Shown: piece by piece, positions 1-38,002 of the stretch
Layout of the letters: each line of letters starts with the position of its first letter
How positions within the stretch are numbered: position 1 is the stretch's first letter
NCBI GenBank assembly: GCA_902595175.1
Contig: CACJPB010000010.1
Location: forward strand, 1 to 38,002
Direction of reading: 5' to 3'
DNA: 38,002 nt
From: an uncultured Prochlorococcus sp.
GTDB lineage: Bacteria > Cyanobacteriota > Cyanobacteriia > PCC-6307 > Cyanobiaceae
Notes under the pieces: model-generated
The model's database searches: none
What the model saw: only the letters and a program-made list of their open reading frames with translations
Told to the model about the DNA's origin: nothing
Position numbers and translations under genes: made by a program

Positions 1-1
1 G

Positions 2-2173
2 TTTGGGAATATTATTAGAGAAATAATTAAAGAATCAAGGAGCCTTAATTTATTTATAAATTCACCTGTAAACAATCATTCTTATATTGATGTATTAAAA
101 GACCAATTAGATGATTTAAATTCTTTAAGAGAGAAGCTTCCAAATTCAGTAAAAATTACAAAAGCTTTAAATAAATTAGAAGCTATTGGACTTAAAAGAA
201 ATTGCCTAATAGAGCAAATTCTTGAAGATATCATTGAAGGCTTTTCATCAATAACTATATATCAACAAATCATTAGTTCATGGGCTAATAAGGTTGAAGA
301 AATAGTGAGAATTGATCAAGAGGCTCTCGCAATATCTTCAAGAGAATTTTTAGATGAAACTGTAGAAACATTTAGAAAATCTGATGCAACTCACGTGGAA
401 CAAACAGGACAAAGAATTAGAAGAATGGTTGCAGAGAACGCCCATAGAGTAAGAACTAATTCACCAGATGGCATACAAATACTTATTCAAGAATCAAAAA
501 GAAGAAAGAAAAAATCAGCTAGAAAACTATTCACTGAAATTCCAGATCTTTTAAAGTCTTTAAAACCATGCTGGGCCATGAGTCCTCTCGTTGTCTCTCA
601 ATTATTGCCTGCAAATGAACCTTTTTTTGATGTAGTTATTTTTGATGAAGCGAGTCAAATTGAACCTGAGGGAGCAATAACCTCACTAGTAAGAGCAAAA
701 CAAGCAATTGTTGCAGGAGATTCAAAACAGTTATCTCCAACAAAAACTTCTTTCTTTTCTCAAAAACTTGACGATGATATTGGATATGTAGAAGACAGTG
801 ATGAATCTTTTGATAATGTTGCCGAGACCGAATCCTTACTGGAAGCAGTAAAAACTGCCCTTCCCCCAGTCCATGGGACAAAAACTCTACTTTGGCATTA
901 TCGTTCTGAAGATGAAAGACTAATAGCCTTCTCAAATAGGCATCAAGATCTTTATAAAAGTAGACTTATAACTGCTCCATCAGTCACTGAAAAATCCCCT
1001 TTTGTTTATCACCAAGTTGAGGGAGATTTTAAAGATATTTCAGGGAAATGTCCCATAGCTGAAATCGAGAAAACAGTTAGTTTGGCTATAGATCATTTAA
1101 AAAATAATCCCAATGAAAGTTTAGGAGTTATAACATTAGGATCCGATCATGCTAGGAGTATATATAAAGAATTCCAGCGACAATCCGAAAACTTAAGTCT
1201 TCAGTTATGGCCAGAGAATAAACCCGAGGAGAAATTTATTATTAGACATCTTGAAAATGTTCAGGGAGATGAGAGAGATGTTATTTTCCTCTCAACTGGT
1301 TATGGGCCTCATAATCATGACACACTGAGAACTGCTTTTGGACCGATTAATCATGATAAAAATCTTTTTGGATTGAGAAGATTAAATGTTGCTATTACTA
1401 GATCTAGAAAAAGACTAGAGGTTATTTCAACAATAGATCCCTATAGATATGACGATAATAAATTAAACAAAATAGGTCTAAAAGCTTTTATACAGTATTT
1501 GAGATTTGTAAAAAGTGGTGGTGAGGATATGGGCGACTTAGTCATTGAAAAAACACCGATGAATTCTTTCGAACAAGATGTTTATGACACCCTTGTTAAA
1601 GAAGGAATTGGATTAGTTCCTCAATATGGAGTTTCTGGTTATAGGCTTGATTTTGCTGTTCAACATCCAGAAGAAAAAGGCAAGTTCATATTGGCAATAG
1701 AAGCTGATGGAGCCGCCTATCATTCCACTGAAACTGCCAGAGATAGAGACAGAATAAGACAGTCTCATCTAGAAAGATTAGGTTGGAAATTTCATCGAAT
1801 CTGGGGTCCTTCATGGGCAAAAAGAAAAGAAGAGGAAATTGAAAAACTTCTTTCTGTTATTGATGATGCGATTAAATCCGGAGAAGTGGTTAACAAATCA
1901 AATACTAAAACTAAAAAAAAAAAAGATAAATTAACGCTGCCTCAAAGGAAAGGTAAAAGACCTAAATTACCCTACTATGAAAATATCAATCAATATGGAG
2001 ATATATTAATAAATTATATTCTTTGGATATGTTCTGATGATTTACTACATTCAGATGAACAAATATTTGAGGAAATTTTTAAAGAATTACCTTACACGAA
2101 AAGAGGCAACAGAATCAGAAGAGTAATTGATCAAAAAATTAAATATTTAAGGTCTAAAGGGAAAATAAAATAG
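2..2173 (+). CDS. SF1 DNA/RNA helicase with C-terminal Vsr-like nuclease domain (5' partial)
   Basis: The frame is open from base 2, so the gene enters from outside the window; 723 residues are visible and a GTG at 305 is not a likely start. Helicase motifs can be read in order: Walker B/motif II as FDEASQ (about nt 650), motif III as AGDSKQLSPT, motif V as NVQGDERDVIFLS and motif VI as RRLNVAITRSRKR. The Walker A region must lie upstream of the window. After a linker comes a segment with LDFAV, then IEADGAAYHS and a DRDRIRQ..L...GW stretch, which fits the Vsr/MTES_1575-type endonuclease fold (D and ExD as metal ligands). The C-terminus has a poly-lysine linker and a small basic domain. The family resembles large DUF4011-type helicase-Vsr proteins linked to phage defence (inference). 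It heads a run of same-strand island genes. Confidence 0.85.
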   Translation, partial: FGNIIREIIKESRSLNLFINSPVNNHSYIDVLKDQLDDLNSLREKLPNSVKITKALNKLEAIGLKRNCLIEQILEDIIEGFSSITIYQQIISSWANKVEEIVRIDQEALAISSREFLDETVETFRKSDATHVEQTGQRIRRMVAENAHRVRTNSPDGIQILIQESKRRKKKSARKLFTEIPDLLKSLKPCWAMSPLVVSQLLPANEPFFDVVIFDEASQIEPEGAITSLVRAKQAIVAGDSKQLSPTKTSFFSQKLDDDIGYVEDSDESFDNVAETESLLEAVKTALPPVHGTKTLLWHYRSEDERLIAFSNRHQDLYKSRLITAPSVTEKSPFVYHQVEGDFKDISGKCPIAEIEKTVSLAIDHLKNNPNESLGVITLGSDHARSIYKEFQRQSENLSLQLWPENKPEEKFIIRHLENVQGDERDVIFLSTGYGPHNHDTLRTAFGPINHDKNLFGLRRLNVAITRSRKRLEVISTIDPYRYDDNKLNKIGLKAFIQYLRFVKSGGEDMGDLVIEKTPMNSFEQDVYDTLVKEGIGLVPQYGVSGYRLDFAVQHPEEKGKFILAIEADGAAYHSTETARDRDRIRQSHLERLGWKFHRIWGPSWAKRKEEEIEKLLSVIDDAIKSGEVVNKSNTKTKKKKDKLTLPQRKGKRPKLPYYENINQYGDILINYILWICSDDLLHSDEQIFEEIFKELPYTKRGNRIRRVIDQKIKYLRSKGKIK

Positions 2174-2194
2174 ATTGACAGTTGATTTAAAATA
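2173..2194 (+). promoter_or_regulatory. Upstream motif shared with position 7519
   Basis: A 22-bp sequence of the form GATTGACAG-N2-GAT-Y-TAAAATA lies between the helicase and the acidic protein. The same motif, differing at 3 positions, occurs at 7519-7540, 23 bp before the DUF3764 gene. It contains a perfect -35 hexamer TTGACA. A -10 about 17 bp downstream is only weak (AAAATT), so promoter function is an inference. Confidence 0.4.
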
Positions 2195-2231
2195 TTTAAA
2201 ATTTTCGAAATTCTATTAAGGATCTATATTT

Positions 2232-2816
2232 ATGGTTGATAAGGTAGACCTCACAAAATTACATGTAGAAATTCCAGATTTTTATAAATATAACGAGGCT
2301 TGGTGTGATGAAAATATAGGTTCAGTTTATGATTTAGACGTAATTTGCAAAACAAGAGATGCAGGATTTTATTTATGTAAATTTCTTTATGAAACTGGAG
2401 AAGAATTTTTTCAATGTATAAAAATTTTTAATAGAAAAGTTAAAAGATTAACTGAAGAGAAAATTCAAAAAATGCTCAAAAATTATGATTTTACAAACTT
2501 AAAATCAGATATTACTTTCGTCGGCCTTGATGATGATATGTCTTTTGAGAATGAAGATCTTATGCAAGAAATTGATGATTTTTTTGAACAATATAATGCT
2601 GATTTGGCTCCAGATATTTATATCGAGGCTGCAAATGATATTAAAGATATGGTTAGCAGAGCTCATGAACAAATAAGGTTAACGATTGATTATATTGAGG
2701 CACTTGAGGAAGAATATGAAGCTTTGGAATATGGAGAATATGACGAAGATGAAGATGAAGATGATTACGATGAAGATGATTATGATGAAGATGGTTACGA
2801 CGAAGATGAAGATTAA
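2232..2816 (+). CDS. Hypothetical protein with long Asp/Glu tail
   Basis: A 194-aa protein of no recognised family. Residues 1-135 look like a mixed alpha/beta globular domain. About residues 135-165 form a predicted helix (IKDMVSRAHEQIRLTIDYIEALEEEYEAL). The last 30 or so residues are almost only D, E, Y and G, built from repeated GATGAAGATGATTA-like units. Such tails occur in DNA-mimic and chaperone-like proteins, but nothing here proves that. Its stop codon touches the ATG of the next gene, so it is the first of a run of abutting genes. Confidence 0.75.
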   Translation: MVDKVDLTKLHVEIPDFYKYNEAWCDENIGSVYDLDVICKTRDAGFYLCKFLYETGEEFFQCIKIFNRKVKRLTEEKIQKMLKNYDFTNLKSDITFVGLDDDMSFENEDLMQEIDDFFEQYNADLAPDIYIEAANDIKDMVSRAHEQIRLTIDYIEALEEEYEALEYGEYDEDEDEDDYDEDDYDEDGYDEDED

Positions 2817-2876
2817 ATGAAAAGCTTACTACTCCCACTACTAGCTGCTCTCGCTCTACCTAGTGCTGTTAATGCA
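2817..2876 (+). repeat. Signal-peptide DNA cassette, copy 1
   Basis: Sixty bases coding for MKSLLLPLLAALALPSAVNA. The core CTACTCCCACTACTAGC is shared exactly with the copies at 3122 and 7850. It uses CTA/CTC leucine codons where the rest of the window strongly prefers TTA, which suggests copying of DNA and not independent evolution of signal peptides. Confidence 0.7.
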
Positions 2877-3122
2877 AATACTTATGATGATATGTTGATG
2901 AGAACAAGATGGCCTGAGTTTATAGATAACTACAATAATGGATTTAAATTTCAAGAAGTAGAAGATTTTGAAATGACTTGTTCATCATTTATAAAAGCAA
3001 ATAATGAACTAGAAAATTACTTTGCACTTTTTCAGAGACGCAAACCTAACATTGATTTTTTTGAAGTTAGAGCAAGTCTTAAACCAATTATCAAAGTATG
3101 CAACGATAACAGTATCTATTAA
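2817..3122 (+). CDS. Small secreted protein with the repeated signal-peptide cassette
   Basis: A 101-aa protein starting MKSLLLPLLAALALPSAVNA, a typical Sec signal peptide with a likely cut after NANA/N. The mature part has two cysteines (near 54 and 94) and no recognised domain. The ATG follows the previous stop directly (TAA-ATG). The stop overlaps the next ATG (TAATG), so translation is probably coupled. The first 60 bases closely match those at 3122 and 7850, although the mature proteins are unrelated. Confidence 0.75.
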   Translation: MKSLLLPLLAALALPSAVNANTYDDMLMRTRWPEFIDNYNNGFKFQEVEDFEMTCSSFIKANNELENYFALFQRRKPNIDFFEVRASLKPIIKVCNDNSIY

Positions 3123-3181
3123 TGAAACGCTTACTACTCCCACTACTAGCAGCCCTCGCATTACCTACTGCTGTTTATTCA
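3122..3181 (+). repeat. Signal-peptide DNA cassette, copy 2
   Basis: Encodes MKRLLLPLLAALALPTAVYS. It shares long exact stretches with 7850-7909 (for example TACTCCCACTACTAGCAGC, then TCGCATTACCTACTGCTGTT). Similarity fades at the start of the mature protein. Confidence 0.7.
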
Positions 3182-3643
3182 AAGACAGAAATTGAGCCTG
3201 AACCAAAATCTCAAATTCTAAATAATCCATACGAGAGACTTGGAAAAGAGGCGAAATTTGATTGCAAAGAATTTGGTGAGGATAGTTGTTTCTCTAGGTT
3301 TATTGCTATGAGTGCTTGTACTTTTGCCCAAAGCATCAATAGCGATAAGACAGTTAAAGAAAGTTTAGATATTGCAGATGATTTATTTTATCTACTTGCT
3401 TCGGGTCATAAATTAGATCTTAATGATATTTTTGATGATAAAAATTTGGTAAAACAAGATATTCGAGTTGAATCGATTGAACGAATTAAACTATGCAAAG
3501 AGTGGGCAAAAGAAGCAATCCCAAAAATTGTTTTAGAAAGAACTGGTAAACCAGCAACACCAGAATTTATTGAAGGTGCAACTCGTACTTTTGGCGAATG
3601 GTGGATGAGAAGTCTTGAGGGCGTAAAAAGTAGAGGATATTAA
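3122..3643 (+). CDS. Secreted hypothetical protein with the repeated signal-peptide cassette
   Basis: A 173-aa protein with signal peptide MKRLLLPLLAALALPTAV and a likely cut near YSK. The mature part has five or so cysteines (FDCKEFGEDSC, SACTF, LCKEW), so disulfides in the periplasm are possible. No family is recognised. It overlaps both neighbours by TAATG junctions, consistent with translational coupling. Confidence 0.75.
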   Translation: MKRLLLPLLAALALPTAVYSKTEIEPEPKSQILNNPYERLGKEAKFDCKEFGEDSCFSRFIAMSACTFAQSINSDKTVKESLDIADDLFYLLASGHKLDLNDIFDDKNLVKQDIRVESIERIKLCKEWAKEAIPKIVLERTGKPATPEFIEGATRTFGEWWMRSLEGVKSRGY

Positions 3644-4011
3644 TGAATCGCTTTCTACTTGGAACGATTTTATTAGGTTTAATTCCTTCAGCTAATGCAG
3701 GGGTTTATTATTATCCAGCATTTCAAAAAGGTATAGTTGTCAATTGTGCTAATGGTGTTGCTGATCATATTGTTGAATTTAAAGCGGGGAGGGGTATTAA
3801 GTTATCTGATCATGGAGATGAAAAATATAAATGGCCAGCTACATATTTATTTCCAGAAGAAAGAGATAAAAGGTATAAATATTTCCCATCTACTGCTGTA
3901 GGAAAATGCAGCTATAGAAAATTAAAAAGAAAAGAAAAAAAAGAAATTATTAAAGAAGCATTTTTACAATGCAAGAAAGATAGGTTCAAATATTGTTATG
4001 GGTGGAATTAA
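3643..4011 (+). CDS. Small secreted hypothetical protein
   Basis: A 122-aa protein starting MNRFLLGTILLGLIPSANA, a signal peptide of different sequence from the cassette. The mature part contains VNCANGVADHIVEF and a lysine-rich segment (KLKRKEKKEIIKEAF), with cysteines near 35, 87, 111 and 118. No family recognised. The start overlaps the previous stop (TAATG), and the stop is followed at once by the next ATG. Confidence 0.7.
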   Translation: MNRFLLGTILLGLIPSANAGVYYYPAFQKGIVVNCANGVADHIVEFKAGRGIKLSDHGDEKYKWPATYLFPEERDKRYKYFPSTAVGKCSYRKLKRKEKKEIIKEAFLQCKKDRFKYCYGWN

Positions 4012-4044
4012 ATGAAACGTTTACTACTTGCACCGCTTGATTAG
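4012..4044 (+). pseudogene. Orphan 10-codon signal-peptide start (MKRLLLAPLD)
   Basis: ATGAAACGTTTACTACTTGC followed by ACCGCTTGAT and TAG. It starts directly after the stop of the previous gene and stops directly before the ATG at 4045. It looks like the first residues of a second signal-peptide variant, cut off after 10 codons. A near copy is at 10928. It may be a remnant, or a mini-ORF that couples ribosomes to the next gene. Confidence 0.55.
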
Positions 4045-5058
4045 ATGGGATCTTATTACTGGAATACAACAACAGAAGATTTTTTGCCAGAAAGCCTAGA
4101 TGCAATAAAAGAACATTGTATGAGTAACTACTTACCTTTTGATGGAGGGTTATGGCAGAATTTTCAACCTAGAAATTACACATTAAAACCCAACAAAAGA
4201 GCAAAATTTTATGTTGTCGAATATCACCCTGACATAAAGATATGGCAACCACCAAAACTTCATACTGAAGAATCATATTTTAAGGATAGGGAAGAATCTG
4301 ATTGGTATGGCTTTTTTAAATGGGGAACTGAAAGAGGTATGAAATTTTATTATGGGATTGATGGTAGTGGAATTGATTACAACAAAATTTCTTTAGAAGC
4401 TTCTGTATTTAAAGTTGGTTTGACTCATGTAAAAGTAAAAATGCGAGGAGGTAAAAGATATAAAAATATTCTTGTAGAAAAAGATATTACTGATTTAAAA
4501 ATTCCTCCTGAGGATTATGAAACCTTCGTATATGCAAAATTATTCTATAAATATTGGAAAGATAAAAATTTTTTTAAAGGTTTAAAAACTATTAATCAAG
4601 ATCATATGCATGAACAACTGCAATTTGATGGCAAAACAGAATCTTTTAGATTTGAGAATGTAGAAGATAAATTAAAAATTGTCAGAGAAGCTATGGATCA
4701 GATAGAAAATTCACCACCAGAAGAAATTAAAAAAGAAGTAGATTATTTTTGTTTTCTTACTGGATTTTGGAATATGGTCGTTCGTTATAAGAAATCGTTT
4801 CCATGTTTTTACAGCTTCGACAATTACGACACAATTCGTCATTCATGGGAAAACTACAACACACCTCTCTATATAGACCCAATGAGCAGCTTTATAAATA
4901 TGTATGAATGGGCTTTTAGTTTAAAGTGTCCTTTTTTAATAGATATTGGATTTAAAGATAAGTGGTTAATGAAAACTCCTGAGGAGATAAGACCACTATT
5001 TGATAAGCCTTTAGAAGATTTTATTCTTCCTAATTCAACCCACTACGATTTAACTTAG
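4045..5058 (+). CDS. Hypothetical protein, 337 aa
   Basis: No family recognised. The protein is rich in aromatic residues (Trp, Tyr, Phe) and has no signal peptide or membrane helix, so it is probably cytoplasmic. A conserved-looking stretch is DYFCFLTGFWNMVVRYKKSF. It is the last gene of the run of abutting genes that starts at the helicase, and converges with the recombinase operon. Its ATG lies directly on the stop codon of the preceding mini-ORF. Confidence 0.7.
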   Translation: MGSYYWNTTTEDFLPESLDAIKEHCMSNYLPFDGGLWQNFQPRNYTLKPNKRAKFYVVEYHPDIKIWQPPKLHTEESYFKDREESDWYGFFKWGTERGMKFYYGIDGSGIDYNKISLEASVFKVGLTHVKVKMRGGKRYKNILVEKDITDLKIPPEDYETFVYAKLFYKYWKDKNFFKGLKTINQDHMHEQLQFDGKTESFRFENVEDKLKIVREAMDQIENSPPEEIKKEVDYFCFLTGFWNMVVRYKKSFPCFYSFDNYDTIRHSWENYNTPLYIDPMSSFINMYEWAFSLKCPFLIDIGFKDKWLMKTPEEIRPLFDKPLEDFILPNSTHYDLT

Positions 5059-5160
5059 GTTCTTTCTATGCAATTTATTGTGAGTCATCTTAAAGCTCCG
5101 AAATTATCTAGAGTCAGCGATATATGAACTTAGACAGCGTATAAGTCAATTAAGAGCAAA

Positions 5161-5412
5161 TCATTGTGATTTAGCGAGTTCAATATATTTTTCAAGGTCA
5201 TAATCGTTAATCGGAATCCAGTTATTAGAAGTCAGATTATTTTGAATATGTTTGGCTAAAGTCACACCTTTAATAGCACCCATAAAAAGATATTTTTGGT
5301 CATTTATCCGTCTTAAATAAGGTTCAAGTATTCCTTTATCTCTAAGTTGATATATAGAAGCTCTGGATTTAAAACCTAGACATTTATACGCTTCTGTAAA
5401 AGTACAAAGCAT
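5161..5412 (-). CDS. Small HTH protein, excisionase/MerR-like
   Basis: An 83-aa protein with the segment TFTEAYKCLGFKSRASIYQL near the N-terminus, a likely winged/MerR-like helix-turn-helix, followed by GILEPYLRR. It starts 2 bp after the recombinase stop, so the two are co-transcribed. The size, domain and position suggest a recombination directionality factor or regulator of the element (inference). Confidence 0.7.
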   Translation of the reverse strand: MLCTFTEAYKCLGFKSRASIYQLRDKGILEPYLRRINDQKYLFMGAIKGVTLAKHIQNNLTSNNWIPINDYDLEKYIELAKSQ

Positions 5413-5414
5413 TA

Positions 5415-6611
5415 TTAATTAACCTCTACTGTTTCTCTATCAAAATCTTCTACCATTTCCTTAGTTTGGAATCTGGCATAAGAAGTTAGGTGAACATCTA
5501 ATGTATGACCCATAGCTTCTGCAATCTTTTTAGGTGATCTATAAGTACCATCATCTTTTTGTCTGTTATGACCGATATAAGCATATCTATGTCTAAAACT
5601 GTAAGGAGTTAGCTGTTGTCTTTCATCTTCTGCTTCTTTTTTTAGTTGTTGCCATACTTTGTTATCTCTAAGGAATCGACCTACAGCCTGACCTGCACCA
5701 CCCTTATCATTAATAGTTGGTAATTCTTCTTTTATATGGATTTTTTTCATTAAATTCCAATTATTTTTACTCCCATCTATATCTTCTACAAATAAAGGAA
5801 ATAACTGTCTTGGTTGTGTTGTTAAACCTTTTTTACCGCCCTGAGATTTACGATAATCTGACCATAATTCATTACCATTATTTCTTGTATGAAGGTGTTT
5901 TAAATCGTTTGGTCTAAGTCCATAAGTAGCCATAAGTTGTAGAGCAAACTTCCATTTGGGATTGTTTACAGAATCAACCAATCTAAGAATCTGACTATCT
6001 GATAATGGATAACCTATACGTTTAGTGGTTGTAACTGCTTCATCATCTGACATTACAGGCGGTAGCCATTTAGAAGGGAAATCTTGTCTCTGGACTACAT
6101 AATTTAAAAAGCTATTTAGAGCTATTCTCATGTGCCTTCTTTGAGTAGTTCCCTTAGTCCATTTAGATAAAGCAAGATTAGATAATTCTTCTCCATTCTT
6201 TGGTTTCTTTTTTTTGTTCAATAATGTCAAGGCAATATGTAAAACAGGTAAATGCTTAGACTTCCAAGTTTTATCAGAAACATTAGTTTTAAATGCTCTA
6301 TAGCTGTTTAAGGCATCAGGCCAATCAAGTTCCAGAATCGAACTAGCACCAGATGAAATTGCATAGGCTATTTTTAAATCTATCTTTCCTTTTGACTCTT
6401 CATATATATCTTGAATAACAACAATTCTATTTAAGGCATCTATCCAGGCATCTTCTGACCATTTATAAGCAGTAGATAAAGTTTCTTCATTTGGTCTTTT
6501 ACCAACTTGTAACCTTACGTTTCCTCTGGAGTTATAGACAGTCCAGTTTTTACCGCATTTGCTCTTTAGTGCTGTTCTAAAGTTGCTAATCCATTGTTCT
6601 ACCAAAGACAC
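5415..6611 (-). CDS. Tyrosine recombinase (integrase)
   Basis: A 398-aa protein. The C-terminal catalytic domain (about 200-385) shows box I Arg233 in ATYGLRPNDL, a beta-hairpin Lys near 260, box II YSFRH (337-341), His369 in AEAMGHTLD and the nucleophile Tyr378 in TSYARF. The first box II histidine is replaced by tyrosine (Y-x-x-R), which is seen in some active families. The N-terminal part would bind arm or core sites. The start is GTG; no ATG precedes it in frame. The gene is read away from the tRNA-Pro fragment at 6762, the usual layout of a tRNA-targeted integrative element. Confidence 0.92.
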   Translation of the reverse strand: MSLVEQWISNFRTALKSKCGKNWTVYNSRGNVRLQVGKRPNEETLSTAYKWSEDAWIDALNRIVVIQDIYEESKGKIDLKIAYAISSGASSILELDWPDALNSYRAFKTNVSDKTWKSKHLPVLHIALTLLNKKKKPKNGEELSNLALSKWTKGTTQRRHMRIALNSFLNYVVQRQDFPSKWLPPVMSDDEAVTTTKRIGYPLSDSQILRLVDSVNNPKWKFALQLMATYGLRPNDLKHLHTRNNGNELWSDYRKSQGGKKGLTTQPRQLFPLFVEDIDGSKNNWNLMKKIHIKEELPTINDKGGAGQAVGRFLRDNKVWQQLKKEAEDERQQLTPYSFRHRYAYIGHNRQKDDGTYRSPKKIAEAMGHTLDVHLTSYARFQTKEMVEDFDRETVEVN

Positions 6612-6637
6612 TAGTGCTCTCTATGGAATAAATTTTT

Positions 6638-6651
6638 ACACATAAATGTGT
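6638..6651. promoter_or_regulatory. Palindrome upstream of the recombinase
   Basis: ACACATAAATGTGT is a perfect inverted repeat (5-bp arms, 4-bp spacer) 27-40 bp upstream of the recombinase start codon. Its place fits an operator for the HTH partner or an arm-type recombinase site. This is an inference from symmetry and position. Confidence 0.35.
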
Positions 6652-6716
6652 GTGATTCAATTACGAACTATTCACTTATGTACATCTACAGAGTCTCATA
6701 TTCAATCTATAGCACC

Positions 6717-6851
6717 AGTTATAGCTTAAATGCCTTTGTCTCACTAACTACACACTATTGCTTTGGGAGCACTAGGTCGCAGGTTCGAATCCTGTCGCCC
6801 CGACTCTTAAAAGCCAAGTCATACTAGCGAGTTTCCCAGACTCTCTTTTTT
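6717..6851 (+). repeat. tRNA-Pro(UGG) 3'-end repeat, copy 1 (candidate attachment site)
   Basis: A 135-bp unit repeated at exactly 1450 bp distance (8167-8301). It holds AGTTATAGCTTAAA, 31 unrelated bases, then 51 identical bases (6762-6812). These read as the anticodon loop TTTGGGA (anticodon TGG), variable loop, T-arm GCAGG-TTCGAAT-CCTGT, acceptor strand CGCCCCG and discriminator A of a tRNA-Pro. The matching 5' acceptor strand (CGGGGCG) is absent, so it is a fragment and not a working tRNA. A terminator hairpin follows. Confidence 0.85.
6826..6850 (+). terminator. Terminator of tRNA fragment copy 1
   Basis: AGCGAGT-TTCCCAG-ACTCTCT followed by a run of T. One mismatch in the stem. It is the same hairpin as at 8276 and probably came with the tRNA gene's native terminator. 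Confidence 0.65.
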
Positions 6852-7046
6852 ATTGAGAAATTTGTCCACGTCTAAAATGGACAGATAGTGGATAACGTCA
6901 ATTCTGCTTAATGGTAATTTTCTTGCTTTTTCCTTATTTTTTCGTAAGTATGCGTATATAGGCTCTAATTTGCTCTAAATACGTTTATTACTGGCTTATT
7001 TAGGCTTATTTTCCTCTAAAAGACTGTCACATAGGGGTTGACGATT

Positions 7047-7322
7047 ATGAAAATTCCAATCGAAATGATGAAAGAAATTAGAGAAAGTGGGTACGATAAA
7101 AAACTTGTATATACCTATATAAGAGAGCTATTAGACAGCGATAAAGAAATTAAAGAAAATAACAATCTAGAGCTTTTAGACAATTACTTATTAGATAAAG
7201 ATCCCCAAGAAGTATCTAAAAATGCTCCTGAGATACTTATGGCAGCAGAGCTTTTAGACGCTTACTTATTAGATAAAAGATTTATGAGAGAGCTTGAAGA
7301 TGAAGAATATGATGCTGCTTAA
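7047..7322 (+). CDS. Hypothetical small acidic protein
   Basis: A 91-aa protein starting MKIPIEMMKEIRESGYDK. The ATG at 7047 is preferred over a TTG at 7038 because AGGGG lies 9 bases upstream of it. It contains an internal duplication: LELLDNYLLDKD and AELLDAYLLDKR. Mostly helical by composition. No family recognised. First gene of the 1450-bp cassette. Confidence 0.65.
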   Translation: MKIPIEMMKEIRESGYDKKLVYTYIRELLDSDKEIKENNNLELLDNYLLDKDPQEVSKNAPEILMAAELLDAYLLDKRFMRELEDEEYDAA

Positions 7323-7393
7323 TTAGATAAAGTACCTATTTTTTCCTATTTGTTTAAAGGTTATTCTTTTGAGCAAATAACAGGATTAAAACA

Positions 7394-7516
7394 ATGATGA
7401 AACTTGCAATCATTTTTTTACCAATTTTATTTGCAGTTATTTGGGCTGCTTTTATAGGGTTAAGAATAAATAAAGTAGAAACTAGAGATGGAAAAAGAAA
7501 ATTAATTAATTACTAA
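7394..7516 (+). CDS. Single-helix membrane mini-protein, 40 aa
   Basis: Starts MMKLAIIFLPILFAVIWAAF, one membrane helix, then a short basic tail ending RKLINY. The size and shape recall small photosystem or membrane subunits such as PsbY, but the sequence is not close enough to name. Second gene of the cassette. Confidence 0.5.
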   Translation: MMKLAIIFLPILFAVIWAAFIGLRINKVETRDGKRKLINY

Positions 7517-7518
7517 TT

Positions 7519-7540
7519 GATTGACAGGCGATCTAAAATA
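7519..7540 (+). promoter_or_regulatory. Upstream motif shared with position 2173
   Basis: Same 22-bp motif as at 2173 (19 of 22 bases identical), with TTGACA at 7521. Placed 23 bp before the DUF3764 start. Possible promoter -35 region or regulator site. Confidence 0.4.
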
Positions 7541-7563
7541 AGGGGTAATTAGCTCCTTTTTTT

Positions 7564-7848
7564 ATGTCAATTGAAACAACTGTTTTAGATTTCAAATTAA
7601 GCAATACTTTTGAGGAATACGAGGCTCATATGAATGCTCCAGAACAACAGGCCATGTTTAAAGAGATGGGAGTAAAAACCTTTTATATTGGCAAATCATT
7701 AGAAGACCCTAAGAGAGCAACAGTTATGTTTCAAGGGCCAGTAAATACTTGTTACGACATCTTTGTTAATCCAGAAACTAAGCCAATAGTTGAAGCATCC
7801 GGTCATATTTATGAAGGAACAGTAATAAACCGCTGGATTTCTGGTTAA
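7564..7848 (+). CDS. DUF3764 family protein
   Basis: A 94-aa soluble protein without signal or membrane segment. It is about 75-80% identical by eye to the product at 24947-25312 (SIETT.LDFKLSNTFE, MGVKTFYIGKSL and PETKPIVEASGHIYEG are shared). The fold is probably a ferredoxin-like alpha/beta barrel domain, as in DUF3764 (inference). The function is unknown. The copy here is in the mobile cassette while its paralogue sits beside SelO, so the cassette may have picked up a core gene or the reverse. Confidence 0.8.
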   Translation: MSIETTVLDFKLSNTFEEYEAHMNAPEQQAMFKEMGVKTFYIGKSLEDPKRATVMFQGPVNTCYDIFVNPETKPIVEASGHIYEGTVINRWISG

Positions 7849-7849
7849 T

Positions 7850-7909
7850 TTGAAACGCTTGCTACTCCCACTACTAGCAGCTATCGCATTACCTACTGCT
7901 GTTAATGCC
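7850..7909 (+). repeat. Signal-peptide DNA cassette, copy 3
   Basis: Encodes MKRLLLPLLAAIALPTAVNA. It matches the copy at 3122 in most of the 60 positions, including long exact runs. It lies 4.7 kb from that copy and inside a different element unit. Confidence 0.7.
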
Positions 7910-8095
7910 TTTACTTTGGATAAAAATAATGAAGATATTATTATTAAAACTGATTTGGACGAAGAATATATAGTAAAAGATTCAACAGTTAATATTACAC
8001 CTTGGTCAAAATTAGAGGCAACTATAGCTGTTCAAAATAATCATCCAATAGATATATGCCTTAAAAAAAGAGCTAGTAGGGCTACTAATCCTTAA
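7850..8095 (+). CDS. Small secreted protein with the repeated signal-peptide cassette
   Basis: An 81-aa protein with signal MKRLLLPLLAAIALPTAVNA, started by TTG one base after the DUF3764 stop. The mature part (FTLDKNNEDIIIKTDLDEEY...) has one Cys and no known domain. The start codon replaced the ATG found in other copies. Translation is probably coupled to DUF3764. Confidence 0.65.
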   Translation: MKRLLLPLLAAIALPTAVNAFTLDKNNEDIIIKTDLDEEYIVKDSTVNITPWSKLEATIAVQNNHPIDICLKKRASRATNP

Positions 8096-8166
8096 AAAGA
8101 GGTCAAATTAAGGTCTATTATTGCTTTATTTAACAAGACAAAGCACGCAGAACCTAGTAAGAAAAT

Positions 8167-8301
8167 AGTTATAGCTTAAAAACCTAGTGATGCTAATGTG
8201 CTGTGCGGTGTTTTGGGAGCACTAGGTCGCAGGTTCGAATCCTGTCGCCCCGACTCTTAAAAACCATCAAATACTAGAGAGTTTGCCAGACTCTCTTTTT
8301 A
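8167..8301 (+). repeat. tRNA-Pro(UGG) 3'-end repeat, copy 2 (candidate attachment site)
   Basis: Same order of parts as copy 1 at exactly +1450 bp: AGTTATAGCTTAAA, a divergent 31-base spacer, a 51-base tRNA-Pro 3' fragment identical to copy 1, then the terminator. The spacer differs from copy 1, so only the outer blocks are conserved. Confidence 0.85.
8276..8300 (+). terminator. Terminator of tRNA fragment copy 2
   Basis: Perfect hairpin AGAGAGT-TTGCCAG-ACTCTCT followed by T's. It would end transcription of the cassette. Confidence 0.75.
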
Positions 8302-8364
8302 TTGTTTACATTCTCACATTAGAAAGGAGCTCTAGGGGAGGCTCTATAATCTTCGCAGATGCCT

Positions 8365-8598
8365 CTAGAAGTAACTTTTTAAGATACTTGTTTTCTTCCA
8401 TCCTTCGTCTAATAACTGCTTATTTTCTTTGCTGGCTGCTTCGATAGTTTCCACTCTGCTTCCCTTCATAACTGGTTTAATACTCCTCTTATAAACACAA
8501 CTATAGGAAATTATCATTGCATCAATACTAGTAGAAGGTTTAGATACATCCTCAAATAGTTCAAACACTTTTATCCTTGATCTATCGATATTTATCAA
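8365..8598 (-). CDS. DUF1651-like small protein
   Basis: A 77-aa protein, clearly paralogous to the gene at 17908 (shared NxxRSRIKVF, KPVMKGSRVE and LL(D/E)EGWKKT). The pattern of an N-terminal RSxIKxF strand and a C-terminal L..GW fits the small cyanobacterial DUF1651 family. The only start is TTG at 8598. The paralogue has eight more N-terminal residues, and here codons back to the GT41 stop read through without ATG, so the 5' end may be eroded. It lies 18 bp downstream of the GT41 gene in the same direction. Confidence 0.6.
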   Translation of the reverse strand: MINIDRSRIKVFELFEDVSKPSTSIDAMIISYSCVYKRSIKPVMKGSRVETIEAASKENKQLLDEGWKKTSILKSYF

Positions 8599-8616
8599 TG
8601 TAAGTTTGTTTATTAA

Positions 8617-10425
8617 TTATCTCTTTAAATCTTTTAAAACATTCTCAAGATTTATAGTAAAAGTTTCTGTATTAAATAATTCTCCATTACTCTTCAATTT
8701 AAACAACTTATTTTTGAGAACATTAATTTCATTTCGATTTTTCGAATAAAAAATTACTTTTTCCTTATATTCATCAATTGTTTTTGCGATTAATACCTCT
8801 AAACCAATCGATCTTAAAATGCTTGCACTTACTCTTGATGCGAAATTTTTACCTTGAAGGGTGATTACTGGGAGTCCTGACCACAAAGCTTCAATTGTCG
8901 TAGTGTGTCCGTTGTAGTTAAAAGTATCAAGCAATAAATCACCAACTTTATATCTTGAAAGATGTTTTTCATAAGAAGGCTCTCTGTCAGCAAAGATAAT
9001 TTTAGTACGATCTATATCTCTCATTTCAAAAAATTCTAAAAGATTTCTCATGGCATATTTGTTTGGCTTTCTAATCCATAAAAAGCTATTTTCAATTGAA
9101 TTAAGTATTTCACACCAACATATGACTGTTTTTAAATTTAATTTTTGAGGTCTATGAAAAGCAACCATAATAAAACTATTTTTCTTGAAATTATAAAATT
9201 GATTTTTAATTACCTTTTCTGAGATTTTTGTAGTATCGTCAAAACACATAAATGTTCCAGGAATATTTATTACTTTTTCAGTAAAGTAACCAACTTCTGT
9301 TTCAGGAATCACATGCTTATCAGCTAACAAGTAATCCATTTGATTTGATCCGGTAGTCGAAGGATAAGCTAAATAACTAATTTGTATAGGTGCCACTTTT
9401 TGAGATAATATTCCCATTCTTGATCCGGCAGAGTAACCCATTAAATCAATAATGAAATCCAGGTTATCTGATCTAATTATATTTGCAGCTTCATCATCAG
9501 ATTTTAAAGATATATCTCTGTAAACATCAAAATTGTTTGATATTTTTTCTGTAATTTGATCTTTTTTTGGGTTTATAGAATAACCATAAATTTCAAATTC
9601 TTTACGATTATGCTTCTTAATAACTCCTGAGATTAGAAATGAAACTGGATGAAAAATAAAATTGTTTGAAATATAACCTATTCTTAATTTTTTATTATTT
9701 TGAGGTTTTAATTTTACATGGTCCCTTCTAAAGGTTGAATTAAAAAAATTTATTGCTCTTAATTTTCTTGTGTAGTTTTCCTCCTCTAAATAAAGTAATG
9801 TCAAAGGGTCACCACCTTGATAAGAATTAACACCAAACTTTTTTAGTTTAGGTTCTAATTTATTAATAATTCGCCATTCAAATGTTTTTAATAACAAGTT
9901 ATAAAAACCAACTATTGCATTTCCATATGATGGGTTTAGATTGATTGTTTTTATATAAAAATCCTTTGCCTTGTCATAGTCTTCGATCTCATCAAATAAT
10001 TGAGCTAAGTTATACACCACTAAATAATTCTTAGGGTTGACATTCAAAGCACTCAAAAAATATTTGATCGATAATTTATATTCTCTTTGATTCTTATATA
10101 TGAGACCTAGATTATTTAGAGAGCTAAATAAATTTTCGTTAAAATCCAAAGATTTTAAAAAATATTTTTTTGCTTCACAAATTTGATTATTTTTTAGATA
10201 TAAACTTCCTAGATCACTATATGAATTTGGATAATTTGGATTTTTTTCTATCGATTTTTTTAATAAATTTATTGCTTCTTCATTGTTGGATTTAATGATA
10301 TTTAAGAAAGCTAATTGATGTAACTGAAGAAAGTCAATTTCATTTTTATCATATAAATTTTTTAATAATTTTTCTGCCTTTTCATATTCTTTTTTTTGGA
10401 TCAGCTGGTTGATATCTTTCTTCAT
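8617..10425 (-). CDS. TPR and GT41 glycosyltransferase (O-GlcNAc transferase/SPINDLY type)
   Basis: A 602-aa protein. Residues 1 to about 210 form TPR repeats (for example YPNSYSDLGSLYLKNNQICE, LGLIYKNQREYKLSIKYFL, YNLAQLFDEIEDYDKAKDFY). From about 235 follows the GT41 catalytic region: LRIGYISNNFIFHPVSFLI, DFIIDLMGYSAGSRMGI, PIQISYLAYPSTTGS and the C-terminal block NYNGHTTTIEALWSGLPVIT with SRVSASILRSIGL. The family transfers sugars (GlcNAc or others) from nucleotide donors to protein side chains. The substrate here is unknown. Genes of this type in islands may alter surface proteins (inference). It lies between tRNA fragments 2 and 3, so it seems to be cargo of one integration unit. Confidence 0.88.
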   Translation of the reverse strand: MKKDINQLIQKKEYEKAEKLLKNLYDKNEIDFLQLHQLAFLNIIKSNNEEAINLLKKSIEKNPNYPNSYSDLGSLYLKNNQICEAKKYFLKSLDFNENLFSSLNNLGLIYKNQREYKLSIKYFLSALNVNPKNYLVVYNLAQLFDEIEDYDKAKDFYIKTINLNPSYGNAIVGFYNLLLKTFEWRIINKLEPKLKKFGVNSYQGGDPLTLLYLEEENYTRKLRAINFFNSTFRRDHVKLKPQNNKKLRIGYISNNFIFHPVSFLISGVIKKHNRKEFEIYGYSINPKKDQITEKISNNFDVYRDISLKSDDEAANIIRSDNLDFIIDLMGYSAGSRMGILSQKVAPIQISYLAYPSTTGSNQMDYLLADKHVIPETEVGYFTEKVINIPGTFMCFDDTTKISEKVIKNQFYNFKKNSFIMVAFHRPQKLNLKTVICWCEILNSIENSFLWIRKPNKYAMRNLLEFFEMRDIDRTKIIFADREPSYEKHLSRYKVGDLLLDTFNYNGHTTTIEALWSGLPVITLQGKNFASRVSASILRSIGLEVLIAKTIDEYKEKVIFYSKNRNEINVLKNKLFKLKSNGELFNTETFTINLENVLKDLKR

Positions 10426-10856
10426 TGTAAGAATAAATAATTAATATTTTTAATTAATAAACATCATTATAATTCTCGATAAAGAGAAAAAATAATCTAT
10501 GTTCTCTTTTCGGAAGTTCCTAAAAATATTTACAAAAATTTTATTTACTTGCGGATATATCTAATGAAATTAATTTACACCTCTCATAGCAAACTTTCCT
10601 GTTTGGACGGTTACTTTCCATTTCATCTTATTTATTAAGAAGTTGCTGGATTAAGTATCTTTTTTTTAAAACTTTCAATGCTAAAACATTAAAATCCGCC
10701 TCTACTAACTTTTGTAAAGGGGGCTCTAAGTTCTATAAACACCTTACATAATCTTCGAAGATATACTTATATTTAGTTTTACAAGCGATCAACACTATTC
10801 AAATAATCAATTCTATAACTAGGATTCAAAGAAAATCTCATTTGATAGGGTGAGTC
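10426..10856. other. Non-coding stretch upstream of the GT41 gene
   Basis: No convincing gene. It holds an AT-rich hairpin (AAAGAGAA...TTCTCTTT, about 10480-10510) and, near 10730-10765, a stretch (GCTCTA ... ATAATCTTCG-N-AGAT) resembling 8346-8362 beyond tRNA fragment 2. It may therefore include decayed element-end sequence. Confidence 0.4.
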
Positions 10857-10871
10857 CTTTGGGAGCACTAG
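10857..10871 (+). repeat. Truncated tRNA-Pro fragment, copy 3
   Basis: CTTTGGGAGCACTAG is identical to the anticodon loop to variable-loop part of copy 1, then the match stops. This is shorter than the other copies, but the exact 15-mer and its place between two cargo units support a truncated attachment remnant. Confidence 0.5.
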
Positions 10872-10927
10872 CTCTTGATTAATTAAAAATCACTGCTTGT
10901 AAAAAATATGCAAAGTTTGAAGATTAA

Positions 10928-10963
10928 ATGAAACGATTACTACTTGCACCGCATGTAACATAA
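10928..10963 (+). pseudogene. Orphan 11-codon signal-peptide start (MKRLLLAPHVT)
   Basis: Shares ATGAAACG, TTACTACTTGCACCGC with 4012-4044, then ends at TAA. The nine bases before it (GAAGATTAA) equal those before the signal cassette at 2817. Probably a remnant of a lost secreted-protein gene. Confidence 0.5.
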
Positions 10964-11013
10964 GGCGTGGTTATCCTTAATTAATTATCAATGAAGAAAT
11001 ACCTTTTTAATTA

Positions 11014-11331
11014 ATGTTGCGACTTCTTCCGTTACCTATTTTTATTTGTATTTATCTATTCTCTTGGTGGAGATGTAAAAAAAATATTATCGCTAGTGAT
11101 AAGCAACTAAAACCTTGCATTGATTGGGCATATATAAAAAATTTACCTCTCCCACCAAAACCTTCTTTTGTCGAGTTTTATATTGTTTATGTCTCTTCTT
11201 ATTTTAAATTTCCTTTTGGGATAATTATTCAACAACTACCTTTCGCTAAGAAAGTAAGATACTACGAAAGAGAAATGAAATTAATATTTGATAAATGGAA
11301 TCTAGAAAAAATTAAAAAAATAATTTACTAA
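11014..11331 (+). CDS. Hypothetical membrane-anchored protein, 105 aa
   Basis: The N-terminal hydrophobic helix (LPLPIFICIYLFSWWR) is followed by a basic stretch, and a second hydrophobic or amphipathic stretch lies near 55-80 (FYIVYVSSYFKFPFGIII). No family recognised. It lies in the fourth, partly decayed unit of the island. Confidence 0.55.
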   Translation: MLRLLPLPIFICIYLFSWWRCKKNIIASDKQLKPCIDWAYIKNLPLPPKPSFVEFYIVYVSSYFKFPFGIIIQQLPFAKKVRYYEREMKLIFDKWNLEKIKKIIY

Positions 11332-11332
11332 T

Positions 11333-11446
11333 TTATTGATATGTCTGGAGCAAAGATATATAAATTCCTAATAATACAAATATTGCTACACCCATTCCCA
11401 TGACTGTAGTGGGTTGATTATTCCAAAAATTGGTTAAAAATTCCAT
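11333..11446 (-). CDS. Single-helix membrane mini-protein, 37 aa
   Basis: Starts MEFLTNFWNNQPTTVMGMGV, followed by a hydrophobic helix (AIFVLLGIYISLL) and a short polar tail. Too short for standard gene finders but shaped like picocyanobacterial one-helix proteins. It converges with the gene at 11014 (1-bp gap). No name can be given. Confidence 0.45.
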   Translation of the reverse strand: MEFLTNFWNNQPTTVMGMGVAIFVLLGIYISLLQTYQ

Positions 11447-11702
11447 TGATTGGGAAGTTTAAATTTTTTTAGCTCTATTAGCTCTATTCATAACTTTTCT
11501 CAAAATATTATTTTTAATTGATAAATCAGAAATAAAATAAAGAGTTAAAAACAAAACTGCTTTTGCAAAAAATGAGATTTGCATAGTAAAAATAACTTTA
11601 TACTCATAAAAGCAAATTTCATTTAAACTGCCAATTTTTTAGAACTTTTTAGAAGGTATATTTAAATAGTTGAATACGAAAGACTGAAGGAAAACAAATG
11701 CA

Positions 11703-11777
11703 ACAAGATCTACTGTCTTAGCGTTAGTAGAAGATCCTGTTGGATATAAGATAGAGTTAATAGAAAGAGACTTATGA
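11703..11777 (+). pseudogene. gloA: C-terminal remnant of glyoxalase I (lactoylglutathione lyase)
   Basis: Reading the frame that ends at TGA 11775-11777 gives TVLALVEDPVGYKIELIERD, the characteristic VEDP-x-GYKIEL C-terminal end of GloA, including its metal-binding Glu. Upstream in frame there is a TGA a few codons earlier and no glyoxalase sequence, so only about 24 codons survive. The native enzyme removes methylglyoxal. It looks like a break point left by insertion or deletion. Confidence 0.75.
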
Positions 11778-11923
11778 AGGAATTAGAAGAAAATACTATC
11801 GTACAAATAAGAACTCTTCTTAATTATTTAGAGCAAACAGATCTATTAAAAAACGAGGATATACTTAGGTGTTTAGATGTAATAGCAAGAGAATATGGCG
11901 GAGAAGTAGTTGATAAAAATTAA
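11774..11923 (+). CDS. Hypothetical small protein, 49 aa
   Basis: Starts MKELEENTIVQIRTLLNYLE. The ATG overlaps the TGA of the gloA remnant (ATGA), so it was probably coupled to gloA before gloA was lost. It is helical, ends REYGGEVVDKN and has no known domain. It abuts the next, frameshifted ORF. Confidence 0.55.
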   Translation: MKELEENTIVQIRTLLNYLEQTDLLKNEDILRCLDVIAREYGGEVVDKN

Positions 11924-12108
11924 ATGGCAAATCCATATCAAAAAAAATATCGCTAGAACAAGCTTATGACGAATTAAAAGCAATTTGTATCAAGTTGCAA
12001 GACGAAACTGGAACTACAGATATGGATGTAAAAATTTTACATAGAGAACTTGCGAGGGTTTATGAAAATGATATTGTTGACAACTATGACATAGATTGGG
12101 AAGTTTAA
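11924..12108 (+). pseudogene. Small gene frameshifted in an A8 tract
   Basis: ATG at 11924 reads MANPYQKKYR then stops. Adding one A to the A8 run (11940-11947) would continue as ISLEQAYDELKAICIKLQ and on to TAA at 12106-12108, a 61-residue protein resembling its upstream neighbour in style (RELARVYEND). It could be a real pseudogene, a sequencing error in a homopolymer, or slippage-dependent expression. Confidence 0.55.
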
Positions 12109-12133
12109 ATAAGTTTATTTGATATTCTTTTGC

Positions 12134-12266
12134 TATAAATTAATTGAGGCCAAACCTCGTCAGCACACTCTACGTTTGCTGCAAGACATAAATTGATTCT
12201 ATATAGTTGCGAGTCGATTTAATAACCCTTTCAGTAGTTGGAATTTCTGGAAGGGTTTCTTGTTAA
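12134..12266 (+). ncRNA. Candidate small RNA with own promoter and terminator
   Basis: A TATAAA -10 box (12134-12139) precedes three hairpins: GAGG-CCAAA-CCTC (12146-12158), CAGCA...TGCTG (12161-12182) and a terminator-like stem at 12224-12257. No ORF fits. The predicted RNA would run from about 12146 to 12265, roughly 120 nt. No known Rfam family was recognised, and there is no clear -35. Confidence 0.4.
12224..12264 (+). terminator. Terminator-like hairpin of the candidate small RNA
   Basis: AACCCTTTCAG pairs with CTGGAAGGGTT (one G-U) across a 12-base loop, followed by TCTTGTT. Confidence 0.55.
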
Positions 12267-12490
12267 AAATATTTATTTAGTAATCGGTTATAAATTACCA
12301 ACAACACTATTATCCCAACTATTCCATAAACTCCAAGGTATGGGTCGTGATGATTCCATCAAAGCTTCTTTAAAATCCCTTTAATACTTCATAGCCATTG
12401 CCAAATGAAAATAACACGCATAAGATTTTTTCTTATTAATTTGCATAATTTCTTAAAACTGGTAATTTTAGTGAGCTTCAATAAATTTAA

Positions 12491-12715
12491 ATGCAAGATC
12501 AAACAATTGAAAAGTTGGCAGCTGTTGTAGTAAACATAACTAAGGTGCTGGTAATAATTTATCTAGGCTTCATAGAAGTATTTAAAATTGGCAAATTACT
12601 TAGAGAGAAATTAGATGCTGAATTTGATATTTCTCGAAAATGGGCTTCACAAAATTATTTAATTCTAAAAAAACGACTAGCGGAAAGAAAAGTAGCGGGT
12701 GTTATAGAAAATTAG
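12491..12715 (+). CDS. Hypothetical protein with one membrane helix, 74 aa
   Basis: Starts MQDQTIEKLAAVVVNITKVL. It has one hydrophobic helix (about 10-30), then a charged helix (LLREKLDAEFDISRKWASQN). No family recognised. The frame stays open after its TAG (see the next entry). Confidence 0.55.
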   Translation: MQDQTIEKLAAVVVNITKVLVIIYLGFIEVFKIGKLLREKLDAEFDISRKWASQNYLILKKRLAERKVAGVIEN

Positions 12716-12877
12716 CAAGCGTTTTATTTACGCAACAAGTTTTATCGAATATACGCCATCCTAACAATTATTTTTTTATCCCATCCTTTTGCAAAAGGTG
12801 ATTCCATCTTTAGGGGAAAAATAAAGAACATTGCTATCAATTTATTTAAATACCTTATAAAACTTTTTATGTATTAA
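12716..12877 (+). pseudogene. Start-less ORF continuing the frame of the preceding gene
   Basis: After the TAG at 12713-12715 the same frame runs 53 more codons. It includes a signal-peptide-like stretch (IYAILTIIFLSHPFAKG) and a basic helical tail. No ATG, GTG or TTG is present at a sensible place. It is probably the remnant of a secreted-protein gene, or a readthrough extension. Confidence 0.3.
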
Positions 12878-12938
12878 AAACTTGTTTTGCCACCTTCTAA
12901 ACGATAAAAGAAACATATGAGCATATACCTTAAGAACT

Positions 12939-13355
12939 TTGTTTAAAAAAAGAACGAAAGGAATATCTCGAAATAGTATTAAGGGAAGAAAAAATCCAAC
13001 AACAAAAAAAGTTCATTCCAAATCTAGAAAAATAGTAAAAAGGGAAAATAATTATTCTTTTTCTTCATCTATTTTTTCCTCATTTATTATTTTTACAGGT
13101 TTTATAAGCCTTTCACTCACAATATTTTTTCTTATCAGGCAATTACAGCCAGTAATCAGAAACGAAAGATTGAGATTCTTATGTACTTATCAACTTGGTG
13201 ATAAAAAAAGTCAAAGCTATAAAGAATCAAAATTAGAATTAGAAAAGCTTGTTAGAGATAGTGATAAGTATTGTAAGAATTTCCTTCTTCCAAAAGAAAA
13301 AAAAGGATTTAGATTATTGCCAACTTTGAGCAATATTCTTTTTAGATTTATTTAG
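12939..13355 (+). CDS. Hypothetical basic membrane-anchored protein
   Basis: A 138-aa ORF with a very basic N-terminus (KKRTKG...KGRKN...KKVHSKSRK), one membrane helix near 48-68 (IFSSFIIFTGFISLSLTIFF) and a soluble tail. The only start is TTG without a good ribosome site, so the 5' end may be eroded. No family recognised. It ends 15 bp before the decayed tRNA fragment. Confidence 0.45.
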   Translation: MFKKRTKGISRNSIKGRKNPTTKKVHSKSRKIVKRENNYSFSSSIFSSFIIFTGFISLSLTIFFLIRQLQPVIRNERLRFLCTYQLGDKKSQSYKESKLELEKLVRDSDKYCKNFLLPKEKKGFRLLPTLSNILFRFI

Positions 13356-13370
13356 TATTTTCCCAGGCGA

Positions 13371-13414
13371 TTTGGTAGCAATAGGTCGCGGGGTCCAATA
13401 CTTTTGCCTCGATT
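13371..13414 (+). repeat. Decayed tRNA-Pro fragment, copy 4
   Basis: Ungapped alignment with 6762-6805 gives 34 of 44 identical bases. TAGGTCGC is intact, the T-arm and acceptor are mutated (GGGGTCCAATAC, GCCTCGA). It marks the right border of the island-like part, just before an hli gene. Confidence 0.65.
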
Positions 13415-13520
13415 GAGATCTCATAGAATGGCAATTTTACTTGTAAGGGAATCGTACAGGAAATAACAACATAAATAAAAAAACTTTTTTAAGATAGTTA
13501 AAATAAAAAATTTTAATAAA

Positions 13521-13775
13521 ATGAACAAATTTAAAGATAATTTTTCAAGCGAAAGCTTTTATCCAGATAGTAATTATTATCTTGATCAAGGAAATACTCT
13601 CAAAAAGACTCAAGTTTCAGAAGATCAAGTTTCCAATACGGGGGAGGATTTTGAATGGCCAAATACCTATTGGTTTATTGCAGAAAGAACCAACGGAAGA
13701 TTAGCAATGATTGGATTTATGGCTGTGATTATTAACTACACCTTATTTGGTTGGATAGCATATCCAATTCTTTAA
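13521..13775 (+). CDS. hli: High-light-inducible protein (Hli)
   Basis: An 84-aa protein. The C-terminal part carries the chlorophyll-binding one-helix motif ERTNGRLAMIGFMAVIINYT with conserved E, N and R, typical of cyanobacterial Hli/CAB-like proteins that bind chlorophyll and carotenoids near photosystem II under stress. The N-terminal 48 residues are polar and variable. The end LFGWIAYPIL resembles the product at 37440 (GLFGWIIPGIF). The next ORF starts right after its stop. Confidence 0.9.
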   Translation: MNKFKDNFSSESFYPDSNYYLDQGNTLKKTQVSEDQVSNTGEDFEWPNTYWFIAERTNGRLAMIGFMAVIINYTLFGWIAYPIL

Positions 13776-14003
13776 ATGAGTAATTCAAATTTTGATAAAA
13801 ATGGAGTTGATAGTTATGGAGTACATTGGCTTCAATATGCTGCATTTGTTATAACTGCATTTGCTATTTATTTTGGTTGGGCGTTTTTCAATAATGCAAT
13901 TTTTCATCATTTTGCTGTAAAAATATTTAAGTTCTGGAACTGCAATGGTTATAACCCTTTAAGTTATTGCGTCATGCGTTGGAAGGTTGATTTTTATCCT
14001 TAA
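13776..14003 (+). CDS. Hypothetical one-helix membrane protein next to hli
   Basis: A 75-aa ORF starting directly after the hli stop. It starts MSNSNFDKNGVDSYGVHWLQ, and a hydrophobic segment (AAFVITAFAIYFGWAFF) forms one membrane helix. The C-terminal 30 residues (WNCNGYNPLSYCVMRWKV) look less constrained and may be an extension past a decayed end. Probably co-transcribed with hli. Confidence 0.55.
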   Translation: MSNSNFDKNGVDSYGVHWLQYAAFVITAFAIYFGWAFFNNAIFHHFAVKIFKFWNCNGYNPLSYCVMRWKVDFYP

Positions 14004-14275
14004 AAAATTCCAAAGTAGGTACATTTTTCATTTTGATTAGAGAGTAAGCTCTTTAAAAACCTTATGGAGTACTAAGTTAACGTTAAGGAATAAACAGGGA
14101 AATCTAACAAACAGTAGAAGGTTTTATAAGGTTCCAGAAGAAAAAAGGGGTTATAAATGCATTAAGAGCTTGAAATCGTATATTTTAGGCCTTCCTAGTA
14201 AGTGATTTATATATTTGGATAACTTTGGGAGATGTATAACTCAAAATTATTAATAACCCTGCTGGTTAGTTTTAA

Positions 14276-14998
14276 TTAGTCATATGTTTTCGAAGAGTTC
14301 TCGAGTAATCCATTTAATTCTAAGAGTTCTTCTTTACTAAATTCTCTATATTCTCCTGTTGGCAAGTCTAACTTAATATTCATAATTCTTACACGCTTTA
14401 ATGATCGCACTCTATAACCTAAAGCCTCACACATTCTTCTAATCTGACGATTAAGTCCTTGAGTTAATATTATTTTAAAATTTTTTGGGCCCAATTGTTT
14501 TACGATACACTTTTTAGTTATTGTGCCAAATATTTCAACTCCATTACTCATGCTTTGAATAAAGTCTCTATTAATCTGACGATTAACTTTTACAATATAT
14601 TCCTTTTCATGATTATTTCTTGATCTTAGTATTTTATTTACGATATCTCCATCATTAGTTAAAAAAATTAATCCCTCACTAAGCTTATCTAATCTTCCTA
14701 CAGGAAAAATTCTTTTAGGATACTTAATAAAATCTATAACATTATTGGGTTCTACTTTTCTATCTGTTGTGCAAACAATCCCTACAGGCTTATTAAAAGC
14801 TAAGTATATGTTTTTTTGTCTAGTTGATTTTTCTATTTTTTGACCTTTAACTTCTACTTGATCACTTTCTTCTATTTTGGCACCAATTTCTGGAATTTTG
14901 CCGTTAATGGTTACTTTTCCTTCAAGGATTAATCTATCTGCTTCTCTTCTGGAACAATAGCCGACTTCGCTTAAATATTTATTTATTCTGGTAGCCAT
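14276..14998 (-). CDS. rluF: 23S rRNA pseudouridine synthase RluF
   Basis: A 240-aa protein. The S4 RNA-binding domain (1-60) starts INKYLSEVGYCSRREADRLI. The catalytic domain has the RsuA/RluB/E/F signature GRLDKLSEGLIFLTNDGD with catalytic Asp104, then HEKEYIVKVNR and LTQGLNRQIRRMCEALGY. The GLNRQIRRMCE and RIMNI segments match E. coli RluF, which modifies U2604 of 23S rRNA, more than RluB. The long basic tail of the E. coli enzyme is missing. Confidence 0.9.
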   Translation of the reverse strand: MATRINKYLSEVGYCSRREADRLILEGKVTINGKIPEIGAKIEESDQVEVKGQKIEKSTRQKNIYLAFNKPVGIVCTTDRKVEPNNVIDFIKYPKRIFPVGRLDKLSEGLIFLTNDGDIVNKILRSRNNHEKEYIVKVNRQINRDFIQSMSNGVEIFGTITKKCIVKQLGPKNFKIILTQGLNRQIRRMCEALGYRVRSLKRVRIMNIKLDLPTGEYREFSKEELLELNGLLENSSKTYD

Positions 14999-15143
14999 TT
15001 TGGATGTTTCTTTTTATCTGCACTAAATAATTAACTAATTTCCTTATATTTTAGTTCGAGAGCCAATTTTAGCTAATATTATCTTCATAAGATTTAAAAT
15101 TATTTTCATCAACCAGTTCTGTCGCAAAGATCTAACTCTCTTT

Positions 15144-15389
15144 CTAAGACCAAATTTTTTCAAGTTTCCTCCATCCCTGAGAAAGTAATCTTTCATAAAT
15201 TTCTCTAGCCAAATCTATTTCAACAGAAACTGTATTTGTCATTACTGGTGGTTTGTTTCCTGATCCTCCCACTATTTTTCCAGTATCAATAAACATATAC
15301 TCAAAAACTCCATCAACGCTCTTATCGTTTTTCATAAATCTTTTAACTTCTGATCTATTTAAATTAATCAACCAATAAGATTTAGCCAT
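15144..15389 (-). CDS. DUF1651 family protein
   Basis: An 81-aa protein with the family pattern: SYWLINLNRSEVKRF at the start and AREIYERLLSQGWRKLE at the end. Function unknown. It lies 32 bp downstream of the SRAP gene on the same strand. It is one of several DUF1651-like genes in the window (8365, 17908, 28188). Confidence 0.75.
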   Translation of the reverse strand: MAKSYWLINLNRSEVKRFMKNDKSVDGVFEYMFIDTGKIVGGSGNKPPVMTNTVSVEIDLAREIYERLLSQGWRKLEKIWS

Positions 15390-15421
15390 TAATCTAACCT
15401 TGGATTTAGTAAGCTTTCCAT

Positions 15422-16060
15422 TTAAAACAAACTCATTTGATCAGTTTCTTTTTTCTTTACATCTTCTAAAAGCCAACCATCAGGTGACCAACTCATCATG
15501 ATTGAAAATAATCCTTTTAATTCATCTACATCTTTAACTTGCTCTGTCCATTTTTCTTCATATCCATTAGGTATGATCACAGGCATGCGGTGATGTACAG
15601 GTTTAATTAAATCGTTTGGCTCAGTTGTTAAAACGCAGCAACTCTCAAGTTCTGCTCCATCTGATGAAGTCCACTTACTCCAAATTCCTCCCAACCAAAA
15701 AGTCTCATAATTTTCTTTTCGAACACGATATTTTTTTTCAAAAAAACCGCTCGCAGGTATTAGGCACCTTTTATTTTTCCAACTCCCACTAAATAATTTT
15801 TTTTCTTCTACGGTTTCTGATCTTGCATTAAATGGTCTTGGTCTCTCCTTATCAAACGGGTCTCTGGCCCAAGGAGAAATAAAGCCCCATGTCATAAAAG
15901 TAGTTTTAATTCTTCCTTCGTTTTTAATTACAAGAACAGGATCATAAGGTCTTATTAGACTTTGCGTATCATATTTAGAATCAAGTCCACTTGGATAGTC
16001 TTGTTTCAAAACCTTTGGCAACTTTTCAAATTTAGTTTTAAGCTCAAATCTTCCGCACAT
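15422..16060 (-). CDS. yedK: SRAP domain protein (YedK/HMCES), abasic-site DNA-protein crosslinker
   Basis: A 212-aa protein, full family length. After removal of Met1, Cys2 (MCGRFEL) forms a thiazolidine crosslink with abasic sites in single-stranded DNA. The other active-site residues are present: Asn78 in FNARSETV, Glu108 in ASGFFEKK and His157 in VHHRMPVI. The family shields abasic sites at replication forks. The C-terminal MSWSPDGWLL fits the domain end. Confidence 0.93.
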   Translation of the reverse strand: MCGRFELKTKFEKLPKVLKQDYPSGLDSKYDTQSLIRPYDPVLVIKNEGRIKTTFMTWGFISPWARDPFDKERPRPFNARSETVEEKKLFSGSWKNKRCLIPASGFFEKKYRVRKENYETFWLGGIWSKWTSSDGAELESCCVLTTEPNDLIKPVHHRMPVIIPNGYEEKWTEQVKDVDELKGLFSIMMSWSPDGWLLEDVKKKETDQMSLF

Positions 16061-16249
16061 TGATTTTTAAAATATTTTTAAAACTCACTTAAAAAACAGT
16101 AAATTTACCTTATTTTAGATCTACTTTCAGTTTTCTCAAATAAAAAACAATTTTTTGATCGTAGAAAATTTTTTTTCAAAATAATTAAAAAAAAATAATG
16201 ATATTTAAAAGCTTCCTCAAATTTAATTGGAATCTTTCAAAATCAAATT

Positions 16250-16396
16250 ATGACAGATCCAATTCTCTATTTATCTATGTTATTAGGACTTGGAGGAGTT
16301 CTTGTATTAATCTCTTCCTTTCATGATGATGACGATGGTGATGATGATGGAGAAAAATATATTTATAATCTTGAAGTAACTAACTTAGCGAGATAA
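16250..16396 (+). CDS. One-helix mini-protein with Asp-rich stretch, 48 aa
   Basis: MTDPILYLSMLLGLGGVLVL begins a membrane helix, followed by HDDDDGDDDGEKY and a short tail. Such helix-plus-acidic proteins are common in picocyanobacteria. No known function. The acidic part could bind divalent metal (inference). Confidence 0.55.
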   Translation: MTDPILYLSMLLGLGGVLVLISSFHDDDDGDDDGEKYIYNLEVTNLAR

Positions 16397-16646
16397 TTGA
16401 TTCTTTTATAAAGTTTTAGTTTTTGATGGAAATTGCTTGCAGTAACAGGCCGTCTTTAAATTAAGAGTTATGTAGGAGTAACGAGATTATTGCCTTACTT
16501 TTAAAAAATATCGAATTATTATATTTATTTTTAAATTAAGTTGTTGGTCCTCTATCCGTATATATTTGTGCCTTAAACCGTACTTCTTTATTAGTCGGTT
16601 GATAAGTATCCCTAGTTAGAACTTAGTTGTTACAGAAATAAATCAA

Positions 16647-16832
16647 GTGCCTTCAACACCAATAAAATCTTGTAATAAATATGTCTTGAGTTACAAAGAT
16701 TCATCAAATAAGACACATGAAGTTGGCTTCTATGCACGCGATGCATACGATTGCCTAATGCTTGCAAGAGAATTCAACTCTTACGTACATGACAATCCAG
16801 GATCTGTAATCAGAATCCAACAGAAATTTTGA
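16647..16832 (+). CDS. Conserved small hypothetical protein, 61 aa
   Basis: GTG start; the product reads MPSTPIKSCNKYVLSYKDSS and ends GSVIRIQQKF. Compact, with no membrane segment. The next gene follows after 11 bp with a good GAGG site, so the two form an operon. Function unknown. Confidence 0.65.
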   Translation: MPSTPIKSCNKYVLSYKDSSNKTHEVGFYARDAYDCLMLAREFNSYVHDNPGSVIRIQQKF

Positions 16833-16843
16833 GGAAATTAATT

Positions 16844-17008
16844 ATGAATTTAAAAAGATCCCCATTCGCAATTCAAGATAAAAATGCAAGAGATATTGAT
16901 AATACAAAAGATTATCCAACAATTGCAGATTTAATGAGAGAACAGAAAGTTCCACATAATGAAAGAAATACAGTTCACCACCGTAGAGATTTAGACTCCC
17001 TCGGTTAG
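16844..17008 (+). CDS. Small hypothetical protein, 54 aa
   Basis: Starts MNLKRSPFAIQDKNARDIDN and ends VHHRRDLDSLG. It is polar with no membrane segment. GAGG lies 9 bases upstream of the ATG and overlaps the upstream stop region, which supports the start and coupling. Confidence 0.6.
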   Translation: MNLKRSPFAIQDKNARDIDNTKDYPTIADLMREQKVPHNERNTVHHRRDLDSLG

Positions 17009-17076
17009 TTTACGAGAATGGTTATTTACTAATATTTAAAAATTAAAGGTCATGATTAATACTATTTTCGATTCAT

Positions 17077-17244
17077 TCATAAGATAATATTATCTTCTTC
17101 AAGTTTTTTTTTAAGCTCTATAGGCATATATGCAATATCTTTCTTTATTGCATTAATAGCATCTCTATACTTTTCAGGTTCAGCTAAAAGCATTTTTATT
17201 AAATTGTATTGACTTTCAATTTCTTCAGAAGAAAATTTTGCCAT
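17077..17244 (-). CDS. Small helical protein, 55 aa
   Basis: Starts MAKFSSEEIESQYNLIKMLL and contains EPEKYRDAINAIKKDIAYMP. It has strong helical periodicity and is soluble. No family named. It lies 57 bp downstream of DUF3303 on the same strand. Confidence 0.6.
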   Translation of the reverse strand: MAKFSSEEIESQYNLIKMLLAEPEKYRDAINAIKKDIAYMPIELKKKLEEDNIIL

Positions 17245-17301
17245 AAAAAATATTTACTACCCTTTTATATTAAATTAACAGTTAAACAGAAAGATTAACT
17301 A

Positions 17302-17613
17302 TTAGTTAGAGGCTGCCGCAATTTCTTTATGGACGGAAAGAAATTCTCTATCCGTTAAAACCGGCGTAACTTCAATTTCTACGCCAAAATTATCGACCCA
17401 GATACTACTCCATTTCCAAATGTTCTGATGATTTGAAGATTCAACTATTGCCCAACCATTAGCTCCCTCAGGATTTACTACTCGATTAAGAACTTTAAAA
17501 CCATCAAATTCATCACCTTCGCATCCTCCTTCAACAAAACCTGCAAAAGCTTCGGCCCCTTGCATATGACTTTCTTGATCTGGAAATTGCCAGTGAACGA
17601 TGTAAGTTTGCAT
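17302..17613 (-). CDS. DUF3303 family protein
   Basis: A 103-aa protein starting MQTYIVHWQFPDQESHMQGA, the typical start of this family, with VNPEGANGWAIVES and WKWSSIWVDNFGVEIEVTPV. DUF3303 proteins are small soluble ferredoxin-like domains of unknown role. Ends in VHKEIAAASN. Confidence 0.85.
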   Translation of the reverse strand: MQTYIVHWQFPDQESHMQGAEAFAGFVEGGCEGDEFDGFKVLNRVVNPEGANGWAIVESSNHQNIWKWSSIWVDNFGVEIEVTPVLTDREFLSVHKEIAAASN

Positions 17614-17717
17614 GAATAAAATTATTTTTTTAATTATTAATTATCGAATTTAAAAATTAAATAAAAAGTCTTTAAATACTAATTAAAAAGGGCTTAAGCC
17701 TAAAAGGGAAAAATAGC

Positions 17718-17740
17718 AAAAAAAAAGACTCTTACGAGCC
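17718..17740 (-). terminator. Minus-strand intrinsic terminator
   Basis: On the minus strand GGCTC-GTAA-GAGTC is followed by nine T's. It points away from the DUF1651-like gene at 17908, so it would end a minus-strand RNA starting between about 17745 and 17907, or antisense readthrough. Confidence 0.5.
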
Positions 17741-17757
17741 TAGGTGATGGGGACTCC

Positions 17758-17763
17758 TATAAT
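17758..17763 (+). promoter_or_regulatory. -10 box of the leader RNA
   Basis: Perfect TATAAT; no clear -35. It places a transcript start near 17770, about 140 bases ahead of the ATG at 17908. Confidence 0.5.
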
Positions 17764-17769
17764 GACAAA

Positions 17770-17905
17770 TTAAACAGAAACAAACAACCCCATCAATAGG
17801 TAATTTTAAATACTTATAAACACCATATGTAGTGCTAAGATTTTAAAGAGGTGGGTGATGGGGATTGTCCCGCTTTTTGATGGGGGCGAAGCTAACGCCC
17901 CTTTT
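17770..17905 (+). promoter_or_regulatory. Candidate attenuator/riboregulator leader
   Basis: The leader has CCCCATCA (17788-17795) and two complements TGATGGGG (17856-17863 and 17878-17885). The second overlaps the 5' arm GGGGCG (17883-17888) of a terminator hairpin. Pairing 17788 with 17878 would block the terminator; pairing with 17856 would free it. This is the layout of a transcription attenuator. A third TGATGGGG (17745) lies upstream of the promoter. No known riboswitch class was recognised. Confidence 0.45.
17883..17905 (+). terminator. Terminator just before the DUF1651-like start codon
   Basis: GGGGCG-AAGCTAA-CGCCCC followed by TTTT. GC-rich in an otherwise AT-rich region. The ATG of the next gene is 2 bp after the T-run, with no ribosome-binding site between. 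Confidence 0.75.
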
Positions 17906-17907
17906 AT

Positions 17908-18171
17908 ATGGAAAAATTTACTTTAATCAATAAAGCCAGATCAAGGATAAAAGTATTCCAACCTTTTGAAGATAGTTCTATGAACTCTTCTATGATTAAT
18001 GCAATTTTAATCTCTTATGGTTGCGTTTTTAAGCGATCAAGTAAGCCAGTTATGAAAGGCTCTAGGGTTGAATCTATAGAAGAAGCGAGAAACGAATATA
18101 AAAAACTATTGGAGGAAGGGTGGAAAAAAACTTATATATTCAATAGTTTTTTTAAAAAAATTGGTAAATAG
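17908..18171 (+). CDS. DUF1651-like small protein
   Basis: An 87-aa protein, paralogue of the gene at 8365. It starts MEKFTLINKARSRIKVF, has SKPVMKGSRVESIEEARNEY and ends EEGWKKT plus a short basic tail. Function unknown. It is preceded by a terminator and an alternative-pairing leader, so it is probably controlled by attenuation. There is no visible Shine-Dalgarno site. Confidence 0.7.
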   Translation: MEKFTLINKARSRIKVFQPFEDSSMNSSMINAILISYGCVFKRSSKPVMKGSRVESIEEARNEYKKLLEEGWKKTYIFNSFFKKIGK

Positions 18172-18240
18172 GTACTTTACCCAAAATTTGACATTATTAA
18201 AAATTAATTGCTAGATAAGCTTCAGAATGGAAGATTAAAC

Positions 18241-18408
18241 ATGAAAAATGACATTTATTCAAATATTAAAGATTCAGATGCTTTGGAAAGTTTTTTCGAA
18301 TGTATAACTTCTTGTAGCATCAATAATGAGGGAGTAGATTGCACAACAGCATGTTATGTAAAACATTTAGAACCAAACAATATCGATTATCCATTAAAAT
18401 TTTCGTAA
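18241..18408 (+). CDS. Twin CX3C small protein, 55 aa
   Basis: ATG at 18241 is preferred over a TTG at 18208. The product has ECITSCSINNEGVDCTTACY, i.e. C-x3-C-x8-C-x3-C, a pattern that could form a two-disulfide helical hairpin or bind metal. No signal peptide. No family named. Confidence 0.6.
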   Translation: MKNDIYSNIKDSDALESFFECITSCSINNEGVDCTTACYVKHLEPNNIDYPLKFS

Positions 18409-18441
18409 ACAAAACTTATTGATAATTGTTATACTTCGTTG

Positions 18442-18555
18442 ATGATATTTCCTCCTCCTCAAGTTATTTTTGGGCTATTGTTTTTGTCTATAGCAGTAGT
18501 TCTCATCTGGGATATTAGATACAATCCTTTTGGAGAAGATGAAGACGGAATTTAA
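18442..18555 (+). CDS. One-helix membrane mini-protein, 37 aa
   Basis: Starts MIFPPPQVIFGLLFLSIAVV, one helix, then an acidic end (GEDEDGI). The shape resembles small thylakoid proteins. It converges with the gene at 18559 with a 3-bp gap. Confidence 0.5.
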   Translation: MIFPPPQVIFGLLFLSIAVVLIWDIRYNPFGEDEDGI

Positions 18556-18558
18556 GCT

Positions 18559-18675
18559 TCAACTAGGAAGCTGATTTGTAGGTGGTGCGTGAAATCTCCG
18601 TTTCTTTCTTTTGAGTCTTTTGTAAGCGACTAAAGAGCCTAAAAATAACAATGTAATAGCTATTGAGTTAATCAT
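18559..18675 (-). CDS. One-helix membrane mini-protein with basic tail, 38 aa
   Basis: Starts MINSIAITLLFLGSLVAYKR; the helix is followed by KRLKRKKRRF and a proline-containing end. The positive tail would face the cytoplasm. No family named. Confidence 0.5.
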   Translation of the reverse strand: MINSIAITLLFLGSLVAYKRLKRKKRRFHAPPTNQLPS

Positions 18676-18852
18676 ATTAAGTAGTTTTATATATATAAAA
18701 ACAAATATGTTCTAAATATCAATGATTAAAGTTATTTTTCAAAAAGTGACTAATTATGTACTAATTTTTAATTATTAGCTTTGACATTAGGTACCCTAAA
18801 CAACAAAGAGAAAATACTTATCTGACCAAAAGTAATTGCTATACAATAAGAA

Positions 18853-18957
18853 TCACTTTTTCTTATTTCTCATTTGATATTGCAGAACAGCTTTTAGGTG
18901 TTGTACTTCTTTTTCTAAGGTCTCAATTCTTTTTTCTAGTTCTTCATTAGTTGCCAT
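18853..18957 (-). CDS. Coiled-coil mini-protein, 34 aa
   Basis: MATNEELEKRIETLEKEVQH continues as LKAVLQYQM. Leucines and isoleucines in heptad positions and dense E/K indicate a short parallel coiled coil (zipper). No function can be assigned. Confidence 0.5.
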   Translation of the reverse strand: MATNEELEKRIETLEKEVQHLKAVLQYQMRNKKK

Positions 18958-19103
18958 ATTTTTTTAGAGATAAATTCCTTGATATTTATACTATTAAAAA
19001 GATGACTTGTTACACATGGGAAATGTCTTTTAAGTAATAGAACCTATTGATGGGCATAATTTCTCTAGATAAATTATGCAGAGTATAAATTTAGGGGGAA
19101 TTT

Positions 19104-19247
19104 ATGAGTGGAGATTATGAGACACTAGAAATCAATCAACCTAAAATTACATATTTTCAGAAAAGATCAGAAAATAATACAGAATGGTTAGATGAATTAA
19201 TCAACCAAATTGAAGATATGAAAAACAATATATCCAAATCTGCTTAA
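19104..19247 (+). CDS. Small hypothetical protein, 47 aa
   Basis: Starts MSGDYETLEINQPKITYFQK after a strong AGGGGGAA site. The stop overlaps the next ATG (TAATG). It is the first gene of a tightly packed run leading to the metal-related genes, although membership of that operon is inferred from spacing only. Confidence 0.6.
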   Translation: MSGDYETLEINQPKITYFQKRSENNTEWLDELINQIEDMKNNISKSA

Positions 19248-19363
19248 TGACAGAAAAAGAGTTGAAGGAATTAGAGAAATTTGCAGAAGAAAATGGATAC
19301 AATGATGAGCTAAAAGATATATATTTAAGGGAAGTTATTGAAAGAAATAAAGAATACGAATGA
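19247..19363 (+). CDS. Small acidic helical protein, 38 aa
   Basis: Starts MTEKELKELEKFAEENGYND. It overlaps both neighbours (TAATG at its start, ATGA at its end), so translational coupling is likely. No family named. Confidence 0.55.
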   Translation: MTEKELKELEKFAEENGYNDELKDIYLREVIERNKEYE

Positions 19364-19590
19364 GATCTAATTTTCGACCAAACATTCGACTAGCCACAAA
19401 CATTCTTTTAGTTATTGGTACTTTTGCTATTGCTTTAAAGATTGCTCCAATAGCAGAGGTATATCAGGAAAAAAATTTATGTATTAAATATTTAAAACAT
19501 CAAATAGATCGAGACAAACTTATCAAAAGACTAAAAATAGTTAAACAAGCAAATCCATCTAGTATTTGTGACTCCATCCTTAAAAGTTAA
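19360..19590 (+). CDS. Small membrane-anchored or secreted protein, 76 aa
   Basis: Starts MRSNFRPNIRLATNILLVIG. It has one N-terminal hydrophobic helix and two cysteines in the soluble part (LCIKYL, SICDSIL), possibly one disulfide outside the membrane. No family named. The ATGA overlap with the gene before supports the start. Confidence 0.6.
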   Translation: MRSNFRPNIRLATNILLVIGTFAIALKIAPIAEVYQEKNLCIKYLKHQIDRDKLIKRLKIVKQANPSSICDSILKS

Positions 19591-19592
19591 AA

Positions 19593-20045
19593 ATGAAGAT
19601 TAAGTCATTTACCCCATTAATTGCAGTCTTTGGTACTTCATTTCTGATAACCATTTCATTGCTTAAAAGTTTCCAAATTTTTATGGGGATATCAATTTGC
19701 CTTTTAGCTATGCTCAAGCTTATGGATATTGAAGCTTTTGGAACAAGTTATAAGAAATATGATTTAATATCTTCTAAATTTGATGGCTGGATATATATTT
19801 ATCCTTTTTGCGAATTATTAATTGGAATAAGTTTTCTTAATTCTTCTCCACCCTCTTTAATTATTTTTATTGCTCTAATTTTAGGAATTTCTGGCATGAT
19901 TTCGGTATTTAAGGCAGTTTATTTGGATAAATTAAAATTAAATTGTGCATGTATTGGTGGATATGCAAAAACTCCTTTGGGAATTATTAGTTTTATCGAA
20001 AATCTTTTAATGGCAATTATGAGTGTCTTAATTTTTATTAAATAG
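19593..20045 (+). CDS. MauE/DoxX-like integral membrane protein
   Basis: A 150-aa protein with four predicted membrane helices (about 8-28, 28-45, 65-105, 128-148). LAMLKLMDIEAFGTSYKKYD and YPFCELLIGISFL, then LNCACIGGYAKTPLG, match the MauE-type branch of the DoxX superfamily found beside DUF411 genes. MauE helps thiol or redox maturation of periplasmic proteins in methylamine utilisation. Here it more likely serves the neighbouring metal proteins (inference). The CAC motif could be redox-active. Confidence 0.8.
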   Translation: MKIKSFTPLIAVFGTSFLITISLLKSFQIFMGISICLLAMLKLMDIEAFGTSYKKYDLISSKFDGWIYIYPFCELLIGISFLNSSPPSLIIFIALILGISGMISVFKAVYLDKLKLNCACIGGYAKTPLGIISFIENLLMAIMSVLIFIK

Positions 20046-20106
20046 CGATTTAATAAATTTTCATTTATGGTTAATTTAAATATTAAATTTAATCGTCGTA
20101 ATTATT

Positions 20107-20646
20107 ATGGCACTTAATAAAATATTTATTAAAAGAGGATTTTTAAATTATCTAATTTTTTCTGGAATTCTTTTTACAAATATAATTAATCCATATAAGA
20201 GTATTGCTTTAACTCAAGAAAATATAGATATCCCAAAAGTTGTTTCTTACAGATCAGCATCATGTGGTTGTTGCAAAAAATGGATCAATCATTTAAGAGC
20301 TAATGGATTAGAAGTTGTTGATAATATAGTTGAGGATGTTTCAGTAATTAAAAACCAATATCAAATTCCCAATAATCTGAGATCATGTCACTCTGCTCAA
20401 ATAGCTAACTATATGATTGAAGGACATGTCCCGATTGAATCAATCAACAAACTTTTTAGAGAAAAACCAAATATCAATGGAATAGCAGTTCCTGGCATGC
20501 CACTTGGCTCTCCAGGGATGGAAATACATTCTCTCGACTCGCACTCTCATAATTATGAGAACTACAAAGTAGTTTCATTTAGTAAAACTGGCAAAAGAAA
20601 AATATTTGACAAAATTTCTCCTAACAAAATCCCTACCGGAGAATAA
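20107..20646 (+). CDS. DUF411 metal-binding protein
   Basis: A 179-aa protein. The N-terminal helix (about 12-35) is a signal or membrane anchor. Then follow SASCGCCKKW (C53, C55, C56), LRSCHSAQIANYMIEGHVP and GIAVPGMPLGSPGMEI, the full DUF411 signature. DUF411 proteins are linked to copper or other metal resistance and are often near CopA-type genes. The extra HSLDSHSHNY stretch may add a metal site. In operon with MauE-like and DUF3721 genes. Confidence 0.88.
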   Translation: MALNKIFIKRGFLNYLIFSGILFTNIINPYKSIALTQENIDIPKVVSYRSASCGCCKKWINHLRANGLEVVDNIVEDVSVIKNQYQIPNNLRSCHSAQIANYMIEGHVPIESINKLFREKPNINGIAVPGMPLGSPGMEIHSLDSHSHNYENYKVVSFSKTGKRKIFDKISPNKIPTGE

Positions 20647-20649
20647 TGA

Positions 20650-20973
20650 ATGTATTTTATAAAGAGTTTAAAAATTCTCTCTTATTTCTTTCTTTTAATT
20701 TTTAATTTCAATTTTTATTCTATTGCTCATATGAAAGGAACTTTTAGTTCTGAGCAAGAGGCATTAACAAAATCATTAGAACTTGGTTGTAATGGCACAC
20801 ATAAAAACATGGACAAATGGCTTCCATGTGAAAATGAAAAAGAATTACATAAGTTCCTAAATAAAAAGGGATTAACTAGAGGAGATAATTTAGTGAGTAG
20901 CCTGGCATGGATTTTTATTGTATCTTCAAGCTTGGGAATATTATGGCTATCCATATTCAAAACAAAAAAATAA
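20650..20973 (+). CDS. DUF3721 membrane protein
   Basis: A 107-aa protein. N-terminal hydrophobic signal or anchor (about 5-25), then the DUF3721 core: FSSEQEALTKSLELGCNGTH, WLPCENEKELHKFL. A second helix is at the C-terminus (WIFIVSSSLGILWL). The two core cysteines are conserved in the family. It starts 4 bp after the DUF411 stop. Confidence 0.8.
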   Translation: MYFIKSLKILSYFFLLIFNFNFYSIAHMKGTFSSEQEALTKSLELGCNGTHKNMDKWLPCENEKELHKFLNKKGLTRGDNLVSSLAWIFIVSSSLGILWLSIFKTKK

Positions 20974-21233
20974 ATGAAAAGGTGAACTCAAATAAAAGAA
21001 AAATTCACAGAAAAATAACCTCAATTTCAGCAATCCCATTACTAATTACTATTGTATCTGGGACTATTTATAGTATTCTTCAGCCATTAGGGGTAGATGC
21101 TTTTTGGTTAATCAAATGGCATACAGGTAATTTTGGCATTATTAATTTGCAACCTTTCTACTCGATATTACTTGGTATAACATCAATAATCTCTATAATA
21201 TCTGGCCTTAGACTATTACAAAAAAGAACTTAG
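20943..21233 (+). CDS. PepSY-associated TM-like membrane protein
   Basis: A 96-aa protein if started at ATG 20943; it overlaps the previous gene by 31 bases. A GTG at 20982 is an alternative. RKIHRKITSISAIPLLITIV and the spacing to WHTG and a second hydrophobic helix resemble the PepSY-associated transmembrane segment found in ferric reductase-like and metal-related proteins. Last gene of the metal-related run. Confidence 0.6.
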   Translation: MAIHIQNKKINEKVNSNKRKIHRKITSISAIPLLITIVSGTIYSILQPLGVDAFWLIKWHTGNFGIINLQPFYSILLGITSIISIISGLRLLQKRT

Positions 21234-21262
21234 ATAAATTCTAAATAAGGACAAAAATCTAA

Positions 21263-21463
21263 TTAATTAATACTATTTGCTCCGCCACTGACTAAGAAAA
21301 TTATCGCTCCTAGTGCCATTGTTGCCACACCCATATAAGGGTATTTCTTAATTCTTGATTTGGTAATAGGAAGCCATGAAATGTATCTATCTGATTTATT
21401 TAATTCAAGTTTTTTTTGTCTAGGTGGCAATCCTAATTCCTCTCTTCTTTTAGCTTCACCCAT
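21263..21463 (-). CDS. DUF2839 family membrane protein
   Basis: A 66-aa protein with the family start MGEAKRREELGLPPRQKKLE and one C-terminal membrane helix (YMGVATMALGAIIFLV). The function is unknown; such proteins are widespread in cyanobacteria. A paralogue is at 23666. Confidence 0.85.
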   Translation of the reverse strand: MGEAKRREELGLPPRQKKLELNKSDRYISWLPITKSRIKKYPYMGVATMALGAIIFLVSGGANSIN

Positions 21464-21566
21464 AATCTTAAATTTATTTATATCTCAATATTAAAAATTA
21501 TGTTCTGCACCTGCGAGTTAATTTATTTAAAAAATAAGTCTTTAAAGAAGGATAAATTATTTAATT

Positions 21567-21713
21567 TTATTTAGCCTTCTTTAAATATAGATTCTTTGTA
21601 TTTGCCTGATCTGATGTAAATAACAAAATTAATATAGTTCCAACTAGGAATGAAAAAATCATTGTCAAACCAACAACTTCAACCATTTCACTAGGCAGAT
21701 AATTTAGAAACAT
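21567..21713 (-). CDS. One-helix membrane protein, 48 aa
   Basis: MFLNYLPSEMVEVVGLTMIF leads into a helix (SFLVGTILILLF). The first ATG (21713) is chosen; a TTG start at 21788 would add 25 residues but has no ribosome site. No family named. Confidence 0.5.
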   Translation of the reverse strand: MFLNYLPSEMVEVVGLTMIFSFLVGTILILLFTSDQANTKNLYLKKAK

Positions 21714-21866
21714 AATCAATAGATATCTTATTTTAAACTTAGCAATTGTATTTTTTATGTAAAGTAAGTATTCCGTCTTATATTTCAAAAAGAACTTTCT
21801 GAGACTTTTTAATCTTTTCTTATTTCTATCTTCAGGATAAATTTTTCCTAGTCCTTAAAAATTTTC

Positions 21867-22157
21867 TTACTTAGCTATTCCTATTTTCTTAAGCAATTTC
21901 AGGTAAGGCAAGGCCCAATTACCAAAGTTAAAAGAGATTGTCGTATTTTTTGTAGTTGGTAATAATGTTTTAGAACGTGAAGAGGCTAATTTAGAAAATA
22001 TCTTAATAGTCTCTGCTTCTAGATTATCCATATACAATTTTTTTTGAACACCTCGATCTTTCTTTTGGGGCAAATAATTTTCTATAAACCATAAAACTTG
22101 ATCTAAATTCGATTTATTGGGTGAGGTTTTAATTTGTTCATTTTTCTCTTTAAACAT
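21867..22157 (-). CDS. Hypothetical protein, 96 aa
   Basis: Starts MFKEKNEQIKTSPNKSNLDQ. It has a predicted helical middle (VLWFIENYL, LEAETIKIFSKL) and a C-terminal NWALPYLKLLKKIGIA. Basic, soluble, and of no recognised family. Confidence 0.65.
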   Translation of the reverse strand: MFKEKNEQIKTSPNKSNLDQVLWFIENYLPQKKDRGVQKKLYMDNLEAETIKIFSKLASSRSKTLLPTTKNTTISFNFGNWALPYLKLLKKIGIAK

Positions 22158-22290
22158 ATTTATTTACCTCTTAATTACTGAATTAAATTTGCCATTTATA
22201 TAATTTAAATCAATAGTAAAGGCATCAAAATTATGTTGTTTTTAATAATCGATAATCGAAAAAATAAATTAATAATTACTTTGTTTTTAT

Positions 22291-22325
22291 AAAAATAAAA
22301 AAAGAGAGTGATAAAACCCCCTCTT
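22291..22325 (-). terminator. Terminator of the 56-aa downstream-peptide gene
   Basis: On the minus strand AAGAG pairs with CTCTT across a 14-base loop, followed by a T-rich run (A-rich on plus, 22291-22303). It lies 25 bp after the stop at 22350. Confidence 0.5.
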
Positions 22326-22349
22326 AATTAATCAGTTTCAAAAAAGAAT

Positions 22350-22520
22350 TTAATTTTTTGAGTCTTTCAATTTCATTTCTTTTTGTGTTTTCCTGATTCT
22401 TTCTTCAAAGACGGATCTTCTGTATGGAGTAACTTCTCCACTTTTAGTAGCCAAAAGTTGGGCTTCATGTAGCCTATTGGCTCTTTTGATTTTTTCTCTT
22501 ATTTGTAAGAGGTTATTCAT
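22350..22520 (-). CDS. 56-aa basic peptide downstream of a glutamine-riboswitch-like RNA
   Basis: Starts MNNLLQIREKIKRANRLHEA and ends QKEMKLKDSKN. Highly charged, helical and soluble. The family is not recognised. Its position right after a downstream-peptide-type RNA suggests a small regulator of nitrogen metabolism, as glutamine riboswitches in cyanobacteria control small inhibitors such as the glutamine synthetase inactivating factor IF17. It does not look like IF7/IF17 in sequence (inference only). Confidence 0.7.
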   Translation of the reverse strand: MNNLLQIREKIKRANRLHEAQLLATKSGEVTPYRRSVFEERIRKTQKEMKLKDSKN

Positions 22521-22545
22521 GGTCTTATGCAGTTAATGAGAATCC

Positions 22546-22595
22546 CGTTCCCTACTCCCATTTCATGCGTCCAGAGATATAAACTTGGATGAACG
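22546..22595 (-). promoter_or_regulatory. Glutamine-riboswitch-like (downstream-peptide motif) element
   Basis: On the minus strand: CGTTCATCC, a 14-base segment, TGGACGC, ATGAAATGG, then GAGTAGGGAACGG. P1 is CGTTC (22595-22591) with GAACG (22550-22546). TCC/GGA makes the second stem, and G(G/A)AGTAGG is the conserved core of glnA and downstream-peptide RNAs, which bind L-glutamine. The ATG follows 25 bases later. An extra CGTTC at 22605-22601 could pair in place of the first. Confidence 0.65.
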
Positions 22596-22709
22596 TTAAT
22601 GAACGATAACATCTTTAAAAAAATTCCGCGAGAGTAATTTTTACTAAATTTTTCTCAAAAAACTAAATATTTAATAGATAATATAAATAAGGTTTTAATA
22701 ATTCCTAAA

Positions 22710-22985
22710 TTAAGATAATAAAATTGTTTGCGACCCATCATTATTATCCTGAATCACTATTTTTTTATTTGGAAAAATATCTGATAATATTCTTTTCAAA
22801 TTTGAATTGTCTGAAGGAATTATATTACTTATATTTTTTGAATTAATTTTCCAATTTTCATCTACAAATAGTACTTTATCCTCACCTTTTTTATTCTCAA
22901 GTGATGTCTTATTGAGAATCTTAAGTAACAGTTCTGAATCATAATCTTTAAATTCTTCAGGGCTCTCTTTAAAATTTTCAATCAT
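22710..22985 (-). CDS. Hypothetical acidic protein, 91 aa
   Basis: Starts MIENFKESPEEFKDYDSELL and ends KKIVIQDNNDGSQTILLS. Soluble; the C-terminal beta-like segment IVIQDNNDGSQTILL may pair with another strand. No family named. Confidence 0.6.
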   Translation of the reverse strand: MIENFKESPEEFKDYDSELLLKILNKTSLENKKGEDKVLFVDENWKINSKNISNIIPSDNSNLKRILSDIFPNKKIVIQDNNDGSQTILLS

Positions 22986-23209
22986 TATTTAGAAATCTAA
23001 TGTTTCTAAATCTTGCTTTAGAAATTTAAAGAATACAAGGTATTAATTACCTAAAAATTTATGTCAAAATAAAAAATTCAGTTGTAATTAAAATATTTTT
23101 CTGTAAAAAATTAATTTCAAAATAGCTAAAGAATGATATTTAAAAAGATTAATTAACCATTTACACTATAAATTTAATTGTTAATTTGCAAATAAGAGAT
23201 TCAGGAAAA

Positions 23210-23341
23210 ATGGCAAGAATAATTAACAAAAAAATTAGACTTTTAAGATGGTTAAACTCTGGCATGATACTTCCATTTATCTTTATGGCTGCATCCTCAT
23301 CTATTATTCTTTATGTTGTTTTATTTATCCTAATAAAATAG
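23210..23341 (+). CDS. One-helix membrane mini-protein, 43 aa
   Basis: Starts MARIINKKIRLLRWLNSGMI after an AGGAAAA site. A basic N-terminus, then a helix (ILPFIFMAASSSIILYVVLF). No family named. Confidence 0.5.
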   Translation: MARIINKKIRLLRWLNSGMILPFIFMAASSSIILYVVLFILIK

Positions 23342-23350
23342 CTTTCTAAT

Positions 23351-23485
23351 TTAAGCAGCTAAGTTTTCCTCATATTCAGACTTAATCATTGCAGCTTTTT
23401 TTAATAAACTAACTACTTCTTTTCTTCCAACTGCACTATCAGCTTGGCGCATTATTTCAGCATATTTTTTATTTATGTTTTTCAT
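23351..23485 (-). CDS. Small protein of the KKYA-GRKE type, 44 aa
   Basis: Starts MKNINKKYAEIMRQADSAVG and continues RKEVVSLLKKAAMIK. It is paralogous to 28719-28856 (KKYA, AD, GRKE, SL.K.A..K shared). Helical, soluble; unknown function. Only 9 bp separate it from the convergent gene at 23210. Confidence 0.6.
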   Translation of the reverse strand: MKNINKKYAEIMRQADSAVGRKEVVSLLKKAAMIKSEYEENLAA

Positions 23486-23665
23486 AAATAGTTTTAATTT
23501 AATCCAAAATTACAGCACAATAAAATGGTGTCAATCGTAAATAAGTCTCATATATTATTTATTTAATTTTTTTGCAGAATTAAAATTTCTCATTTATTAT
23601 CCTTAAAGTTTTTTTAATTGATTATTCCAAAGATTCATAAATATCAAAATTAACAACCATCATAA

Positions 23666-23881
23666 TTAAGCAATATTAAAGGATTTAAAAACATAAAATA
23701 AACCTCCTATTAGGATCAATATTGCTGCTCCATAAAAAAGAAAAGGGATAATTGGATATTTATACAATGTAGACCTTACTTTTTGTTGTATGGCTTTTTT
23801 ATCAAGTTGAGGCAACTTTATATCTTCAGTTTTTTCTCTAGGCGGGATACCTAAATTTTTTCTTCTCTTTGCCTCTCCCAT
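23666..23881 (-). CDS. DUF2839 family membrane protein
   Basis: A 71-aa protein, start MGEAKRRKNLGIPPREKTED, basic middle, C-terminal helix (IIPFLFYGAAILILIGGLFY). Paralogue of 21263-21463. It is 2 bp from the gene at 23884, which is upstream on the same strand. Confidence 0.85.
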   Translation of the reverse strand: MGEAKRRKNLGIPPREKTEDIKLPQLDKKAIQQKVRSTLYKYPIIPFLFYGAAILILIGGLFYVFKSFNIA

Positions 23882-23883
23882 AA

Positions 23884-24114
23884 TTAATACTGAGGTATTC
23901 CCATAAATTTTAAATAATTGTTATCAGCTAAATCTAAAATTTGATTCCATTCTTCATGAGATGTTTCCAAATTATTTTTAAAATCTTTTTCAAATTTAAG
24001 AATACATCTTTTTTCTATATTTTCTGGAGAATTGTAATTTCTTAAAAAAGAAACACTCAAATACGATAATGATGAAAAAACTATAATTATTTTAGCAATC
24101 CTAAAATTGTTCAT
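23884..24114 (-). CDS. Small membrane-anchored protein, 76 aa
   Basis: Starts MNNFRIAKIIIVFSSLSYLS. It has an N-terminal helix, then a soluble part with one Cys (KRCILKFEKDF) and a WNQILDLADNNYLKFMGIPQ end. Similar in plan to the product at 19360 (helix, then (R/L)CI.K(Y/F)). Operon with DUF2839. Confidence 0.55.
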   Translation of the reverse strand: MNNFRIAKIIIVFSSLSYLSVSFLRNYNSPENIEKRCILKFEKDFKNNLETSHEEWNQILDLADNNYLKFMGIPQY

Positions 24115-24197
24115 AATCTTAGATGATATTGCCTTATAAATAAATAAGGTACTTATTGGTTTTATAATTAATTTAATCTATTAAAATCAATTATCAA

Positions 24198-24395
24198 ATG
24201 ATAAATTCTGTGAATCTCAACCATTTGCCTATTCAAGATTTGGTTGTTTCAGGGTTAATAATCTTAATAATGTCGACGATTATTGCCAATATTTATGACC
24301 CATTATTAGGAATAACTTATGCATTTGGGAATATACTTACTCTTACTTTTTTAAGCTGGTTATACAAAGAGACATGGAGTGATCCAAGGAAATAA
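24198..24395 (+). CDS. Two-helix membrane protein, 65 aa
   Basis: Starts MINSVNLNHLPIQDLVVSGL. It has hydrophobic segments at about 13-33 and 36-55 and ends YKETWSDPRK. No family named. Confidence 0.5.
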   Translation: MINSVNLNHLPIQDLVVSGLIILIMSTIIANIYDPLLGITYAFGNILTLTFLSWLYKETWSDPRK

Positions 24396-24425
24396 ATCTA
24401 ATTAAGAAAAAAGATAAATAAACAA

Positions 24426-24533
24426 CTACTTCTGTATTTTTAATTTTGACGAATACTTTAAATTAACAATGTAAGTTGCAACAAGAGAAAGTATCAAAAA
24501 AAATAATAAGCTTTCCAAGGTAGATTGGGGCAT
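24426..24533 (-). CDS. One-helix membrane mini-protein, 35 aa
   Basis: Starts MPQSTLESLLFFLILSLVAT, then YIVNLKYSSKLKIQK. An upstream ATG at 24539 would add two residues (MV). No family named. Confidence 0.45.
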   Translation of the reverse strand: MPQSTLESLLFFLILSLVATYIVNLKYSSKLKIQK

Positions 24534-24631
24534 AACCATGAGCAGTACTAAAAATGATATATCTTTAGAGAAACGAATTTTGAAAAAAAATCAACCCTTT
24601 CATTATTTTTAGTATTCAAATAATAAAATAA

Positions 24632-24931
24632 TTAACCAATTACAAGTCCTTTTTCAAGAAGTAAATCGAAGACCTCCACACTTTTAGTTTTCCCAAATTT
24701 GGGTGGCTTATGTAAATCTAATATTTCAGCAAGGCACATAATCCAATAAGTATCCTTTTTTAAATTTAGACCTTCGCAAATATGGGTAGGGGCTGATTTC
24801 AAACAGCCAAATTCTGTTGATATATTTATGTTCATGATTTGAGTTTCAAGTTCCAAACTTAAAAGTTCTATTTCTTGCTCAGAAAGGGATGTCCCAAAAG
24901 AATATGATTCAATTAAAAGTTGATAATTCAT
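24632..24931 (-). CDS. Hypothetical protein, 99 aa
   Basis: Starts MNYQLLIESYSFGTSLSEQE. It contains TYWIMCLAEILDLHKPPKFG and ends VFDLLLEKGLVIG. Weakly like 28969-29259 (W..C.A..LD...P.....V..L). Soluble, no named family. It lies 15 bp downstream of DUF3764 on the same strand. Confidence 0.6.
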   Translation of the reverse strand: MNYQLLIESYSFGTSLSEQEIELLSLELETQIMNINISTEFGCLKSAPTHICEGLNLKKDTYWIMCLAEILDLHKPPKFGKTKSVEVFDLLLEKGLVIG

Positions 24932-24946
24932 AAAAAATTTATTTTT

Positions 24947-25312
24947 TCAAGAAATCCATCGAGTTATTTTTGTACCCTCATAAATATGCCCTGAAGCTTC
25001 AACAATAGGTTTTGTTTCAGGATTCATAAAAATATCGTACATAACATTTTCTGGTCCTTGAAAAATTACAGTTGCCCTTTGAGGATCATCTAATGATTTA
25101 CCAATATAAAATGTTTTAACTCCCATTTCTTTAAACATCGATTGCTGTTCCTCAGCATTCATATGAGATTCATATTGTTCAAACGTATTACTTAGTTTAA
25201 AATCTAGAATAGTTGTTTCAATAGTAATAGCATTAATAGGATTTTTCTTAGATTTTAAATCTTTTTGCAAAAAAAATATTGAATAAAGATTAGTTTTTAT
25301 TAAGCAATGCAT
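24947..25312 (-). CDS. DUF3764 family protein with uncertain start
   Basis: The conserved domain (IETTILDFKLSNTFEQYESH to TRWIS) matches 7564-7848 along its whole length. The place of the paralogue's start Met is an ATT codon here (25228). The only in-frame ATG is at 25312 and adds a 28-residue hydrophobic/basic leader (MHCLIKTNLYSIFFLQK). AAGGG sits directly before that ATG. Either ATT is used as start or the protein has an extra N-terminus. It is divergent from SelO. Confidence 0.75.
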   Translation of the reverse strand: MHCLIKTNLYSIFFLQKDLKSKKNPINAITIETTILDFKLSNTFEQYESHMNAEEQQSMFKEMGVKTFYIGKSLDDPQRATVIFQGPENVMYDIFMNPETKPIVEASGHIYEGTKITRWIS

Positions 25313-25344
25313 CCCTTATAAAAAAATATATAAGATATATTTAG

Positions 25345-27102
25345 GTGTTGAATTTAAAGAAATTACTACAACGCAATCAAGAATATATTACAAATTTGAT
25401 GTCAACCAAATCTGATTCACTAAAAGAAAAGCTTATAGAAAATTTTTCTGATTTTTCTAAACTATCTGACTATTCTTTTATGAATTATCTTAGAGCAGAT
25501 CCTCTATCAACAAAAGATGGAAATGATCATAAGCCGCGTTCAGTATATTCAGGTCATTACGTACCAGTTGTTCCAACTGCTATTCCAGAACCAGAATATA
25601 TTTCCCATAGCAACAAACTTTTTAAAGAACTAAGGCTAAGTTCAGAACTTACTAAAGACAAGAATTTTTGTCGTTTTTTCTCAGGTGATATTTCTGTTGC
25701 TAATTATCCAATGAGTCCTGTTGGTTGGGCAACAGGTTATGCATTATCAATTTACGGGACTGAATATACCCAGCAATGTCCCTTTGGCACTGGCAATGGT
25801 TATGGCGATGGCAGAGCAATTTCTGTTTTTGAAGGTTTATTCAATGGGAGAAGAATGGAAATGCAACTTAAAGGAGGAGGTCCAACTCCCTACTGTAGGG
25901 GAGCAGATGGTAGAGCTGTCTTAAGGTCCAGCGTACGAGAATTTCTCGCACAGGAATTTATGGATGCCTTGGGAATCCCCACCTCAAGATCTTTAACACT
26001 TTATGTCTCACGTTCAGAAATAGTTAGAAGACCGTGGTATTCCAAAGGGTCGAGATATTTTGAACCTGATATCATGATTGATAATCAAGCGGCAATTACT
26101 ACGAGAGTCGCTCCATCTTTTTTACGTGTAGGCCAGATTGAACTTTTTGCAAGACGAGTTCGTAATAATGCGCATGATGAGGCCCTCAATGAACTAAAGA
26201 TGATAGTTCAACATCTAATTGATAGAAATTATAAAGATGAAATTGAATATGAAATTTCAATTGAAAGTAAAGTAATAAAACTGGCTTCTTTATACAGATC
26301 AAGACTTATATCACTTATAGCCAACTGGATGAGAGTTGGTTATTGCCAGGGTAATTTCAATAGTGATAATTGTGCTGCTGGTGGTTATACCTTGGATTAT
26401 GGCCCCTTTGGATTCTGTGAATTATTTGATCCAAGATTTCAACCATGGACAGGTGGAGGTGAACATTTCTCATTTTTTAACCAGCCTTCTGCAGCGGCAA
26501 TCAACTTTAAAACATTCTGTTCATCTCTTAGTCCGTTACTTTCACGAAGCAAACAAGATCAAGAAAAGTTAGATCAAATCGAAAAGGATTTTTCTGAATT
26601 AATGAATAAGGAATTGATGAAAATGTGGGCAAACAAGCTTGGTTTAGAACATTACACCGAAGCTCTAATAAATGATTTTTTTAATCTCATGGTCATTTCA
26701 AAAGCAGACTATACAATCTTGTTCCGCAAACTCTCTGAAATCCCTGATAACTTAGATTCTTTAAAAGACTGTTTCTATTTACCAATTAATGACGAGCTCA
26801 ATAATAGGTGGGAAGTATGGCTTCAAAACTGGCAATCAATCTTGAAGAAAGAGGGAAATATTAAAGCGAAATCAGCATCAATGAAATCCCTTAATCCAGT
26901 CTATACTTGGCGCGAATGGATGGTCGTTCCCGCATATGAAGAAGCTGAAAAAGGAAATTACAAAAAAATAAAAGAGTTACAGAATGTCTTTAGCAATCCA
27001 TATATAGAACAATCCTCAGAAATAGATCAAAAATATAATCGACTAAAGCCAAGCCAGTATTTTAACTATGGAGGAGTATCTCACTACAGCTGTTCTTCAT
27101 AA
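25345..27102 (+). CDS. selO: SelO/YdiU pseudokinase-fold protein AMPylase
   Basis: A 585-aa protein with GTG start (an ATG exists at codon 19). SelO transfers AMP to Ser/Thr/Tyr of proteins in redox stress. Motifs: YGDGRAISVFEGL, MQLKGGGPTPYCRGADGRAV (nucleotide Lys), RSSVREFLAQEF (Glu), RVAPSFLRVGQIELFA, then CQGNFNSDN (D341, N342) and LDYGPFGF (D351). The usual HGVMNTDN is QGNFNSDN here, so the His is Gln. It is about 100 residues longer than E. coli SelO, with an extra N-terminal region. No C-terminal selenocysteine/CxxU is seen; the end is YSCSS. Confidence 0.92.
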   Translation: MLNLKKLLQRNQEYITNLMSTKSDSLKEKLIENFSDFSKLSDYSFMNYLRADPLSTKDGNDHKPRSVYSGHYVPVVPTAIPEPEYISHSNKLFKELRLSSELTKDKNFCRFFSGDISVANYPMSPVGWATGYALSIYGTEYTQQCPFGTGNGYGDGRAISVFEGLFNGRRMEMQLKGGGPTPYCRGADGRAVLRSSVREFLAQEFMDALGIPTSRSLTLYVSRSEIVRRPWYSKGSRYFEPDIMIDNQAAITTRVAPSFLRVGQIELFARRVRNNAHDEALNELKMIVQHLIDRNYKDEIEYEISIESKVIKLASLYRSRLISLIANWMRVGYCQGNFNSDNCAAGGYTLDYGPFGFCELFDPRFQPWTGGGEHFSFFNQPSAAAINFKTFCSSLSPLLSRSKQDQEKLDQIEKDFSELMNKELMKMWANKLGLEHYTEALINDFFNLMVISKADYTILFRKLSEIPDNLDSLKDCFYLPINDELNNRWEVWLQNWQSILKKEGNIKAKSASMKSLNPVYTWREWMVVPAYEEAEKGNYKKIKELQNVFSNPYIEQSSEIDQKYNRLKPSQYFNYGGVSHYSCSS

Positions 27103-27144
27103 AAGTTTAATCCTCATACTGATAGAACAACTTTGAGAAAAATC

Positions 27145-27567
27145 TTATTTATTTATGGCCGTAGGCATTCCAACTACTGATACAACTCCCACATGAAGTA
27201 TGGCAGGCTTCTTCCCAACATTTTTCACATAGTGGGGGCCCCCATTATTACTCTCTATGAATGCATCACCTGCTTTAAAGAAATTAATTTCTTCACCCCT
27301 AACATGTTTTAGTCTTCCTCTAGTGACATAAATCAACATTGGGGCAGGATGAGTATGAATTGGAGTTTTCAAGCCAACTGGAATCTTTACTTTTAAGAGT
27401 CTTAATTCAGGCTTACCCTCGAGATAATTAAAGTTTTTACCACTATGTCCTTTTGAACTTTGAATAATAGGTATAACTTCAATCTTTTCTTCAGCAAAAG
27501 AAGTTTGTGGTAAAGCTAAAGTCCCAATAAAAAGGAAGCAAAATGGAAAAATTTTTTTTAATTTCAT
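27145..27567 (-). CDS. Periplasmic cupin-domain protein
   Basis: A 140-aa protein started at ATG 27567 because it begins with a signal peptide (MKLKKIFPFCFLFIGTLALP...SFAE); the longer ORF to 27606 is less likely. Cupin motifs: PIHTHPAPMLIYVTRGRLKH (HxH then E-like position) and GDAFIESNNGGPHYVKNVG with a second His. Probable metal-binding periplasmic cupin; substrate unknown. Confidence 0.85.
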   Translation of the reverse strand: MKLKKIFPFCFLFIGTLALPQTSFAEEKIEVIPIIQSSKGHSGKNFNYLEGKPELRLLKVKIPVGLKTPIHTHPAPMLIYVTRGRLKHVRGEEINFFKAGDAFIESNNGGPHYVKNVGKKPAILHVGVVSVVGMPTAINK

Positions 27568-27620
27568 TAGATATTTGATTTTCACCAATATATAGGTATT
27601 TTGCAAAAATAATAACTAAT

Positions 27621-27782
27621 TTATTTTTTATATAACTTTTCTAATTGCTTAATTTCCTCTTTTAAATCCTTACCTCTCTTATTTAATTTATTATTTTGAA
27701 TAACTATTGGGATAATCCACCAGGCTTGAAGACCTAAAAAAATAAATACTAGAATCAATAGTTCAAAAGTTCCAGGCTGCAT
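27621..27782 (-). CDS. One-helix membrane protein with coiled tail, 53 aa
   Basis: Starts MQPGTFELLILVFIFLGLQA, then WWIIPIVIQNNKLNKRGKDL and an E/K-rich helical tail. Similar in plan to small envelope phospholipase-D-like nuclease-type leader proteins, but too short to name. Confidence 0.55.
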   Translation of the reverse strand: MQPGTFELLILVFIFLGLQAWWIIPIVIQNNKLNKRGKDLKEEIKQLEKLYKK

Positions 27783-27855
27783 TTGATAAATTAACCTTAT
27801 CTGTAAATACTAATATTCTAAAAGCTATTAAATATACATGAGATTTACAATATTT

Positions 27856-28038
27856 CTAGGCTGCCTCTAATTCAATATTAAGTTCAATACCTTTTGATAT
27901 TATTGCTTCTTTGAAGTCAATCAGTTTGCCTATAATTTTTTGCTTCTCCTTTTCAGTTTTATACACATCCTCCACAACCTCCTGCATTGCAAGTGTTACT
28001 TTTTGTAGTTTGATCTCTAAATCTTCCCTGTAATTCAT
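27856..28038 (-). CDS. Small coiled-coil protein, 60 aa
   Basis: ATG at 28038 is chosen (GAG 3 bases upstream); a TTG at 28074 would add 12 residues. MNYREDLEIKLQKVTLAMQE begins a long amphipathic helix, ending GIELNIELEAA. No family named. Confidence 0.55.
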   Translation of the reverse strand: MNYREDLEIKLQKVTLAMQEVVEDVYKTEKEKQKIIGKLIDFKEAIISKGIELNIELEAA

Positions 28039-28112
28039 AAGCTCAACTTTATTATCTTTTTTATTAAAAAACAAAATAATTTTTAGTAAATAAGTACATT
28101 ACCCTAAAAGGA

Positions 28113-28139
28113 TTGACAGCAAAACAAAATGAATATAAT
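28113..28139 (+). promoter_or_regulatory. Sigma-70-type promoter
   Basis: Perfect TTGACA (28113-28118) and TATAAT (28134-28139) with a 15-bp spacer, slightly short. It would start RNA near 28147, 41 bases before the ATG at 28188. Confidence 0.6.
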
Positions 28140-28187
28140 TTATAGTACAAATGTATTAATATTTAAATTGCCTATTAAGGTGAAAGT

Positions 28188-28457
28188 ATGAAGCCTAATT
28201 ACTCATTTGGCTGTAGCACTAGCAAGCCAATCGGATGTCTACTAAACCCCGAAGGCAGCAGAATGATCTTTTTCGAAGAATGCAAAAATTCTCCTAAACC
28301 TAATTTAAAAATTCATACTCATCTTTTCTACACAAATCACCTTGGAGAACCAGGAGGGTACAAATCCTCTGAAAAACTCAACATAGATTCAGCCTGGGAA
28401 AAGTGGCACGAACTTCACCAAAAAGGGTGGACGGAAGTATCTCACAATTACGGATAA
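28188..28457 (+). CDS. DUF1651-like protein, 89 aa
   Basis: Starts MKPNYSFGCSTSKPIGCLLN, contains NPEGSRMIFFEECKN and ends WEKWHELHQKGWTEVSHNYG. The W..L...GW end and the N-terminal strand pattern fit DUF1651. A strong promoter precedes it and a terminator follows, so it is a single-gene unit. Function unknown. Confidence 0.65.
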   Translation: MKPNYSFGCSTSKPIGCLLNPEGSRMIFFEECKNSPKPNLKIHTHLFYTNHLGEPGGYKSSEKLNIDSAWEKWHELHQKGWTEVSHNYG

Positions 28458-28459
28458 GT

Positions 28460-28484
28460 AATCCCTTCAATAAAAGGATTTTTT
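28460..28484 (+). terminator. Terminator after the DUF1651-like gene
   Basis: AATCC (28460-28464) pairs with GGATT (28476-28480), and inner CTT/AAA can extend it; TTTT follows. Confidence 0.65.
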
Positions 28485-28486
28485 GT

Positions 28487-28579
28487 TTATTTGAAAATTT
28501 TCAATCCTATTGATGGATAACTATAAATTAAATCAGGGTTTGAAAACAATGTAATCGTAGATACCAAAAGCTTTTTCAT
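28487..28579 (-). pseudogene. Short signal-peptide-like ORF, 30 aa
   Basis: MKKLLVSTITLFSNPDLIYS then YPSIGLKIFK and stop. The start resembles common picocyanobacterial signal peptides, but the product ends at once and no ribosome site is visible. Could be the remnant of a secreted-protein gene or chance. Confidence 0.25.
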
Positions 28580-28718
28580 TAATTGATTATAAATAAAAGT
28601 ACGAGTTAACCCGTTCCAATTTGTTAACTCTGAGGTTTTAACCGTTGACTCCTTATCTACTTCTAGTTTTGACTCGCTAGATTCAAGATTCAAAAACGGT
28701 ATTTATATAACCTAAATT

Positions 28719-28856
28719 ATGGAAAAAAAAATCGCAAAGAAATACGCCGATCTTTTAGTCGAGGCTGATAAATCAACTGGCAGAAAAGAAACTTTGTCAT
28801 TAATTAAACAAGCAACAAAATTAAAAATCAAACTTGATCAATACGAAATGATTTAG
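28719..28856 (+). CDS. Small protein of the KKYA-GRKE type, 45 aa
   Basis: Starts MEKKIAKKYADLLVEADKST and continues GRKETLSLIKQATKLK. Paralogue of 23351-23485. Helical and basic; unknown function. Confidence 0.6.
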   Translation: MEKKIAKKYADLLVEADKSTGRKETLSLIKQATKLKIKLDQYEMI

Positions 28857-28968
28857 TTTCTTAATGATCGATCGGCGATTCAAGATGAGATGCAAACTAG
28901 CTTCTTTTTTTATCTTGCTATACAAATATTAAGAGATGGCTTAACTTCTCCTGCTTCAATAAAATATT

Positions 28969-29259
28969 GTGGAATTAACTGAACTAATTAAGGATTACGT
29001 TGCTACAGAATTATTATCAAGTATTGAAATTGACTTTCTTGAAGGAGAATTATGGGAAACTACTCAACATATCGCAGAAATAAATACAGTTATCAAAGCT
29101 CCAAAAAATATATGTATAAAATTAGGACTAGATGAAAAATCATCTTGGCATCTATGTTGTGCAGCCGTTCTTGACTCCTCAAGACCATTAAATAATGGAC
29201 AAAATAGAGTTGATAATTTAAAGAAATTAATTAATCAATATGAAATTAGCTACATTTAA
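28969..29259 (+). CDS. Hypothetical protein, 96 aa
   Basis: GTG start; MELTELIKDYVATELLSSIE, then APKNICIKLGLDEKSSWHLC and CAAVLDSSRPLNNGQ. Weakly similar to 24632-24931. It lies 11 bp before a secreted-protein gene on the same strand. Confidence 0.6.
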   Translation: MELTELIKDYVATELLSSIEIDFLEGELWETTQHIAEINTVIKAPKNICIKLGLDEKSSWHLCCAAVLDSSRPLNNGQNRVDNLKKLINQYEISYI

Positions 29260-29270
29260 AAAAAGACTAA

Positions 29271-29567
29271 ATGATACGTTTACTTATTGCATCAATTATT
29301 TTTTTTATTCCGCTAGGAGGTTTTGCTGATGAAAGGCAAAGAGAAATTGAGAATGAAGCCATAAATCTTGTAATTAAAAAATATGGGAAAGGCTTAGAAA
29401 ATAGATTAAAAGGAACGGGCGAAACTCCCAGTTATCGAAGTTGGTATGAAAATGATTGTTTTGTAAGCATTGCAGCAGGTACATACCAAGAAAATACTTG
29501 GTCGGCAATGAAATGGTTTAGCGTTAATGTCTGTTCTGAATCAGCTGAAATAATGGAAAGTGAATGA
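29271..29567 (+). CDS. Small secreted protein, 98 aa
   Basis: Signal peptide MIRLLIASIIFFIPLGGFAD; the mature part has two cysteines (DCFVSI, NVCSES) that could form one disulfide. Helical first half, TWSAMKWFSVNVC at the end. No family named. The stop overlaps the next ATG (ATGA). Confidence 0.7.
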   Translation: MIRLLIASIIFFIPLGGFADERQREIENEAINLVIKKYGKGLENRLKGTGETPSYRSWYENDCFVSIAAGTYQENTWSAMKWFSVNVCSESAEIMESE

Positions 29568-30301
29568 AGGAAATAAGACGCCTATTAGTTTTGCAGCATT
29601 TAGAAATAGAGGGGCCAGGTCTTTTTGAACAATTTGCTAAAGAAAGAGATTTGAAAATCGAAATTTTTCGTTTAGATAATAAAAATATTCTGCCGCAAAC
29701 AAAAAAAGGTGACTTAATTTTAATTATGGGTGGACCAATGGGAGTTAAAGATATTGGAAGCGACAGATATCCATGGCTTAAGTTAGAAAGAGATTTTATA
29801 AAAAAAGAATTAGAAAATGAAAGACCTATAATCGGTGTTTGCTTAGGTGCTCAGTTGCTTGCGAGTGCGGCTGGAGGAGATGTAGAAATTCTTAAAAATG
29901 GATCACCTCCAAAAGCATTACCAGAAATTGGATGGTCTCAAATTTTTATTAATAAATCAAATAAAAACTTTAAAGCACTGTTTGAAGACCCTTTTCATGT
30001 ACTGCATTGGCATGGAGATAGGATTTTATTACCTAATAAAGCAGTACTCATTGCTAGTAGTGCGCGTTGTAAGGAGCAGTTTTTTAGGATTGGTAAATTT
30101 GCTTACGGACTGCAATTCCATATAGAGACAACGGAAAGAATGATAAATAAGTGGATTAAAGAAGATAAAGAATTTGTCTATAAAGGATTGGGCTCAAATG
30201 GTCAGGAAATTTTAAAACAAGAGAATAAAAAATATATTGATAAAACTTTTTTTAAAAGAAAGCTTCTAATAAGTAAATTATTTGAATTATTAGATAATTA
30301 A
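29564..30301 (+). CDS. Class I glutamine amidotransferase (GuaA-N-like)
   Basis: A 245-aa protein with catalytic Cys93 in IIGVCLGAQLLA and His186/Glu188 in GLQFHIETT, oxyanion-region IMGGPMGV. The family includes stand-alone GMP-synthase-like amidotransferases and gamma-glutamyl hydrolases acting on glutamine or gamma-glutamyl amides. No synthase domain is attached, so the substrate is open. Translationally coupled to the secreted protein before it. Confidence 0.88.
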   Translation: MKEIRRLLVLQHLEIEGPGLFEQFAKERDLKIEIFRLDNKNILPQTKKGDLILIMGGPMGVKDIGSDRYPWLKLERDFIKKELENERPIIGVCLGAQLLASAAGGDVEILKNGSPPKALPEIGWSQIFINKSNKNFKALFEDPFHVLHWHGDRILLPNKAVLIASSARCKEQFFRIGKFAYGLQFHIETTERMINKWIKEDKEFVYKGLGSNGQEILKQENKKYIDKTFFKRKLLISKLFELLDN

Positions 30302-30327
30302 AAAGGGAATAATAATCCAATAAAAAA

Positions 30328-30343
30328 GGGCTTGATAAAGCCC
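30328..30343 (-). terminator. Terminator shared by convergent genes
   Basis: GGGCTT-GATA-AAGCCC; on the minus strand it is followed by CCCTTTTTTA, so it mainly ends the hli gene at 30369. On plus it is less T-rich. Confidence 0.7.
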
Positions 30344-30368
30344 TGAAAAAATTTGAAAAGGATTTTTA

Positions 30369-30497
30369 CTAGAAAATACCTGGAAGAATTTGACCAGTAA
30401 AATAATAAGCCCCTACAAGAGCAAACATTCCAAGCATTGCGGCTTTACCATTAAGCTTTTCAGCTTTTTCGGTCATGATTTTTTTTGCGAATTCCAT
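30369..30497 (-). CDS. hli: High-light-inducible protein with NGK variant
   Basis: A 42-aa Hli: MEFAKKIMTEKAEKLNGKAA then MLGMFALVGAYYFTGQILPG. The one-helix motif is intact except that the conserved Arg of NGR is Lys (NGKAAML). GQILPGIF at the end equals the Hli proteins at 36939 and 37145 (GQIIPG). Too short for many gene finders. Thylakoid membrane, stress protection (family knowledge). Confidence 0.88.
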   Translation of the reverse strand: MEFAKKIMTEKAEKLNGKAAMLGMFALVGAYYFTGQILPGIF

Positions 30498-30630
30498 AAT
30501 TATTCGAAATAGATTTATATCCTTAAATTAATTATTCCCAAAAGTTAATTGATGTAGTATTTCATACCTAAATCACTTTTTTCTTAGAATTTAATTTTTA
30601 ATTTATTTTTTATTTAATAGTACTAGAAGT

Positions 30631-31932
30631 TTAAGAACCTAAAAGAGCTTTGCACTCCAGCATTTCTTTAGCAGCAGCTGATTTATTTGATCTCAATGAA
30701 ATTATATCCGCTAAAAAGTTTGCATCATCTTTTACTCCACAAAAACGTCCTGAGCCCCATGTATAAAGCCAAGGCAAACCAATAAAATACAACCCAGGAG
30801 ATTGTGTCACACCTCTTTCATGAACGGGGATACCAGTTCCGTCAAAAACTGAAATATCTACCCAACTAAAATCACTTTTATAACCTGTACACCAAATCAC
30901 TACTGCTAAGTTTTTGCACTCAAGTTGAGTGCCTTTGACATCTTCAGTTGGTTCCCAACATGGAGTATATATTTCATCTTTAGGAGCTTCTATATTATTT
31001 TTTGAAATCCACTCATCAATACTATTCCTTATTCTACAGTAAACAGAATCTGCTCCATCAAGATTTTTAGAAAGATCATTTGAAAATTGAATATTATCAA
31101 TTGTTATCTCTTTAAGTCGCCCATGGAGATTCATACCTTCTTTGGCTCTCTTTCTAAGATCTATTTCTCTTCCATTATCTCTTCCAGTTAGGTAATGATT
31201 AGTTTTATTCCTTACACTTTTAGGATCATCGTGCTCACCAATAGGCATTGAATAATAACCCATTCTGTCAAGCCAATCTACAACATCTCTTCCTCTATAA
31301 ATTCTGGGAGATCTTGGAGCACTCCCAACACTTAGATGAACTTTTCTTTTTTCAAAAAATAGATCTTCAGCTATTTGACAACCTGATTGACCACTGCCAA
31401 CAACTAGGGCAGGTCCATCTGGTAATGAATTTGAATTTTTATATTCTCTCGCATCAATTTGCAGGATATTAGTTGGTAATCTCTCAGAAAGAGGATGTCG
31501 GTTCGGAACATGATAAGCTCCAGTTGCTATAACAACTTGATCTGCTTCAAAATTTCCACGGTTAGTTGAAATAAAATATTTTTCATTTTTTTTAACTAAA
31601 TGTTTTACTTCAATCCCTTCAAGAATATCAGCCTTTACAAATTCAGAATATTTCTTTAAATACTTAACTATATTTTCTTTATCCATAAAACCGTTAGGAT
31701 CTTTGCCAGAATATTGATAATCAGGAAGTGTGCATTGCCAATTTGGAGTCACAAGGCAGAAAGAATCCCAACGTTGTTCTTTCCAAGAAAACCCTACATA
31801 ATTTTTTTCTAAGATAAGAGGTTTTATCCCTTTTTTTTGTAGTGAATGAGCAATAGACAACCCTGCTTGTCCGGCACCAATAATAATGACAGAACATTTA
31901 GCAGAAATTTGACTTAAAAATTTTTCAGCCAT
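30631..31932 (-). CDS. Nit1C flavin-dependent oxidoreductase (MSMEG_0569 family)
   Basis: A 433-aa protein. FAD site GAGQAG (19-24) after a beta strand, ATG motif VIATGAY (135-140) and NAD(P)H site VVGSGQSG (178-184). The rest matches the flavin monooxygenase-like proteins that belong to the Nit1C cluster. It is divergent from the sll0783-like gene and probably shares its control. Its reaction is not known; Nit1C clusters were linked to cyanide use as nitrogen source and to nitrogen starvation. Confidence 0.88.
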   Translation of the reverse strand: MAEKFLSQISAKCSVIIIGAGQAGLSIAHSLQKKGIKPLILEKNYVGFSWKEQRWDSFCLVTPNWQCTLPDYQYSGKDPNGFMDKENIVKYLKKYSEFVKADILEGIEVKHLVKKNEKYFISTNRGNFEADQVVIATGAYHVPNRHPLSERLPTNILQIDAREYKNSNSLPDGPALVVGSGQSGCQIAEDLFFEKRKVHLSVGSAPRSPRIYRGRDVVDWLDRMGYYSMPIGEHDDPKSVRNKTNHYLTGRDNGREIDLRKRAKEGMNLHGRLKEITIDNIQFSNDLSKNLDGADSVYCRIRNSIDEWISKNNIEAPKDEIYTPCWEPTEDVKGTQLECKNLAVVIWCTGYKSDFSWVDISVFDGTGIPVHERGVTQSPGLYFIGLPWLYTWGSGRFCGVKDDANFLADIISLRSNKSAAAKEMLECKALLGS

Positions 31933-32034
31933 CTTTTTCGTTATTATGTGAATTCTGTCATATTTATGAGATTCAATTTGTTATCAAACTCACTAAAAAA
32001 TTTTTTGATCTGAAATCTTAAGTTAACAAATTTG

Positions 32035-32048
32035 GTGATATCGGTTAC
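32035..32048. promoter_or_regulatory. NtcA-like binding site in the divergent Nit1C promoter
   Basis: GTGATATCGGTTAC fits GTG-N8-TAC, one base from the NtcA consensus GTA-N8-TAC. It lies 53 bp before the start of the sll0783-like gene and 103 bp from the oxidoreductase start. NtcA activates nitrogen-starvation genes with 2-oxoglutarate. The -10 box is not clear. Confidence 0.5.
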
Positions 32049-32100
32049 ATTCTTTTTGAAAATCAAGTCAGAAAATAATTTAAGTTTTTTATAAATTTTC

Positions 32101-32583
32101 ATGCCATCCGTAACTCGTCCCGCGAATCAGCCTGGAGAATTCTTAGTTGATTATGAAGAAAAAGTATTCCCAGATGTCAAAGCCGAACCAGGTGAGAAAG
32201 CCTTACTAACTTTTCATACTGTCGCTTTTGAGGGATCTATTGGTCTTGTTAATCTTTTGCAAGCTAGTCGTCTTATAAACAAGGGTTTTGAAACTTCAAT
32301 ATTGCTATATGGTCCTGGAGTGACATTAGGACTACAAAGAGGCTTTCCAAAGCTTGGAGATGCAGCATTTGATGGTCATTTAAATTTTAATGCTCGCTTA
32401 GAAAAATTTATGAGTCAAGGCGGAAAAGTTTATGCCTGTCGATTTGCATTACAAGCTTTGTACGGACATGGAGAAGGAGCTCTTACTCCGGGGATAAAAC
32501 CAATAAGTCCTTTAGATGTTCTAGATATCGTTTTAATGCATCGCAAAGAGGGGGCATTTATTTTAGATACTTGGACTTTGTAA
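32101..32583 (+). CDS. Nitrogen starvation response protein, MSMEG_0572/Sll0783 family
   Basis: A 160-aa protein starting [20 protein letters not shown], with [20 protein letters not shown] and [20 protein letters not shown]. This is the first gene of the Nit1C operon. In Synechocystis the homologue Sll0783 is induced by nitrogen starvation and needed for polyhydroxybutyrate accumulation. The fold is DsrE-like (sulfur relay superfamily) by its VYACRFAL region (inference). The next gene follows after 18 bp. Confidence 0.9.
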
Positions 32584-32601
32584 GACATAAGATCCAAGAA
32601 A

Positions 32602-33594
32602 ATGACGAAAACATTTAAAGTAGCTGCTGCTCAAGTTAGACCTGTACTTTTTGACTTAAATGGTTCATTGAATAAAGTTCTTTTAAAGATCCAAGAGGCA
32701 GCTACAAAAGATGTAAAGTTGATAGTCTTTCCAGAAACTTTTCTTCCTTACTACCCATATTTTTCATTTGTAGAGCCGCCAGTTCTTATGGGTAAATCTC
32801 ATATGAAGCTATATGAGCAAGCAGTAGAAATCCCGGGTTCAGTTACAGACATAGTTGGGAAATCAGCTAAAAAAAATAATATCCAAGTTCTTTTAGGGGT
32901 TAATGAACTTGATGGTGGAAGTTTGTACAACACTCAAATTCTTTTCAACGAAGTAGGTGAAATTATTCTAAAAAGAAGAAAAATAACTCCTACGTTTCAC
33001 GAAAGAATGATTTGGGGTCAAGGCGATGGTTCTGGCCTAGAAGTTGTAGATACTCAACTTGGCAAGATAGGATCTTTGGCTTGTTGGGAACACTATAACC
33101 CTTTAGCTAGATTTGCTCTTATGGCTAAAGGGGAACAAATACATTGTGCACAATTTCCTGGTTCATTAGTTGGTCCAATATTTACCGAGCAAACTGCAGT
33201 CACAATGAGACATCACGCTTTAGAGGCTGGATGTTTTGTGATTTGCTCAACAGGATGGTTAGATCCAGAAGATTATGAAAAGATAACGTCCGAAACCAAC
33301 CTTCACAAAGCATTTCAGGGAGGATGTCACACAGCAATTATCAGTCCAGAAGGCAAATATTTAGCAGGACCACTTGATGAAGGAGAAGGATTAGCAATAG
33401 CAGAAATTAATTTATCACTGATTACTAAAAGGAAAAGAATGATGGATAGTGTTGGTCACTACAGTCGTCCAGATCTTCTTTCTCTAAAACTAGATACATC
33501 CCCTAACAAGGTATTTGAGATGACAAATAAGAAAAATTCCATCCCAAAAGATCTAAGTGCAAAAGACTATTTAGAGGAAATCAATCATGTCTGA
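32602..33594 (+). CDS. nit1: Nit1-type nitrilase (Nit6803 family)
   Basis: A 330-aa full-length carbon-nitrogen hydrolase. The catalytic triad is Glu45 in VFPETFLPYYPYF, Lys127 in KRRKITPTFHERM and Cys161 in LACWEHYNPL. The CWEHY block and the HERMIWGQGDG segment mark true nitrilases of the Nit6803/Nit1 group, which turn nitriles into acids and ammonia. It would be the nitrogen-releasing step of the cluster. The stop overlaps the next start by 8 bases. Confidence 0.94.
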   Translation: MTKTFKVAAAQVRPVLFDLNGSLNKVLLKIQEAATKDVKLIVFPETFLPYYPYFSFVEPPVLMGKSHMKLYEQAVEIPGSVTDIVGKSAKKNNIQVLLGVNELDGGSLYNTQILFNEVGEIILKRRKITPTFHERMIWGQGDGSGLEVVDTQLGKIGSLACWEHYNPLARFALMAKGEQIHCAQFPGSLVGPIFTEQTAVTMRHHALEAGCFVICSTGWLDPEDYEKITSETNLHKAFQGGCHTAIISPEGKYLAGPLDEGEGLAIAEINLSLITKRKRMMDSVGHYSRPDLLSLKLDTSPNKVFEMTNKKNSIPKDLSAKDYLEEINHV

Positions 33595-34675
33595 AATAGG
33601 TAAAATTATTACTGATTTGCAAGTTAATGGGATAAGTTCAACTCCCAAAAAGGGCAACAGAGGTAGGAAAGGAGGAGCTGGTCCATCGGATCATAGAGCT
33701 TTAACAATTGAAGGAAAGACTGTAATGGTACCCGTTTATAATCACGTATCTAAAAAGTCTAATTATCAACTTTCAGAGGAGTCTGACGGACAATTTATTC
33801 TCCAAAATAGCGAAGATTCAAACATCAAGGAATTATCTACAACAAAAGAACCAAATTTTTATTCTTTAAAAACAAAAGATGGTATACCTTATAAATCGAT
33901 TGCTCTTCTTCATAGCAAGGATGTATTAGCCACAACTATTCTCCAAAAATGTATTCGTTTCAGAAATAGAGAAGAATCTTGCCAGTTTTGCGCAATAGAA
34001 CAATCTTTGAAAAATGAACAAACCATCGTAAGAAAAACTCCAGATCAAATTGCTGAAGTTGCAGAAGCAGCTGTAAGACTTGATGGAATAAAGCAATTAG
34101 TAATGACAACAGGGACCCCCAACACTAGCGATAGGGGAGCAAGAATAATGTCAGAAGCCGCAAAGGCAGTTAGGGCTAAAGTTGATATTCCAATCCAAGG
34201 TCAATGCGAACCTCCTGATGATCCTATTTGGTTTCAAAAAATGAAAGACTCAGGCATAGATAGTTTAGGCATGCATTTAGAGGTTGTAGAGGAGGAGATA
34301 AGAAAAAAAATTCTTCCCGGCAAATCTGAAATTCCTCTTGAAAGATACTATAAATCCTTTGAAGAAAGTGTCGCAGTATTTGGAAGGGGAGAAGTTTCTA
34401 CATATTTATTAGCAGGATTAGGTGATAGCAAAGAATCTCTAATAAATTGCAGTAAAAAATTGATATCTATAGGAGTTTATCCTTTTATAGTTCCATTTGT
34501 GCCAATAGCAGGAACTCCTCTAGAACATCATCCCTCCCCAAGCACTGATTTCATGATTGATATTTATCAATCAGTCTCGCATTTACTAAATGAAGGCAAC
34601 ATAAAATCTGATGAAATGTCAGCTGGTTGTGCCAAGTGCGGTGCCTGCTCAGCTTTATCCCTATTTGAGAGTTAA
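33587..34675 (+). CDS. Nit1C radical SAM protein (MSMEG_0568 family)
   Basis: A 362-aa protein. The iron-sulfur motif is C122-x9-C132-x2-C135 (KCIRFRNREESCQFCAIEQ), not the usual CX3CX2C. The C-terminus has C348-x2-C351-x2-C354 (SAGCAKCGACSAL), which probably holds a second cluster. The rest has TIM-barrel-like segments (VMTTGTPNTSDRG, SLGMHLEVVEE). Substrate unknown. Lies in overlapping order with nitrilase. Confidence 0.9.
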   Translation: MSEIGKIITDLQVNGISSTPKKGNRGRKGGAGPSDHRALTIEGKTVMVPVYNHVSKKSNYQLSEESDGQFILQNSEDSNIKELSTTKEPNFYSLKTKDGIPYKSIALLHSKDVLATTILQKCIRFRNREESCQFCAIEQSLKNEQTIVRKTPDQIAEVAEAAVRLDGIKQLVMTTGTPNTSDRGARIMSEAAKAVRAKVDIPIQGQCEPPDDPIWFQKMKDSGIDSLGMHLEVVEEEIRKKILPGKSEIPLERYYKSFEESVAVFGRGEVSTYLLAGLGDSKESLINCSKKLISIGVYPFIVPFVPIAGTPLEHHPSPSTDFMIDIYQSVSHLLNEGNIKSDEMSAGCAKCGACSALSLFES

Positions 34676-34681
34676 AAAATT

Positions 34682-35335
34682 ATGTTTTTTATTGACCCCT
34701 CAAGTAAGGATATTGGCAGAAGCTTTAGCTCTGCGCCATACTATTTCACACCCTCTGTAAGATCAGGTATCGGGATTGAAGCAGAAGATTTCATGCTATC
34801 TCCAAATTCAAATTCAGAAAACTTTTCATTTCATTTGCTTGAAGAGAATTCTCCCCTTATCAAAGACTACTGGGGATTACGAAAAAAAATATTTTGCGAG
34901 GAACAAAATATTTTTACTGAATCAGATATTGATGAAATTGATCAAGTTGCGTACCCAATAGTTTCTTTGAATTATGGATATGGCGATAAAGAGAGAGTCG
35001 TTGGCGTCGTAAGAATTTATGAAACAGAAAAAAGAAAATGGTACGGTGGAAGACTAGGTGTTGATTCTAGTTTCCGTAAATTTAACCAAATAGGAAAAGG
35101 ATTGATCTGGAAAGCAGTCACTACAGCAAATGGATGGGGATGCGATCAATTTTTAGCCACCGTTCAGATACAAAATGTAAGTTTTTTTAGACGACTTAAA
35201 TGGAATTCAATTAAACAAATTGAAATCAAAGGAATTAAACATCACTTAATGGAGGCTGACTTAAATTATTACAAGCCTTCAAAATTAATCAGACTAGGCT
35301 CATATCTAGTGGGAAGTGACCACAAAAAATGTTAG
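34682..35335 (+). CDS. Nit1C GNAT acetyltransferase (MSMEG_0567/Sll0786 family)
   Basis: A 217-aa protein. GNAT fold with ERVVGVVRIYETE (beta 4), then GGRLGVDSSFRKFNQIGKGL (acetyl-CoA pyrophosphate loop, R/Q-x-x-G-x-G/A) and FLATVQIQNVSFFRRLKW (N and F typical of the C-terminal half). N-terminal extension of about 45 residues. Substrate unknown. Overlaps the next gene by 7 bases. Confidence 0.88.
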   Translation: MFFIDPSSKDIGRSFSSAPYYFTPSVRSGIGIEAEDFMLSPNSNSENFSFHLLEENSPLIKDYWGLRKKIFCEEQNIFTESDIDEIDQVAYPIVSLNYGYGDKERVVGVVRIYETEKRKWYGGRLGVDSSFRKFNQIGKGLIWKAVTTANGWGCDQFLATVQIQNVSFFRRLKWNSIKQIEIKGIKHHLMEADLNYYKPSKLIRLGSYLVGSDHKKC

Positions 35336-36309
35336 ATAAACTTATTAAAAAATTGCAAACTCATAGTGGTATTGAATCTAAAAAAGATATTCAAAGTGCG
35401 GCAAAAACTTTCTCACACAGCCCGTTCAGTGAACTTGGTAAATCTGCAATGCTTGGAGATGATGCTGCAGTAATCCCTAAACAATCAGGTTTGTTATTAA
35501 TGGCAAGTGAGGGAATCAGTCCAAGCTTAGTAGATAAAGAGCCTTGGTTCGCAGGCTGGAGCAGTGTATTGGTAAATATCAGTGACATCACTGCGATGGG
35601 CGGTAAACCTTTAGCTTTAGTTAACAGTATTTGGAGTGACAAAAATGATTTCGAAAAACATAATCAAATTCTTTCTGGTATGAATTTTGCCTGTGAAAAA
35701 TTCAATGTCCCAATGGTTGGAGGTCACTCAAATCAAAAAAGTCCTTATTCTGCTTTATCAGTATCAATTCTTGGACTGGTAGATGGTCCTATTCTTTCTT
35801 CAAGATTCGCAGAGTCTAAAGATCAATTATGGATAATAGCCAACAAAGATGGATGCTTTTTTAAAGATTATCCCTTTTGGGATGCGGCTACGAAGTCATC
35901 TGCAACTTTACTTAGAAAACATTTTTCATTGATTCCGTTTCTTGCTAAAAAAAATATTATTCATGCAGCCAAGGACATAAGCATGGGCGGCATAACAGGT
36001 ACTGCAGTTATGTTTGCTGAATCTGCTGGAAAAACAATTGTAATTGATCTTGAGAAAATTCAACGCCCTGAAGGAGTAACAGAATTCGACTGGCTTACTT
36101 GTTTCCCCAGCTATGGATTTCTTTGTGCTATCAAGCCATCTAAAGCTCCTTTTTTAAAGGAAGCTTTAGGAGCATATAAAGAACTAATTTGCTGTCATGT
36201 CGGCAACTTTAAAGATGGGAATAGCAGTGTTTATATCAAAAATTCAAATGGAGCGAAATTGCTTTGGGAAGAAGATACCCCTCTCACTGGATTTACTCAT
36301 GCAAGTTAA
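35329..36309 (+). CDS. AIR synthase-like ATP-binding protein (Sll0787 family)
   Basis: A 326-aa PurM/ThiL/SelD-fold protein. LGDDAAVIPKQSGLLLMASE, then AGWSSVLVNISDITAMGGKP match the N-terminal AIR-synthase domain with its Mg/ATP aspartates. VGGHSNQKSPYSALSVSI and DISMGGITGTAVMFAESAGK match the second half. It probably activates a substrate with ATP, as in PurM or ThiL, in the Nit1C pathway (inference). Confidence 0.88.
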   Translation: MLDKLIKKLQTHSGIESKKDIQSAAKTFSHSPFSELGKSAMLGDDAAVIPKQSGLLLMASEGISPSLVDKEPWFAGWSSVLVNISDITAMGGKPLALVNSIWSDKNDFEKHNQILSGMNFACEKFNVPMVGGHSNQKSPYSALSVSILGLVDGPILSSRFAESKDQLWIIANKDGCFFKDYPFWDAATKSSATLLRKHFSLIPFLAKKNIIHAAKDISMGGITGTAVMFAESAGKTIVIDLEKIQRPEGVTEFDWLTCFPSYGFLCAIKPSKAPFLKEALGAYKELICCHVGNFKDGNSSVYIKNSNGAKLLWEEDTPLTGFTHAS

Positions 36310-36369
36310 ATCAATAATGCACCAATCAATTAAAATTTTCATATAAAAATAAAGGATACTAATTTAAAA

Positions 36370-36645
36370 ATGCCTGAAATCAATTTTCAAATAAATTTAC
36401 CTGACGGTAAAAAAACATCTCTATATTCACCTTCTACAGTAATTTTAGAATATTTGAAACCTGGAGATTCTTTAAAAATTTCAGATTTCAAATCTCTTGC
36501 TATTCAAGCTTTGCATAAAGCTTCTGAAAAAGTGAGAGCAAAATATGGTTTTGCGTGTACAAGAACATTAGAAGAAGAAGAAAAAATACTAAGTTGGATT
36601 TCTAATTATGATCCTGACCAATTTATTTCAATATCAAAGGAATAA
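36370..36645 (+). CDS. Nitrogen starvation response protein, MSMEG_0570 family
   Basis: A 91-aa protein starting MPEINFQINLPDGKKTSLYS, with LEYLKPGDSLKISDF and VRAKYGFACTRTLEEEEKI. It is the last gene of the Nit1C cluster, 60 bp after the AIR-synthase-like gene. Small soluble protein of unknown role. Confidence 0.88.
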   Translation: MPEINFQINLPDGKKTSLYSPSTVILEYLKPGDSLKISDFKSLAIQALHKASEKVRAKYGFACTRTLEEEEKILSWISNYDPDQFISISKE

Positions 36646-36836
36646 GCTATTCAGAATTGACTCTACTCAAGAATATAGAAGTCCAAATCAAGCATTTCCT
36701 GCTTAGACCGATATTTAAAACTTTTAAAGAATTTTTTGTTATCACTTAAACAGAATACTTGCCCAGCTTAAGATGCCAAGGGAATAAAAAAGCAACCCCC
36801 AAAAACAACTAATTAATAGTTTTTGTTACGTTAATG

Positions 36837-36850
36837 CTACATTTGTGTAG
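36837..36850. promoter_or_regulatory. Palindrome upstream of the hli operon
   Basis: CTACATTTGTGTAG is a perfect inverted repeat (5-bp arms, 4-bp spacer), 89 bp before the hli ATG. A hairpin CAAAAAC/GTTTTTG lies just upstream (36800-36825). Could be a regulator site for light or nutrient stress (inference). Confidence 0.35.
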
Positions 36851-36938
36851 TATGTATCTTGAAAATAACTTAATATAAGCCTAATACTTTACATTTGTTA
36901 ATAGTAGTGTTACATTAATTAACAATTACATAACTTCA

Positions 36939-37145
36939 ATGGCTAATTCAAACGTTACTACTGAATCTGGTGGCAGACAGAATATGTTTCCTACTGAGAC
37001 ACGTCCTTACATAGATGAGTCTGTTTCTTACGACAGCTACCCACAAAATGCAGAAAAAGTTAACGGTCGTTGGGCAATGATTGGGCTTGTTGCGTTAGTA
37101 GGAGCTTACGTTTCTACCGGACAAATTATTCCTGGCATTTTTTAA
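36939..37145 (+). CDS. hli: High-light-inducible protein
   Basis: A 68-aa Hli: a polar N-terminus, then AEKVNGRWAMIGLVALVGAY and GQIIPGIF. Has the E..NGR chlorophyll-binding motif. First gene of a tight hli operon; its stop overlaps the next ATG (TAATG). Confidence 0.93.
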   Translation: MANSNVTTESGGRQNMFPTETRPYIDESVSYDSYPQNAEKVNGRWAMIGLVALVGAYVSTGQIIPGIF

Positions 37146-37405
37146 TGAGTCCTCTTTCGGGTTTCTTAGCCGTAATTGTATTCTTTACAGCCATCCTCGT
37201 TGCTTATTTAACCAAGCAATTTCAAAGCGAAAATTTAAACTATTCATCTTCTAATCAAATGAAAAACACAAACACAAAAGTCAAAACAATCGAAAAAGAA
37301 AAAGTTGTTGCTGAAACTCTTAACGGCAGATTCGCAATGCTTGGATTAATTGCTGCTGTTGGAGCATACCTAACAACAGGTCAAATAATTCCTGGTTTCG
37401 TTTAA
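37145..37405 (+). CDS. hli: High-light-inducible protein with extra N-terminal helix
   Basis: An 86-aa protein if started at ATG 37145, which overlaps the previous stop; a longer ORF start at 37070 lies inside the first hli gene and is unlikely. N-terminal hydrophobic helix (GFLAVIVFFTAILVAYL), a charged linker, then ETLNGRFAMLGLIAAVGAYL and GQIIPGFV. It thus has two membrane segments, one of Hli type. Confidence 0.9.
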   Translation: MSPLSGFLAVIVFFTAILVAYLTKQFQSENLNYSSSNQMKNTNTKVKTIEKEKVVAETLNGRFAMLGLIAAVGAYLTTGQIIPGFV

Positions 37406-37439
37406 AAACCTACTATTTAACATTTCTACAAATTATAAA

Positions 37440-37568
37440 ATGGAAAATTCAAAAACAACTTATTGGCAAAATGCCGAGAGAACTAATGGCAGAATGGCAA
37501 TGATGGGCTTATTTGCATTAGTTGTAAATTATGGCTTATTCGGATGGATAATTCCAGGAATTTTTTAA
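37440..37568 (+). CDS. hli: High-light-inducible protein, 42 aa
   Basis: Starts MENSKTTYWQNAERTNGRMA, then MMGLFALVVNYGLFGWIIPG. E..NGR motif intact. Third hli of the operon; the next small gene begins 1 bp after its stop. Confidence 0.92.
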   Translation: MENSKTTYWQNAERTNGRMAMMGLFALVVNYGLFGWIIPGIF

Positions 37569-37569
37569 A

Positions 37570-37749
37570 ATGAATTTAGGCTTACTTTTTCTTAAAGTAA
37601 ATACTTTGGGAGTTATAACTCTTTCTGAGCTTGATTGGATAACTAACCATCAATCTGAATTTTCAAGGTTAGATATGGCTTTAGTTATTAAAATCGGCCG
37701 TCTTATGGATTCTGGAATAGTGGAAATTGATAATAGATTGCCTGTTTAA
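37570..37749 (+). CDS. Small hypothetical protein at the end of the hli operon, 59 aa
   Basis: Starts MNLGLLFLKVNTLGVITLSE, then LDWITNHQSEFSRLDMALVI and KIGRLMDSGIVEIDNRLPV. Soluble, probably a winged-helix-like or beta-rich mini-domain. It follows hli genes as in other Prochlorococcus hli clusters. Function unknown. Confidence 0.75.
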   Translation: MNLGLLFLKVNTLGVITLSELDWITNHQSEFSRLDMALVIKIGRLMDSGIVEIDNRLPV

Positions 37750-37770
37750 TTTTTAAAAATGATCGTCATG

Positions 37771-37807
37771 AGTGTTTGTCAATAGGGATACTGACAAACA
37801 CTTTTTT
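37771..37807 (+). terminator. Strong terminator of the hli operon
   Basis: AGTGTTTGTC pairs perfectly with GACAAACACT across a 12-base loop, followed by TTTTT. Confidence 0.9.
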
Positions 37808-37876
37808 ATCAGAAAAAATATTTGAAAAAAAAGAGATTGTTTCTTAGCTAAAAACGATCTCTCAATTACCTAATTC

Positions 37877-38002
37877 TTACATGTAGATTTCAAGTAAGCT
37901 TTCAGATTTTAACTGCTTTGTTTTTAGTAAATCCGTAAAAATGCTTTTGTAATTTATCTTTTTAAACCACCTCTTTTTATCCAAAGGAACCATGTAACCC
38001 AA
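37877..38002 (-). CDS. Short ORF running off the right edge
   Basis: MVPLDKKRWFKKINYKSIFT begins at ATG 37993, and the frame is open to the window end. Basic, ending LKSESLLEIYM. May be the 3' end of a longer gene or a spurious ORF. Confidence 0.25.
   Translation of the reverse strand: MGYMVPLDKKRWFKKINYKSIFTDLLKTKQLKSESLLEIYM

Follow-up and report, generated by a model that had tools for sequence, protein, structure and literature searches.

The stretch of DNA analysed here (the window: 38,002 nucleotides, one entire contig of a Prochlorococcus-like assembly) carries a row of four fragments of the 3' half of a tRNA-Pro(UGG) gene, and it is very probable that this tract arose by serial site-specific insertions of small integrative elements into that gene. 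Serial insertion at one tRNA-Pro target had been proposed from the sequence alone, and the proposal is supported by a gradient of fragment fidelity in 59 arrays and by the matching ends of the units between the fragments. In the proposed mechanism the attachment site of an element would contain the 3' half of the tRNA, beginning with the anticodon loop, and divergent tyrosine recombinases would cross over at the 7-bp anticodon loop TTTGGGA, between the inverted half-sites AGTGC and GCACT; the exact crossover bases, like the route of transfer, we infer. The 3' half of the newcomer would rebuild the tRNA, and the old 3' half would be displaced as a scar behind the left arm of the newcomer. Repeated insertion would yield a row of scars in the same direction which become older with distance. 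The window would then hold the distal portion of this kind of row: a unit with a recombinase, reaching from the contig start to 6761, is followed by a cargo unit of 1.4 kb, a unit with a GT41 gene, one that is rearranged and, lastly, the right arm of an even older unit (Table 1).

Table 1. Features of the tRNA-Pro(UGG) scar tract and its units in the window
Feature	Position	Strand	Details
Helicase/nuclease C-terminal part (AAA_12, REase_MTES_1575)	305–2173	+	cargo of left-most unit
Helix-turn-helix-like ORF, 83 aa	5161–5412	-	adjoins recombinase; HTH_17 weak (0.0075, below cut-off)
Divergent tyrosine recombinase, 398 aa	5415–6611	-	start 151 bp before scar 1
Left arm (P, cluster 17) and left half-site of scar 1	6612–6761	+	
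Scar 1	6762–6803	+	tRNA-Pro(UGG) 3' half, 42/42
Unit 1	6804–8211	+	about 1.4 kb, without recombinase; 94-aa ORF, DUF3764 protein, 81-aa ORF
Scar 2	8212–8253	+	42/42; left arm cluster 20
Unit 2	8254–10856	+	without recombinase; carries GT41/TPR glycosyltransferase
GT41/TPR glycosyltransferase of unit 2	8617–10425	-	PF13844 1.8e-69
Scar 3	10857–10871	+	15-base core only; left arm cluster 43
Unit 3	10872–13370	+	small ORFs; rearranged relative to G134
Scar 4	13371–13412	+	decayed, 33/42
Right arm (P', cluster 7)	13413–13462	+	follows scar 4

As the sequence-only reading had stated, the source tRNA lies outside the window, where ARAGORN finds no tRNA gene. The assembly (1.11 Mb in 38 contigs, 65.6% complete, 28 tRNA matches) yielded no intact tRNA-Pro(UGG) in whole-assembly searches, and its sole tRNA-Pro is a GGG gene that lies 46 bases short of the end of contig C17. 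The left end of the stack and its own intact tRNA are absent from the assembly, which counts against the model. The comparison set comprised 64 sequences, namely the window and 63 regions of relatives which were hand-picked from hit lists and are therefore a non-random sample; one region (L104) was left outside because of its overlap with L160, and L201–L212 entered none of the statistics, L201–L210 having served for one separate analysis. Those relatives that bear a name are Prochlorococcus. An intact tRNA-Pro(UGG), identical over 74 nt, is present in 59 of the 63 regions, and its 3' half equals both perfect window copies, so that the mismatch named beforehand as speaking against the idea did not occur. 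A phage search gave 141 records; the 20 listed all match both tRNA copies, 19 of these being annotated as tRNA-Pro and one having no annotation.

Scars were located by scanning without gaps for the 42-nt 3' half, which spans anticodon loop to discriminator. The 51 identical bases described for 6762–6812 and 8212–8262, from the anticodon loop onward, were confirmed. The match at 13371, given earlier as 34/44, was recovered as 33/42, and it is not a chance event, because the opposite strand of the 64 sequences (1.44 Mb) showed no peaks of 24–38 matches besides three full scars (39, 40, and 42). All other window peaks of at least 21 matches stood at 21/42, the background level. The left arm of scar 4 recurs at 89% over 150 bp in G115, ahead of another decayed scar. 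Right of 13412 neither the ungapped scan nor a search for arms brought up anything outstanding, and repeated arm matches at 16.8 kb and 27.1 kb had no convincing tRNA-like core.

The short piece at 10857 might be taken for a chance 15-mer, as the 3' half does not follow it, but this is very improbable. Its left flank, an arm of cluster 43, has 22 matches to DNA that precedes scars, and the 14 matches listed include G103, G149, G030 (twice), G179, G025, and G003. A second 15-base junction occurs in G115, with a left flank resembling arm cluster 6 by eye, and outside detected same-strand scars the exact 14-mer of the piece was found solely in the window, once in G115, and in three reverse-strand scars. 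The piece is real, and its sharp stop after 15 bases gives it the look of a truncated or core-only copy instead of one that decayed gradually. The earlier statement that older scars decay is qualified in this respect.

The relatives show breakpoints at the copies, the lack of which had likewise been named as an argument against serial insertion. The left arm before scar 1 is found in G035 (95% over 150 bp), G005 (91% over 150 bp), G077 and G054 (91% and 88%, both over 131 bp), and G117 (76% over 152 bp), with a scar following in each, and in G035 and G005 this scar is followed by other DNA. The units of G005, G035, and G054 homologous to the left-most window unit begin with right arm cluster 3. 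In G025 and G134 the right flank of the same copy is preceded by other left arms, and in G028 the start of unit 1 directly follows the live tRNA at 88%. Judged by their arm sequences, relatives back all four window scars. The right arm after scar 4 matches DNA directly after a scar in G117 (78% over 54 bp) and suggests the former presence of one more unit on its right. Beyond the tract, the DNA just past the array of G005 shares ten ORFs with the window (17302 to 24931) in collinear order, which speaks for the model. Two observations count against the model, namely that some window genes right of the array (19360–20646) have their best G005 match inside its array, and that the ORFs at 15422 and 27145 are out of order relative to G005.

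Across the relatives, 168 of 169 fragments lie downstream of the tRNA and in its direction (36 regions, strictest anchoring criterion). The 59 anchored arrays hold 251 fragments, with 0–13 per array, and fragment fidelity drops with distance from the tRNA (pooled Spearman -0.447, p 9e-14), the correlation being negative in 32 of the 37 arrays with at least three fragments and any variation. Perfect fragments make up 48 of 55 at rank 1 and 3 of 20 at rank 6. Homology at scars was one-sided in 558 of 562 comparisons (277 scars), as opposed to 41–47% at random points inside units (three sets of 277). Another finding was that the two ends of one unit match (mutual information z=14.0 for 272 units; 0/2000 shuffles), also when recombinase-bearing units (z=12.2, 255 units) or identical arm pairs (z=13.5, 265 units) were removed; of the 24 units closed by left arm cluster 10, for example, 22 open with right arm cluster 24. 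These 272 units omit those below 150 bp and those ending in an intact tRNA, and scars situated within 60 bp of a region's left end or 100 bp of its right end do not enter the arm tables. An association also exists between the arms across a scar (z=4.1, 277 scars; 0/2000 shuffles), which weighs against the model; the shuffles ignore kinship of the genomes, and the clustering thresholds of 0.52 and 0.48 were chosen by eye. Directly before the core, a left half-site is conserved over 276 scars (A 0.63 at -5, G 0.86 at -4, T 0.93 at -3, G 0.83 at -2, and C 0.86 at -1).

Recombinase ORFs were searched among ORFs of at least 150 aa with phmmer at 1e-10 and a profile at 1e-3, so very divergent ones could escape. 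Of the 23 found, including that of the window, 21 have a downstream scar (20) or intact tRNA (1) in the fetched DNA, and all 21 lie on the minus strand, 89–195 bp before the scar or tRNA core. In G001 a recombinase of 415 aa occurs. Only 17 of the 272 units possess a recombinase, so the majority represent small cargo units (median length 2278 bp, quartiles 1399 and 3318 bp, over all 272). A scan of ten of the 31 other large ORFs that occupy the recombinase position gave no match to an integrase family and one match to helix-turn-helix families including resolvase and transposase types. Arms resembling the 21 recombinase-adjacent arms were found at 127 of 257 recombinase-free scars and at 0/328 in the null, which used 20 arms. 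Most units of the fetched relatives were probably moved in trans by recombinases of elements with matching arms.

Most of the unit order could also have been made by homologous recombination among the 42–100 bp tRNA repeats, with recombinases responsible for some founding insertions only. This would likewise yield one-sided homology at scars and hold unit ends together. It also agrees with a negative result: under the site-specific model scar mutations should accompany the right flank, and the expected excess was not observed, as a mutation was shared by 10 of 488 right-sharing pairs as compared to 33 of 525 left-sharing and 197 of 3140 random pairs (pairs with any mutation). We nevertheless regard it as unlikely to be the main process, in view of the fixed place of recombinase genes before a scar or tRNA (21/21 assignable cases), the drop of fidelity with distance from the live tRNA (32/37 arrays), the conservation of a left half-site which lies outside the tRNA repeat, and the arms like those next to recombinases at 127/257 recombinase-free scars (null 0/328). 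Homologous recombination may act in addition to site-specific insertion. That the fragments are a self-spreading dispersed repeat of tRNA origin, unlinked to the genes between its copies, would fit the many copies per locus (0–13 in 59 arrays, this locus only being counted); given a uniform direction in 168/169, matched unit ends, and one-sided homology in 558/562, it is extremely improbable.

In 49 sequences with at least three scars, 13.1% of homology block ends fall within 25 bp of a scar, compared with 3.4% at random, and most lie elsewhere, which counts against the model; as many homology breaks occur inside units, units are also reshuffled internally. Just three empty-site relations were found (80–97% identity), two of which span two units, again to the disadvantage of the model. 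In the window itself, unit 3 DNA is present in G134 at 92-93% in different order and orientation, and the GT41 gene of unit 2 occurs in G115 at 88% with differing unit ends, the latter counting against the model too. The DUF3764 protein of unit 1 matches PF12594 at 2e-33.

The left-most unit carries the recombinase. Its catalytic residues R233, K255, R340, H369, and Y378 are present in all 22 aligned sequences, the window protein included. The window recombinase itself has no Pfam match; among ten scanned relatives, PF00589 (E up to 1) was hit by four (1.4e-5, 1.6e-4, 1e-3, and 0.12), none over the curated cut-off, and six gave no match. No solved structure is similar to it by sequence, one search for close relatives found none in viral contigs, and its AlphaFold model, calculated with 4 sequences, was poor (pLDDT 44.6). 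It is probably the cognate enzyme of just the left-most unit, as the remaining units of the window lack a recombinase and bear arms of different families; scars 2–4 reach at best 0.44, 0.42, and 0.35 with recombinase-adjacent arms, under the cut-off of 0.48, which also counts against serial site-specific insertion. The 83-aa ORF adjoins the recombinase also in L093 (95%), L091 (88%), L095 (79%), and L097 (78%) and is a candidate directionality factor. A weak Rep_OBD match at 4045-5058 (0.011) is below cut-off, in a unit which is cut by the contig start. The cargo ORF at 305 is probably cut there as well; it matches PF18741 (1.3e-33) and PF13087 (3.2e-9) as well as the PADLOC profiles PDC-S37 (3e-153, over profile positions 838-1450) and Hhe (1.9e-88), and its product is a candidate anti-phage defence protein.

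In some relatives the 5' half of the tRNA is duplicated too and the live gene is displaced. In G003 and G076 an intact tRNA at the junction adjoins a recombinase, and its 5' half and promoter seemingly came with an element. On analogy with integrons it can be suggested, tentatively and with less than even confidence, that the tRNA-Pro anticodon loop serves as a capture site where several recombinase families converge on the 7-bp core and move short recombinase-free cargo arm-specifically in trans, and where a second kind of element, bringing a 5' half and promoter, restores the tRNA at its distal end and thereby shifts the live target along the chromosome. If this is true, a scar stack would be a time-ordered record of gene arrivals. 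Each scar would stand for one arrival with its order and rough age, and unit ends would hint at the recombinase, which would make an island of an abundant marine phototroph readable, so that one could directly test how fast genes arrive and whether small cargo is mobilised in trans. That one target has two opposite ways of keeping its tRNA alive is a further question.

Islands at tRNA genes, including tycheposons, are already known as a kind; the units with matched arms and without recombinase may be undescribed, as far as a limited literature search can suggest. Prochlorococcus tycheposons, reportedly described by Hackl et al. in Cell in 2023, are said to be islands linked to tRNA genes that carry cargo together with a deep-branching tyrosine recombinase and further hallmark mobility and replication genes, and that occur in vesicles or phage particles; PRE1 of Prochlorococcus is reportedly due to Coleman in 2006. 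The present tract shares with this description integration at a Prochlorococcus tRNA gene with a partial tRNA repeat left behind; its divergent tyrosine recombinase, which has the catalytic residues, may be of the deep-branching kind. It differs in that the majority of its units measure about 2 kb and have no recombinase. Seven tRNA targets and a size of 4-200 kb are quoted for tycheposons in PMC10872708. The additive flexible genomic islands of Ca. Methylopumilus, as presented there, differ from the present arrays, in which 42-nt scars begin at the anticodon loop and arms and recombinases could be assigned. In the tRNA-dependent lysogeny of actinobacteriophages (PMC10865867) a short common core is used, the junction tRNA is not rebuilt and an intact tRNA is supplied, which resembles G003 and G076, except that there the phage brings its own tRNA gene. 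Islander (PMC4383910) defines an island by an intact tRNA and a displaced fragment, with a class of anticodon-centred crossovers; 3' fragments are counted there in 3760 islands and 5' fragments in 159. Its arrangement of an intact tRNA and a 3' fragment in the same direction with the island between is seen in the relatives (168/169), the window having no intact gene. Islander also requires an integrase per member and at least 2 kb (2-200 kb), whereas 17 of 272 units here have their own integrase and unit 1 of the window measures 1.4 kb; and it lists only four tandems of three or more members, as compared to stacks of up to 13 fragments at the tRNA-Pro(UGG) gene.

The stacked 3' fragments of tRNA-Pro(UGG) in the window (Table) had been read, from the sequence alone, as serial insertions at one tRNA-Pro target with the older scars decaying, and this reading stands. 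Added here are evidence, a confirmed third junction, the rarity of recombinases and the grouping of arms into families. A scar is the displaced 3' half of the tRNA gene, 42 nt from anticodon loop to discriminator; the DNA between scars is a unit, and the left and right arms are the DNA before the core and after the 42 nt.

Table. Positions of the scars in the window and of cut and intact tRNA-Pro copies in two relatives' genomes (G003, G076)
Feature	Position	Description
Scar 1	6762	perfect tRNA-Pro(UGG) 3' half
Scar 2	8212	perfect tRNA-Pro(UGG) 3' half
Scar 3	10857-10871	15-base core
Scar 4	13371	decayed copy, 33/42
Cut/intact tRNA-Pro, G076	L165+L201, G076:C3:22711, 24037, 51744	
Cut/intact tRNA-Pro, G003	L202+L109, G003:C3:3325, 31033	

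The window makes up all of contig G000:C10, 38,002 bases long. In its assembly (1.11 Mb, 65.6% complete) a tRNA-Pro(UGG) was not found; the only tRNA-Pro there is tRNA-Pro(GGG), which lies at 19808-19881 of contig G000:C17, 46 bases from the contig end. Through recombinase matches, three of the nearest relatives are linked to Prochlorococcus genomes, namely scB241_528O2 (97%), AG-469-F22 and AG-670-O13 (83%). The fragment was matched in 242 of 266 genus genomes, and a query made of the intact gene plus upstream flank in 250, tallies which include fragments because any match at E <=0.001 was counted. From 62 genomes 63 array regions were fetched, and in 59 of these tRNA-Pro(UGG) is intact and identical over 74 nt. 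Downstream of the intact gene the 59 arrays hold 251 fragments (0-13 per array), whose fidelity drops with rank, the perfect ones numbering 48/55, 31/46, 21/41, 15/30, and 8/27 at ranks 1-5 and 3/20, 1/12, 1/7, 0/4, and 1/3 at ranks 6-10. The window scars, which read 42, 42, core only and 33 from left to right, follow the same trend, with the live gene outside the assembly. In the 1.44 Mb of array DNA no antisense peaks of 24-38/42 were found; three antisense full scars with at least 39 matches occur, two in a second, unoriented region of genome G043 and one in G006.

Breakpoints at the window copies were sought in relatives, and arm sequences there support all four scars. The left arm of scar 1 is shared by G035, G005, G077, G054, and G117, each continuing with a scar and then other DNA, which in G035 and G117 is the common terminator type. 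Its right arm lies behind other left arms in G025 (94%) and G134 (92%) and directly behind the live tRNA in G028 (88%), as would be the case for the youngest insertion. The arms of scar 2 recur in G161 (left, 89%) and in G018, G016, G149, and G134 (right, 86-89%, partly common terminator), those of scar 4 in G115 (left) and, after a scar, in G117 (right). The short third piece was confirmed as a junction, its left arm preceding scars in G103, G149, G030 (twice), G179, G025, and G003. The 15 bases CTTTGGGAGCACTAG with nothing after them are found at two junctions, this one and one at about 40769 of G115:C9 (region L191); both may have arisen by truncation or as core-only products of an insertion that hit a scar. 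Ten reading frames at 17302-24931 are collinear with the DNA just past the G005 array, those at 19360-20646, to the right of the window's own scars, have their best G005 match inside that array (L091 6001-7258, 73-92% protein identity), and the frames at 15422 and 27145 break the order; window and G005 are therefore the same locus with some shuffling. DNA of the third unit (10906-12807) occurs in G134:C15 in another order and orientation, and units are thus rearranged inside.

Left arms and right arms form families. Matching is strong between the two ends of one unit (z=14.0) and weak between ends that face each other over a scar (z=4.1, still beyond 2000 shuffles), the shuffles ignoring kinship of the genomes; the pattern persists when units with a recombinase, or pairs of identical arms, are removed. 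Homology of scar flanks was one-sided in 558 of 562 comparisons, as against 41-47% at random points. When scars were paired with each other by 300-bp flanks at >=80% identity, intact-tRNA sites included, 2 pairs were alike on both sides, 224 on the left only, and 161 on the right only, with three empty-site relations. Several right arms of clusters 1, 3, 4, and 7 carry close direct repeats, such as GGGCGATC twice, which look like candidate arm-binding sites of a recombinase; the common right arm, unlike these, resembles a terminator hairpin. A crossover in the loop would carry the 3' half along with the right flank, so scars homologous on the right should share mutations. This prediction failed, as right-sharing pairs did so in 10/488, below left-sharing (33/525) and random pairs (197/3140). 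Most scar mutations seem private, and the mixing may be increased by homologous recombination from scar to scar.

Just before the core, 276 scars give the five-base consensus AGTGC (frequencies 0.63, 0.86, 0.93, 0.83, and 0.86), the reverse complement of GCACT across the loop; the tRNA itself reads GGTGC. Tyrosine recombinase sites pair inverted half-sites across a 7-bp overlap, and the AGTGC/loop/GCACT layout fits such a site, with the exact cut positions inferred. The 398-amino acid recombinase of the window does not itself match any Pfam family. Four of ten relatives scanned matched Phage_integrase at E <=1, none above the curated cut-off; the best two share 49% (E 1.4e-5) and 28% (E 1.6e-4) identity with the window protein. 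The residues R, K, R, H, and Y are kept in all 22 aligned sequences; ahead of the second arginine, where the usual motif carries a histidine, the window protein has tyrosine 337, which is kept in 20 of 22. For 21 of 23 recombinase reading frames, counting the window's, the fetched DNA includes a downstream scar or intact tRNA; each of these 21 lies on the minus strand, 89-195 bp ahead of that core. The remaining two are a 159-amino acid fragment from G042 and a frame from the unoriented region of G043.

Recombinases are present in 17 of 272 units (median 2278 bp). Another 31 units carry a large minus-strand reading frame in that position; the ten scanned gave no match to an integrase family and included TPR, solute-binding, NmrA, trypsin, fatty acid hydroxylase, autotransporter, and helix-turn-helix matches, the last spanning resolvase and transposase types. 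Arms at 127 of 257 recombinase-free scars resemble recombinase-adjacent arms of another genome (null 0/328), a likeness which makes it likely that such units are mobilised in trans. For scars 2-4 of the window no close recombinase arm was found in this comparison. The recombinase-bearing unit of the window also holds a truncated helicase/nuclease (305-2173) matching the PADLOC candidate defence PDC-S37 and Hhe. Elsewhere in the window, at 32602-36309, consecutive nitrilase, radical SAM, GNAT acetyltransferase, and AIR-synthase-like genes form an apparent metabolic cluster.

In G003 and G076 the tRNA copy that keeps the normal upstream flank breaks off at the anticodon loop (...GGGAGCAT); 27.7-29 kb further stands an intact tRNA-Pro preceded by a different upstream sequence and promoter; in G003 a 462-amino acid recombinase starts 195 bp before the core of the intact copy. 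Among the 266 genomes, 24 have the cut form and 17 the other upstream sequence, with eight having both; in G094 even the copy behind that other sequence is cut. By eye, 12 of the 24 have an intact normal-flank gene about 1-5 kb downstream on the same contig. Elements bringing a 5' half and a promoter would explain this arrangement, though not fully the intervening scars of G003 and G076.

We take tycheposons to be the nearest named family to the stacked units. In the Islander report, 125 tandems of two or more islands and 4 of three or more are given, with 3760 3'-fragment and 159 5'-fragment islands (PMC4383910), the latter a precedent for the 5'-half polarity. In the additive islands of Methylopumilus, tRNA ends are reported to be repeated (PMC10872708), and the tRNA-dependent lysogeny of actinobacteriophages is a partial parallel to G003 and G076 (PMC10865867).
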